From IMG/VR virus record IMGVR_UViG_3300020421_000047, positions 1 to 42,189 of that record: DNA of 42,189 nucleotides. One strand, given 5' to 3'. Source of the stretch: a virus. Position numbers and translations under genes: made by a program. The stretch's first letter is position 1; each line of letters begins with the position of its first letter. The notes beneath the pieces were generated by a model that was not told where the DNA came from, made no database searches, and saw only the letters and a list, made by a program, of their open reading frames with translations. Below, piece after piece: positions 1 to 42,189 of the stretch.

Positions 1-387
1 GATCCATTCGATTTCTGGCAAGGTGCTAACTTCAAGTTGAAGGCAAAGAACGTTGCTGGTTATCGTAACTATGACTCTTCTGAGTTCGCTGCCACTAGTG
101 CATTACTAGATGATGACGATGCGATGGAAGCAATCTGGAAGAAGGAGTATTCCTTAGCAGAATTAGTTGCTAACGATCAGTTTAAGACATACGATGAACT
201 CAAGACTCGTCTTGGTTATGTTCTTGGCAATAAGCCAGTTCGTAACGATGCTGAAACTTTAGAGCAAGAAATTGAAGACGTGAGAGCATCTACTCCTGTT
301 GTTGAGACAGTAGAATCTGTATCTAAAGCATCTGCTTCAGACGATGATGATGATGCTATGTCATATTTTGCTAAACTAGCAGAATAA
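1..387 (+). CDS. gp32: gp32 single-stranded DNA-binding protein, C-terminal part
   Basis: Partial gene whose reading frame is open from base 1; its start lies outside the window. The visible start (DPFDFWQGANFKLK, then RNYDSSEF) matches the conserved end of the OB-fold core of T4-type gp32. That protein coats ssDNA at the replication fork and recruits replication and recombination proteins. The last ~25 residues form an acidic, Ser-rich tail (DDDDD, then MSYFAKLAE), which in this family is the flexible arm that contacts partner proteins. A TTG at base 37 is internal, not a start. A strong terminator follows 30 bases after the stop codon. Identification is confident although only about 128 residues are visible. 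Confidence 0.93.
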   Translation, partial: DPFDFWQGANFKLKAKNVAGYRNYDSSEFAATSALLDDDDAMEAIWKKEYSLAELVANDQFKTYDELKTRLGYVLGNKPVRNDAETLEQEIEDVRASTPVVETVESVSKASASDDDDDAMSYFAKLAE

Positions 388-418
388 TCCTAGATATCAG
401 GAATATATTGCAATTTGT

Positions 419-453
419 TGCAGAGGCTCATAAAAGCCTCTGCATTTTTTTTG
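419..453 (+). terminator. Intrinsic terminator of gp32
   Basis: A nine-base stem (TGCAGAGGC pairing with GCCTCTGCA, bases 419-427 and 436-444) closes an 8-base loop and is followed by eight T residues. This is a textbook Rho-independent terminator for gp32. On the opposite strand it lacks a U tract, so it would not stop the convergent minus-strand transcript. Further right, 458-478 holds an imperfect hairpin and 494-507 a perfect 14-base palindrome (GAGATTTAAATCTC), neither with a U tract. Confidence 0.9.
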
Positions 454-510
454 TTTTCAAGGATTGTTTTCAACCTTGGTTGTTTACTTACCTTGAGATT
501 TAAATCTCTT

Positions 511-750
511 TTAAGATTTTTCATGGTTTTGACCTGACATTGTAGCAATTAAATGCTGTGCTAAAGAGTCAATTTCATCATCAGTTGGAAAAACTGGATA
601 TTGCTCGTAAAGACTTGTTGACAATAACGCTGCCTCACCTTTTTCATCAAGGTATTGGAAACGTTCTTTTGCTTCGTAATATCGGTCACGAAGTCTTGAT
701 TCCGCAAGTTGGAGTAACTCCAAGCGGATTTCATAGCCGTTTTTAGCCAT
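511..750 (-). CDS. Small conserved cyanophage protein of unknown function
   Basis: A 79-residue charged protein beginning MAKNGYEIRLELLQLAE. The first ~45 residues look like one long amphipathic helix rich in Arg, Glu and Leu; the rest is mixed, with an acidic DDEIDSL patch. A clear AAGGAGAA ribosome-binding site lies six bases before the ATG (complement of about 755-762), stronger than at most genes here. It sits alone between convergent gp32 and gp53, with a ~120-base leader from a late promoter octamer at 879-886. T4 carries the late-transcription coactivator gene 33 near gp32, but no gp33 motif was recognised, so the function stays open. Confidence 0.75.
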   Translation of the reverse strand: MAKNGYEIRLELLQLAESRLRDRYYEAKERFQYLDEKGEAALLSTSLYEQYPVFPTDDEIDSLAQHLIATMSGQNHEKS

Positions 751-878
751 AGTATTCTCCTTTGTTTGTTTCTTGGTTGCTAGGTCTCTCTGTGTAACTC
801 AGTCTCTCTAAAGAATTATTAATTACTTAATCCTTCAAAATTTTCCAAGTTGTGTGATCTTACCAACCGATCAAAAGC

Positions 879-886
879 TATTTATA
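879..886 (-). promoter_or_regulatory. T4-type late promoter octamer
   Basis: A perfect TATAAATA on the minus strand, just beyond the gp53 stop. It points at the 79-residue gene, giving an unusually long leader of about 120 bases. All other late octamers listed here lie 16-38 bases from their start codon. Confidence 0.6.
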
Positions 887-893
887 ATATAGA

Positions 894-1622
894 TTATTGA
901 ACGAAGTTATTTTCTGTTGTGATTACAGTCTTGCTAACATATTGTGTATTTCTATCATACTTCATAATTCTTTCAAAATCTGATAAGAACAAACTTACAT
1001 ATTCTTTTTTTAGAGGTCTTATCATTCTTTTTTCCTCATTTAATAATGTTTCATAATCAAAGTTAGATACTCCAACTACAGGTGATATTTTTTCTCCAGT
1101 ATAGGTTGCTTGTACATCATTTTGACCTGGATCAACTCCATACCATTTATTAGCAGATCCACCAAATCCTGCAGCAGGACCATCAATTTGAAAAGGTCTT
1201 CCGCTAGATACATCATGTTCTACTATTTTACCTGCAGGTAATATTAATCTATCATTTTCATCTTTAACTTCTAGAGTTTCATAATGATGAATATTATTCA
1301 TCTTAACACCATACTTATCATCAACAAATTCATATAATTCTTTATTTGATAATGGCCATTCATCTCTAATATTTGTTATACCACAACTAATAATAACAAT
1401 AAAATCTAAATCAGCATCACCATAGATATCTTCTGCTACATTATCTGGTCTTGCACCATCAGCAACGAGAAACTTATTGAATGTTGTTGTTTCTTTAGAT
1501 ACTCCATCTAATAATTTATTTTTGCGAAATAAATTTGTTATTAGAATATAATCATTCGCAGAATTTTTATGCGATAATGGTGATGGATACCTTACAAAGG
1601 GTAATCTTTTTAAGTATGACAT
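894..1622 (-). CDS. gp53: Baseplate wedge protein gp53
   Basis: A 242-residue protein resembling T4-type gp53, which locks adjacent baseplate wedges together around the hub. The N-terminal pattern (YLKRLPFVRYP, then DYILITNLFRKNKLLDGV and FNKFLVADGARPDNVAEDIYGDADLDFIV) is typical of the family: an N-terminal strand followed by a region stating the protein must be defined on the wedge interface. T4 gp53 is 196 residues, so this is a slightly longer cyanophage form. Its ATG overlaps the gp48 stop by one base (TAATG), indicating translational coupling. The gene is read leftwards with gp48, the 115-residue gene and gp4. Confidence 0.88.
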   Translation of the reverse strand: MSYLKRLPFVRYPSPLSHKNSANDYILITNLFRKNKLLDGVSKETTTFNKFLVADGARPDNVAEDIYGDADLDFIVIISCGITNIRDEWPLSNKELYEFVDDKYGVKMNNIHHYETLEVKDENDRLILPAGKIVEHDVSSGRPFQIDGPAAGFGGSANKWYGVDPGQNDVQATYTGEKISPVVGVSNFDYETLLNEEKRMIRPLKKEYVSLFLSDFERIMKYDRNTQYVSKTVITTENNFVQ

Positions 1623-2866
1623 TAGTATCCTACTCCTAATTGTGCGTCTTCATAATCTTCAAGATATACTGGGTTTGTTTCTTTAAATGTCATAGAAACT
1701 TTCATATGAACTGGTGTTCCATCAGCATAAGTTGAATAAGTATTGGAACCTGTATAGTTAACATTAAAGTCTGTTAACGCACATGGTTTAAATGAATTTA
1801 AGAATGGATGATCTTTTCCATTATGTAAATATCGTAGTAAAAATATATCAGGAGCACCTAGCATAATTCCACCACCTTGCGAACCAGCTGTCTCTCCACC
1901 TTTTTTAGGTGACATTGACATTTTCATTTGGCGTATGATTTGTAATGCTCTTTTACTTTCTGCTTCGGATCTTGGTGTGAAAGTAAATCCAAATTTAAAT
2001 ACTCTTAGATTAACACCGTTGAATAATAATTCGGTGTTACTATTCAATATTTGACCTGTTGATCTTGATAATACATTATTTGTTGTAACATTAGCACCAA
2101 ATTGATTAACAGCAGCACCTGCTAGTGATGCTCTTATAGAGTCTATTAGTGTATCGCCACTTTCTATTCCAAGAGCATCCCCTATGTTACCAGTTTGTAC
2201 TAATTCATCTATCAATAGTTTAGAATTTTCTAGTAATTTTCCTGGTTCTGTCATTGCAAGTGATGCAATATCCATTCCTGCTAGAGTGAATAGATTCATT
2301 GAACTTCCTTCCCAATCAACAGAATTTCCATCTTGAACTTGTTTAGGTACTGGAAGTTCTACATAAAAATTTGTATCCGTTGCGAATTGTAGACCTGATT
2401 TATTATTTTTAGAACTCTTTTTAATATTATATGTTTTATCCATTCCATTATTACCATTCTGTAATCCAAAATTAAGTCCCTTGAAGTTTGGATCATTCAG
2501 TACATTCTTAATGCCTGGATTTATTTGATCATTAGTTCGCACGTTACCAGCATCATTATACTTAATAACACCCTTTATATCATTTACTAAAACACCACCT
2601 TCTTCATTTGGCTCAAAGTATGCAGTATTCATGTTTTTGGCAATATTAGACCCCATTTTATTTTTTGGGGGTTTATATCTGACTGATTGTATTAAAAGAC
2701 TGTCTTCTCCAGTATTTAATCTATCTAAAGGATAACTAAGAAAAAATTCACCATATTTTTTTGCACTTTTAGACGATTTTTTTCCACCAACTTCTTTAGC
2801 ACTAGTTCCATCAGATACATTCTGACTAGATCCATCTGTTCCTGTAGTTACTGTATCTGCTGCCAC
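1622..2866 (-). CDS. gp48: Baseplate tail-tube cap protein gp48
   Basis: A 414-residue protein matching cyanophage gp48, which caps the central hub and, with gp54, primes tail-tube polymerisation. The first ~35 residues are low complexity (Ser, Gly, Lys). The conserved body begins at FFLSYPLDRLNTGEDSLLIQ. The C-terminal part (FNGVNLRVFKFGFTFTPRSEAES, then LTDFNVNYTGSNTYSTYADGTP and a MKVSMTFKETNP segment) is the tube-like beta-barrel fold shared by gp19, gp48 and gp54. The start is GTG; an out-of-frame ATG overlaps two bases upstream. A late promoter octamer lies 28 bases upstream, inside the previous gene. Confidence 0.85.
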   Translation of the reverse strand: MAADTVTTGTDGSSQNVSDGTSAKEVGGKKSSKSAKKYGEFFLSYPLDRLNTGEDSLLIQSVRYKPPKNKMGSNIAKNMNTAYFEPNEEGGVLVNDIKGVIKYNDAGNVRTNDQINPGIKNVLNDPNFKGLNFGLQNGNNGMDKTYNIKKSSKNNKSGLQFATDTNFYVELPVPKQVQDGNSVDWEGSSMNLFTLAGMDIASLAMTEPGKLLENSKLLIDELVQTGNIGDALGIESGDTLIDSIRASLAGAAVNQFGANVTTNNVLSRSTGQILNSNTELLFNGVNLRVFKFGFTFTPRSEAESKRALQIIRQMKMSMSPKKGGETAGSQGGGIMLGAPDIFLLRYLHNGKDHPFLNSFKPCALTDFNVNYTGSNTYSTYADGTPVHMKVSMTFKETNPVYLEDYEDAQLGVGY

Positions 2867-2889
2867 ATTATCGACCTATTTAAGTATTA

Positions 2890-3237
2890 TCAGCTATTTA
2901 TACGGAATCTTGCGAAAGGAATACCATCAAGGTCAGATAGCTCATCATTATTAATTTCATAAAGACCACCAGGTACTTCATTCCAAGTATAATTTCTATG
3001 ATCATTCCAATGAAAGTTAATCCCTTTGAATCCCCATTCATATACTCCAGTTACACCAACTAGGGGATTTTGGTCATACCTTATATTAGGTGTTTTTGGA
3101 TTATATACAAAGACATAGAATTTTCCTACTTGAGGAACTTTTCCTCCTTCATTTAAGACACTAATAATTTCCAACATCAGATCATCAGCATCTTCTGTGC
3201 CGATTAAATTATCACGTATCTCTTTAACTCTACTCAT
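2890..3237 (-). CDS. Conserved cyanophage protein between gp4 and gp48
   Basis: A 115-residue protein starting MSRVKEIRDNLIG. The centre has a conserved-looking aromatic block (KFYVFVYNPKTPNIRYDQNP, then YEWGFKGINFHWNDHRNYTWNEV) that suggests a compact beta fold. Its ATG overlaps the gp4 stop by four bases (ATGA), so the two are probably translated together. Position between the head-completion gene and the tube cap suggests a role in head or tail completion, but that is inference from context and no family function is recognised. The end of the gene contains the gp48 late promoter. Confidence 0.75.
   Translation of the reverse strand: MSRVKEIRDNLIGTEDADDLMLEIISVLNEGGKVPQVGKFYVFVYNPKTPNIRYDQNPLVGVTGVYEWGFKGINFHWNDHRNYTWNEVPGGLYEINNDELSDLDGIPFARFRINS
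2895..2902 (-). promoter_or_regulatory. T4-type late promoter octamer for gp48-gp53
   Basis: Perfect TATAAATA on the minus strand, 28 bases before the gp48 GTG and inside the end of the preceding gene. A weaker TTAAATA follows on the same strand at about 2877-2883 but would leave almost no leader. Confidence 0.7.
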
Positions 3238-3671
3238 TTAATTCCTAGTTCTTTTTCAGTAACTACTTTAAACTCCCATTGACGATCAGCACACCATTCT
3301 CTTGCTTCTTTCCATTTTGTTTGATTTGTAGCATATGTATATGCTTCGGTAATATATCTTTTAGTTTGCCTTTTTGGTTTTTTAGGTGGACTACACTGTT
3401 TTAATGGTTTCACTTCAATAACATATTTTTTTATTCTACCATCAGTTTCCTTTACCTTCATATAGAAATCTGGAAAGTATCTGTGCTGACGATTATCAAC
3501 GGGAGACACATAAGGTATTGCTATTTCTTCACTTGCCCATTCTAATACATTAGCATTAGAATCGCAGTAAACCATGAATTTCCTTTCCCATAATGATCTA
3601 TAAATTATATTTGTCGGATCACCCTTATATTTTTGAGGAAATCTTGGAGAATACTTTCCTTTATAAGCCAT
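3234..3671 (-). CDS. gp4: Head completion protein gp4
   Basis: A 145-residue protein of the T4 gp4 (gp50/65) head-completion family, needed to stabilise packaged heads before tail attachment; T4 gp4 is about 150 residues. It opens MAYKGKYSPRFPQKYKGDP and carries a nuclease-like PD-(D/E)xK signature: RYFPDFY with Asp68, followed by YVIEVKP with Glu86 and Lys88, plus an upstream LEWASEE acid cluster. This resembles the TnsA-type fold, although nuclease activity of the family is only inferred. It is the first gene of the leftward cluster. A divergent late promoter lies 25 bases upstream. Confidence 0.87.
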   Translation of the reverse strand: MAYKGKYSPRFPQKYKGDPTNIIYRSLWERKFMVYCDSNANVLEWASEEIAIPYVSPVDNRQHRYFPDFYMKVKETDGRIKKYVIEVKPLKQCSPPKKPKRQTKRYITEAYTYATNQTKWKEAREWCADRQWEFKVVTEKELGIK

Positions 3672-3678
3672 CTAAATA
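3671..3678 (+). promoter_or_regulatory. Late promoter octamer for the gp54-like gene
   Basis: TCTAAATA on the plus strand, 26 bases before the GTG of the gp54-like gene. It touches the first base of the gp4 start codon on the other strand and faces the opposing octamer at 3697-3704. Confidence 0.65.
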
Positions 3679-3696
3679 GAAATGATATAGTAGAAC

Positions 3697-3704
3697 TATT
3701 TAGA
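3697..3704 (-). promoter_or_regulatory. Late promoter octamer for gp4
   Basis: TCTAAATA on the minus strand, 25 bases before the gp4 ATG. It lies immediately before the GTG of the gp54-like gene, so the two octamers face each other across about 18 bases and their early transcripts would overlap. Confidence 0.65.
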
Positions 3705-4538
3705 GTGTCAGCACCAATTCCAAAGAAAATATCTCAAATATTACCGAAGTTTCAAAATGTTGCTCAAACTTCTCATTACTTGGTTAAGTTTGGTATTCCA
3801 GGTACTGGTAGTCTGAGGGGATTTTTACGAGGTAAAGGAATAGATAGTAGATTTCATACAGATGATATAGGATTATTATGTAGTTCTGCATTTTTACCTG
3901 GATCTACATTTGCAACAGAAGTAGTTAATGGTGAATTTCAGGGTGTAACTGAAACCATACCACATACTAGAAATTTCACTAGAATTAAATTAGAGTTTTA
4001 TGTTGATAATGAATATAAAGCACTTAAATTTTTTGAACATTGGATGGAATATATTACTGGAGCATCTCAGGCAAGTCCTTTAGATAATGCATATAATTTC
4101 AAATTAAATTATCCAGAAAATTATAGATCACAATCAACTAAAATTATAAAATTTGAAAAAAATTATAGACAGAGTCTTGAATATAATTTTAGAGGTTTAT
4201 TTCCTATTGCACTAGATTCTACAAAAGTTCAATATCAGAATTCAAGTGTTTTAAAGGCAAGTTGTTCCTTTGCATATGAAAGGTATATTTGTGGAAAGGC
4301 AAGTTCTTTATCAAAATCCGTAGGAGATAGTCAAAATCAGTCATCAGCAGCTGCTGGAGTATATGGTAACAGACCAGCAGGTACTATTTTGAATTCTGGT
4401 GTTGCTGGTACTGATGAGGTATATAAAGAATTAAATTCATACGTAGATTTACCTAAATCTAATCTATCTACTAATGCTTATTTTAGTGCTGATGAAAGTA
4501 TCGGAAGGGTTATTAGTGAAGGATATTATTCCGCATAA
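3705..4538 (+). CDS. gp54: gp54-like baseplate tail-tube initiator
   Basis: A 277-residue protein starting at GTG (SAPIPKKISQILPKF). A longer frame back to 3633 exists, but it would overlap the gp4 start and begin before this gene's own late promoter, so GTG 3705 is chosen; there is no in-frame ATG nearby and no clear ribosome-binding site. The fold signals of the gp19/gp48/gp54 tube family are visible: VAQTSHYLVKFGIPG near the start, then RIKLEFYVDNEYKALKFFEHW, and a C-terminal FPIALDSTKVQYQNSSVL strand pair followed by SFAYERY. With gp48 it would initiate tube assembly on the hub. gp54 is favoured over a tube monomer because of its neighbours. Confidence 0.7.
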   Translation: MSAPIPKKISQILPKFQNVAQTSHYLVKFGIPGTGSLRGFLRGKGIDSRFHTDDIGLLCSSAFLPGSTFATEVVNGEFQGVTETIPHTRNFTRIKLEFYVDNEYKALKFFEHWMEYITGASQASPLDNAYNFKLNYPENYRSQSTKIIKFEKNYRQSLEYNFRGLFPIALDSTKVQYQNSSVLKASCSFAYERYICGKASSLSKSVGDSQNQSSAAAGVYGNRPAGTILNSGVAGTDEVYKELNSYVDLPKSNLSTNAYFSADESIGRVISEGYYSA

Positions 4539-4557
4539 AATAAGTTTGAATTTCCTC

Positions 4558-4565
4558 TATAAATA
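4558..4565 (+). promoter_or_regulatory. Late promoter octamer for gp26
   Basis: Perfect TATAAATA 23 bases before the gp26 ATG, in the short gap after the gp54-like gene. It is the best late promoter match on the plus strand and probably drives the hub operon gp26, gp51-position gene, tape measures, gp27 and gp5. Confidence 0.75.
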
Positions 4566-4588
4566 AAAATACTTGAACTGAGCTTATT

Positions 4589-5308
4589 ATGCCTTTACCA
4601 AAGATTTCGACTCCTTCTTATGAGTTAGTTGTTCCTTCTACCAAGAAGAAAATTAAATATAGACCTTTTTTAGTTAAAGAAGAAAAGATTCTTATCATGG
4701 CTATGGAGAGTCAGGATAGTAAACAAATAGCAAATGCTATTAAAGATGTTCTTTCTGCTTGTATTTTAACTAAAGGTATGAAAGTTAATGATTTTTCTAC
4801 TTTTGATATTGAATATCTCTTCCTCAATATTCGTGGTAAGTCTGTTGGAGAAGAAGTTGAAGTAATGGTTACTTGTCCTGATGATGGTGAGACACAGGTT
4901 CCTACTACTATTAATCTTGATGAGATAATGGTTCAAATTAATAAAGACCATTCCCCAGACATTAAATTAGATGATGAATATACTTTGAGAATGAAGTATC
5001 CATCAATGGATGAATTTATTAAAACTAATTTTAATGTTGATGGTAGTGTTAATGTTGATGATACATTTAAATTAATTGCATCATGTGTAGATCAAGTTTA
5101 TTCTGAAGATGAATCTTGGGCTGGTGCTGACTGCACTAAAAAAGAATTGAGTGATTTTGTAGAGTCTCTTAATTCAAAGCAGTTTAAGGATATTGAAAAA
5201 TTCTTTGATACTATGCCTAAATTGTCACATACTGTTAAGGTGACTAATCCAAAAACAAAAAAAGAAAATGAAATTGTATTGGAGGGTTTGCAAAGTTTTT
5301 TCGTATAA
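4589..5308 (+). CDS. gp26: Baseplate hub assembly protein gp26
   Basis: A 239-residue member of the T4 gp26-type baseplate family, needed to assemble the central hub. Conserved features are the opening MPLPKISTPSYELVVPSTKKKIKYRPF, an early KEEKILIMAMESQD helix, then LSACILTKGMKVNDFSTFDIEYLFLNIRGKSVGE and a CPDDGE segment. In long tails, this kind of protein with a short downstream partner behaves like the tape-measure chaperone pair (as lambda gpG and gpT); that comparison is inference. The family is usually ~210-240 residues, so this is full length. The next gene starts two bases after the stop. Confidence 0.87.
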   Translation: MPLPKISTPSYELVVPSTKKKIKYRPFLVKEEKILIMAMESQDSKQIANAIKDVLSACILTKGMKVNDFSTFDIEYLFLNIRGKSVGEEVEVMVTCPDDGETQVPTTINLDEIMVQINKDHSPDIKLDDEYTLRMKYPSMDEFIKTNFNVDGSVNVDDTFKLIASCVDQVYSEDESWAGADCTKKELSDFVESLNSKQFKDIEKFFDTMPKLSHTVKVTNPKTKKENEIVLEGLQSFFV

Positions 5309-5310
5309 GT

Positions 5311-5484
5311 ATGGCTCATGAAGACCTTGAGTCATACTATAAGGTTAACTTTGCTTTGATGCAACATCATAAATATAGCTTAACAGAGTTAGAAAATATG
5401 ATGCCGTGGGAAAGAGAAATCTATCTTGCACTTTTACAACAATATATTGAAGAAGAAAATTTAAAGCAACAACAAAATGGCTGA
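5311..5484 (+). CDS. gp51: Small hub-assembly protein in the gp51 position
   Basis: A 57-residue gene beginning MAHEDLESYYKVNFALMQHH. It starts two bases after the gp26 stop and overlaps the next gene by eight bases. The central YSLTELENMMPWEREIYLALL is characteristic of short cyanophage proteins that follow gp26, often labelled gp51 (hub assembly catalyst), although T4 gp51 is about four times longer. The Trp-Glu-Arg plus hydrophobic helix pattern resembles the second member of tail-chaperone pairs that hold the tape measure. The tail (EEENLKQQQNG) is polar. Gene reality is well supported by spacing and composition; the gp51 name is by position. Confidence 0.7.
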   Translation: MAHEDLESYYKVNFALMQHHKYSLTELENMMPWEREIYLALLQQYIEEENLKQQQNG

Positions 5485-7054
5485 ACCCATTAAATCACCA
5501 ATAGCAGGAGGAATACGTGCCATTAGGAACACAGTTTCTAATAGTATATTTACGGGTGGTGGTGTTTTAAGGCAAAAAGATGATTCTGTATCAGCTAATG
5601 CAACAACTAGAAATTCTGTGTTGTTGGGTGGTATTTCAAATCAAGTTGATAATGTAAATGAACAAGTTATTATTTTAAATAAGTCGTTAGAGGTTATAAG
5701 TTCAAATTTAGCAGTTAATTCTACTTTAGATAGACAAAGGCAAGAAGAAGAACTAAAACGAAATAGATTACAGGGTGAAACAAATTTAAGAAATACTAGA
5801 GAACAATCAATTGAATCAAAATTAAGAGAGGCTCTTCTTTTCCCAGTTAAAAGAATAGGTGCTAAACTTAAAGTGGGATTAGGTGCATTAACTAATGCAT
5901 TTCTTATCATAACTACTGGTTGGCTAACATCTAAAGCTTTTGAATTTGTAAAAGCTATGATAGATGATAATGAAAAATTGATGCAAGAGATAAGTAATCA
6001 AATAATTGGTGGTTTAAGTATGCTTGGTGGGGGTTTTGTTCTTTTTGCTTCTGCAATGGGAACACTCATGAATGGTATCAGAAGATTATCTGGGAGTATT
6101 TTAACATTTGCTTTTCAGAATCTTATTAGAACACCTTTCCAATATGTTAAGAGGGTAATTGGAGATTTAATAAAAGGTACTTTTCCCAATCTTTTTAAAG
6201 GATATAAACCAGGTGGAGGAGGGTTTCGATGGTTTCCTAATTGGGCAAGAAATAAAACAAGATCACCTAATATAAGTAATCCAAAAGTAAATGTTAAACC
6301 TAAATTTGGAGGACCTGGATTTAAATCTTTAGCTCTTGCTGCACTTCTAGAGGGTTGGCAAATTTTAAATGGAAAAAATTGGAAAAATGCTGCAACTGAT
6401 GTTCTTTCAGGTTATGTAGCAGCAGCACCTACTGCAGCTATTATAAGTAGTCTTGGTCTTACAAATCCATTTACTGCTATTCCTGCAGGACTTGTTATTG
6501 GTACTCTTTTGTTTAGTGGTGGTTATAATTTTAGAGAAAAAATACTTGGTATAGATTTTGGCAAGGACAAGAAGACTGAAGAAAAGAAAACTCAGAAAGA
6601 TGATATAGAAGAAAAGAAGAAAATAGAAGAAAAGAAGAAAAAGGAAAACCTTGATCTTAGTAAGGTACTTGATTCATCTAGTTCAGAATTAAATAATAAA
6701 AGAATAGCTGCATTTCCGAAAGATCCTATTTCAGATGTTACGCCTAGTTTGGGTATTAAAGATGGAGATTTACTTGCACTTAAAGATATTAAAGAGGATT
6801 TAACTGCTAATAATATTGTTCCAAAGAGTAGTAAAACTAAAACTGATACTGTTGCTAAGAATCTAGGTTCTTTGAAGGAACCAAAAATAGTTGCATTACC
6901 ATTACCTACTATTAATCCAAATTCTTCTGATTCTACTGCTTCAGTTGCTGGATCTGGTAAATCTGGAGCAACTATTCCCAGTATACCTTCATCAAATAGG
7001 GATAATAGTTATATATTCCTTGCATTTAAAAACTATCAGGTAGTCCCAACATAA
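5477..7054 (+). CDS. Tape-measure-like tail protein 1 (gp29-type)
   Basis: A 525-residue protein in the place of T4 gp29, the hub subunit that sets tail length (590 residues in T4). Residues ~50-115 form a polar coiled-coil-like stretch (VDNVNEQVIILNKSL, then RQRQEEELKRNRLQ). Hydrophobic helices follow at ~130-160 (LGALTNAFLIITTGWLTS) and ~175-205, and again around 320-350. A Lys/Glu-rich linker (KTEEKKTQKDDIEEKKKIEE) and a Ser/Pro-rich tail follow, ending YIFLAFKNYQVVPT. Such hydrophobic segments are expected in a tape measure injected into the host membrane. It is followed after one base by a protein of the same architecture. Confidence 0.7.
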   Translation: MAEPIKSPIAGGIRAIRNTVSNSIFTGGGVLRQKDDSVSANATTRNSVLLGGISNQVDNVNEQVIILNKSLEVISSNLAVNSTLDRQRQEEELKRNRLQGETNLRNTREQSIESKLREALLFPVKRIGAKLKVGLGALTNAFLIITTGWLTSKAFEFVKAMIDDNEKLMQEISNQIIGGLSMLGGGFVLFASAMGTLMNGIRRLSGSILTFAFQNLIRTPFQYVKRVIGDLIKGTFPNLFKGYKPGGGGFRWFPNWARNKTRSPNISNPKVNVKPKFGGPGFKSLALAALLEGWQILNGKNWKNAATDVLSGYVAAAPTAAIISSLGLTNPFTAIPAGLVIGTLLFSGGYNFREKILGIDFGKDKKTEEKKTQKDDIEEKKKIEEKKKKENLDLSKVLDSSSSELNNKRIAAFPKDPISDVTPSLGIKDGDLLALKDIKEDLTANNIVPKSSKTKTDTVAKNLGSLKEPKIVALPLPTINPNSSDSTASVAGSGKSGATIPSIPSSNRDNSYIFLAFKNYQVVPT

Positions 7055-7055
7055 C

Positions 7056-8585
7056 ATGAACCCAACAGCGTTAATTAGATCAACATCTAGTCTTAATAGA
7101 ATAAGTAGATCTCTTACTGGGTTTTCATCTGGTATTACTAGAGCGAGTTTTCTGGCAAGAAATATTGCTAAGAATATTAATGCTGATAATAGGTTTAAAA
7201 AAAGTGTTATAGAAACTGAGAAAACATTTTTTCGTAAAAGATCAGAGGCTAGGTTAAGAAAAAAAAGAGAGGATAATGTTGAATCTTCTAGTTTAAGTGT
7301 AGGTAATATTTTAAAAAAACAATCTAAAGTTTTGGGAGATACTAGTAAGGGATTTTTTACTAGACTTCTTGACTTTTTGGGATTAACTATATTGGGATGG
7401 ATAATAACAAATATACCAAAGATTATGAAATCAATTACCAATTTGGTAAGTAGAGTAAAGGATCTTTCTACATCTCTTCGTGGTCATATTGATAATGTTA
7501 AATCATTTTTAGGTGCTATGGGGGAAAAATTAATTGAGATAAGAGATAGATTTGATCCTTTTGATTTTGAAGAATCTATTACTAAAGGTGAAAAAGAATT
7601 TAAAATTATTAATCAAAATATTGCTTCAGTAAACAGTGATTTTGTTTCAGCAATTAACAGCTATGCTGATACTTCAGATTTAGCAGAAATTGTTGCTCAG
7701 AATTTAAATTTACCTACTGAGGAAGATATAGATGAAGATCAAGATCAAGATCAAGATCAAGATGTAGATCAAGATAAAGATGAAACTGAAGGCATCACAA
7801 CAATGGCTACTGGTGGTCTTCTTAAAAAGGGAGAAACTGCTATAGTTGGTGATGATCCTACTGGTGAAGGAAAGGAATCTAGAGAATTAATTGTTGCAGA
7901 CAAAGATTTGCAAGTTATTCCAAATAATGTTTTGGGTTCTTTGGAGTCTATAGCTAGTAATATTTCTGGTGAGAAGACTAAAGAGGCATTACTTTCTAAT
8001 CAAGATGAACTCAAAAAAGTGAAAAAAATAATTTCCCAACAGGAAAGAAGCATTAAAGATGCATTAGGCAATTTAAAAATAGGTGAAGAATATAATATTA
8101 ATAATCCACCCAGTAAAGATGATTATCCACGAACTGTTTCTGGACGTAGACAATTTACAAAGGATTTTAAACAATGGATTAAAGATAATCCATTAGGAAC
8201 AAAGTTTGGTCAAAAAGTGGAACCAAGTAATACTATAAGTGAATTAACACCTGCAATATCCAGTTTAATGGAGCAGTTGAAGAATACTGGAGAAGAGATA
8301 AAACCTCAATTGAAAGATGCTCATGATCAGATAAAAGAGGTTATTGATACTCCAGAAGTTCAAGATAAAATTCAATCCATAAAAACTAAAATGAAGGGTG
8401 TTGTTGAAGAAATAACACCAGAAAGAAAGGGGCAAATTATTACTATCCCAATAGGGAGTAATTCTTCAGACCAATTTACTGCTATTCCTGTGAAACAAGA
8501 ATCTCATAGCGGGGGTAGATCTAAACAGTTAAATACAAATGAATATTATAAACACCTTACAGCTTTAGTAACAGCATATACTTAA
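7056..8585 (+). CDS. Tape-measure-like tail protein 2
   Basis: A 509-residue protein with the same plan as its upstream neighbour: a basic helical start (RFKKSVIETEKTFFRKRSEARLRKKRED), a hydrophobic helix at ~105-125 (FLGLTILGWIITNIPKIM), an acidic DQ-repeat linker at ~225-245, further helices, and a short hydrophobic end (YYKHLTALVTAYT) similar in character to the partner's. A TTMATGGLLKKGETAIVGD segment resembles the 'AxGG...GExG' hinge common in tail tape measures. This suggests a divided tape measure or a hub/tape-measure pair. Its stop directly abuts the ATG of the gp27-like gene. Confidence 0.65.
   Translation: MNPTALIRSTSSLNRISRSLTGFSSGITRASFLARNIAKNINADNRFKKSVIETEKTFFRKRSEARLRKKREDNVESSSLSVGNILKKQSKVLGDTSKGFFTRLLDFLGLTILGWIITNIPKIMKSITNLVSRVKDLSTSLRGHIDNVKSFLGAMGEKLIEIRDRFDPFDFEESITKGEKEFKIINQNIASVNSDFVSAINSYADTSDLAEIVAQNLNLPTEEDIDEDQDQDQDQDVDQDKDETEGITTMATGGLLKKGETAIVGDDPTGEGKESRELIVADKDLQVIPNNVLGSLESIASNISGEKTKEALLSNQDELKKVKKIISQQERSIKDALGNLKIGEEYNINNPPSKDDYPRTVSGRRQFTKDFKQWIKDNPLGTKFGQKVEPSNTISELTPAISSLMEQLKNTGEEIKPQLKDAHDQIKEVIDTPEVQDKIQSIKTKMKGVVEEITPERKGQIITIPIGSNSSDQFTAIPVKQESHSGGRSKQLNTNEYYKHLTALVTAYT
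7737..7778 (+). repeat. Hexamer microsatellite (GATCAA)
   Basis: Four perfect GATCAA units (7737-7760) followed by three imperfect ones. They encode an Asp-Gln repeat inside the acidic linker of tape-measure-like protein 2. In-frame slippage would change linker length by two residues at a time. Confidence 0.85.
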
Positions 8586-9854
8586 ATGTCAGCAATAGAT
8601 CCATCATTATACGAAGAAATAGTAATAGAGTCACCAAGTGGTAAATCTGTTGATATCACTCAGGGTGTCGTCATGATTGATTACTATGAGGATTTATTTT
8701 CACCTACAATTACTGCGAAATTGCAAGTAGTTAATATGGGTTATGCCATAGCAGGTGATGATGGAGAATTGCAGACAATTTACAATGGACTTCCTTTGAG
8801 GGGTGGAGAAAAGGTTATTTTGAAGATAAAACCAAACAGTACTAGCAATATAAAATTAGATTTTAACTTTTTTGTTTCAAGTATTAGTAATGTTATAGTG
8901 AAAAATAAAACAGAATCATTTACTTTAAACTTGATTTCACCAACTGCAATAGCAAATGAAACTTCTAGGGTGGGTAAAAAATATCCATCATCTACTAAAA
9001 TATCTGATTCTGTAAAAGATATATTTGATAATTATTTAACTAGTGATAAGGATATACAGTGTGATTTAACTCAAAATGTATATGGTTTTATAGGTAATAT
9101 GAGAAAACCATTTACTGTTTTATTTTGGTTAGCATCAAAATCTGTTCCAGAGGCATCTGAAGCAGGTTCTACTGCTGGATATCTTTTTTATGAAACTAAA
9201 TCAAAATTTGCTTTTAGATCAATTGATAGTCTTATAGATTCAGACTCAGTAGCTGTATATAATTATAATGAGATAATAGAAAGTGGTCCTAGTCAAGATT
9301 TTAAAATACTTAAATATAATACTTCTTTAAATGAAGATGTTTTAGGGAAGCTACAGAGAGGTGCTTATAGTAGTTATCGAATATTTTTTGATCCTTTAAC
9401 CTTTGAATATACAGATCCAACTAAAGGAACATTTACTCAAGAACAGTATAAAGGTAAGTCTTCAAGTTTAGGTAAGGAAGTTTCGTTGCCTAATAATCTT
9501 GGTGAGACTCCAAGTAGATATATTACTGCTATACTGGATAGGGGAACTATGGAAAAAAATGCATCTAAGAAAGAAAATGCAGATCCCTTTATTACACAAT
9601 CTCAAAGTATGATGAGATATAATTCTATATTTTCTCAAACTCTTCGTATGACAATTCCGTTAAATAGTAATCTAGAAGCTGGTAATTTGATTGAGTGTAA
9701 GTTTGCACTTGCAGATGATAATCAGAAGGATATTGCTAAAGAAGATAAAGAGCAAAGTGGTCTATATATGATTAAAGAATTATGCCATCACTTTGATACG
9801 ATGGGATCATATACATCATTAACTCTAATTAAAGATACATTCGGATCTAAGTAA
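8586..9854 (+). CDS. gp27: gp27-like baseplate hub protein
   Basis: A 422-residue protein consistent with T4-type gp27, the trimeric hub ring under the tail tube (391 residues in T4). It opens with a beta-rich tail-hub region (YEEIVIESPSGKSVDITQGV, then MIDYYEDLFSPTITAKLQVV), typical of hub domains. Further motifs are VLFWLASKSVPEAS with GYLFYETKSKF (the membrane-side domain of hub proteins) and a C-terminal RMTIPLNSNLEAGNLIECKF and SGLYMIKELCHHFD segment that recurs in gp27/gpD-like hubs. Its stop overlaps the start of the gp5-like gene by one base, as expected for partners of one hub complex. The family call is based on pattern and context. Confidence 0.72.
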   Translation: MSAIDPSLYEEIVIESPSGKSVDITQGVVMIDYYEDLFSPTITAKLQVVNMGYAIAGDDGELQTIYNGLPLRGGEKVILKIKPNSTSNIKLDFNFFVSSISNVIVKNKTESFTLNLISPTAIANETSRVGKKYPSSTKISDSVKDIFDNYLTSDKDIQCDLTQNVYGFIGNMRKPFTVLFWLASKSVPEASEAGSTAGYLFYETKSKFAFRSIDSLIDSDSVAVYNYNEIIESGPSQDFKILKYNTSLNEDVLGKLQRGAYSSYRIFFDPLTFEYTDPTKGTFTQEQYKGKSSSLGKEVSLPNNLGETPSRYITAILDRGTMEKNASKKENADPFITQSQSMMRYNSIFSQTLRMTIPLNSNLEAGNLIECKFALADDNQKDIAKEDKEQSGLYMIKELCHHFDTMGSYTSLTLIKDTFGSK

Positions 9855-12073
9855 TGCTAGAAGAATCAGTAATAAAAAGTAATTATGTTGGAAGAGATGG
9901 ATTCAGATGGTGGATCGGTCAGATTGCACCTGAGAAATGTCAAGGTGATCAGATAAATCAAACTGGTGATGCATGGGGAAATAGAATTAAAGTAAGGATT
10001 ATGGGTTATCATCCCCAAAATCCAATTGAATTGCCTGATGATGATTTACCTTGGGCTCAGATTTTATTACCATCAACTGCAGGATCTGGTGGTGCTGGTG
10101 TTTTTCATTCGACTAGATTATCACCAGGAGATAGTGTATTTGGTTTCTTTCTTGATGGTGATGATGCACAATTACCTGTAATATTAGGAATATTTGGTAG
10201 ACCTGCAAGTCCAGCTCCACTTGGACCATATACACAACCATTTAAACCATATACTGGATATACATCAGAGAATCCACCAAGTAAATATTTTTTAAATAGG
10301 GAAGTTGGATCTCAAGAAGGTGCTAAATCTACTCCATTACCTCTTGATATACCAGATGATATAGCTAAAAAGGTTAATATAAAAAAACTTAATACTTTAT
10401 TATCTAAGTTTGGTGAAGAAATCGGTGAGTTAAAGTTTGAGCAAGAAAAGATAAAATCTGCTTTTAGTTGTATAGGTAGCATAGCTGATGTACCTGATGC
10501 AGACATAAGCACGATGCAACTTTGCAGCACTCAAATAAAAACTGAGATGCAAAATGCAGCAAAAGATTTGAAAATATTAACCGAATCAATTGATAAAGAG
10601 GCACTTAAAAGTCAAATTGGAGCAGTATTTGGTGGTGTTGATACTGATGAGTTTAAAGCGAAGGCAGAAGAAATTAAAGGTGTAGTAGAGGTTCAAATAA
10701 AGGAAAGAAAGGCAAATATGAAAAAACAAATCACTCTTTTGAGTGGTGGTATAGCTAAAGACGTTTTTTCAAATGTTCAAAATAAACTTGCAGATGCAAC
10801 TAATAAAGGATTGAAAAAAGTATATGATGTAGAGTTTGCAAAAGAATTTGCAAAGACTAAGAGTAGAGCTAAGGCAAAAATAAAAGGTATTTCAGAGCAA
10901 GCATCTTTTATACCAAATCTTAAATCTTTTAATGAAGGTGTCCCTTGTATTTTACAGAACATTTTAGGGGGTCTTGGTGGTGCTATTGATGGTATAATAG
11001 ATCAATTATTTGATAATGTAGCTAATTTTACTGAGTGTATTATGGATCAAGCAATTGCAGGAATAACGAATCAAATAATTGGTAGTATTGTAAAGGGTAT
11101 TGCACCACTTTTAGGTGGTTTAAGTGGACTTTTACCTGGTGGTGGTCTTGATATTGGAGGATTTTTGAGAGGAAAGGCAGAGAATTTACAAGCGATTGCA
11201 AGTATGTTTGAGTGTCAAGATTCTCCAAAATTGGATGGTATAACACAATTGACTGTTGGTGGAGGACCAAAATTCTCAATTGATTCTGTAATAGACAATA
11301 TATTAGCAGTTGCAAATACTGCAGATTCTCTAACGGAAGGAATAATTGATGCTGCTCAAGGATTGAGTATTGCTGGTGGTGGATTGGGTGTCTTTGATTT
11401 TGCAAACCCAAGTGTATCTGTTCCTGGATTTAAGAGTCCTCTTGGAGAGTGTTATTCTGGACCAAAATTAAGTTGTGCTGGAGTGAAACTTAATATCTTT
11501 GGTGGCGGTGGTATAGGTGCAAATGCTAGGGCGATATTTGGTGATGTGATTGGTTCTGGTGTGGAAGCTGTTGGTAGTATTATTGGTATTGATTTAAAGA
11601 GTGGTGGATCTGGATATAATGCAGCACCATATATTGAGATAGTGGATGATTGTGATCAGGGATATGGTGCAACAGCAAGAGCAATAATAGATCCTGATCC
11701 AGAATCACCTACTTATCAAGAAGTAGTTGATATTATTATTCTTACTCCTGGTGAAAATTATCCAATTAAAGATGATCAAAAACCTGTTGTAGTTGATCAT
11801 GTAAATATCCTTAAACCTGGTGAAGATTATGATAAGGATGATACGGTTAAAGATTCTGCAGGTAATGAGTACTCTGTAGTTGTTGATGACTTTGGTAGAA
11901 TTGTTAATGTAACCATACCACCTTCTTCATCAGTAAATGTAGCAGAAATAATAGATTTCCCTGAACTTACAGTACAGACTAAAACTGGTTTTGGTGCAAT
12001 ATTAAGAGCACAGTTGAAACCAAGACCTGAATATCAGGGTGAAGTTAAGCAAGTTATCGACTGTATTGGTTGA
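9854..12073 (+). CDS. gp5: gp5-like hub protein with OB fold, no lysozyme domain
   Basis: A 739-residue hub protein. Residues ~15-115 look like the gp5/VgrG OB fold: RWWIGQIAP, GNRIKVRIMGYHPQ, LPDDDLPWAQILLPS and LSPGDSVFGFFLDGDDAQLPVILGIFGRP. A helical, coiled-coil-like stretch (~170-330) follows, then Gly-rich hydrophobic segments (~365-470) with regular Cys residues. The end (~540-739) holds beta repeats of the GGSGYNAAPYIEIVDDC and GYGATARAI type. T4 gp5 has a lysozyme after the OB fold, but no such catalytic pattern is visible. The next gene may supply the spike. Late promoter and 28-base gap follow. Confidence 0.75.
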   Translation: MLEESVIKSNYVGRDGFRWWIGQIAPEKCQGDQINQTGDAWGNRIKVRIMGYHPQNPIELPDDDLPWAQILLPSTAGSGGAGVFHSTRLSPGDSVFGFFLDGDDAQLPVILGIFGRPASPAPLGPYTQPFKPYTGYTSENPPSKYFLNREVGSQEGAKSTPLPLDIPDDIAKKVNIKKLNTLLSKFGEEIGELKFEQEKIKSAFSCIGSIADVPDADISTMQLCSTQIKTEMQNAAKDLKILTESIDKEALKSQIGAVFGGVDTDEFKAKAEEIKGVVEVQIKERKANMKKQITLLSGGIAKDVFSNVQNKLADATNKGLKKVYDVEFAKEFAKTKSRAKAKIKGISEQASFIPNLKSFNEGVPCILQNILGGLGGAIDGIIDQLFDNVANFTECIMDQAIAGITNQIIGSIVKGIAPLLGGLSGLLPGGGLDIGGFLRGKAENLQAIASMFECQDSPKLDGITQLTVGGGPKFSIDSVIDNILAVANTADSLTEGIIDAAQGLSIAGGGLGVFDFANPSVSVPGFKSPLGECYSGPKLSCAGVKLNIFGGGGIGANARAIFGDVIGSGVEAVGSIIGIDLKSGGSGYNAAPYIEIVDDCDQGYGATARAIIDPDPESPTYQEVVDIIILTPGENYPIKDDQKPVVVDHVNILKPGEDYDKDDTVKDSAGNEYSVVVDDFGRIVNVTIPPSSSVNVAEIIDFPELTVQTKTGFGAILRAQLKPRPEYQGEVKQVIDCIG

Positions 12074-12081
12074 AATAAATA
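12074..12081 (+). promoter_or_regulatory. Late promoter octamer before the spike-like gene
   Basis: AATAAATA ending 20 bases before the ATG of the 177-residue gene, in a 28-base intergenic gap, with a purine-rich AAGGTAAGG just downstream that can serve as ribosome-binding site. Confidence 0.55.
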
Positions 12082-12101
12082 GAAAGGTAAGGTATTAGAA
12101 T

Positions 12102-12635
12102 ATGACAAAACAACCAAGTTGGCAAAAAAGACAGGTTGATTCTTTTGGTGATTTTAAGATTGAATATGGAAATCCTTCAAGTCATTTAGGTGGACCTGCT
12201 GTTTTCAGTATGGTTGGTAATGGTGCTGGTGGAACTGCTAAACTTGGATTGAGAGAAAGTGGAACTTTTGATATTATGGTCGATCAGACTGTAAAGATTA
12301 CTGGTGCTGCTAATAATCAGAGACCTGATGGATATAATGGTGTTGAAATTGTCTCAATGGAAGGTGGAGTTGCTATTACTTGCCAGAAAGGAACTCTTAA
12401 ATTAATTGCTGCAAATATAGAACTTGTTTCTGGTAGTGACATACAATTTAAAGCAACTGGGAAAATTACTAACGATGCTGATCATGTTCATTTTTTCGTA
12501 AAAGATTTAGATGTAGATCCTGGTAAGAGATTTATGGGTAACACTAAAAAAGGTGATATTGTTGTTAGAGATGCTGGATTCTTGCACAAATGTTATAAGG
12601 GTACAGATGTAAAAGATCATAGAAGAGCTAACTAA
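12102..12635 (+). CDS. Beta-rich virion protein, possible gp5-type spike tip
   Basis: A 177-residue protein with alternating short strands: AKLGLRESGTFDIMVDQTVKITGA, then GVEIVSMEGGVAITCQKG, TLKLIAANIELVSGSDIQFKATGKI. This regular pattern of ~8-residue strands is like the triple-stranded beta-helix that forms the C-terminal needle of gp5/VgrG spikes. The C-terminal part contains Asp/His residues (DADHVHFFVKDLD; RDAGFLHKCYKGTDVKDH). Since the gp5-like protein upstream has no obvious needle of its own, this separate subunit could cap the hub; that is inference. It overlaps the following fibre gene by one base (TAATG). Confidence 0.6.
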   Translation: MTKQPSWQKRQVDSFGDFKIEYGNPSSHLGGPAVFSMVGNGAGGTAKLGLRESGTFDIMVDQTVKITGAANNQRPDGYNGVEIVSMEGGVAITCQKGTLKLIAANIELVSGSDIQFKATGKITNDADHVHFFVKDLDVDPGKRFMGNTKKGDIVVRDAGFLHKCYKGTDVKDHRRAN

Positions 12636-15600
12636 TGACCGAAGAAACAAATTTTTCAGGAATAAATGATGGTGATAATTTCGGTGTCAGTAATGTTGCC
12701 GAATTTTATAATGACGTTCATGTTTATGGAAAATTATATGCTGATTTAGTTGGTGGGTTAAGTGGAGATGGTAGTCAAGGATTAACTGTAGAAAGTTTAA
12801 TTGTTAATAATAATGCTGTTTTTAATAGTGATGTATCCATAAAAGGTCTTCTTGATACAGATTATCTTACAGTTTTTCAGAGATTAGATGTTGGTGCTGG
12901 TGGAACAGTTTTTACTGCTATATCTACTACTAATGGAAGGAATGGTCAGGGACAAACAGGAGGAAGGGTTGGTATAGGTAGTACACAACCAGATGCTTTA
13001 TTTCAAGTTGGAGAGAAACTTACTTCTCTTATTGTTACTGATAGTGGTAATGTTGGCTTGGGTTCTACGACACCTGGAGCACGTTTCCAAGTTGGTTCTG
13101 AATGTTTAATTGTTAATACTGATCCTTGTTCAGTTGGAATAGGAACAACTTTACCTGCACAAAAATTCCAAGTTAAATCTGGTACACAAGGTGCAGTTAT
13201 AAGTGATGCTGGACAAGTTGGTGTAAGAACCTCTATGTTCGAGGGGACAGAAGTCTTTAAAGTAAATTCAAAAGATAATTCATTTGTTATTACTGATACT
13301 GGTAATGTTGGTATTGGTAGTTTAGATCCTACTGCAGTTCCTGGTTATAATCCAAGTCAAGATGGTATAATAAAATTAAATGTAGAGGGATCAGTTAAGA
13401 TTGATCGAAATATAATTGACTCTGCAGATTCTCCAGGTGTAAATGGATATTATTTGAATAGAGATGGGAATGGTATCCGTTGGGTACAAGCATCTCCAAT
13501 CTCCTTAGATGGAATGTATGTTCAGGATGAAGGTGCTGACTTACCTGTAAATGGAACAGCACAATTATTCCAGTGGTTGAATTTTGTACAATTAGATAGT
13601 CAGGGTCTTGGAGTAGATACTTTACTTCCAATACCAGATCCAGCAAACCCAACTGCTATTGCAAAGATTCAAACACAGGATCTATGGGGTCATACTACTA
13701 GTGCTAATGATTCTCCAATCTATAGGATGACTAAGGTTGGTATTAAAAATAATAGTCCTAGCACAGAATTAGATGTAACTGGGGAAGTTCATGTAACTGG
13801 TAATGTTGATTTTGATTCTCAATTAAATGTTGATGGTGAAACATTCTTAAATGCTGCTTTAGATGTTGATGGTCTTACTACCTTTAATAATACTACTGAT
13901 GCAACATCAACTACAAGTGCATCTGTTCAATTGGATGGTGGTCTAGGAATAGTAAAACAAATTTATATTGGTGGAATTGCAAGAGTACAGGATTCAACTG
14001 ATTCTTCAAGTTGTACAACTGGTGCTTTAACGGTTGCTGGTGGTGTAGGTATTTCTAAGAATTTAAATATTTGTGGTGAACAAAAGATTACTTCAGCAAC
14101 AGAATCTACAAACTGTACTACAGGTGCTCTAGTAGTTACTGGTGGTGTAGGTATTTCTAAGAATTTAAATATTTGTGGTGATGTAGATATTTACGGTACA
14201 ACACAGTCAGTAGATAATAATAGTGGTGCTTTAGTTGTTGAAGGTGGTGTAGGAATTGAGAAGAATTTAAATGTAGGACAGAATACAAAACTAACGGGTA
14301 CTTTAGAGTTAGAAAGTAAAATAATTGATAAGTTTAATAATAATGGTGTTGGTATCTGTAAGACAGATTATAGATTATCTTCTTTTGATGTATCTGGTGT
14401 TGGTGCTGGTGTATCTTGGAGACCACCTGGCGTTCAAACTAAGAAGACTATATGGGTTACTAAGAATGGATGTGATACTAATAGTGGATTATTAGAAGGT
14501 GATGCAAAATATACTATAGCTGCTGCAGCAGGAGTAGCACAAATGGGCGATACGATTAAAGTTCGTTCTGGTGTTTATTATGAGAACAACCCAATTGGAT
14601 TAAGAACTGATGTTGCAATTTCAGGTGAAGATTTGAGATTAGTTACTCTAGTGCCTGAGAACACAAATAAGGATTTCTTCCACGTTAGAAATGGTTGTTT
14701 AGTTGAGAATGTTAGTTTCAAAGGATCTGCTGGAACAGAAACACTTCATCATGGTTTAGCTGCAGTTGCCTTCCCACCTACCGATGCTGCTGATCAAGCA
14801 GTTACAGGATATATTGAACTTGGTCCATCTAACGAAGGTCCTAGAGGAAGATATCAAAGTCCTTATGTTAGAAACTGTACTAACTTTATGACTGGTAGTA
14901 TTGGAATGAGGATTGATGGAAACCACGTAGGTGCTGCTTATACTGGAACGAATAATCTAGGACAGGATCTAAAGAGTATGGTTTGTGATGCCTTCACTCA
15001 ATATAATGAAGCAGGTATTGGTGTTTCAATTACTAACAAAGGATATGCTCAGTTAGTTTCTATCTTTACTATTGGTTGTGAGAAAGCAATCTATTGTGAT
15101 AGTGGTGGACAGTGTGATCTTACAAACTCTAACTCATCATTCGGTAAGTTTGGATTAGTTGCTGATGGTACTAGTGGCGTTGAGTTTGATGGAACTTTAG
15201 ACACTAAGATGGAAGCTGAGGCTGATAAGATTGTTGTTACAAATTGCCAAGATCAAAGCAATAATAATAGAACTCCTTTTGATGGTCAGGGTGCATACTT
15301 CCATTTGGATATGGCTGATTACCCAGATACAATCTCAACTGCATCTATAACTGCACCGATGCAAACTATTAGATCTATTGTAGTTGCTAATGGTGGTAAT
15401 CCTGGTGATTATTCTGCATCTGCACCTCCTCTTGTTACTGCTACTCTTCCACAAGGACCAGAAGCGATTATTGCTGAGTTCTCACCAAACGTAAGTGCTG
15501 CTGGAACGATCACTTCTGTTGATGTTATTGCTAGTGGTAGAAACTTCTTACCTACACAGAATATTGTAATGAGTATATCTGGTAGTGGTAATGCTCAGTT

Positions 15601-16015
15601 GACAGCAGATATGGATCCGATTCTATATACTGTGGATGAGGCAACCGAAGTTACTAATAGTGGTGGAACCACAGTAACCTTTAATGAATTTATTCCTTAT
15701 GAAGTAAAATCTACTGCAAAGGTTGAATTTGTACGGTTAAGTCGGATTATAACCAGTTCACATTCATTTGAATATGTGGGTTCGGGTCAGGATATAAATA
15801 CAGCTAACCCATTCCAGGCTGGAAAACCAATACCAGAAAATGAAGTTGTTGCCATTAACGGTGGTCAAGTTCCTTTCACAAGTACGGATCAAAAAGGTAA
15901 TTTTAGAATTGGTGATGGATTGACTATTGATCAAACAACGTCTACAATACGGGGTAGAGATTTCAATAGAGCAATACAAGCACAATTAACACCACTTATA
16001 TTAGCGTTAAGATAA
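12635..16015 (+). CDS. Large tail-fibre protein with beta-repeat shaft
   Basis: A 1126-residue virion protein. Residues ~100-235 carry repeats of a VGIGST-x-P-xx-FQV type seen in trimeric fibre shafts and endosialidase-like fibres. Residues ~435-550 hold three 34-residue repeats (TGAL-V-x-GGVGI-x-KNLN). From ~600 a right-handed beta-helix is likely: TIWVTKNGCDTNSGLLEG, then GDTIKVRSGVYYENNPI and VENVSFKGSAG. The last ~150 residues (HSFEYVGSGQDINT, then NGGQVPFTSTDQKGNFRIGDGL) are shared with the 1897-residue protein downstream, so the two are paralogues in part. Role: distal baseplate or fibre structure; exact partner unknown. Two bases separate it from the next gene. Confidence 0.72.
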   Translation: MTEETNFSGINDGDNFGVSNVAEFYNDVHVYGKLYADLVGGLSGDGSQGLTVESLIVNNNAVFNSDVSIKGLLDTDYLTVFQRLDVGAGGTVFTAISTTNGRNGQGQTGGRVGIGSTQPDALFQVGEKLTSLIVTDSGNVGLGSTTPGARFQVGSECLIVNTDPCSVGIGTTLPAQKFQVKSGTQGAVISDAGQVGVRTSMFEGTEVFKVNSKDNSFVITDTGNVGIGSLDPTAVPGYNPSQDGIIKLNVEGSVKIDRNIIDSADSPGVNGYYLNRDGNGIRWVQASPISLDGMYVQDEGADLPVNGTAQLFQWLNFVQLDSQGLGVDTLLPIPDPANPTAIAKIQTQDLWGHTTSANDSPIYRMTKVGIKNNSPSTELDVTGEVHVTGNVDFDSQLNVDGETFLNAALDVDGLTTFNNTTDATSTTSASVQLDGGLGIVKQIYIGGIARVQDSTDSSSCTTGALTVAGGVGISKNLNICGEQKITSATESTNCTTGALVVTGGVGISKNLNICGDVDIYGTTQSVDNNSGALVVEGGVGIEKNLNVGQNTKLTGTLELESKIIDKFNNNGVGICKTDYRLSSFDVSGVGAGVSWRPPGVQTKKTIWVTKNGCDTNSGLLEGDAKYTIAAAAGVAQMGDTIKVRSGVYYENNPIGLRTDVAISGEDLRLVTLVPENTNKDFFHVRNGCLVENVSFKGSAGTETLHHGLAAVAFPPTDAADQAVTGYIELGPSNEGPRGRYQSPYVRNCTNFMTGSIGMRIDGNHVGAAYTGTNNLGQDLKSMVCDAFTQYNEAGIGVSITNKGYAQLVSIFTIGCEKAIYCDSGGQCDLTNSNSSFGKFGLVADGTSGVEFDGTLDTKMEAEADKIVVTNCQDQSNNNRTPFDGQGAYFHLDMADYPDTISTASITAPMQTIRSIVVANGGNPGDYSASAPPLVTATLPQGPEAIIAEFSPNVSAAGTITSVDVIASGRNFLPTQNIVMSISGSGNAQLTADMDPILYTVDEATEVTNSGGTTVTFNEFIPYEVKSTAKVEFVRLSRIITSSHSFEYVGSGQDINTANPFQAGKPIPENEVVAINGGQVPFTSTDQKGNFRIGDGLTIDQTTSTIRGRDFNRAIQAQLTPLILALR
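14037..14181 (+). repeat. Two identical 43-base direct repeats, 102-base period
   Basis: The 43-base stretch at 14037-14079 recurs exactly at 14139-14181, with a third, diverged copy 102 bases further on (around 14241-14280). They encode the 34-residue GGVGI-x-KNLN repeats of the fibre protein and could support homologous expansion or contraction in frame. Confidence 0.85.
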
Positions 16016-16016
16016 T

Positions 16017-17009
16017 ATGGCAATAGCACCAGTAAATAAGTTTATTAATATTGCCGTTCCTGTTGCACCAGGCGTACAGAAACTTTATGAAGTTCCTACA
16101 GGAACTTCTGCTCTATTATTGTATGCACAAGTATCTAATGTTGCTGTTGGAACCACTTATCCTACAGCAACATTTTGGCAAAGAAGAACTCAGAGAAGTA
16201 CTGGTAGTGAAAGAGATGTAAGAATTATAAAGGAAGCAGAGATACCACCACAGGACGCATTAATAATGGTGGATGGTAGAATTGTATTGGAAAAAACTCC
16301 TATTGTAGTTGATAGTTTATACATTCGTGGAGCTCAGCAAGGTGTTGGTATTATTACTGATGTTCAATATGATGAACCATCAGGAATTGCTACAGTTCAA
16401 ACTCAGATAAAGCACGGATTTAATGCTGGTGATCAGATTAGTATGGGTGGAATGTATTTCACTTGCCCAAGTTATTCTGGTATAACAACTAATATTTTCC
16501 CAGATCCTCAGAGATCTTATACTGTGGATACCGTTGATGGTAATGTTGGAACATCTAAGACATTTTCAATTGATATTGGTGGTGCTAGTGGAAATGAACA
16601 CGTTTATAGTACAGCAATTCATAGATTTGTTAGAGCAGTTCCTCAGTGTATAGAGGTAGTTTCTAGTTCAAGTGTAGCAGTAGGAACAAAGTTTAGTGTA
16701 AGTACTGCAACTTATACTGGATCAACTGGAGAAATAACTTTAAATATTGGAAATAATGGTTTATTAAATGGAGATACAATTAAGATTGCAGATAATTCTA
16801 TAATAATGACTTGTACTATGGATAATCATTATAGTGAACATTCTTATCCTAGAGCAACAGATCCAGCATCTAATACTGCATTAACTCTTGCTGTTGCTGT
16901 TGCAAATGAATCAGTTCGAGTAAATGTTGGTAAGTCTTATTCTGGTGGATACGTTGCTCCATTAGAAATGGAACTAATAGCAAGTATCCTAGAGAATAGT
17001 AATGTCTAA
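16017..17009 (+). CDS. Virion structural protein, fibre cluster
   Basis: A 330-residue, mainly beta protein starting [19 protein letters not shown]. It has no transmembrane segment or enzyme motif. Visible features are an N-terminal region with a [21 protein letters not shown] segment and a [19 protein letters not shown] block, a [13 protein letters not shown] loop, and a C-terminal segment ([17 protein letters not shown], with [13 protein letters not shown] at the end). Proteins of this size recur in the fibre clusters of cyanomyoviruses as structural subunits, but no specific role is recognised. The stop overlaps the start of the collagen-like gene by eight bases, suggesting coupled synthesis, perhaps as its baseplate connector. 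Confidence 0.6.
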
Positions 17010-18783
17010 GAGATACCTAAGTGGAAGGGTTAAGAGATTACCCCAAGATCAATTAAAAGATGATAGGTATAAGTATCTTGGTTTAGATCAAGCAGAACCA
17101 AACCTTGCCGATCCAATTAGTAGTCCTTCTGCTCCTTCTGGTCAACAGTATCAGTTGGTTGCTATTCCTGGTTTTGAGGGTAAGAGATATTGGGTTCCTG
17201 TTGGTGGTGGATTAATTCCAGGTGCGATTAGTGTATATGATGAAGGATCTCTTGTTAGTGGTGCTAGTAGTATTACTCAACTTAATTTTGTTGGTGCAGC
17301 AGTAACAGCACAAGTAGATGTTATGAATCCTTCGGGACATCCAGGCATCGCTGCAACAATTACAGTTGTACCTGTTACTATTGGTTCTAATCCTCCAGTT
17401 AGTCCTATTCATGGAGAATTATGGTGGGAAGATGATATTGGAGATTTATGTATTTACTATGATGATGGTGATACTAGTCAGTGGGTTACTGTAGTTGCTA
17501 GTGGTAACGGTGGTGGTCCTACTGGTCCTGCTGGTCCTCCAGGTCCAACTGGAATAACTGGTCCTTCAGGTAATCCTGGACCTACTGGTCCTTCAGGTAA
17601 TCCTGGTCCTGCTGGTCCTACAGGTGGTGATGGTCCTACAGGTGGTCCAGGTCCAACAGGTCCAGACGGTCCTCCAGGTCCTGCTGGTGGTCCTCCAGGT
17701 CCAACTGGTCCTACAGGTGATGATGGTCCTCCAGGTCCAACTGGTCCTCCAGGAACTGGTTCTCCAGGTCCTTCTGGTCCTCCAGGTCCAAGTGGTGGTC
17801 CTGGTCCTACAGGTCCTGCTGGTCCTACTGGTCCAGATGGTCCAACTGGTCCAACTGGTCCTAGTGGTGGTCCTCCTGGACCTCCAGGTAATGACGGTCC
17901 TCCAGGTCCAAGTGGTGGAGATGGTCCTGCTGGTCCAAGTGGTTCACCTGGTCCTCCAGGTCCTAGTGGTGGTCCTCCAGGTCCAAGTGGTGGTCCTGGT
18001 CCTGCTGGTCCTCCAGGTCCAGATGGTCCAAGTGGTCCTCCAGGTCCTACAGGTTCTGCTGGTGCAATACCTGCTGGTGTTGTTGTTATGTGGTCTGGTG
18101 CTCAGAATGCTATTCCGACTGGATGGGTAATTTGTGACGGTAACAATAGCACACCAGATTTAAGAGATAAATTTGTTGTTGGTGCTGGTAGTAACTATGC
18201 TGTAGATAATAGTGGTGGTAGTGCTGATGCTGTAGTTGTATCTCACAGTCACGGTGGATCTGCTTCTATTAGTGGTGGAGGTGCTCATACTCACTCATTC
18301 TCTGCTTCTGATTCTCATACTCACTCATTCTCAGGTTCAGATTCATTCTCTGCTTCTGGTTCTCACTCTCACTCTTTCTCAGGATCTGCTTCTCACGGAC
18401 ACTCCTTAAGTTTAAGTGACTCTGCTCACCAACACACATCTGCTATTCCAGCGATGAATACTGTTGCTGGTAATTCAGGTTCACAAAGTATTTGGGGTAG
18501 TGTTACTAACTCTCCAACTTGGGGTGCAACTGCTAATGTTAGTGGTTCTGCTAATTCTGCAACAGTTAGTATTTCAGGTTCTACAAGTAGCAATAGTGTA
18601 AGTGTTTCTGGATCAGTTTCAATATCAGGAAATACTGGTAGTGGAACTGCAAGTGTATCTGGTACAACTGGATCTGGTGGTAATAGTGTAAGTGGAACTA
18701 TTACTGTAAATTCTGCAGGTGTTACAGGAACGAATAAGAATCTTCCTCCTTATTATGCATTATGTTACATTATGAAGTCATAA
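17002..18783 (+). CDS. Collagen-like fibre with tail-collar domain and HxH tip
   Basis: A 593-residue fibre. Residues 1-165 form a head domain ending in an [21 protein letters not shown]-like motif. A Gly-X-Y tract spans about 170-353 (bases 17509-18065), mostly GPT, GPA, GPP and GPS triplets with GG and GP interruptions. A phage tail-collar fold follows ([33 protein letters not shown]). Then come six His-x-His motifs at residues 415, 429, 439, 455, 465 and 476 inside Ser-rich repeats, and a final [14 protein letters not shown] strand, the standard collar ending. HxH rows bind iron in the T4 gp37 needle, so a metal-bound tip is plausible. It probably trimerises through collagen and collar parts. 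Confidence 0.82.
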
Positions 18784-18791
18784 AATAAATA
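18784..18791 (+). promoter_or_regulatory. Late promoter octamer before collagen-like fibre 2
   Basis: AATAAATA ending 20 bases before the ATG at 18812, in the 28-base gap after the collar fibre. An AGAGGTAT ribosome-binding site follows at about 18794-18801. Confidence 0.6.
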
Positions 18792-18811
18792 AAGAGGTAT
18801 ATTAATACAGT

Positions 18812-20356
18812 ATGTCAAGAATTGATTTTCCAGCTAATCCTAATGTAGGTCAAGATTATACCTACAATAATTCCGTTTGGAGATGGGATGGATACGTTTG
18901 GAGAAGAATTCCAGATCCAGGTGCTCCTGGTCCTACTGGTCCTGCTGGTGCTCCAGGTTTAACTGGACCTGCTGGTCCTGATGGTCCAACTGGTCCTGCT
19001 GGTCCTCCAGGTCCTAGTGGTGGTCCTCCAGGTCCAACTGGTCCTGCTGGTGATGATGGTGCTCCAGGTCCTCAAGGTCCTCCAGGTATTGGTGGTCCAA
19101 CTGGTCCTACAGGTCCTGCTGGTACTCCAGGTCCTCCTGGTCCTGTAGGTCCTTCAAATCCAGGTCCAACTGGTCCCACAGGTCCAACTGGTCCCTCAGG
19201 TCCTGAAGGTCCTGCAGGTCCACCAGGTCCAGGTAATAGTGGAACTATTGATAGTGTAAAACAATATAGAACTCCTGGTGTAGAACGGAGTTGTGAAAGT
19301 CCGATCTTTGTAGTTAATAACAATACAATAGGTATTGGATCGACAAGTAACGCTTACGGAAATAGATTTGCTCAGAATGATGATCCTACTACTGCTAATG
19401 GTGGCAGTTGGACTGTATGTGATGGAGATTTATGGTATGATATGGATTCTGGTGCTGGTGGTGGACCTGGTCCTGCTGGTCCTCCAGGTCCATCTGGTCC
19501 AGCAGGTCCTCCAGGTCCAGCAGGTCCTCCTGGATCAGGTGGTGGTGCAAATGTAGAAACATCTGATACTGCACCAAGTAATCCTAGCGATGGTGATCTC
19601 TGGTGGGATTCTGTTAATGGACGATTAAATGTTTATTACCAAGATGCTGATAGTTCACAATGGGTTAGTTCTAATGGTGTAGGTATTGGATCAACTGGTC
19701 CTGCTGGTCCTCCAGGTCCAGGTGGTCCTCCAGGTCCTCCTGGATCTGGTGCTTCATCAGATAAGATAGAAGAGGGTAATAGCCATGTAGAAGTTATTGA
19801 TACTGGAGTTGGTTTAGGTACTGTTTTTGTTAATACAGAGGGTACTGATCGTTGGGAATTTACTCATCAAGGTCATCTTCTTCCAATAGCACATGAACAA
19901 TATGATATAGGTTCAGCAGATCAAAAAGTTAGACATTTATTCTTATCAGATAACAGTATAAAATTTGTTAGTGCTGCTAGTACAGTTAATTCATTAGGAA
20001 TATACACAGGTACTGATAAACTAACTTGGACTGGATCTTTTGGTAATATGAGTATAGGTGGGCATCTTATTCCCACCGATAATGCACAGTATGATCTAGG
20101 TAATGCAGAATATAAGATTAGACACTTATTCTTATCAGATAATAGTTTAAAATTTGTAGGTGCTGATGATGTAGTACGTGCGGTTGGTATTACTAATGGT
20201 AATCTAACCTATATGGGTAATCAATTGTTAACAGTTCAACTCGATAGTCCTCAAGCTGGGCATATTTTAGAGTATAATGGTACAGCATGGGCGAATAAAG
20301 TTAATAGTGGTTCTGCACCAGCATTCCAAACAAAAAATTGGAATATGCCCTTCTAA
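18812..20356 (+). CDS. Collagen-like fibre protein 2
   Basis: A 514-residue fibre. It opens with the FPANP ... W-W-D-G-Y-V-W signature shared, in variant form, with the starts of the 373-, 704- and 625-residue fibres. Collagen-like tracts lie at bases ~18919-19235, 19461-19545 and 19693-19750. Between the second and third is the copy [20 protein letters not shown] followed by SSQWV. The C-terminal part has two near-identical segments ([21 protein letters not shown] and [21 protein letters not shown]), each a beta-hairpin-like repeat. The end, [10 protein letters not shown], is also found in altered form ([10 protein letters not shown]) on the 181-residue collagen gene. The role is distal fibre or adhesin, inferred from architecture. 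Confidence 0.78.
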
Positions 20357-20359
20357 ATA
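20352..20359 (+). promoter_or_regulatory. Late promoter octamer of duplicated cassette, copy 1
   Basis: TCTAAATA overlapping the stop codon of the preceding fibre gene and ending 21 bases before the next ATG. The surrounding 17 bases recur exactly at the octamer at 24584-24591. Confidence 0.65.
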
Positions 20360-20380
20360 GTAAACAGGTAATTAGTAATT

Positions 20381-20803
20381 ATGGCAGCAACAGTATATAA
20401 CGGAGTATTACAGGGTACTGGATCAATTCATACACAAACTCTTTATACCAACAGTACTGGTAAAAATGTAAGGATAGTGTTTAATTTCTTTGAGGTAGGA
20501 AATACTCATCCTGGTGAACTTGCAATATATTTCGGTCCATCATCTAATCCTAATCATAATGGTGGACAAGACCTTGATACGGTTTTTGTAAGTGCCACAT
20601 CAAGTTATCGTGCAGGTAAACATCTTTCAATTTTCAGGAATGATAATAATACAGTAAATAATGCATATGCTTCTTATCCCAGTTCTTTTCCATTAGAAAT
20701 GATGATAGCTGATGGATCAAAAATTAGTGTAAAAATTCCTGCACAAATCGATCAAAATACTAATGCTCTCTCATATAATTTTGTAGCTATAACGGAAGAT
20801 TAA
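20381..20803 (+). CDS. Small fibre-cluster protein, duplicated family, copy 1
   Basis: A 140-residue beta-rich protein, MAATVYNGVLQGTGSIHTQT. It shares its start, a central AGKHLS stretch, the LEMMIADGSKIS segment and the end (LSYNFVAITED) with the 120-residue protein at 24613-24975 ([28 protein letters not shown]). The promoters and leaders of both are also alike, so this is a gene duplication. The Y-T-N-x-T-G-x-N-V-R pattern near the start resembles small jelly-roll or tip-like domains that sit on fibres, but no family is recognised. It is followed four bases later by a collagen-like gene, and the same order is seen at copy 2. Confidence 0.62.
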   Translation: MAATVYNGVLQGTGSIHTQTLYTNSTGKNVRIVFNFFEVGNTHPGELAIYFGPSSNPNHNGGQDLDTVFVSATSSYRAGKHLSIFRNDNNTVNNAYASYPSSFPLEMMIADGSKISVKIPAQIDQNTNALSYNFVAITED

Positions 20804-20807
20804 TAAT

Positions 20808-21929
20808 ATGGCAGTAAATTTTCCAAATAGTCCTTCAAATAACGACACCCACACCGAGAACGGTTATACATGGAAGTGGGATGGAACTACTTGGATAATT
20901 CAATCTATTGCTCCTCCAGGTCCCACAGGTCCTAGTGGTCCTACAGGTCCTTCAGGTTCTGATGGTTCTGATGGAAGTGATGGTGGTCCTGGTCCTGCTG
21001 GTCCTCCAGGTCCTTCAGTTACTGGTCCTCCAGGTCCCTCAGGTCCTCCTGGTCCACAGGGTACTGGTAGTGGTGATGCTATAGGAACAATTACAGCATG
21101 GTCTGGGGATGCATCTAATATACCAAGTGAATATCAATTATGTGATGGTTCTACACCAGTTACGACTGCATTACAACTGATTGTTGGGGTAGGTAACGGT
21201 GTTCCTGATTTAAGCAATAGATTTATTGTTGGAACGGGTGGTATGTTTGCTAATAAAACTTTTGCTGGAACTTATGGTGTTGCTACTGCACATCCTAATT
21301 ACTATGCTTTATGTTACATAGTCAAACATAGTGCTACTCCAAGTGGTCCTCCAGGTCCAGCAGGTCCTCCAGGCTCAGGTGGTGGTGCTAGTGTAACTAC
21401 TGATGATACTCCTCCAACTTCACCTAGTGATGGTGATCTCTGGTGGGATTCTCAGAATGGACGATTAAATGTTTATTATCAAGATGTTGATAGTTCTCAG
21501 TGGGTTGATGCTTCGGGTAGAGGTGTATCAGTTACACAAACTACTGGAACATTTAATGTAACACAACAAAGTTGTCAAAATTGTCAAGTTAATGCTGGAG
21601 TGTGGGTGAAAACTGGTAATATACTTCATGTTGATTTTAGTATTCAACATAATGGTGGAAGTGCTGGTGATACTAATCTACGTTGGGGTGGGCAAACTCA
21701 ACATCTTACAATAAATGATTCATCATTACATCCTGTAGTTGATTCAACCATACACTGGGATAGGAGATTTCATGATGTACCTCCTGGTAATTTAACTAGC
21801 ACTCAAGGAATATGGAATGGTAGTGCGGCTGTTAGTGCTTCTGGTGGAATATATAATTTTACGGGTTTAGCAGCTGGACCAGGACAATATGGAAAATATT
21901 ACTTTAGTGGTAGTTGGAGGGTAGCATAA
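20808..21929 (+). CDS. Collagen-like fibre protein 3 with collar fold
   Basis: A 373-residue fibre starting [20 protein letters not shown]. After the W-K-W-D-G motif comes a Gly-X-Y tract (bases ~20914-21070; GPT, GPS, GPP and GSD triplets). A shortened collar fold follows (IGTITAWSGDASNIPSEYQLCDG, VPDLSNRFIVGTGG, and NYYALCYIVKHS). A second small GPP tract precedes a [20 protein letters not shown] motif. The C-terminal ~115 residues (SVTQTTGTFNVTQQSC, CQVNAGVWVKTGN) look like a small beta-sandwich adhesin domain with two Cys pairs, ending YYFSGSWRVA. The collar here lacks the His-rich insertion of the 593-residue protein. Its stop overlaps the next ATG by one base. Confidence 0.76.
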   Translation: MAVNFPNSPSNNDTHTENGYTWKWDGTTWIIQSIAPPGPTGPSGPTGPSGSDGSDGSDGGPGPAGPPGPSVTGPPGPSGPPGPQGTGSGDAIGTITAWSGDASNIPSEYQLCDGSTPVTTALQLIVGVGNGVPDLSNRFIVGTGGMFANKTFAGTYGVATAHPNYYALCYIVKHSATPSGPPGPAGPPGSGGGASVTTDDTPPTSPSDGDLWWDSQNGRLNVYYQDVDSSQWVDASGRGVSVTQTTGTFNVTQQSCQNCQVNAGVWVKTGNILHVDFSIQHNGGSAGDTNLRWGGQTQHLTINDSSLHPVVDSTIHWDRRFHDVPPGNLTSTQGIWNGSAAVSASGGIYNFTGLAAGPGQYGKYYFSGSWRVA

Positions 21930-24043
21930 TGGCAATAGATTTTCCTACAAGTCCTAGTACAAACGATTCTCATACTCATAATGGGTTGACATGGAAGTAT
22001 GATGGCACATCTTGGGTTTTACAGACAACTATTACTGCTGGAGCAACTACTTATACTGACTTAACAGATACTCCTGCTAGTATGGGAGGTGCTGGAGAAT
22101 TTGTTAAAGTTAATGCTGCTGGAAATGCTTTAGAATTTACACCTTCTCCAACAACTACAACTATTAGGTGGGGAAAGAATAATAATACTGGTAGTGCTGA
22201 TTATACAGAATTTAATAGTGGTGGGGCAGGTAAAACATATCAATATACTGGTATGAGTAATGTAGTTAATGGTAATCTTTGGGGTGGATCACATAGAACA
22301 ACATTAAATGGTGGTGCTGGTGGTGATACTCGTCATTTCTTTGCATTAAACACAGGTGCAGTAACTACATGGACTATCGGTGTTGATTCTACTAGTACTA
22401 CTACAAGTAGTGGTCCTAGACTTTGGACTTCACCTGATGGGCAGAATTGGACTATGCATACTAGTGGTGCATCAATAGGATATCCTACACCAACATATTC
22501 TGTATCTGCTGCTCAGATTTGTATTTGTAGTATGGGTCAGAGTACAGATTTAACTTTTACTGTTGGATCTACTGCGACATATAGTAGTAGTGGTTCTTTT
22601 ATTACATTAGCTGATACACCTGCAAATTATACTTCCAGTAGTAATAAGTATCTAAAAGTAAATAACGGTGCAACTGCTGTAGAATTTGGAGATCTTCCTT
22701 CATTAGGATTACCTATAGTTAATGTTAAAGATTTTGGTGCAGTTCCAGGTGCTAATGGTGTAACAAATAAAGCTGGTATCGAATCAGCAATTAATTCATT
22801 AGCAGCTACAGGAGGATTGGTTTATATTCCTACAGGAAGTTATTCTATAACTGGTACTATATTAATAGATCAAGGTGTTATGGGTGATGGTGGTGGTATA
22901 AGTATCATCGGTCCTACTCAGAACTATAGGATTAGTGCTGCTGATGGTGAAGGAGCTTGTTTGGTTTCTACTGATCCTATTAGTGATATATTCAAAGTAA
23001 ATAATGTAAGAAATGTAACTTTTGCTAATTTATCATTTGATCATACAGATGGTGCTCCTAGAACTGATGGTGCTGCTGTTCATTTTTATTCTAATGTAAA
23101 TACTCAACAGATTAGAATGGATAGGATTTATATCCGAAAACAATTTGGTGGTATTAAAGTAGACGGACATTCAATTGGAACATTTAGAGATATAGAGATT
23201 AGAGATATTGCAGTTGACGCTGGATCTTATGGAATGTTATTTTCTGCTTCTGCTGGTGGATCTGAAAGAGTTGATCAGGTAAGATGTGAAAATGTTATTA
23301 TTGATGGTGTAGTTGATGGAGGTCCACATCCAACTGCAAATGGATTATGGGTTAAAGATTTTGTAAATTCAATATGGTTCCTTAATTGTGTTGTTCTTAG
23401 ATGTAATAAAGGATTCTTAATGGATTCAACTGTTCCTAGTGGAGCAACAGGTAATCCTGGTTCATTCTTTAGAATAAATGATTGTGATTTTGATACAAAT
23501 AATTCATATGGTATTGAGATTGCTGGTGGTAGTTTTATTTGGATTAATAACCCATACATAAGTAGTAATCTTAAGCATGGACTTTATGTTAATAGTACTT
23601 TTACTGGTGTTTTAAGAGTAAATGCTGCTGATTGTAGAGGTAATGGTGAACATGGAATGTGGATTCGTTCTACTAATCATAGAAAGATCTTTATAAGAGA
23701 TTCGCAATGCTCTAATAATGGTACGGTTTCAACTAATAATTATGATGGTCTTCATATATACGATGATAATGGTGTAGATCAATCTGATATAATGATTGAT
23801 GGTGGACAGTATGGTGGAGATATAATGGGAACACCTGATCCTGGTAGTAATAATATGACTACTACACCTCAGAGATATGGAATTAATTTTACTAATAATA
23901 CAAAATATAAAAGGATCATTATTAATAATGTAGATTGTTCTAGTAATAGAACAGGATCAATTCAATTTAATGTTGGTAATGGAATTGATAATATGATTCA
24001 TAATGTTATTCCATATCATGGATCACACTCAGGTGCTCACTAA
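21929..24043 (+). CDS. Beta-helix fibre or tailspike (pectate-lyase-type)
   Basis: A 704-residue protein. ATG 21929 ([10 protein letters not shown]) is chosen over the TTG 15 bases upstream because it overlaps the previous stop by one base and aligns with the other fibre starts. It has the common W-K-Y-D-G head. Two ~30-residue fibre repeats follow ([19 protein letters not shown] and [19 protein letters not shown]). From ~265 a pectate-lyase-3-like right-handed beta-helix starts: [36 protein letters not shown]. Many Asn/Gly ladders follow to ~690. Such folds are common in tailspikes that cleave host polysaccharide, but catalytic residues cannot be assigned. It probably binds or trims host glycans. 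Confidence 0.75.
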
Positions 24044-24588
24044 TGGCAGTTAAGATACGAAAAGGTGGTAGTTGGGTAACTATAGTAGGTAATGGACCTC
24101 CAGGTCCAGCAGGTCCTACAGGTCCAACTGGTCCTGCTGGTGCAGACGGTGCAGATGGAAATGATGGTGGAGCAGGTCCTCCAGGTCCAACTGGTCCCAC
24201 AGGTCCAACTGGTCCTGTTGGTCCTACAGGTGGATCGGGTGGTTCAGGTCCTCCAGGTCCCACAGGTCCTGCTGGAAATGATGGAGCAGATGGAAGTAAT
24301 GGTCCTGCTGGTGCAACTGGTCCCACAGGTCCAACTGGTCCTGTTGGTCCACCAGGTCCAACTGGTCCTTCTGGTCCCCAAGGTGTTGCTGGACTAGATA
24401 TTGGCGTATCTCCTCCAACTGGTCCTTCAACTGCTGGTGACTTATGGTGGGAATCTGATACAGGTCATCTATATGTCTATTATAATGATACTAATAGTAC
24501 TCAGTGGGTATCAGTTTCACAAGGACCTGCTGGAGCTCCTGGTGGTTCTGGGACATTTCAAACTGGGGATTGGCATATGCCCCTCTAA
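24043..24588 (+). CDS. Short collagen-like fibre protein 4
   Basis: A 181-residue protein that is mostly collagen: a 16-residue start ([16 protein letters not shown]), a Gly-X-Y tract to about residue 118 (bases 24094-24395, with GPT, GPA, GAD and GND triplets), then a [20 protein letters not shown] motif followed by a short GPAGAPGG stretch and the [10 protein letters not shown] ending. The ending matches the C-terminus of collagen fibre 2 ([10 protein letters not shown]). It begins one base inside the beta-helix gene (TAATG). The lack of a dedicated tip domain suggests a stalk or linker subunit. It precedes the second copy of the duplicated cassette. Confidence 0.74.
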
Positions 24589-24591
24589 ATA
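24584..24591 (+). promoter_or_regulatory. Late promoter octamer of duplicated cassette, copy 2
   Basis: TCTAAATA overlapping the preceding stop codon and ending 21 bases before the ATG at 24613. Bases 24584-24600 are identical to 20352-20368 of copy 1. Confidence 0.65.
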
Positions 24592-24612
24592 GTAAACAGG
24601 AATTAGGATATT

Positions 24613-24975
24613 ATGGCAGCAACAGTTTTAACAGGAAATTTATCAGGAAATCAATCATTTACCTATACTAATAATACAGGTGGTAATGTTAGGTTTATAA
24701 CCGAATATTTTAATGCAGGTGTTAGTGCATCAAACAATTACGTAGGGACATTTGGTTTTGGTAACGGTACAACAAGTGGAACTAGTTGGGTGCAATGGGA
24801 TCTCTTTGATGGATATTATGCTGGTAAACATATTTCACCAATAACATCAGTAGGTAATCCTTTTCCAAATGAACTTATGTTAGCTGATGGTGATAGAGTA
24901 ACTTGGGTTGTTCAAAATGTAACATTTGGTAGAAAACCCTCATATAATTTTTTAGTTATACCAGAGAACGCATAA
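24613..24975 (+). CDS. Small fibre-cluster protein, duplicated family, copy 2
   Basis: A 120-residue paralogue of the 140-residue protein at 20381. It keeps MAAT at the start, the NNTGGNVRF segment (NSTGKNVRI in the other), AGKHIS, and the [10 protein letters not shown] end. The middle is shortened relative to copy 1. It is beta-rich with no enzyme motif, and its function is unknown. The order late promoter, small protein, collagen-like fibre is repeated from 20352-21929, so both products probably serve matched fibres. It is followed after one base by the 625-residue fibre. Confidence 0.62.
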
Positions 24976-24976
24976 T

Positions 24977-26854
24977 ATGGCAGCATTCGATTTTCCAAAC
25001 AGTCCATCCCTTAATGATACCCATACAGAAAATGGGGTAATTTGGAAGTGGAATGGATATGCTTGGGATCGAGTTCCAAGTAGTGGTCCGCAAGGTGCTC
25101 CTGGTCCTACAGGTCCAGCAGGTCCTACAGGTCCATCAGGTCCTACAGGTGGAGATGGTCCTCCAGGTCCAGGTGGTGGAACTGGTACTCCAGGTCCAGC
25201 AGGTCCTCCAGGTCCTCCTGGAAATGATGGTGCTGATGGTTCTGATGGTGGAACTGGTACTCCAGGTCCAACTGGTCCCACAGGTCCAACTGGTCCAACT
25301 GGTCCTGCAGGAGGTACGGGTGGAGATGGTCCTACAGGTCCAGCAGGTCCTCCAGGTCCTCAAGGTAATCCAGGTCCAACTGGTCCTACAGGTTCAAGAA
25401 ATTTTAATATAACAAATAGTGGATCTGGTTCTTATTGTGTTGATACTGTATGTAATAATCCAACAATAAATTTAATAAGAGGATTTAGTTATGTTTTTAC
25501 TGTAAATGCGAGTGGTCATCCATTCTGGATTAAAACATCACAAACTACTGGAACAGGTAATCAATATAATACAGGAGTAACAGGTAACGGTACTCAATCA
25601 GGAACTATATTATGGACTATTCCTGCTTCTGCACCAAATACACTTTATTATATCTGTGAGTACCATAGTGCCATGAAAGGTACTATTTCTATATCAGATT
25701 TTGGTCCTGCTGGACCTCCAGGTCCTCCAGGTCCAACTGGTCCTACAGGTCCTTCAGGTTCTGACGGTTCTGATGGTGGAAGTGGTCCTCCAGGTCCTCC
25801 AGGTTCTGATGGTGATGATGGTGGAAGTGGTCCTGCTGGTCCTCCTGGACCTCCAGGTCCAAGTGGAACTGGTCCTGCTGGTCCTCCAGGTCCTCCAGGT
25901 GCTGACGGAAATGACTCAACAACACCAGGACCTCCAGGTCCTCCAGGTTCTGATGGTGATGATGGTGGAAGTGGTCCTGCTGGTCCTCCTGGACCTCCAG
26001 GTGCTGACGGAAATGACTCAACAACACCAGGACCTCCAGGTCCTCCAGGTTCTGATGGTTCTGATGGGGGAAGTGGTCCTCCAGGTCCAGGTGGTCCTCC
26101 AGGTCCTCCAGGTCCAGGTGGAACTGGTCCAAATGGTCCTCCAGGTCCTCCAGGTCCAGGTGGTGGAAGTGGTCCTAGTGGTCCTCCAGGACCTCCAGGT
26201 CCTACAGGTCCTCCAGGTTCAGGCGGAACAGCAAATACTGATCCAGCATTTAGCATATATGTAAGGAATACTCAAACAACTCCATCAACTATATCAGTTA
26301 CTCTTGATACTACTGATTATGATACTTGGTTAGTTTTCGTTACTTCTGGTGGTGGAGGAGCTGGTGGTGGTTCTTCCAGTGGAAACTCTGGTGGTGGAGG
26401 AGGCGGTGGCGGTACAGCCATACGTAAATATTCTGCTGCAGAAATGGGTAATGGTCAGTGTACTTTATTTGTTGGTCAAGGTGGTGCTGCTGGATCTGGT
26501 GGAGGTAATGGATCTTCTGGACAGTATTCTCAGTTCTATCCAAACTCAAGTCAGTATGCTATAACTGCCTATCCTGGTCAAGGTGGTAGTGGTGGTAATA
26601 ACGGTGCTCTTGTTGCTGGTGGTGGAGGAGGAGTTGGATATGGTGATATAAATTCCTTTGGTGGTGAAGGAACTCCTGGTGCTGGTGGAGAAACTGGTAG
26701 AGGTGGAGAAACTTATTGGGGTGGTGGTCACAACTGGACTCCTGGTGGAGGTGGAAGAGGAGTTCAGGGTGGTGCTAATCCTATAGGAATAAATGATGGA
26801 AAACCAGGATGTATTGTAATTTTTGGATACAAGAAGAGTAAATTTACAGTTTAA
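24977..26854 (+). CDS. Collagen-like fibre 5 with cupredoxin-like and Gly-rich domains
   Basis: A 625-residue fibre. The common head ([15 protein letters not shown], then WKWNGYAW) leads into collagen tract 1 (bases ~25085-25395). Residues ~141-241 interrupt the collagen with a cupredoxin-like domain: [17 protein letters not shown], then a strand pair, then [15 protein letters not shown]. Its His181, Cys227, His230 and Met233 fit the type 1 copper pattern His...Cys-x2-His-x2-Met. Collagen tract 2 follows (25704-26225) with internal DNA repeats. The C-terminal ~200 residues are a Gly-rich beta domain ([14 protein letters not shown] ... [19 protein letters not shown] ... CIVIFGYKK), as on many phage fibre tips. 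Copper binding is predicted, not shown. Confidence 0.8.
25892..26059 (+). repeat. 66-base perfect direct repeats in collagen tract, 102-base offset
   Basis: Bases 25892-25957 recur exactly at 25994-26059. The unit encodes a [13 protein letters not shown]-type collagen block. A further near-copy of the [18 protein letters not shown] block lies 144 bases before its second occurrence (about 25802 and 25946). This is a recent in-frame duplication of 34 residues inside the fibre stalk. Confidence 0.85.
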
Positions 26855-26856
26855 TT

Positions 26857-27384
26857 ATGAGTTTTCTAGACGATTTTAAAAAAACAGATCTTCAACATCA
26901 AGCTGATAGTGATACTGTTCAAACTAATATAAGAGCTGGTATTGGAACCACTTACATAGATTTTGCTATAGTTGATAATGCTACTAGTTTAGTAGCAACT
27001 ACTATAGTAGGATATGCGGATACCTCCAAGAATCCAACTTGTGCTGAAATGGGGTTTACTGAACATCATTTCGTTGCTATTGGTGCTACTTATCGTGGTG
27101 AATTTGCTGGTATTGCAAATCGATGCTTAGTAAGACCTGATTGGAAATATACTGATGCTGGTGGATTTTTTGATCCAGTTGATTATACAGAAGCATGGAC
27201 AAAGGGTATGAGAGAATCCAGAGATAAAAAATTATTAGAATGTGATTGGACTCAATCAACAACAGATAGTACATTATCATCCGATAAGAAAGCTGAGTGG
27301 GCTACTTATAGACAGGCACTAAGAGACTTACCTGCTAACACTACAGATATTGCCAATCCTCCTTGGCCGACAAAACCCACATAG
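26857..27384 (+). CDS. Tail-fibre-assembly-like protein
   Basis: A 175-residue protein. The C-terminal ~60 residues (SRDKKLLECDWTQSTTDS, then KKAEWATYRQALRDLP and PWPTKP) are the widespread phage tail-assembly-chaperone-like pattern (R-x-x-x-L-x-x-x-D-W-T ... W-x-x-Y-R-Q-x-L-R-D-L-P). Such proteins chaperone tail fibres or are displayed with them. The first ~115 residues (FLDDFKKTDLQHQADSDT, GFTEHHFVAIGATYRGEFAGI) have no recognised fold. It follows the Gly-rich fibre after two bases, consistent with helping fibre folding or assembly. Its final codons hold the -35 of the next promoter. Confidence 0.72.
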   Translation: MSFLDDFKKTDLQHQADSDTVQTNIRAGIGTTYIDFAIVDNATSLVATTIVGYADTSKNPTCAEMGFTEHHFVAIGATYRGEFAGIANRCLVRPDWKYTDAGGFFDPVDYTEAWTKGMRESRDKKLLECDWTQSTTDSTLSSDKKAEWATYRQALRDLPANTTDIANPPWPTKPT

Positions 27385-27395
27385 TATGCTATAAT
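27367..27395 (+). promoter_or_regulatory. Sigma70-like extended -10 promoter for the hydroxylase
   Basis: CCGACA (27367-27372), a 17-base spacer and TATAAT (27390-27395) preceded by TGC, an extended -10. It overlaps the end of the upstream gene and would start transcription near 27402, 17 bases before the hydroxylase ATG. The -35 is weak (4/6). Confidence 0.6.
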
Positions 27396-27418
27396 AATTG
27401 AACTAGATGAGTAACTAG

Positions 27419-28012
27419 ATGAATGATCTGATACAAGTAATTAAAATTCTTAATGATGAGGATCTTAAAAAAGTAAATGAATATGTTGATACTTTAGATT
27501 TCCAAGATAATACGGTGTTTGGCAAACCTGGTGATGAGTGCCAAACTAATACTGATATTAGATCTAGTACTGGTGTATCTTTAGATGATGAACATGAAAT
27601 AACTAATATTATTCATACTGCTATGAATAATGGATTGGATGAATATAAAAGAAGAGTGCAAAAGGTTCATCCAAACTTTAGTTATTATCCTGTACCTGGT
27701 GCTGTGGGAACTAGATCTTGGAGAGAAGGAATACAGATATTAGATTATAAAAAAGGGCAAGAGTATAAGTTTCATCACGATTCAGCAACAGAAACTAGAT
27801 TGGGTGAGTATTACAGACAAATTTCTGTTATATTATATCTAGAAGAAGCAAAGAAAGGTGGTGGGACTGCATTTACACATCTATCAGTCAAACCAAAACC
27901 TGGTTATGCTCTTATATTTCCATCTAATTGGTGCTATCCTCACGCAGGTGAACCCGTAAATGCAGGTAAAAAGAGAGTTGCGGTTACGTGGTATTACGTT
28001 GAGAATATATAG
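27419..28012 (+). CDS. 2OG-Fe(II) oxygenase, prolyl 4-hydroxylase type
   Basis: A 197-residue enzyme of the double-stranded beta-helix dioxygenase superfamily. It would use 2-oxoglutarate, O2 and Fe(II) to hydroxylate a substrate, with succinate and CO2 as products. The metal triad is visible: His119-x-Asp121 in KFHHDSA and His175 in YPHAGEPV. Lys185 lies ten residues after His175, the spacing of the 2OG-binding Lys in collagen prolyl 4-hydroxylases. The supporting motif GVGTRSWREGIQILDYKKGQ fits the fold, as does SVILYLEEAKKGGGTAF. It directly follows five collagen-like fibre genes, which suggests Pro in Gly-Pro-Pro repeats as substrate; free proline or another protein remains possible. Confidence 0.87.
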   Translation: MNDLIQVIKILNDEDLKKVNEYVDTLDFQDNTVFGKPGDECQTNTDIRSSTGVSLDDEHEITNIIHTAMNNGLDEYKRRVQKVHPNFSYYPVPGAVGTRSWREGIQILDYKKGQEYKFHHDSATETRLGEYYRQISVILYLEEAKKGGGTAFTHLSVKPKPGYALIFPSNWCYPHAGEPVNAGKKRVAVTWYYVENI

Positions 28013-28028
28013 ATATTATGCGATACAT

Positions 28029-28241
28029 ATGATTATGAATGATGAAACTGTACAGGACATCATAGTTGATGTCTGCAAAAGAAGAATTACGTTAATTAGT
28101 AGTGAAGGTGAAACTAGATTTGTTAAGTGTGAAGACACGGAACAGTTCATGAGTGTAATGGATGTTATCAAAGAACATGCTGATCCTGAGATCATTACTT
28201 ATGTTGAACCAAAATTAACGACAGATAGTAAAGCTAAATAA
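28029..28241 (+). CDS. Small conserved cyanophage protein after the hydroxylase
   Basis: A 70-residue acidic protein (MIMNDETVQDIIVDVCKRRITLISS). ATG 28029 is preferred over the upstream in-frame ATG at 27960, which lies inside the hydroxylase coding region; the next ATG at 28035 is also possible. Short strands and helices (FVKCEDTEQFMSVMDVIKEHAD, then IITYVEPKL) suggest a compact alpha/beta fold. There is a Cys in the first helix and one in the strand after it. It has no promoter of its own and so is probably cotranscribed with the hydroxylase. Function unknown. The late promoter of the next fibre overlaps its stop codon. Confidence 0.65.
   Translation: MIMNDETVQDIIVDVCKRRITLISSEGETRFVKCEDTEQFMSVMDVIKEHADPEIITYVEPKLTTDSKAK
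28233..28240 (+). promoter_or_regulatory. Late promoter octamer for the 1897-residue fibre
   Basis: GCTAAATA overlapping the preceding stop codon and 38 bases before the ATG at 28279, the longest plus-strand late spacing here. Confidence 0.55.
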
Positions 28242-28278
28242 AGTATAGAAATACCAACTGGACTAGTAGTATAAAAAG

Positions 28279-31200
28279 ATGCCACTTAATAAGTTAGAGA
28301 ATTTCATAAAGAATAGTGAGGGTCGCATTCTTTATGTTAATCCAAATGATCTTGATGCCACTGATGGAATAGAAAATCAGGGTAACTCATTAACAAAACC
28401 ATTTAAGACCTTACAAAGAGCACTTATCGAATCCGCTAGATTTTCATATCTAAGGGGAAATGATAATGATTTAGTAGAGAAGACAACAATATTACTTTTT
28501 CCAGGTGAACATTTAATAGATAACCGTCCAGGTTTTGGTATAAAGGATGTTAATGGAACTGCTACTGCTGTTAGTCCAAGTAGTGCAGAATCAGGTGCTC
28601 AAAATACCTTAACATTAACTCTTAATTCTAACTTTGACTTAACGCAAGAAGATAATATACTTTATAAGTTCAACAGTACTGAAGGTGGTGTTATAGTTCC
28701 TAGAGGAACTTCTATTGTTGGATTAGACTTAAGAAAAACAAAGGTTCGTCCTAAGTATGTTCCAAATCCTACTGATGATAGTGCAAAACCTACTGCTATC
28801 TTTAGGGTTACTGGTGCTTGTTATTTCTGGCAGTTCTCTATCTTTGATGGGGATGAGTCTACATTAGTATATACAGACCCTACTAACTTTGATACTACAA
28901 ATAGATCTAAACCAGTATTTTCTCACCATAAGGTAACTTGTTTTGAATATGCTGATGGTGTTAATAAGTTAGATAAGTTTGGTGGATTAACTGATTTAGA
29001 TGTTTACTATAGTAAGTTATCCAACGCATATAATAGGGCATCAATCAGAGATATTGATGAGAAGTTTCCTAGTAATGCAGGTGGATTTGCAAAGCAAAGA
29101 CCTGAATTTGAAATTGTAGGTGCTTTCTCTGCTGATCGTATTCAGATCTCAAATATTATTTCAGGTGATGGTGCAACACCAGGTCAGGTTGTTACAGTAA
29201 CAACAGCAGTTCCACATGAATTAACTGGTGGTACACCAATTAAGATTGAGGGTGTTAATGAAGTAACATATAATATTTCAACTAAAGTTAATAGTGTTTT
29301 GAATGAAACTCAATTCACATATCTATTATCTTATGTTCCACCTAATCTTAGGGCAGGTCCTGCTGGTGGATTAAGTGCTGGTAGTGCAGAGGTTAGTGTA
29401 GAAGTTGATACTGTAACAGGTGCTTCACCATACATCTTTAACTGTTCGTTAAGATCAGTTCTTGGTATGTGTGGTATGAAAGCTGATGGTGCAAAGGCAA
29501 CTGGATTTAGATCTATGGTTGTTGCTCAGTTTACTGGGGTATCACTACAGAAAGATGATCGTGCATTTGTAAAATATAATAAAAATAGTAGAAAATATGA
29601 TGGTATTACATATCAAAAACAAACTGGTGAGTTGCTATCATCCGAAGCATCAAATCCTAATCCAGCAAATGTTTATCACTTAGATAAGGATGCTGTTTAT
29701 AGAGATGGTTGGAAGACTGCACATATTACACTAGAGAATGATGCTGTTCTACAGATTGTTTCTGTGTTTGCTATTGGTTATCACATCCACTTCTTAATGA
29801 AGTCTGGTGGTGACGCATCTATTACAAACTCTAACTCTAACTTCGGTCAGTTTGCTCTTGCTGCTGATGGGTTTAAGAAAGAATCTTTTGATAAAGATAA
29901 TAAAGGATTTATTACATCTATTATTGCACCAAAGGCAGTTGTTAGTGAAGAATCTAATATTGAGTTAAATCAACTTGATACTTCTGTTAACCAAGCATAT
30001 AAAGCTGCTGATACTTCAACAAATAATATTCTTAGTAGAAGTAAGTTATTCTTATTAGGTCAAACTAATGAGAACTTAGTACCATCTGAAATTGCACAGG
30101 GATTTAGAATCGGTGCAAGAGTTGGTGAGAAGTTTTATATAGATTTGGCAAATGGAACTAAAGTTCAGGCTACCATCTGTATGTCCAATAAGGAAATTGT
30201 TGGTGGTAATGCTTCAACTGTGACTTCAACAGTTAGAGTTACTTCAGAAAAAGAATATGAAGGAATTCATAATAATACTACTCAAGGAAGTGCATCTATT
30301 CAGCATAAAATAGAACTCAACAATTTACGTGCTGTTGGTGCTAAACATGATCTTAATAATGGTGAATCTATTAGAATTATTGCAGAGAGTGGTGATTTAC
30401 CAGAAGGTTTAGATCCGCATAAAATTTATTATGCAATTACTAATGAAAAGAATGCTTCAAGACAAGATGGTATCAGTTTAGATGATTACACAATTCAGAT
30501 TGCATCATCAAAAACTAACTCTGATAGAACTACACCACAATATATTAAAACTATTTACAGTCCTGATGCAGGTAAATTAAAAATTATTAGTAGAGTTTCT
30601 GATAAGAAACCAGGTGATCTAGGACATCCGATGCAGTGGGATGCTGCTGAAAGTAATTGGTTTATTCATGTTGATGGTACAAATCAGTCTTCTGAATCAA
30701 CTTATAACACAATATATGACAATTTTGCTAATTTAGATCCTGATGATGAGGATATTCCTTATCTTCAAAGACAAAATGATAGTAGAAGTTTAGATGATAA
30801 ACTCTATAAGTTTAGATATGTAATTCCAAAAGAATTAGAAAATGCTAGAGATCCTAACGATAGTTTTATTGTTCAAGATTCTAGTTCTACTAATATAAGA
30901 GCAACAGCAGATTTCACTAGAACATCTATTGGATCTACTGATTATGATTATAATAGGAATTTGAGATTCATTTCTTATCTTGATTTTAATAGCACGACTA
31001 AAATAGTCACTATTAGATCTGATAAGTCACATAATTTAAATGCTGGTGAACAGATTATCCTTAAGAATATAAAATGTACTGTTAATCCTAATGGAGCAGC
31101 AGGTAAAGGATATAATGGAACATTCTTAGTTAATAGTATTATTAGTGATAAAGTCTTTACTTATAAGACAACTGACATTTTAGGTAATGTCCATAATGTA

Positions 31201-33972
31201 GGAACTTATAGTAATGACACTCATACTAGGGATATGGCATTACCTAGATTTGAAAGGAATGATAACAAAGAGAATCTATTTGTTTATAGAACTGAAACAA
31301 TCTTACCATATGTTGAGGGAGCACAAGATGGTGTTTACCATATGTACATTCTGAATGGTAATAATGTCATAGCAGAAGAATTTCCTAATGGTAAGTATAA
31401 TCAGAATGTTGTTAATCTTTATCCAGAATTGGATCGAGATAATGTAAATGATAATCCACAACAGGCAAATAGTTATGCTAAGAGATTCCCTATTGGTGAT
31501 GTAGTTACTAATGATCTTAAGAAGAGTATTACTAGAGAAACTGCTAATAATTTTATTAATAGTTTTGGTGTTGCAAATACAATTAGTGATGTAACTGATA
31601 ATACTACTTCTGCTGTTTTAACACTTACAAAGGAACACAATCTTGGTGGTTTGAAGTATGGTGGAACATTATCAGGTGGAGGAAGTCATACTGATGGAAC
31701 TTACTATAACGTAAAATTATTTGATGATGCTTCTGCTCCTGCTTCTGCTGTATGGAAAGGTGCTACTGCTAAAGTTGTTGTTAGTGGTGGAGCAGTTACC
31801 GAGTATGAGATAACTGAACCAGGATCAGCATATAAGAGTTCACTATCTCCATTATATTTTGATTCATCATTAGTATCTCAAGGTGGTATTGGTGGAGCTC
31901 CTAGTGCTAATATCGCTATTACTGATACAAACATTAGTTTGGCAACTGCTAGTTATGTTCAAGTAACAGGTATTAGTACTGGAACAGATCAATACTTCAG
32001 AGTTAATGATGCTACGGATATTAACAAGATCAATATTAATAAGACTGCAAGTGAAACTATTCTAAATGGTCAAACTGTTGTTAGTGTAGGACCTACTGTT
32101 GAAGTTAGTACTTCTAGTGGAACTGATACAACTACATTTAATTGTACTGCTGCACACGGATTACTCAAAGGAAATCGTTTCAGAGCATTAAATGCTTCTG
32201 ATGCTAATCTTGGAGACTTTATTGTTACTGAAGTTGTGGATGTAGATAGTTTTACTGCTGAAACTCCAGGTGGATTAACATCTCCTAAGTATATTCTTAA
32301 GCATGGATTATCTGCTAATGATGGTAACTCTGGTAAGCAAGGAGAAAGTTTAGGAGTAAGAGGAATTTGTTTCTATGATAATGAATCTCTAGTTTTGAAT
32401 GAAACAATTACTTCAGTTACGGATGAAATTAAAGTTACTCTACCTGGTGGAGGAACAACTGTTGCATCTATTCAAGCAAGATTCCCATTAGGTTCATTTA
32501 TTCAGATTGATAGTGAAATAATGAGAGTTGTTGATAAAACTATTGGTACTGGAACTAAACTTAAAGTTATTCGTGGTGCATTAGGTACGATTGTTGACAA
32601 CCATGTTCTTAATTCTCAGATTAAGAAGATTAATCCACTTCCTGTTGAATTACGAAGACCATCTATTTTAAGAGCATCTGGTCATACGTTTGAATACCTT
32701 GGTTATGGTCCAGGTAACTATTCAACTGGTTTACCTCAAGTTCAACTTAAATCTCTAACTGAGAGAGAAGAGTTCTTATCACAATCACAAGAAACTTCTT
32801 GTGGTACTGTTGTTTACACAGGTATGAATGATAAGGGTGATTTCTATATTGGAAACACTAAGATTTCATCTGACTCTGGTGAACAGATAACATTTGATAT
32901 TCCAATTCCAACTGTAACAGGTGAAGATCCAAGTACGCTTAGTGTTGTATTTGATGAAGTAATCATTAAAGATAGATTACTTGTTGAGGGTGGAAGTTCT
33001 AATACAATTCTATCTCAGTTTAATGGACCTGTAACGTTCAACGGTAATGTAAGATTTAACAAGGATCTTAAAGTTGCAACTAACTTAACTGTTGATGGTA
33101 TAGTTAAATTTAATAATGAAACGGTAGCATCATCTAGTTGTGGTGTAACTCCTACAGGATCATTAGTGGTTAAAGGTGGAGTTTCTATTGGTGATAAGGT
33201 AACTGCTTCTGGTGCAGTATCCTTAAATGTAATGGATGGTATCGTTAGAATTTGTGAAAATGCTGCATCAACCAGTTCTACCACAGGTGCTTTAATAGTT
33301 GGTGGTGGTGTTGGTGTTGCTGGTCAACTTTCTCTTGGTGGTGTTTTAGATGTTACTGGCAACATAAATGCTGGTGGCGGTTTACATTTACCTGATAATG
33401 TTAAATTAACTGCTGGTGGAACTACTGCTGGACCATATTTCTCTATTGAACATGATGTTAATAATGGTGTTCGCACTAATATTATTAAAGATGAATCACT
33501 CGCTAACATATACTTGCGAAGTGATGCGAATATTGAAATAGGTAATAAGGATGGCACAGAGCAAGGTTTAATTTATACTGCTGGAGCAGGTATTAAATTA
33601 CGTCATGGCACTACCTTAAGGTTTGAAACTCTTAATTCTGGTGCTAAAGTTCATGGTGCTTTAGAAGTAACTGATGATATTACTGCATACTCAACTTCTG
33701 ATGCAAGATTGAAGAATGATGTTAAACCAATACAAGATTCTCTTGCTAAGGTTAAATCAATTTCAGGTAATACCTTTACTTGGAATGAGGCATCTAAGAA
33801 AGAGGGACAGGAAGATACTGGTGTGATCGCACAAGAAATTTCTGCTATCGGATTACCTGGCACAGTAACCATTAGAGAAGATGGAACCTATGCTGTTGAT
33901 TATGAGAAGTTAGTTCCACTTCTATTGGAAGCAATCAAGGAATTATCTAATAAGGTTGATACTTTATCATAA
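28279..33972 (+). CDS. Giant fibre protein with C-terminal S74 self-cleaving chaperone
   Basis: A 1897-residue virion protein. It starts with a beta-helix-like cap (RILYVNPNDLDATDG, then KPFKTLQRALIESARF and TTILLFPGEHLI). Around residue 500 it carries the FAIGYHIHFLMKSGGDASIT block, homologous to the 1126-residue fibre. At ~1475-1550 the SGHTFEYLGYGPGNYS and MNDKGDFYIGNTKIS segments match that protein's end, and TGAL-V-x-GGVGV repeats occur at ~1610-1690. The last ~95 residues are the endosialidase-type intramolecular chaperone (S74): TSDARLKNDVKPI with Ser1807, then TGVIAQEI and VDYEKLVPLLLEAIKELS. Family knowledge says cleavage before that Ser releases the trimerised fibre. Confidence 0.85.
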   Translation: MPLNKLENFIKNSEGRILYVNPNDLDATDGIENQGNSLTKPFKTLQRALIESARFSYLRGNDNDLVEKTTILLFPGEHLIDNRPGFGIKDVNGTATAVSPSSAESGAQNTLTLTLNSNFDLTQEDNILYKFNSTEGGVIVPRGTSIVGLDLRKTKVRPKYVPNPTDDSAKPTAIFRVTGACYFWQFSIFDGDESTLVYTDPTNFDTTNRSKPVFSHHKVTCFEYADGVNKLDKFGGLTDLDVYYSKLSNAYNRASIRDIDEKFPSNAGGFAKQRPEFEIVGAFSADRIQISNIISGDGATPGQVVTVTTAVPHELTGGTPIKIEGVNEVTYNISTKVNSVLNETQFTYLLSYVPPNLRAGPAGGLSAGSAEVSVEVDTVTGASPYIFNCSLRSVLGMCGMKADGAKATGFRSMVVAQFTGVSLQKDDRAFVKYNKNSRKYDGITYQKQTGELLSSEASNPNPANVYHLDKDAVYRDGWKTAHITLENDAVLQIVSVFAIGYHIHFLMKSGGDASITNSNSNFGQFALAADGFKKESFDKDNKGFITSIIAPKAVVSEESNIELNQLDTSVNQAYKAADTSTNNILSRSKLFLLGQTNENLVPSEIAQGFRIGARVGEKFYIDLANGTKVQATICMSNKEIVGGNASTVTSTVRVTSEKEYEGIHNNTTQGSASIQHKIELNNLRAVGAKHDLNNGESIRIIAESGDLPEGLDPHKIYYAITNEKNASRQDGISLDDYTIQIASSKTNSDRTTPQYIKTIYSPDAGKLKIISRVSDKKPGDLGHPMQWDAAESNWFIHVDGTNQSSESTYNTIYDNFANLDPDDEDIPYLQRQNDSRSLDDKLYKFRYVIPKELENARDPNDSFIVQDSSSTNIRATADFTRTSIGSTDYDYNRNLRFISYLDFNSTTKIVTIRSDKSHNLNAGEQIILKNIKCTVNPNGAAGKGYNGTFLVNSIISDKVFTYKTTDILGNVHNVGTYSNDTHTRDMALPRFERNDNKENLFVYRTETILPYVEGAQDGVYHMYILNGNNVIAEEFPNGKYNQNVVNLYPELDRDNVNDNPQQANSYAKRFPIGDVVTNDLKKSITRETANNFINSFGVANTISDVTDNTTSAVLTLTKEHNLGGLKYGGTLSGGGSHTDGTYYNVKLFDDASAPASAVWKGATAKVVVSGGAVTEYEITEPGSAYKSSLSPLYFDSSLVSQGGIGGAPSANIAITDTNISLATASYVQVTGISTGTDQYFRVNDATDINKININKTASETILNGQTVVSVGPTVEVSTSSGTDTTTFNCTAAHGLLKGNRFRALNASDANLGDFIVTEVVDVDSFTAETPGGLTSPKYILKHGLSANDGNSGKQGESLGVRGICFYDNESLVLNETITSVTDEIKVTLPGGGTTVASIQARFPLGSFIQIDSEIMRVVDKTIGTGTKLKVIRGALGTIVDNHVLNSQIKKINPLPVELRRPSILRASGHTFEYLGYGPGNYSTGLPQVQLKSLTEREEFLSQSQETSCGTVVYTGMNDKGDFYIGNTKISSDSGEQITFDIPIPTVTGEDPSTLSVVFDEVIIKDRLLVEGGSSNTILSQFNGPVTFNGNVRFNKDLKVATNLTVDGIVKFNNETVASSSCGVTPTGSLVVKGGVSIGDKVTASGAVSLNVMDGIVRICENAASTSSTTGALIVGGGVGVAGQLSLGGVLDVTGNINAGGGLHLPDNVKLTAGGTTAGPYFSIEHDVNNGVRTNIIKDESLANIYLRSDANIEIGNKDGTEQGLIYTAGAGIKLRHGTTLRFETLNSGAKVHGALEVTDDITAYSTSDARLKNDVKPIQDSLAKVKSISGNTFTWNEASKKEGQEDTGVIAQEISAIGLPGTVTIREDGTYAVDYEKLVPLLLEAIKELSNKVDTLS

Positions 33973-33978
33973 TAAATA
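33971..33978 (+). promoter_or_regulatory. Late promoter octamer for the 673-residue fibre
   Basis: AATAAATA ending 16 bases before the ATG at 33995, the shortest late spacing here, directly after the S74 fibre stop. Confidence 0.55.
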
Positions 33979-33994
33979 ACTAAAAATAATATTA

Positions 33995-36016
33995 ATGGCT
34001 AATATTAAGAAGACATTTAATTTCCGTAATGGTGTTCAGGTTGATGATGACAATCTGATCGTAAACCAAACGGGTCTGGTTGGTATCGGAACTACTATTC
34101 CAACTGAGGCTTTGGATGTCCGAGGAAAAGTTAAAGTTATTGCAGATCCTAATGTTGTTGGTTCGGGAGAACTTAATGCAACTACAGGTATAATTACATC
34201 TTTAACTGTAACCAATTTAACCGTTAGTGGAAATGATTATTCTAGTGGTGTAATTGGTGTTGGTATTAGTGTTGGAACAGCAGGTATTATAACTGCAACC
34301 GAACCATCTGGTATTGTTACTTATTATGGTGATGGTAAAGAATTATTGAATCTTCCCACATCTCAGTGGTTAGATAAAGACGTAGGATTAGGATATACAA
34401 GTATATACGCTCAAGGTGGCGTAGGTGTGGGGACAGTAGATCCTCGATTTACCTTCCAAGTTAGTGGAAATAATGACTTAACTAACTTTGAAGAAGGTGT
34501 AGGTATTAATGATAAGGGTGGTATTGTAGCAACAGGTGTTATTACTGCTACCACCTTTAAAGGACATGTTGATGGATCTGTATCTAGTGGATTATCAACT
34601 ATTACACAGTTACAGTCTACAAACGCAAATGTTACGGGTGTAGTTACTGCTACTGAATTTAAAGGAGATGTTACTGGTGATGTAGTTAGTGGTGTATCAA
34701 CAATCACTACTTTACAATCAACCACTATAAATGCAGGTCTTATAAACGCTACTGGTGCAGGATTTACTGGTGCTTTATCAGGTGATGTTACTGGTAATCT
34801 TACTGGAAATGTTAATGGTAATATTAATGCGGTAACAGGTATTTCAACACTTAATATACTTAAGATACTTGGAACTATTGATGGTGATACTGTTTCTGGT
34901 ATTCTTACTACTGGAAGATTAACTTCTGCTAGTTCAACTATAGGTATAGCAACAGCAGCATCATTAAATGTTCAAGGTAAATTGGGAGTTGGTGTCAACA
35001 ATCCAATAGGTGATATTCAGGTATATAAGACAGGAATTTCTACTGTTAATGTTGTTGGTGAAGAGTATGCTGTTTTACAATTAGGTCAGAGAGATTCGAT
35101 TGGTATTGGAGCAAGCGTAGCACAAGTTAAGTTTGGTGAAACTAGTCAAGAACTTGATATTATTAATGGAGATCCTGGTAGCATCAATACTATTATTCAT
35201 GGTGGTGGGGCTGCTGGTATTAATACTGGATCATTTAACTGGATATATGGTGTAAATAACAGCACAGTAATGTCACTAGACTATACTGGAAAGTTAGGTG
35301 TTAATAAACTTGACCCAGAATATCCTTTAGATGTAAGTGGTATTGGAACATTCTCAAGTGATGTTTATGTAAGAAATAGTTTAGATGTTGGTGTTTTACT
35401 AACTGTTGGTGGTAATGCAACTGTTGCTGGAACACTAGGAGTTACTAGTAGCGTGACTGTTGGCGGAGATTTAACTGTTACGGGAGTATTTAATTATCCT
35501 TCAGACGTTCCTGCTGATAGATTACCCGATCAAATTGATGTTAGAATAGATTCTGCTGGAATATCTACATTCTTAGGTGGTGTTAATCTTGGAGCAGTTC
35601 AAATTGGTGGAGGAAATGGAGTTATCTCTGGTGTATCCACGATTGGAATCTTAACTTCTGCGGAAAATATTCCATTAGCTATGGGTGTTTATTCACCAAC
35701 AGCAAATGCATCTTTCAATAGATTGGGTGTTGGTAATACCAACCCTATAAATGCGTTGGATGTTACTGGTACTATTCAAGCAACTCAATATCTTGGAGTT
35801 GGTAATCAACCAATAGGTGCTGCTGTTGACTTCTCTAATGCTGGTAGAGGACTTACTGTACCATCTTTACAGAATAGAAACTTTATGCTTCCACCAAAAG
35901 TTACCACAACTGAGAGAGGTAACTTAGCAGGATTAGCTGCTGGTGCAATAATATACAATACTACTACAAACAAACTTCAAGTTTATAATGGATCTACGTG
36001 GCAGAACCTTCACTAA
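33995..36016 (+). CDS. Repetitive tail-fibre protein
   Basis: A 673-residue shaft-like protein, MANIKKTFNFRNGVQVDDDN. It holds GVGT-x-x-P-x-x-LDV-x-G shaft repeats (VGIGTTIPTEALDVRG, VGVGTVDPRFTFQVSG, LGVGNTNPINALDVTG) and, at ~170-290, tandem GVVTATEFKGDVTGDV-SG-STIT repeats (period about 36 residues). Such repeats form triple beta-helical shafts in fibres. The C-terminal ~70 residues (AVDFSNAGRGLTVPSL, then PPKVTTTERGNLAGL and NKLQVYNGSTW) are a typical fibre tip domain ending in a Trp motif. No Gly-X-Y tract occurs. It starts from its own late promoter and is followed by the large Gly-rich adhesin ten bases later. Confidence 0.78.
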   Translation: MANIKKTFNFRNGVQVDDDNLIVNQTGLVGIGTTIPTEALDVRGKVKVIADPNVVGSGELNATTGIITSLTVTNLTVSGNDYSSGVIGVGISVGTAGIITATEPSGIVTYYGDGKELLNLPTSQWLDKDVGLGYTSIYAQGGVGVGTVDPRFTFQVSGNNDLTNFEEGVGINDKGGIVATGVITATTFKGHVDGSVSSGLSTITQLQSTNANVTGVVTATEFKGDVTGDVVSGVSTITTLQSTTINAGLINATGAGFTGALSGDVTGNLTGNVNGNINAVTGISTLNILKILGTIDGDTVSGILTTGRLTSASSTIGIATAASLNVQGKLGVGVNNPIGDIQVYKTGISTVNVVGEEYAVLQLGQRDSIGIGASVAQVKFGETSQELDIINGDPGSINTIIHGGGAAGINTGSFNWIYGVNNSTVMSLDYTGKLGVNKLDPEYPLDVSGIGTFSSDVYVRNSLDVGVLLTVGGNATVAGTLGVTSSVTVGGDLTVTGVFNYPSDVPADRLPDQIDVRIDSAGISTFLGGVNLGAVQIGGGNGVISGVSTIGILTSAENIPLAMGVYSPTANASFNRLGVGNTNPINALDVTGTIQATQYLGVGNQPIGAAVDFSNAGRGLTVPSLQNRNFMLPPKVTTTERGNLAGLAAGAIIYNTTTNKLQVYNGSTWQNLH

Positions 36017-36026
36017 GGAATAGTTA

Positions 36027-39000
36027 ATGGGAATTAGTGTAACCAAAGCAGGACCATATTTCGGTTCAGGTGAAATAAAGTTTAGTCAATTAAGAAACAA
36101 TTTTAAGGAAGTTGGTAGTGGATCTATTTCTGCTTCAGAACTTTTTAGAAATACAAATCTCTATGATAGAGAACCTATAACACCAGATTCTACTGAGAAT
36201 GATCAAATAGCATCTGATCCATTTCCAGTGAGTGTGACTTGGAATACAACTTACGGACCAGCATATGTTTCTGGACAAAATTATGTGGAGGCGATGCCAT
36301 ATAGTACAAATTATCCTAGAGGTTCTTTTGACTATTATTTTGGTGGTGTTAAAGTAGGAACACTTGATCTTGATACTGCTACACAGACTTACATAGAACT
36401 TGGTGATATTAGGTATGATGGACACGATCAACAGCCAGCAGAATGGACTGTTATTGATCCTATGAGTCATATCTCTGGTCAAAATTATGTAGAAGCTACA
36501 ACACCTATTGTTGGACAATTTCCTGCAGGAACTTTTGAATATTATTGGGATGGTGTTCTTCAAGGAGTTCTTAATATTCAAGGTGCTACTGTTGATTATG
36601 TTGAGGTCACTAATCAATATGGTAGTTTTAGATTTAGAGGTGGAACATTACAAGCGGATGGAACATATTCAATCGAAAGATCCAAATTAACACAAAATTT
36701 TTATTCAATATCAAAAGTAGAACGCACGATTGGTACTGGTGGTAGTGGTCCTTTCAGATATTCTGGTATAGGTAAGAATTTAAAAGCATCACAATTTAGA
36801 AATTCTATTAAGAGATATACTGCTAATCAATCTGGTAATGATCAATTCTTAGATATGGGTCTGAAGAGTGGTTCAGGTGGAATTGATTGGGATGGTACTA
36901 ATAACTTAGATGCTTCTGGTGTTGGTGGAAATTATCAAAGAAATGTACAGAAGATAATCAATATAACAGGAATAGCATATTCTGATGATGAAGGAACTAA
37001 TGGTTCTGTAGGTGGTGGTGGAAGAGGTCATACTAAAAAGGCTGCTGCTAAGTTGGTCATGCCAGATCCATTAAAGGCGTTGAATACAAGGATTCATGTT
37101 AGTGGTGGAATATATGGTGCTGGTGGTAAAGGTGGTTTCTTTGGTCCTAGTCATAGTCCTCAAGATGAAGGTGATCCAGGTAAAGATGGTGGACCAGCAT
37201 TATCAATATCACATGGAGGAATAGAAAGTATAACTTATATTCATGTTAATGGTGGTAAGATATATGGTGGCGGTGGCGGTGGAGAACAAGGAATACAAGG
37301 AGAGTGGCCTGTTGCTGCTGGTATATGTGATTTAGGTGGATATACAAGTTGTTCTGGTGGTGGAACGGTTTGTACTACTGGTGGTGGATATACAGCTGGA
37401 TATGATGAAGGATGTCATGGTAGTGGTAGTGGTGGAAGTTGTGGACCAGGAGAAATAAGTGCTAGTCTACACATAGCAACATTACCTTGTCCTGATGGTA
37501 GTGGATATGGAACTATATCTGCTGTCTTCTGTTATACACAAACTTGTGTTACAACTCCACGTACTTGTAGTTACACTTCATATGGTAGTTATACCTCAAC
37601 TTTACCAATTCAAGGTAGAGGTGGTGCTGGTGGTAATGGTGCTGCTGGTGTTCCTGGATCACCCAATTATCAAGCTCAAAGTAGTGGAAGTGCTGGAACA
37701 CAAGATATAGATGCTAAATGTAATTCTGGTGGAACATTAGGATCTGCTAAGAACTCAAGTCCAGGTGGTACTGGTGAAGATGGTGGACAGCATGGTTCTC
37801 CTGGTGGTTCTAATGCTGGTAAAAGTCCTGCTGCTAGTGGATTAGCACAAGGAGAAGGTGGTGGTAAAGGTGGAGCTGCTGTATGTGGAAAATACTTTAA
37901 GACACCATTATTAGGAAATACAGGATCAAGTAGTGTTAGAGGTACTATTGGAAATCAGTGTGATGGAACAAATTCACCACCTATTATTGTTCCTAATGCA
38001 CCAATTATTACTATGGGTGATCCTAATTATATTAGGTTTAACTATCCTGATTTAGATGGTACACAGACTCAAACTCTAAATGTAACTGGTACTGTATCTG
38101 CTATGTTTGCTCATATGTGGAATGATAAGGGTGATTATGGATATGGTATGCAAGGAATAAAGATATACAAACCAGATGGATCACTTTTATGGAGTAGTGT
38201 TCGTAATATTGATTTCCCAACACCAAGTTCAAGTGAGTTACCAAAAATATTTTACTCTCCTCAACTTACTATAACTGAAGGGATATATCCTGTTGAATTT
38301 GTTGAATTAAATGCAAGAAATCAAGGTGGAACTGATTCAAATGGAAAACCTTATCTTAAAGCAGGTCATTTATTAGAAATAGGTCAGAAGATGTTTTTCG
38401 TAGATGATCATGAATCTGATAGAAACCAAGAGGTTTATATATTACCTAATGGAAACAGTAATACTGTTTGGCAGAAATCTTATGTAACAGGAACTCATGG
38501 TTCTGCTAGTAACGCTAATGGTTGGGCAGGAGATACTTCATCCGAGTATGTTGGTATGAACCAGTATTGGTCAGCATTTATGCGTAGATTAGCATACTGG
38601 GAAAATAATACAGATCCAAAAACTCAAAGTGGTGCTGAACCTGGTTTCTTCCAAGCTTGGTCTTTCAATCCACCATTAACTAGGGGTGTTAATGAATATA
38701 GACTTAGAGCTCAGTCTGATAATGATTGTATATTTTATATAGATCAGACGTTTAAAATTGGAGAGACTACAAAATATAATAGTAGTGGAAGTAGTGAATT
38801 AGATATACCTATAAATTATTCTTTTGCAAATGGAACTAACGCATCAGTTAGGGTGCAGTGTTTCAATAGACAACCATTAAGTATAAGTTGGGATACGATT
38901 AATGCTCCAGGATATGTTGCTGGACAAAATTATGTATTAGCTACAGTACCTAATTCACAATATCCTAGAGGAACTTTTGAATATTATTGGGGTGGTGTTC

Positions 39001-39479
39001 AAGTAGGAGTACTTAATATTGAAGGTGCTAGTGTTACTTACATAGAATCTGATGATGGAAATTACAGATATGATGGTCACACCCAAGTTACTCCTGGCGA
39101 AAACTTCTATACAATATCAAGGATAAAACGTAGTCCTCAAATAAACTGGAAGGAAAACCCTGCTGGTGTTGCATTTGAGATTTATACTTATGATAATGCT
39201 GGAAATAAAGTAGTTGCAGTTGATTCTAGTCCTCTTGGTTCTGAAGGTACTGTATGGGGTGCTGCTCAATTTAGTTATTCTGTTAGTAATGTTAATTTAG
39301 CAGATCCAATTCACAACGTAGATGGATTCTCATCTCCAGCTGATCCTAGTTTTGCTGTTCCTAGAGCATTATCTTCTGATGGTTATCAGATAATAGGACA
39401 ACCAACAGTACCGACCACGTATTCAGTAAGAGCTAAGAATGGTGGAGGAAGCGTAACCGTAAGTAAACAACTCAAATAA
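36027..39479 (+). CDS. Gly- and Cys-rich adhesin with three-copy domain
   Basis: A 1150-residue protein at the end of the fibre cluster. It starts MGISVTKAGPYFGSGEIKFSQ with an LRNNFKE-x-GSGSISASELFR signature common in cyanophage structural proteins. One ~90-residue domain occurs three times, at ~68-140 and ~141-235 and again at ~945-1045 (SGQNYVEA or AGQNYVLA, then GTFEYYW-x-GV-x-x-GVLNI-x-GA). Residues ~325-625 are Gly-rich (RGHTKK, GGIYGAGGKGG, IYGGGGGGEQG, GRGGAGGNGAAG) with about 15 Cys, like adhesin tips of T-even type. A mixed beta region follows. This is the likely host-recognition adhesin; receptor unknown. Confidence 0.78.
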   Translation: MGISVTKAGPYFGSGEIKFSQLRNNFKEVGSGSISASELFRNTNLYDREPITPDSTENDQIASDPFPVSVTWNTTYGPAYVSGQNYVEAMPYSTNYPRGSFDYYFGGVKVGTLDLDTATQTYIELGDIRYDGHDQQPAEWTVIDPMSHISGQNYVEATTPIVGQFPAGTFEYYWDGVLQGVLNIQGATVDYVEVTNQYGSFRFRGGTLQADGTYSIERSKLTQNFYSISKVERTIGTGGSGPFRYSGIGKNLKASQFRNSIKRYTANQSGNDQFLDMGLKSGSGGIDWDGTNNLDASGVGGNYQRNVQKIINITGIAYSDDEGTNGSVGGGGRGHTKKAAAKLVMPDPLKALNTRIHVSGGIYGAGGKGGFFGPSHSPQDEGDPGKDGGPALSISHGGIESITYIHVNGGKIYGGGGGGEQGIQGEWPVAAGICDLGGYTSCSGGGTVCTTGGGYTAGYDEGCHGSGSGGSCGPGEISASLHIATLPCPDGSGYGTISAVFCYTQTCVTTPRTCSYTSYGSYTSTLPIQGRGGAGGNGAAGVPGSPNYQAQSSGSAGTQDIDAKCNSGGTLGSAKNSSPGGTGEDGGQHGSPGGSNAGKSPAASGLAQGEGGGKGGAAVCGKYFKTPLLGNTGSSSVRGTIGNQCDGTNSPPIIVPNAPIITMGDPNYIRFNYPDLDGTQTQTLNVTGTVSAMFAHMWNDKGDYGYGMQGIKIYKPDGSLLWSSVRNIDFPTPSSSELPKIFYSPQLTITEGIYPVEFVELNARNQGGTDSNGKPYLKAGHLLEIGQKMFFVDDHESDRNQEVYILPNGNSNTVWQKSYVTGTHGSASNANGWAGDTSSEYVGMNQYWSAFMRRLAYWENNTDPKTQSGAEPGFFQAWSFNPPLTRGVNEYRLRAQSDNDCIFYIDQTFKIGETTKYNSSGSSELDIPINYSFANGTNASVRVQCFNRQPLSISWDTINAPGYVAGQNYVLATVPNSQYPRGTFEYYWGGVQVGVLNIEGASVTYIESDDGNYRYDGHTQVTPGENFYTISRIKRSPQINWKENPAGVAFEIYTYDNAGNKVVAVDSSPLGSEGTVWGAAQFSYSVSNVNLADPIHNVDGFSSPADPSFAVPRALSSDGYQIIGQPTVPTTYSVRAKNGGGSVTVSKQLK

Positions 39480-39482
39480 TAC

Positions 39483-39511
39483 TTGACACTGTTCGAGATT
39501 CCTGTTATACT
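39483..39511 (+). promoter_or_regulatory. Sigma70-like promoter with near-leaderless start
   Basis: TTGACA (39483-39488), a 17-base spacer and TATACT (39506-39511) preceded by TGT (extended -10). Start is predicted at 39517-39519, exactly at the ATG (39518), so the transcript would have essentially no leader. Confidence 0.8.
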
Positions 39512-39517
39512 TTTATT

Positions 39518-40099
39518 ATGAAATTTACTCTTGCTATAGGAAACCCTCCTTATGGTGTAGGAGGGAATCTTGCTATAAAGATATTAAATAAAACTTCTGA
39601 GATCACAGATGATATTAGGTTTGTATTACCTACATCTATGAGGAAACCTTCTTGTCAGAATAAGATCAAGTCATATCTTCATTGTGAAGTTGATGATGAT
39701 CTAGATGCTGCTACTTTTCCTGGTGGAATAAGTGCAGTAAAACAGTATTGGAAAGTAAAAAACACATCGAGATTTGCAAAAGGGGTGAACGAGATTCCTA
39801 TGCACCGAGAACATCCCGATTTTGAATTTCTAGATTACAAAGATAGATTTGAGGCAGATGTTTTTATTGGTGAGTATGGATGTGGTCCTAGTGGAGTAGT
39901 AAAGACTGAGAATTTTACACACTATGCTAAAGGACATCATTTTCTAAATGTTAAATCACCTGAAGTAATTAAGAATCTACTAGAGTTTGCTCCTAAGTTT
40001 AGAGAAGTAGCAACAGTAACTAATGGTCGATACCATTTTGGTAAGAATGATTTAATTAGTACTTATATTAAATGTTTAGATGAAAAAGAACAAGCATAA
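39518..40099 (+). CDS. DNA adenine methyltransferase, NPPY catalytic half
   Basis: A 193-residue protein beginning almost at the catalytic motif: KFTLAIGNPPYG (motif IV of N6-adenine DNA methyltransferases, residues 2-13). The following GGNLAIKILNKTSEIT, IRFVLPTSMRKPSCQNKI and DAATFPGGISAVKQYWKV are the usual downstream parts of this Eco57I/type I-like enzyme family. The rest (residues ~90-193) would be the DNA-recognition end, with a GEYGCGPSGVV motif. It lacks the SAM-binding motif I. That motif lies in the next gene, which this gene overlaps by 20 bases, so the two polypeptides are probably made together. Target sequence unknown. Sigma70-like promoter directly upstream. Confidence 0.78.
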   Translation: MKFTLAIGNPPYGVGGNLAIKILNKTSEITDDIRFVLPTSMRKPSCQNKIKSYLHCEVDDDLDAATFPGGISAVKQYWKVKNTSRFAKGVNEIPMHREHPDFEFLDYKDRFEADVFIGEYGCGPSGVVKTENFTHYAKGHHFLNVKSPEVIKNLLEFAPKFREVATVTNGRYHFGKNDLISTYIKCLDEKEQA

Positions 40100-40478
40100 T
40101 ATAGAGACAGGATCTAGTATTGAAAGATCTGATGAAAGAATAAAAGAAACTCAAGAGGTATTCACACCTCGTGAGTTGGTAGAATTAATGATAGATGAGA
40201 TTGATGTTTCTTTATTGAAAGATTCTAGCAGCAAATTTATTGATAATTGTGCTGGTAGTGGCAATTTCTTAATTGGACTAAAGGAACGTCTCTGTTTGTA
40301 TCATAATGAGAAGCACGTTCTAAACCACATGCTTTACGCAGTAGAATTGCTAGAGGACAACCATAAGGAACTCTGTGGTCGTTTGGGTGTGACAACTCAT
40401 CATCCGCACTATGTTTGTGCAGATGCCTTAGAATATGACTATAGTTTTGGTGAACCTATAGGAGTGTTGAAATTTTAA
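40080..40478 (+). CDS. DNA adenine methyltransferase, SAM-binding half
   Basis: A 132-residue protein with the SAM-binding motifs of the same enzyme type: FTPRELVELMID (motif X), FIDNCAGSGNFLIGL (motif I), YAVELLEDN (motif II) and CADALEYDY (motif III). It stops at SFGEPIGVLKF, precisely where the family continues into the FTLAIGNPPY strand that opens the upstream gene. Its ATG lies 20 bases inside that gene in another frame, so coupled translation is likely. Together the two give all core motifs in swapped order. The Asn in DNCAGSG replaces the usual Pro of DPxCGSG, so activity may be altered. Confidence 0.78.
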   Translation: MKKNKHNIETGSSIERSDERIKETQEVFTPRELVELMIDEIDVSLLKDSSSKFIDNCAGSGNFLIGLKERLCLYHNEKHVLNHMLYAVELLEDNHKELCGRLGVTTHHPHYVCADALEYDYSFGEPIGVLKF

Positions 40479-40535
40479 TTTGTATAACTAACTCTGTTAG
40501 GGTTGTAGGACAAGCTTTATAATTTTTTAAGAACC

Positions 40536-40562
40536 AAGGGGGATTGACACCCTCTTTTTTTG
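40536..40562 (+). terminator. Terminator after the methyltransferase genes
   Basis: A seven-base stem with one G-U pair (AAGGGGG with CCCTCTT, 40536-40542 and 40550-40556), a 7-base loop and a run of T. The loop contains the TTGACA -35 of the next promoter. Confidence 0.8.
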
Positions 40563-40571
40563 TGTTATAGT
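40544..40571 (+). promoter_or_regulatory. Sigma70-like promoter nested in a terminator
   Basis: TTGACA (40544-40549), 16-base spacer, TATAGT (40566-40571) preceded by TGT. The -35 lies in the terminator loop. Start near 40578, 20 bases before the ATG of the 63-residue gene. Confidence 0.7.
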
Positions 40572-40597
40572 AGGATTGTCGTTACATATACAAACAC

Positions 40598-40789
40598 ATG
40601 ACACAACAAATGAATCCTCTCTGTGAGGCAGAGTTTATTACAGACCTATACTTACATCACGCAGTTCAAAGTGTTGATGCTAGACTTGGTGAGGGTTATG
40701 CAAAAAAGAATCCTCAATTAGTATCTACTATGGTTTCTCTTACTGCAACAGAACACCAAAATGCTATTGATAGAAATTTGAGGGACTGA
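40598..40789 (+). CDS. Small protein of unknown function
   Basis: A 63-residue gene flanked by its own promoter and its own terminator (stop at 40787-40789, terminator from 40806), so it is a single-gene transcription unit. The sequence MTQQMNPLCEAEFITDLYLHH ... is mostly helical with two amphipathic stretches (residues ~5-28 and ~42-62). No motif or family is recognised. Its position between methyltransferase and helicase genes would fit a small accessory or early host-takeover protein, which is inference only. No clear ribosome-binding site is present. Confidence 0.65.
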   Translation: MTQQMNPLCEAEFITDLYLHHAVQSVDARLGEGYAKKNPQLVSTMVSLTATEHQNAIDRNLRD

Positions 40790-40805
40790 TCTCTAACTGT
40801 CACAA

Positions 40806-40828
40806 GACCCCCGAAAGGGGGTTTTTTT
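40806..40828 (+). terminator. Terminator of the 63-residue gene
   Basis: Perfect six-base stem (ACCCCC and GGGGGT) closed by a GAAA tetraloop (807-822 in the 40-kb numbering), followed by seven T. Very strong. Confidence 0.9.
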
Positions 40829-40829
40829 G

Positions 40830-40838
40830 TGCTATAAT
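40830..40838 (+). promoter_or_regulatory. Extended -10 promoter for the helicase gene
   Basis: TGCTATAAT (TATAAT at 40833-40838), directly after the terminator T run; no good -35 at the right distance. Start near 40845, about 15 bases before the ATG. Confidence 0.65.
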
Positions 40839-40859
40839 ATATTCAACTGAGAAACATTA

Positions 40860-42041
40860 ATGCCATTACGTCCACACCAAAATGATGCTCTGGATGCTAT
40901 GGCAAACCATACTAAGGGGCAGATCATCGTTCCTACTGGCGGTGGTAAAACTATGTGTATGATTGATGATGCCAAAAGGTTATTCAATACACAAGAGGTT
41001 TCAACTATTGTTGTAGTTGCTCCACGCATCCTGTTAGCAGAGCAACTATGTTCTGAGTTCTTGGAAACAGGAGAGTTTAATGATGTAAGAGTTATGCACG
41101 TTCATAGTGGTGAAACAGAGCATTTCTCTTCAACTAAAGTTGATGATATTAGATACCATAACTTCCTATGTTATGAATCTAATCAGTTAATCTTTACCAC
41201 ATACCATTCATTACATAGAGTACAAGAAAGTAATATTGTAGTGGATACCGTTTACTTTGATGAGGCACACAATAGTGTTAATAGGAACTTCTTCCCTTCT
41301 ACTAAATTTTTTGGAACTGGAGGTGCTAGTAGGTGCTTCTTCTTTACTGCTACTCCTAAGCATAGCCTTACTCAATTCAAGGCAGGAATGAATGATAGGG
41401 AGGTGTATGGTGATGTAATCATTAATGTACCAGCACCTAAGTTGGTTGATGAAGGTTACATACTACCACCTAAAGTTGAGGTGTATAAGAGTCGTTTACT
41501 TAGAAAAGATGAGATCTATTCTGAAGTAGAATCTGAGCATATGATTGGTGCTATTGATAGATTAGAAGTAGATAAGGTTCTTATCTGTGCTAAGTCTACC
41601 AAACAGATTATTGGTCTTCTATCTCAATCCGACTTCTGCTATGAGTTGAATGTGCGTGGTTATTCTTGGATGACTATCACATCAAGGACAGGTGCTATTA
41701 TCAACGGTAAGAAGGTAGGTAGAGATGAGTTCTTTAAAACTCTTAATGCTTGGGGTAAGGATGATGAGAAGAAGTTTGTGGTATTGCATCACAGCATCCT
41801 ATCAGAAGGTATAAATGTTAAAGGATTAGAGGCAGCGTTGTTTATGCGTAATATGGATTATATTACTATCTCTCAAACGATTGGTAGAGTAATTCGTTTA
41901 GGTAATGTAAACAAAACACATGGCAAAGTATGTGTTCCTGTGTATAATAATGTAGGAATCTCTACTGCCCGAAAGGTTGAAGCAGTTGTTGATACTGTAT
42001 TCAATCAGGGTCAACCAGCAATTTCAGTTGTAACACGATGA
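40860..42041 (+). CDS. SF2 DEAH-box helicase-like protein
   Basis: A 393-residue ATP-dependent helicase of the DEAD/DEAH restriction-type (Res subunit) group. Motifs run in order: RPHQ (residues 4-7), Walker A PTGGGKT (25-31), Ia VVAPRILLAEQ (52-62), Walker B YFDEAH with DEAH at 134-137, III FFTATP (162-166), and VI QTIGRVIR (339-346). It lacks a nuclease domain and any visible specificity domain, and it lacks the N-terminal part typical of UvsW, so its role (DNA repair, replication or recombination) is open. It is the first gene of a new transcription unit, four genes downstream of the fibre cluster. The next gene overlaps its stop (ATGA). Confidence 0.85.
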   Translation: MPLRPHQNDALDAMANHTKGQIIVPTGGGKTMCMIDDAKRLFNTQEVSTIVVVAPRILLAEQLCSEFLETGEFNDVRVMHVHSGETEHFSSTKVDDIRYHNFLCYESNQLIFTTYHSLHRVQESNIVVDTVYFDEAHNSVNRNFFPSTKFFGTGGASRCFFFTATPKHSLTQFKAGMNDREVYGDVIINVPAPKLVDEGYILPPKVEVYKSRLLRKDEIYSEVESEHMIGAIDRLEVDKVLICAKSTKQIIGLLSQSDFCYELNVRGYSWMTITSRTGAIINGKKVGRDEFFKTLNAWGKDDEKKFVVLHHSILSEGINVKGLEAALFMRNMDYITISQTIGRVIRLGNVNKTHGKVCVPVYNNVGISTARKVEAVVDTVFNQGQPAISVVTR

Positions 42042-42189
42042 ACATTAAAGAAGACGAATACATGTCAAGTGATGTGTGGAAAAGAAATATTCCACCAGTT
42101 ACTAATTTTAAACGTGGAAGTGCCTATAATCAATTTGGTATGTGGGTTATGTGGATTTACTATATCATAATTCCTATGATGATAGTAAG
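42038..42189 (+). CDS. Start of a small membrane protein, truncated by the window
   Basis: The ATG at 42038 overlaps the helicase stop by four bases (ATGA). About 50 residues are visible: a charged start (MNIKEDEYMSSDVWKRNIPP), then a probable membrane helix FGMWVMWIYYIIIPMMIV that runs off the end. The overlap supports translational coupling with the helicase. No family is recognised. Confidence 0.6.
   Translation, partial: MNIKEDEYMSSDVWKRNIPPVTNFKRGSAYNQFGMWVMWIYYIIIPMMIV

Follow-up and report, generated by a model that had tools for sequence, protein, structure and literature searches.

The open reading frame at 27419..28012 (plus strand) of the DNA analysed probably encodes a phage prolyl 4-hydroxylase (P4H) that modifies Gly-X-Pro triplets in the phage's own tail fibres, as judged from sequence comparison and a predicted structure. 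The basis for this reading is an intact family-level active site, purifying selection, a P4H-like sequence and predicted fold, a location beside fibre genes, and an association, recurrent in independent lineages, with proline at position Y of Gly-X-Y repeats. The window, meaning the whole stretch of 42,189 nucleotides, comprises positions 1-42,189 of IMG/VR record IMGVR_UViG_3300020421_000047 and represents part of the genome of a T4-like cyanomyovirus. Its kin are the Prochlorococcus phages P-SSM2 and P-SSM5, to which it exhibits approximately 92% DNA identity across about 70% of 20000-42189.

Active site and class of the oxygenase

The 197-aa product matched the Pfam family 2OG-FeII_Oxy_3 (PF13640) with an E-value of 3.3e-16 and a score of 60.5 bits (cut-off 27), and is assigned to the 2-oxoglutarate (2OG)-Fe(II) oxygenase superfamily by this profile match and its HxD...H triad. 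The codons for His119-His120-Asp121 lie at 27773..27781, His119 and Asp121 being two of the three predicted Fe(II) ligands; the distal ligand His175 is encoded at 27941..27943 and the putative 2OG-binding Lys185, ten residues further on, at 27971..27973, all on the plus strand. These are exactly the triad and lysine of the original prediction, and His119, Asp121, His175 and Lys185 were invariant in 34 relatives. Lys185 aligns with the corresponding lysine of the B. anthracis P4H, and a lysine at +10 agrees with membership of the P4Hs without proving P4H activity. Profile alignments paired Tyr110, Tyr116, His119, Asp121, Arg133, Lys185 and Trp191 with P4H residues, Tyr110, Tyr116, Arg133 and Trp191 falling at P4H-typical positions; in P4H structures, the counterparts of these seven residues serve to bind iron, 2OG and the proline to be modified. 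A dN/dS of 0.15-0.18, determined against six close orthologues, indicates that the gene is maintained by purifying selection.

When a profile built from the 34 relatives was searched against the PDB, P4Hs were the only matches among solved proteins. The best sequence match was the B. anthracis P4H (3itq, 5hv0, 5v7y; E 1e-10 with the single sequence and 6e-16 with the profile), which has the same Fe and 2OG residues, and the matches further included the Chlamydomonas P4H (Cr-P4H), vCPH of PBCV-1 and the catalytic domain of human C-P4H-II (7zsc, E 2e-5). An AlphaFold2 model of the oxygenase (pLDDT 87.4, pTM 0.87) had as its top Foldseek matches vCPH (E 1e-9), Cr-P4H, the B. anthracis P4H and PHD2, with TM-scores of approximately 0.5-0.67. 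The nearest proteins in sequence and in predicted fold are both prolyl hydroxylases, and the P4H-type class originally proposed is supported by the PDB profile matches and the Foldseek ranking alike.

The B. anthracis P4H is a cellular enzyme for which EF-Tu is a reported target, and a host protein of this kind might be the target of the phage enzyme. Its rank as best sequence match would be consistent with such a role, as would the presence among the fold matches of the entry 'Prolyl 4-Hydroxylase Interacts with and Modifies Elongation Factor Tu' (5v7y). A host target is nevertheless very unlikely, as it leaves unexplained both the location by fibre genes and the correlation with the GPPG motif described below.

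The orthologue in P-SSM2, PSSM2_031, is 91% identical (NC_006883.2 27677-28270, corresponding to 14001-14594 of our locus L078) and is named piuC or 'ferrochelatase' in RefSeq. This label appears to be wrong, since the NCBIfam PKHD/YbiX models scored 28 bits (cut-off 143). The annotation and these weak PKHD-family matches would point towards a PiuC/YbiX-type hydroxylase, a DNA-repair dioxygenase or a 2OG sink acting on nitrogen signalling, and roles of the DNA-repair and nitrogen-signalling type have been suggested for the 2OG oxygenases of cyanophages generally (PMC3037559). Such functions are highly improbable here: the score is far under the curated cut-off, P4Hs match better by sequence, PiuC ranked 46th by fold and a link with GPPG would not be expected. 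Cyanophage 2OG-Fe(II) oxygenases (phrog_61; T4-GC 104, 240, 412 and 611) belong to the same superfamily and occurred in 1-10 copies in each cyanomyovirus tested, whereas the candidate P4H forms a separate orthologous group located beside fibre genes; in 18 records lacking the gene, paralogues scored no more than 64 bits with the oxygenase profile. In L026, L042, L054-L056, L068 and L076, the orthologue is accompanied in tandem by another 2OG oxygenase of its family. A search for a cellular origin among GTDB genomes gave only three matches, all on MAG or single-cell contigs and possibly representing phage DNA.

The fibre genes around the oxygenase

The oxygenase gene is preceded by a gene for a tail-fibre assembly chaperone (26857..27384; Phage_tail_APC, PF16778, E 6e-17) and followed by a small core gene of 68 aa (28035..28241) and a gene for a 1897-aa tail-fibre protein (28279..33972), all on the plus strand. 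The chaperone gene is directly 5' of the oxygenase in many relatives, and the same slot before the large fibre is occupied in P-SSM2, ACG-2014f, S-CAM7 and most of 77 IMG/VR loci. The listed ORF start of the core gene at 27960 is over-extended, P-SSM2 annotating a gene of 68 aa; as a core gene found in 43 of 53 oxygenase-free loci, it was rejected as a partner of the oxygenase. A scan for the TATAAAT late promoter found no informative site near the oxygenase gene. Elsewhere in the window, two ORFs overlap at 39518-40478; an NPPY motif occurs in the first and a SAM-binding-like motif in the second. Together they resemble an adenine methyltransferase that is split and reversed in order, and P-SSM2 annotates a pair of the same lengths.

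Five fibre genes with Gly-X-Y tracts lie upstream on the plus strand, as had been noted from the sequence. Fibre gene 1, of the YLSGR family (17002..18783), carries 60 triplets at nt 17515-18069, ten of them GPP; gene 2 (18812..20356) has 52 triplets with ten GPP between nt 18920 and 19750; gene 3 (20808..21929) has a short tract of 11 triplets with one GPP at nt 20919-21017; gene 4 (24043..24588; 181 aa) has 34 uninterrupted triplets with four GPP at nt 24094-24399; and gene 5 (24977..26854) has 24 GPP in tracts from nt 25085 onwards and 98 triplets in all, the latter count including a Gly-rich C-terminal part that is not collagen-like. Matches to Pfam Collagen were above the cut-off in four of the five, gene 3 falling below. 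The description of these genes as immediately upstream was loose, because the chaperone gene intervenes and three genes that lack Gly-X-Y repeats (20381, 21914 and 24613) are interspersed. The window contains 243 Pro-containing Gly-X-Y triplets; 67% have proline at X and 28% at Y, and GPP represents 20% of them.

Other enzyme genes occur in the corresponding region of relatives. Glycosyltransferase genes adjoin or lie near the orthologue in L079 (12917-14008) and L080 (12114-13094), where the tracts are Thr-rich at Y (GAT), and genes of our family F45, carbamoyltransferase-like by eye, are found directly 5' of the oxygenase in L028 (2092-4901) and L049 (8560-9990); the fibre cassette may hold interchangeable fibre-modifying enzymes.

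Y-position proline in loci with the oxygenase and in loci lacking it

To sample relatives that carry the oxygenase and relatives that lack it, the N-terminal 400 aa of the 1897-aa fibre protein served as an anchor; 460 phage records were searched with the fibre by tblastn, and IMG/VR contains more than 597 loci with the anchor. The comparison covered 110 loci, 57 with the oxygenase and 53 without. The original prediction had proposed co-occurrence of P4H and Gly-X-Y fibre genes across cyanophages as a test, and in that plain form the result was blurred. Generic PF13640 matches were present in 21 of 21 cyanomyovirus isolate genomes and are uninformative as a trait, collagen (PF01391) was detected in four of the 21 (three with the orthologue, plus S-PRM1), and some orthologues adjoin Pro-poor tracts. 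A first contingency table restricted to Pro-containing tracts gave collagen in 37/57 loci with the gene and 0/53 without, a comparison that was set aside as it partly presupposes its answer; counting any Gly-X-Y tract gave 42/57 against 11/53, the 11 gene-free loci being Pro-poor. Proline at Y and the GPPG motif were therefore used instead, and the oxygenase is linked to proline at Y rather than to collagen itself.

GPPG was found in 52 of the 57 loci with the oxygenase and 2 of the 53 without, at densities of 1.30 and 0.002 per kb respectively, whereas the frequency of non-Pro GXXGXXG differed little (2.4 against 1.7). The proportion of proline at Y was 0.00-0.04 in all 11 gene-free Gly-X-Y loci, compared with a median of 0.26 in carriers (p 7e-6). 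Triplets of the gene-free loci were mostly GDK, GQK, GEK, GLQ and GHQ, with GPT in S-PRM1. Long Lys/Glu/Gln-rich, Pro-poor tracts of this type (GDK, GQK, GLQ, GHQ) are carried by the oxygenase-free cyanophages L103, L106, L108, L119, L120, L152, L158, L159 and L161. Carriers that at first appeared to lack collagen contain short interrupted tracts, exemplified by GPPGPASTVA and by stretches of 11 and 22 residues; interrupted collagen built from a short, regular unit, for example of 11 residues, was seen in the IMG/VR carriers L063, L065, L068, L070, L076 and L163.

The sampled loci are related by descent, and the fibre cassette may be transferred as a unit. Comparisons were made on the anchor tree, where the oxygenase changes 14 times. 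Among 11 independent pairs differing in the oxygenase, GPPG changed in the same direction in 8.2 and in the opposite direction in 0 (p 0.008). With a trait of proline at Y of at least 0.05 the pairs numbered 5.4 against 0 (p about 0.03), and at a threshold of at least 0.1 they numbered 2.3 against 0, which was not significant on this tree. The test thus weakens under stricter traits; its direction is consistent, with the strong effect concentrated in a few clades.

The small number of independent pairs under stricter traits would also be expected had the oxygenase and the Pro-rich fibre genes simply travelled together as one variable cassette, the enzyme acting elsewhere, and both do occupy the same variable slot adjoining a conserved fibre gene. 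Joint transfer of this kind is unlikely, however, since proline at Y shifts inside homologous fibre genes. In the YLSGR family (homologues of 17002), GPPG was present in 21 of 22 genes beside the oxygenase and in 1 of 7 without it, this one being from S-PRM1. Outside the tracts, the proteins of the oxygenase-free L108 and L120 are 70-73% identical to that of 17002 over the N-terminal 160 aa, yet their tracts read GDKGQKG and GQKGEKG where the window gene reads GPPGPTG. The shift was moreover seen in several different fibre families, other GXXGXXG being common to both groups.

For comparison with viral collagens at large, controls were drawn from IMG/VR with a DNA pattern fixing only glycine and proline at X. 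Their median proline at Y was 0.03 (0.00 at GC < 0.47), compared with 0.35 in carrier loci; with the same selection applied on both sides the values were 0.02 and 0.23 (p 1.5e-4). As these controls were selected on proline at X, only Y is distinctive in this comparison.

Proline at X was nonetheless also higher with the oxygenase, at 0.45 against 0.02 in gene-free cyanophage loci, which raises the alternative of another or additional fibre chemistry, such as 3-hydroxylation of proline at X, modification of Thr, Lys or other residues, or, in some lineages, a step preceding glycosylation. The Thr-rich tracts of ACG-2014f and S-CAM7, in which a glycosyltransferase gene adjoins the orthologue or lies close to it, and the Lys-rich tracts of some carriers would accord with this. 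Proline at X is, however, generally high in viral collagens (0.60, in the sample chosen for proline at X), the window tracts are without Lys and the nearest relatives of the oxygenase are 4-hydroxylases; we judge such chemistry unlikely.

Candidate substrates of the proposed P4H are rich in proline at Y and in step with the enzyme, with L019, L020, L061 and L171 as exceptions; together with L102 and L047, these carry an orthologue beside Pro-poor tracts. In ACG-2014f and S-CAM7, which have the orthologue, proline at Y is only about 0.1. Across the virosphere, GPP tracts were not supported as a predictor of any 2OG enzyme: unrelated phage contigs, mostly fragments, carry GPP-rich tracts or a 10-residue sequence without a PF13640 match, as is often the case for AT-rich contigs with a 10-residue sequence, and in 25 control contigs the presence of a 2OG enzyme did not clearly follow proline at Y. 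Unhydroxylated GPP already stabilises triple helices.

Proposed mechanism and comparison with known systems

The original prediction that the phage hydroxylates its own fibre stalks is favoured by the P4H-type enzyme, its conserved place by fibre genes and the link to proline at Y, from which we infer catalysis, substrate, 4-position chemistry, timing and a stabilising effect as follows. Late in infection, the phage P4H would use O2, Fe(II) and 2OG available in the host cytoplasm to hydroxylate the Y proline of Gly-X-Pro-Gly, chiefly GPPG, in newly made fibre chains. Hydroxylation would take place before or during trimerisation of the tail-fibre chains, and may stabilise their triple-helical stalks.

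The enzyme would thereby act on the same position as animal C-P4H, the Y of X-Y-Gly, with which it shares the HxD...H motif and the lysine spacing. Animal C-P4H has a peptide-substrate-binding domain and a PDI subunit, whereas the phage oxygenase is a lone catalytic domain whose 197 aa leave no space for a peptide-binding domain. In this it resembles vCPH of PBCV-1 (5c5t/5c5u), the best fold match and likewise a small virus-encoded single-domain P4H, although from an algal virus and only about 20% identical. The PBCV-1 P4H was first described in 1999, its viral role is regarded as unresolved and hydroxyproline was not found in PBCV-1 virions despite the encoded enzyme (PMC7019647). By comparison, the candidate substrates of the phage enzyme are neighbouring fibre genes whose content of proline at Y tracks the enzyme.

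Phages and bacteria have been said to lack prolyl hydroxylation of collagens, and phage collagens to have no preference for proline at Y, the enzyme being missing (PMC3368898). Judged by their sequences, the carriers described here depart from both statements, with a P4H-type enzyme and abundant Y proline. Viral P4H genes have also been reported among the abundant auxiliary genes of Baltic Sea viruses, where their use was called cryptic (PMC9301287). Given the PBCV-1 P4H and the mimivirus enzymes, virus-encoded P4H and collagen modification are not new as concepts; a partial literature search found no earlier account of a phage P4H whose fibre substrates are linked to it and co-vary with it. 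The chances seem about even that cyanophages possess a collagen-hydroxylation system, the first in phages, in which P4H and fibre substrates co-evolve, Y proline being gained or lost by the fibres along with the enzyme, and hydroxyproline-containing helices of the virion are made in a bacterium. If so, it would explain fibre building in part of the ocean's T4-like phages and offer a bacterial route to hydroxylated collagen that needs a single gene. Because the candidate substrates lie in the same cassette and the correlation is at residue level, the P4H role is testable in cultured P-SSM2.

Mimivirus, a giant virus, similarly encodes collagens and modifying enzymes, a lysyl hydroxylase and a glucosyltransferase (PMC9546862), but employs lysine chemistry, whereas the Gly-X-Y tracts of the window are without Lys at X or Y. 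Collagen lysyl hydroxylase was rejected as an identity for the oxygenase, with 0 Lys in the 243 Pro-containing triplets. In S-PRM1 (L085, 24571-31176), a collagen-like fibre gene rich in Lys at Y (39%) is closely followed by two other 2OG oxygenase genes, which are candidates for a lysine-modifying pair.

Follow-up and report, generated by a model that had tools for sequence, protein, structure and literature searches.

The window, as the whole stretch of DNA analysed here will be called, is a virus record of 42,189 bases close to the Prochlorococcus phage P-SSM2, a marine cyanophage. It carries two overlapping genes, A and B, which together have the motifs of a single methyltransferase. The features of this pair listed below lie on the plus strand. 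A (39518..40099, 193 residues) is the putative catalytic and DNA-recognition half, running from motif IV to the C-terminus. B (40080..40478, 132 residues) is the putative SAM-binding half. The genes share 20 nt (40080..40099), which are read in different frames. Protein A starts MKFTLAIGNPPYG, and its motif IV, NPPY, occupies residues 9-12 (39542..39553), of which N9 and P11 do not vary among 37 aligned sequences. An earlier sequence-only reading, in which the upstream gene opens at motif IV, was right on this point. Its second claim, motifs X, I, II and III in the downstream gene and an end short of motif IV, is confirmed in B. The motif X core, FTP (residues 28-30, 40161..40169), is invariant in 12 aligned sequences and is followed by motif I, FIDNCAGSGNF (residues 53-63, 40236..40268), motif II, YAVELLEDN (residues 86-94, 40335..40361), and motif III, CADALEYDY (residues 113-121, 40416..40442). 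The protein then ends in GEPIGVLKF, and the stop precedes motif IV.

The pair is flanked by a promoter-like site upstream (TTGACA-17-TATACT, 39483..39511, 11/12 matches), which is present in relatives too, and by a terminator-like hairpin 3' of B (40536..40557). In a Pfam scan of the window, the region from the pair to the end of the record yielded a helicase only, with no nuclease beside the pair. The spot between B and the helicase is variable in relatives. P-SSM2 has a 462-aa gene there (L002, 5106-6494), and the window (40479-40860) just an ORF of 63 aa. A and B themselves are set apart at locus L138 by an insertion of about 500 nt (1903-2409). Elsewhere in the window (17002-26854), several tail-region proteins contain long collagen-like G-P-x repeats.

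One question is whether A is a whole gene. A strong sigma-70-like promoter lies near the gene start in most of 51 distinct stretches upstream of A. This places a promoter close before A in most relatives, which argues that A is complete and that its true start is at motif IV. A longer A with an overlooked N-half is ruled out by this conserved promoter directly 5' of the ATG and by the same start in relatives. The distance from the end of the -10 box to the ATG is 6 nt in the window clade and about 23-27 nt in more distant relatives; given the 6-nt spacing, the A transcript of the window clade may be leaderless.

Both genes also appear to be maintained. Values of dN/dS for A and B are 0.076 and 0.083 between the window and P-SSM2, and 0.076 and 0.084 between the window and a second relative (L020). 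This indicates that purifying selection acts on both, and ratios of about 0.08 rule out a pair of pseudogenes. The P-SSM2 counterparts, PSSM2_036 and PSSM2_037, are adjacent, 98% and 96% identical to the window pair, and annotated as hypothetical. A lies directly upstream of B in 79 of 80 IMG/VR loci (first B scan, the best 80 of 188 relatives), and the 80th stops at a contig end. An assembly fault is ruled out by the adjacent P-SSM2 pair, these 79 loci and A's own promoter.

What if the two frames were nevertheless joined? A programmed frameshift in the 20-nt overlap could fuse A and B into a permuted chain like that of the Aeromonas phage protein PX29 gp083 (see below). Such natural fusions do occur, and the same one-base frame offset separates B from its partner (the motif-IV protein beside it) in 116 of 145 pairs. 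However, B has its own start codon, and at some loci (L138 and the Bellamy type) a gap or a gene separates it from the partner. A frameshift is regarded as very improbable.

The identity of the two halves rests on several comparisons. B matches the Pfam family N6_Mtase with 26.6 bits (cut-off 20.4; E 4.5e-6). No Pfam family scores above its cut-off against A; PF07669 falls below it at 15 bits. In PHROGs, A is phrog_5172 and B is phrog_4376, both listed as 'unknown function'. The NPPY of A has the (D/N/S)PP(Y/F) form required of motif IV in an N6-adenine DNA methyltransferase. The SAM-binding motif I and motif X are both present in B and both absent from A. Against solved chains, the B profile comes nearest to M.BseCI (6e-5), CamA (4e-4) and also type I M subunits. 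A predicted model of A (pLDDT 90.4, pTM 0.78) gave zero Foldseek matches at E<=0.001 when Foldseek was used alone. Its residues 1-193 align with residues 97-410 of M.TaqI (Z 7.2) and 157-577 of CamA (Z 7.1), although a Z of about 7 is not strong by itself and short stretches of rRNA methyltransferases score similarly. The best VIA Z, 7.3, likewise lies inside the range that the tool calls common. The alignments with TaqI, CamA and BseCI span A from the region of motif IV to its end.

The next clue comes from the wider family of B. Scans of IMG/VR (the best 80 of 188 relatives in the first, the best 80 of 94 in the second) and of bacterial and archaeal genomes found stand-alone B proteins in marine phages, a Lak megaphage, Streptococcus, Lactococcus, Corynebacterium, Gordonia, Bacteroidales and others. 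B-related genes are also carried on 71 plasmid records, several of them annotated as N-6 DNA methylase. B is an old stand-alone family that is found in phages and bacteria alike. Among phages, B is constant and its partners differ widely. The partners with motif IV may be Eco57I-type proteins alone, may be fused to helicases or, in actinobacteria, may be split again at motif IV. Neighbours include helicases, T5orf172 (GIY-YIG) domains and small nuclease-like proteins, so that many B-family loci resemble restriction-modification systems.

Motif I is canonical in 200 of 201 stand-alone B proteins. A readable motif-IV partner is present at 176 of the 201 loci and missing at 25; the reference C-halves for this search came mostly from B loci, and other kinds of partner may be missed. 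The partner precedes B in 142 of the 176. No N-half at all, with motif IV falling within the first 25 residues, is seen in 79 partners, and an N-half without canonical motif I in another 91. Together, 170 of 176 partners lack canonical motif I, as scored by a regular expression, and six match the pattern. Four of the six (L147, L150, L170, L211) were set aside since the pattern matched elsewhere than at motif I, and L174 since its match belongs to a neighbouring third gene beside the true partner. This leaves one true exception, gp55 of S-CAM7 0809CC03 (L090), which sits next to a B and has an intact-looking motif I (DPAMGGG). As a control, motif I is kept in all seven relatives of A without a B hit (the phages KIL1, XbC2, Kaldavass, GAP32, ukendt and iGC, plus L256), some of the six phage records being near-copies.

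Perhaps the two proteins simply do different things, B as a SAM-binding regulator and A as a DNA-binding remnant. Such separate roles would suit the many partners that still have an N-half (of the 176, 91 with one that lacks canonical motif I and one that keeps it). What speaks against them is that motif I is missing in the proteins beside B and retained in relatives without B, that the adjacency of A and B is constant and that fused single chains exist in nature. Separate roles are therefore judged unlikely.

Some loci show how varied these arrangements can be. At L124 (167-1914) and L121 (6207-8008), two different motif-IV proteins with similar degenerate N-halves are followed by a single B, and here one B may serve two catalytic subunits. 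Two ACG-2014f isolates have B in a constant place, followed in one by a 691-aa helicase and A (L004, 3265-6834) and in the other by a nuclease-like protein, a methyltransferase and a helicase (L089, 6001-9948). This indicates cassette swapping beside a constant B. In the Lak-B2 megaphage (L093, 1-4414), a helicase, a nuclease-like protein, a methyltransferase with a decayed N-half and B stand in a row. At four actinobacterial loci (L180, L181, L184 and L192, about 8600-12940), a helicase protein ends in a decayed SAM half and motif IV opens a new gene, which at L180 encodes a 345-aa protein starting MSKKFDVVIGNPPYQ. These loci appear to be a separate case, split at the same place.

The link between the two halves is strengthened by natural single-chain fusions. 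The Aeromonas phage proteins PX29 gp083 (415 aa), which starts MRFDYMIANPPY, and phiAS5 ORF215 (417 aa), which starts nearly the same way, both have a B-like domain at the C-terminus. A locus from a Paludibacteraceae MAG (L176) encodes a further single chain with motif IV at about residue 9 and the B domain at 321-445. In a 28-row alignment, the N-part of PX29 gp083 falls on the C-halves of partners and its C-part on B proteins, although the N-part is distant from window A (23% identity). These chains have the same order as the window genes and bear out the view of the sequence-only reading that the pair consists of two complementary halves whose order is swapped, with the split falling between motifs III and IV. 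That reading had also proposed searching relatives for intact, split and permuted forms. All three are seen, together with a fourth in which the N-half is degenerate.

In gamma-class enzymes, the order is X-I-II-III-IV-TRD in one chain. The window has two chains, with the IV-bearing gene first. In beta-class enzymes, motif IV comes first, then the recognition part, X and I-III. The window matches this IV-TRD-X-I-III order by gene order only, whereas the PX29-type relatives have it in a single chain. A predicted model of one PX29-type chain (L096; pLDDT 77.5, pTM 0.68, with weak stretches) matches beta-class enzymes over residues 1 to about 371, at Z 8.5-10.1 (MboIIA 10.1, M.BceJIV 9.9, TTHA0409 9.7, M1.HpyAVI 9.4, CcrM 9.1, EcoP15I Mod 9.0, RsrI 8.9). 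Taken separately, the halves of the same model match gamma-class enzymes, 280-406 aligning with CamA 13-158 and 1-236 with TaqI 97-411. Halves that are gamma-like in a whole chain that is beta-like suggest that gamma-type halves have been placed in beta order.

The C-terminus of B deserves attention of its own. The sequence-only reading took GVLKF (40461..40475) to be the point at which an ancestral enzyme was cut. The comparison replaces this with a conserved tail, since most relatives have G[VIL]E-x-FF at the same place. Across 60 loci, B closes with KFF in 30, QFF in 21, LKF in eight and RFF in one. B therefore ends in FF in 52 of the 60, usually as [LVI]-E-x-F-F, and the window clade is the odd one. 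A terminal [LIV][DE]x[FL][FLMY] marks 144 of 165 phage B proteins, compared with 11 of 935 background ORFs; of the 21 phage tails off the pattern, ten end in GVLKF as in the window. DNA polymerase (gp43) of the same phages has similar-looking tails, NLDSFFS in P-SSM2, NLELFFS in Bellamy, TLESFFG in S-CAM7 and SLESFFT in ACG-2014f, and in T4 the gp43 tail binds the clamp. Bacterial B proteins carry Q[LMT][SDE][LFM]F in 13 of 37 cases, many of the 13 being streptococcal near-relatives, against 0 of 269 other ORFs of similar size; QL[SD]LF is the bacterial clamp-binding motif. Tails of these kinds serve clamp binding in the replisomes of T4-type phages and of bacteria. Most relatives probably have a B with such a C-terminal clamp peptide, through which it would contact the clamp. 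The window tail, GVLKF, may have lost this contact.

How did the pair arise? The sequence-only reading proposed a tandem duplication followed by loss of the outer halves, with the cut at a KF shared by both proteins. The octamer TGAAATTT is indeed literally present at the start of A and at the end of B in the window, but carries no weight, and KF/TGAAATTT as a duplication scar is ruled out, as just 7 of 60 loci have it in common, against 52 in which B ends in FF. The resemblance that had been seen between the DNA 3' of B and the start of A proves to be at chance level (local score 19.0 against a shuffle mean of 16.4, with 357 of 2000 shuffles scoring as high). In addition, close relatives of A retain degenerate N-halves unlike B, and B is itself an old stand-alone family. 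Nevertheless, the prevailing partner-then-B order and the homology of bacterial partner N-halves to B fit a duplication. A recent event in the window lineage is quite unlikely, and this form of the proposal is not supported; an old duplication is possible.

The close relatives point to another route. At loci L050, L124 and L151, the C-half of the partner is 71, 71 and 75% identical to window A, yet about 60 residues still precede motif IV, with GDP[TS]G[LV]H[ST]L replacing motif I and the same B alongside. Since relatives this similar retain a degenerate N-half, window A most likely lost its own, stepwise, by decay and then deletion, while B supplied one. In a tree of the C-halves (47 of 85 rows left after thinning), the truncated forms require three changes and are placed among forms with a degenerate N-half, the intact KIL1-type lying outside (95/90). 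However, support at the fork that splits off the first degenerate group is 87/79, which falls short of strong. Decayed N-halves that are diverse in other respects share a conserved GDP[ST]G[LV]H[ST]L (e.g., L050, 7259-7470). This suggests a retained role over simple decay.

The origin of B itself could lie in an old duplication with complementary decay. Alternatively, recruitment from an unrelated methyltransferase of the gamma class or HsdM type may have supplied B, and the N-half tree does not separate the two. Recruitment would agree with the nearest solved relatives of the B profile (M.BseCI, CamA and type I M subunits) and with the constancy of phage B against widely differing partners. 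On the other hand, the N-halves of bacterial partners (FLDPxxKSGVFLRE) and the B profile match each other strongly (hhalign probability 99.2, E 1e-19). These N-halves form one clade (97) near B, and B and the partner N-halves fall on the same side of most intact enzymes with a support of 86, in a tree that has few columns and in which two proteins counted as intact (L239 and L178) fall among B proteins. Recruitment is a serious possibility, if short of an even chance.

The explanation that best fits these observations, and that is quite probable, is that A and B make up one N6-adenine DNA methyltransferase assembled in trans, with B serving partners whose SAM half had decayed and, in the window lineage, has since been deleted. 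It draws on the complementary motifs, the alignment of the A model with TaqI and CamA, the fusions, purifying selection, the promoter and the intermediates. Motif X and the SAM-binding motifs I-III would come from B, motif IV (NPPY) and target recognition from A. Joined, the two half-sheets would form a single Rossmann-type domain, with gamma-like halves but the beta-class order when read A then B. We infer that A binds B so that the SAM site of B faces the NPPY of A, and that together they methylate adenine, with A choosing the target site. In evolutionary terms, a stand-alone SAM-binding B would have worked with catalytic proteins in which the SAM half was decaying; in the window lineage, deletion of that remnant would then have put motif IV at the start of A. 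Among most relatives, B would probably bring its replication-clamp peptide along as well. A possible role for the window pair is that of an orphan methylase marking the phage DNA. One observation that counts against this trans-assembled enzyme is that 91 partners keep a degenerate N-half, and it is hard to see how B would enter their fold.

A broader proposal, whose chances are judged a little short of even, is that B typifies a widespread and exchangeable SAM-donor subunit, tethered to the clamp in most relatives, which, in phages and bacteria alike, would work in trans for many different catalytic and recognition subunits, in some cases for two per B (L121 and L124). The states intact, degenerate N-half, truncated or split and fused in new order would then be a natural path from gamma to beta without a recent tandem duplication. 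In this way, the relatives suggest how the parts of such enzymes get reordered during evolution. The work also suggests functions for PHROG families 4376 and 5172, which are listed as unknown, and the clamp may link phage DNA methylation to the replication fork.

The gamma-class enzymes (M.TaqI, CamA, M.BseCI and the Eco57I-type) resemble both halves in motifs and fold, A corresponding to TaqI from residue 97 and B to BseCI and CamA, but they are one chain, whereas the window has two with the IV-TRD gene first. The likeness to the beta class (MboIIA, CcrM, RsrI and type III Mod) lies in gene order and in the predicted fold of the fusion from end to end; the window pair, however, is split in two genes. 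PX29 gp083, phiAS5 ORF215 and L176 share the order and the B-type domain and differ as fused chains with an N-part distant from A. M.AquI and M.EcoHK31I are natural split methyltransferases in which two gene products also make one enzyme, but they are cytosine-5 enzymes. The type ISP, or helicase-containing, restriction systems LlaGI and LlaBIII recall the relatives of the pair that adjoin nuclease-like and helicase proteins; the subunits of the pair are separate, though, and no nuclease was seen beside the window pair. A literature search, with most subscription journals and REBASE outside its scope, found nothing on the A-B pair or on such a SAM-binding subunit acting in trans. A description of such split enzymes may exist, since a personal communication mentioned in PMC4335053 speaks, without details, of 'a new class of split DNA methyltransferases'.

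The origin of the several circularly permuted orders of methyltransferases is an old question, for which the part of the literature consulted offers a model of duplication with truncation (PMC5944983). There, M.BssHII and M.Alw26I are described as circularly permuted C5 methyltransferases, and duplication with bidirectional truncation is proposed for them. Unlike the window pair, they are permuted in the variable region near the TRD, are single chains and act on another base (PMC5944983). The lineages described here show other intermediates that are still living, namely a separate SAM half, the decay and loss of the old one and newly ordered fusions. Methyltransferases that are split, and others that are permuted, are already known kinds. 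What the literature search, within the scope given above, did not turn up is a separate SAM-binding half with many partners, a split that falls before motif IV and natural fusions in beta order.
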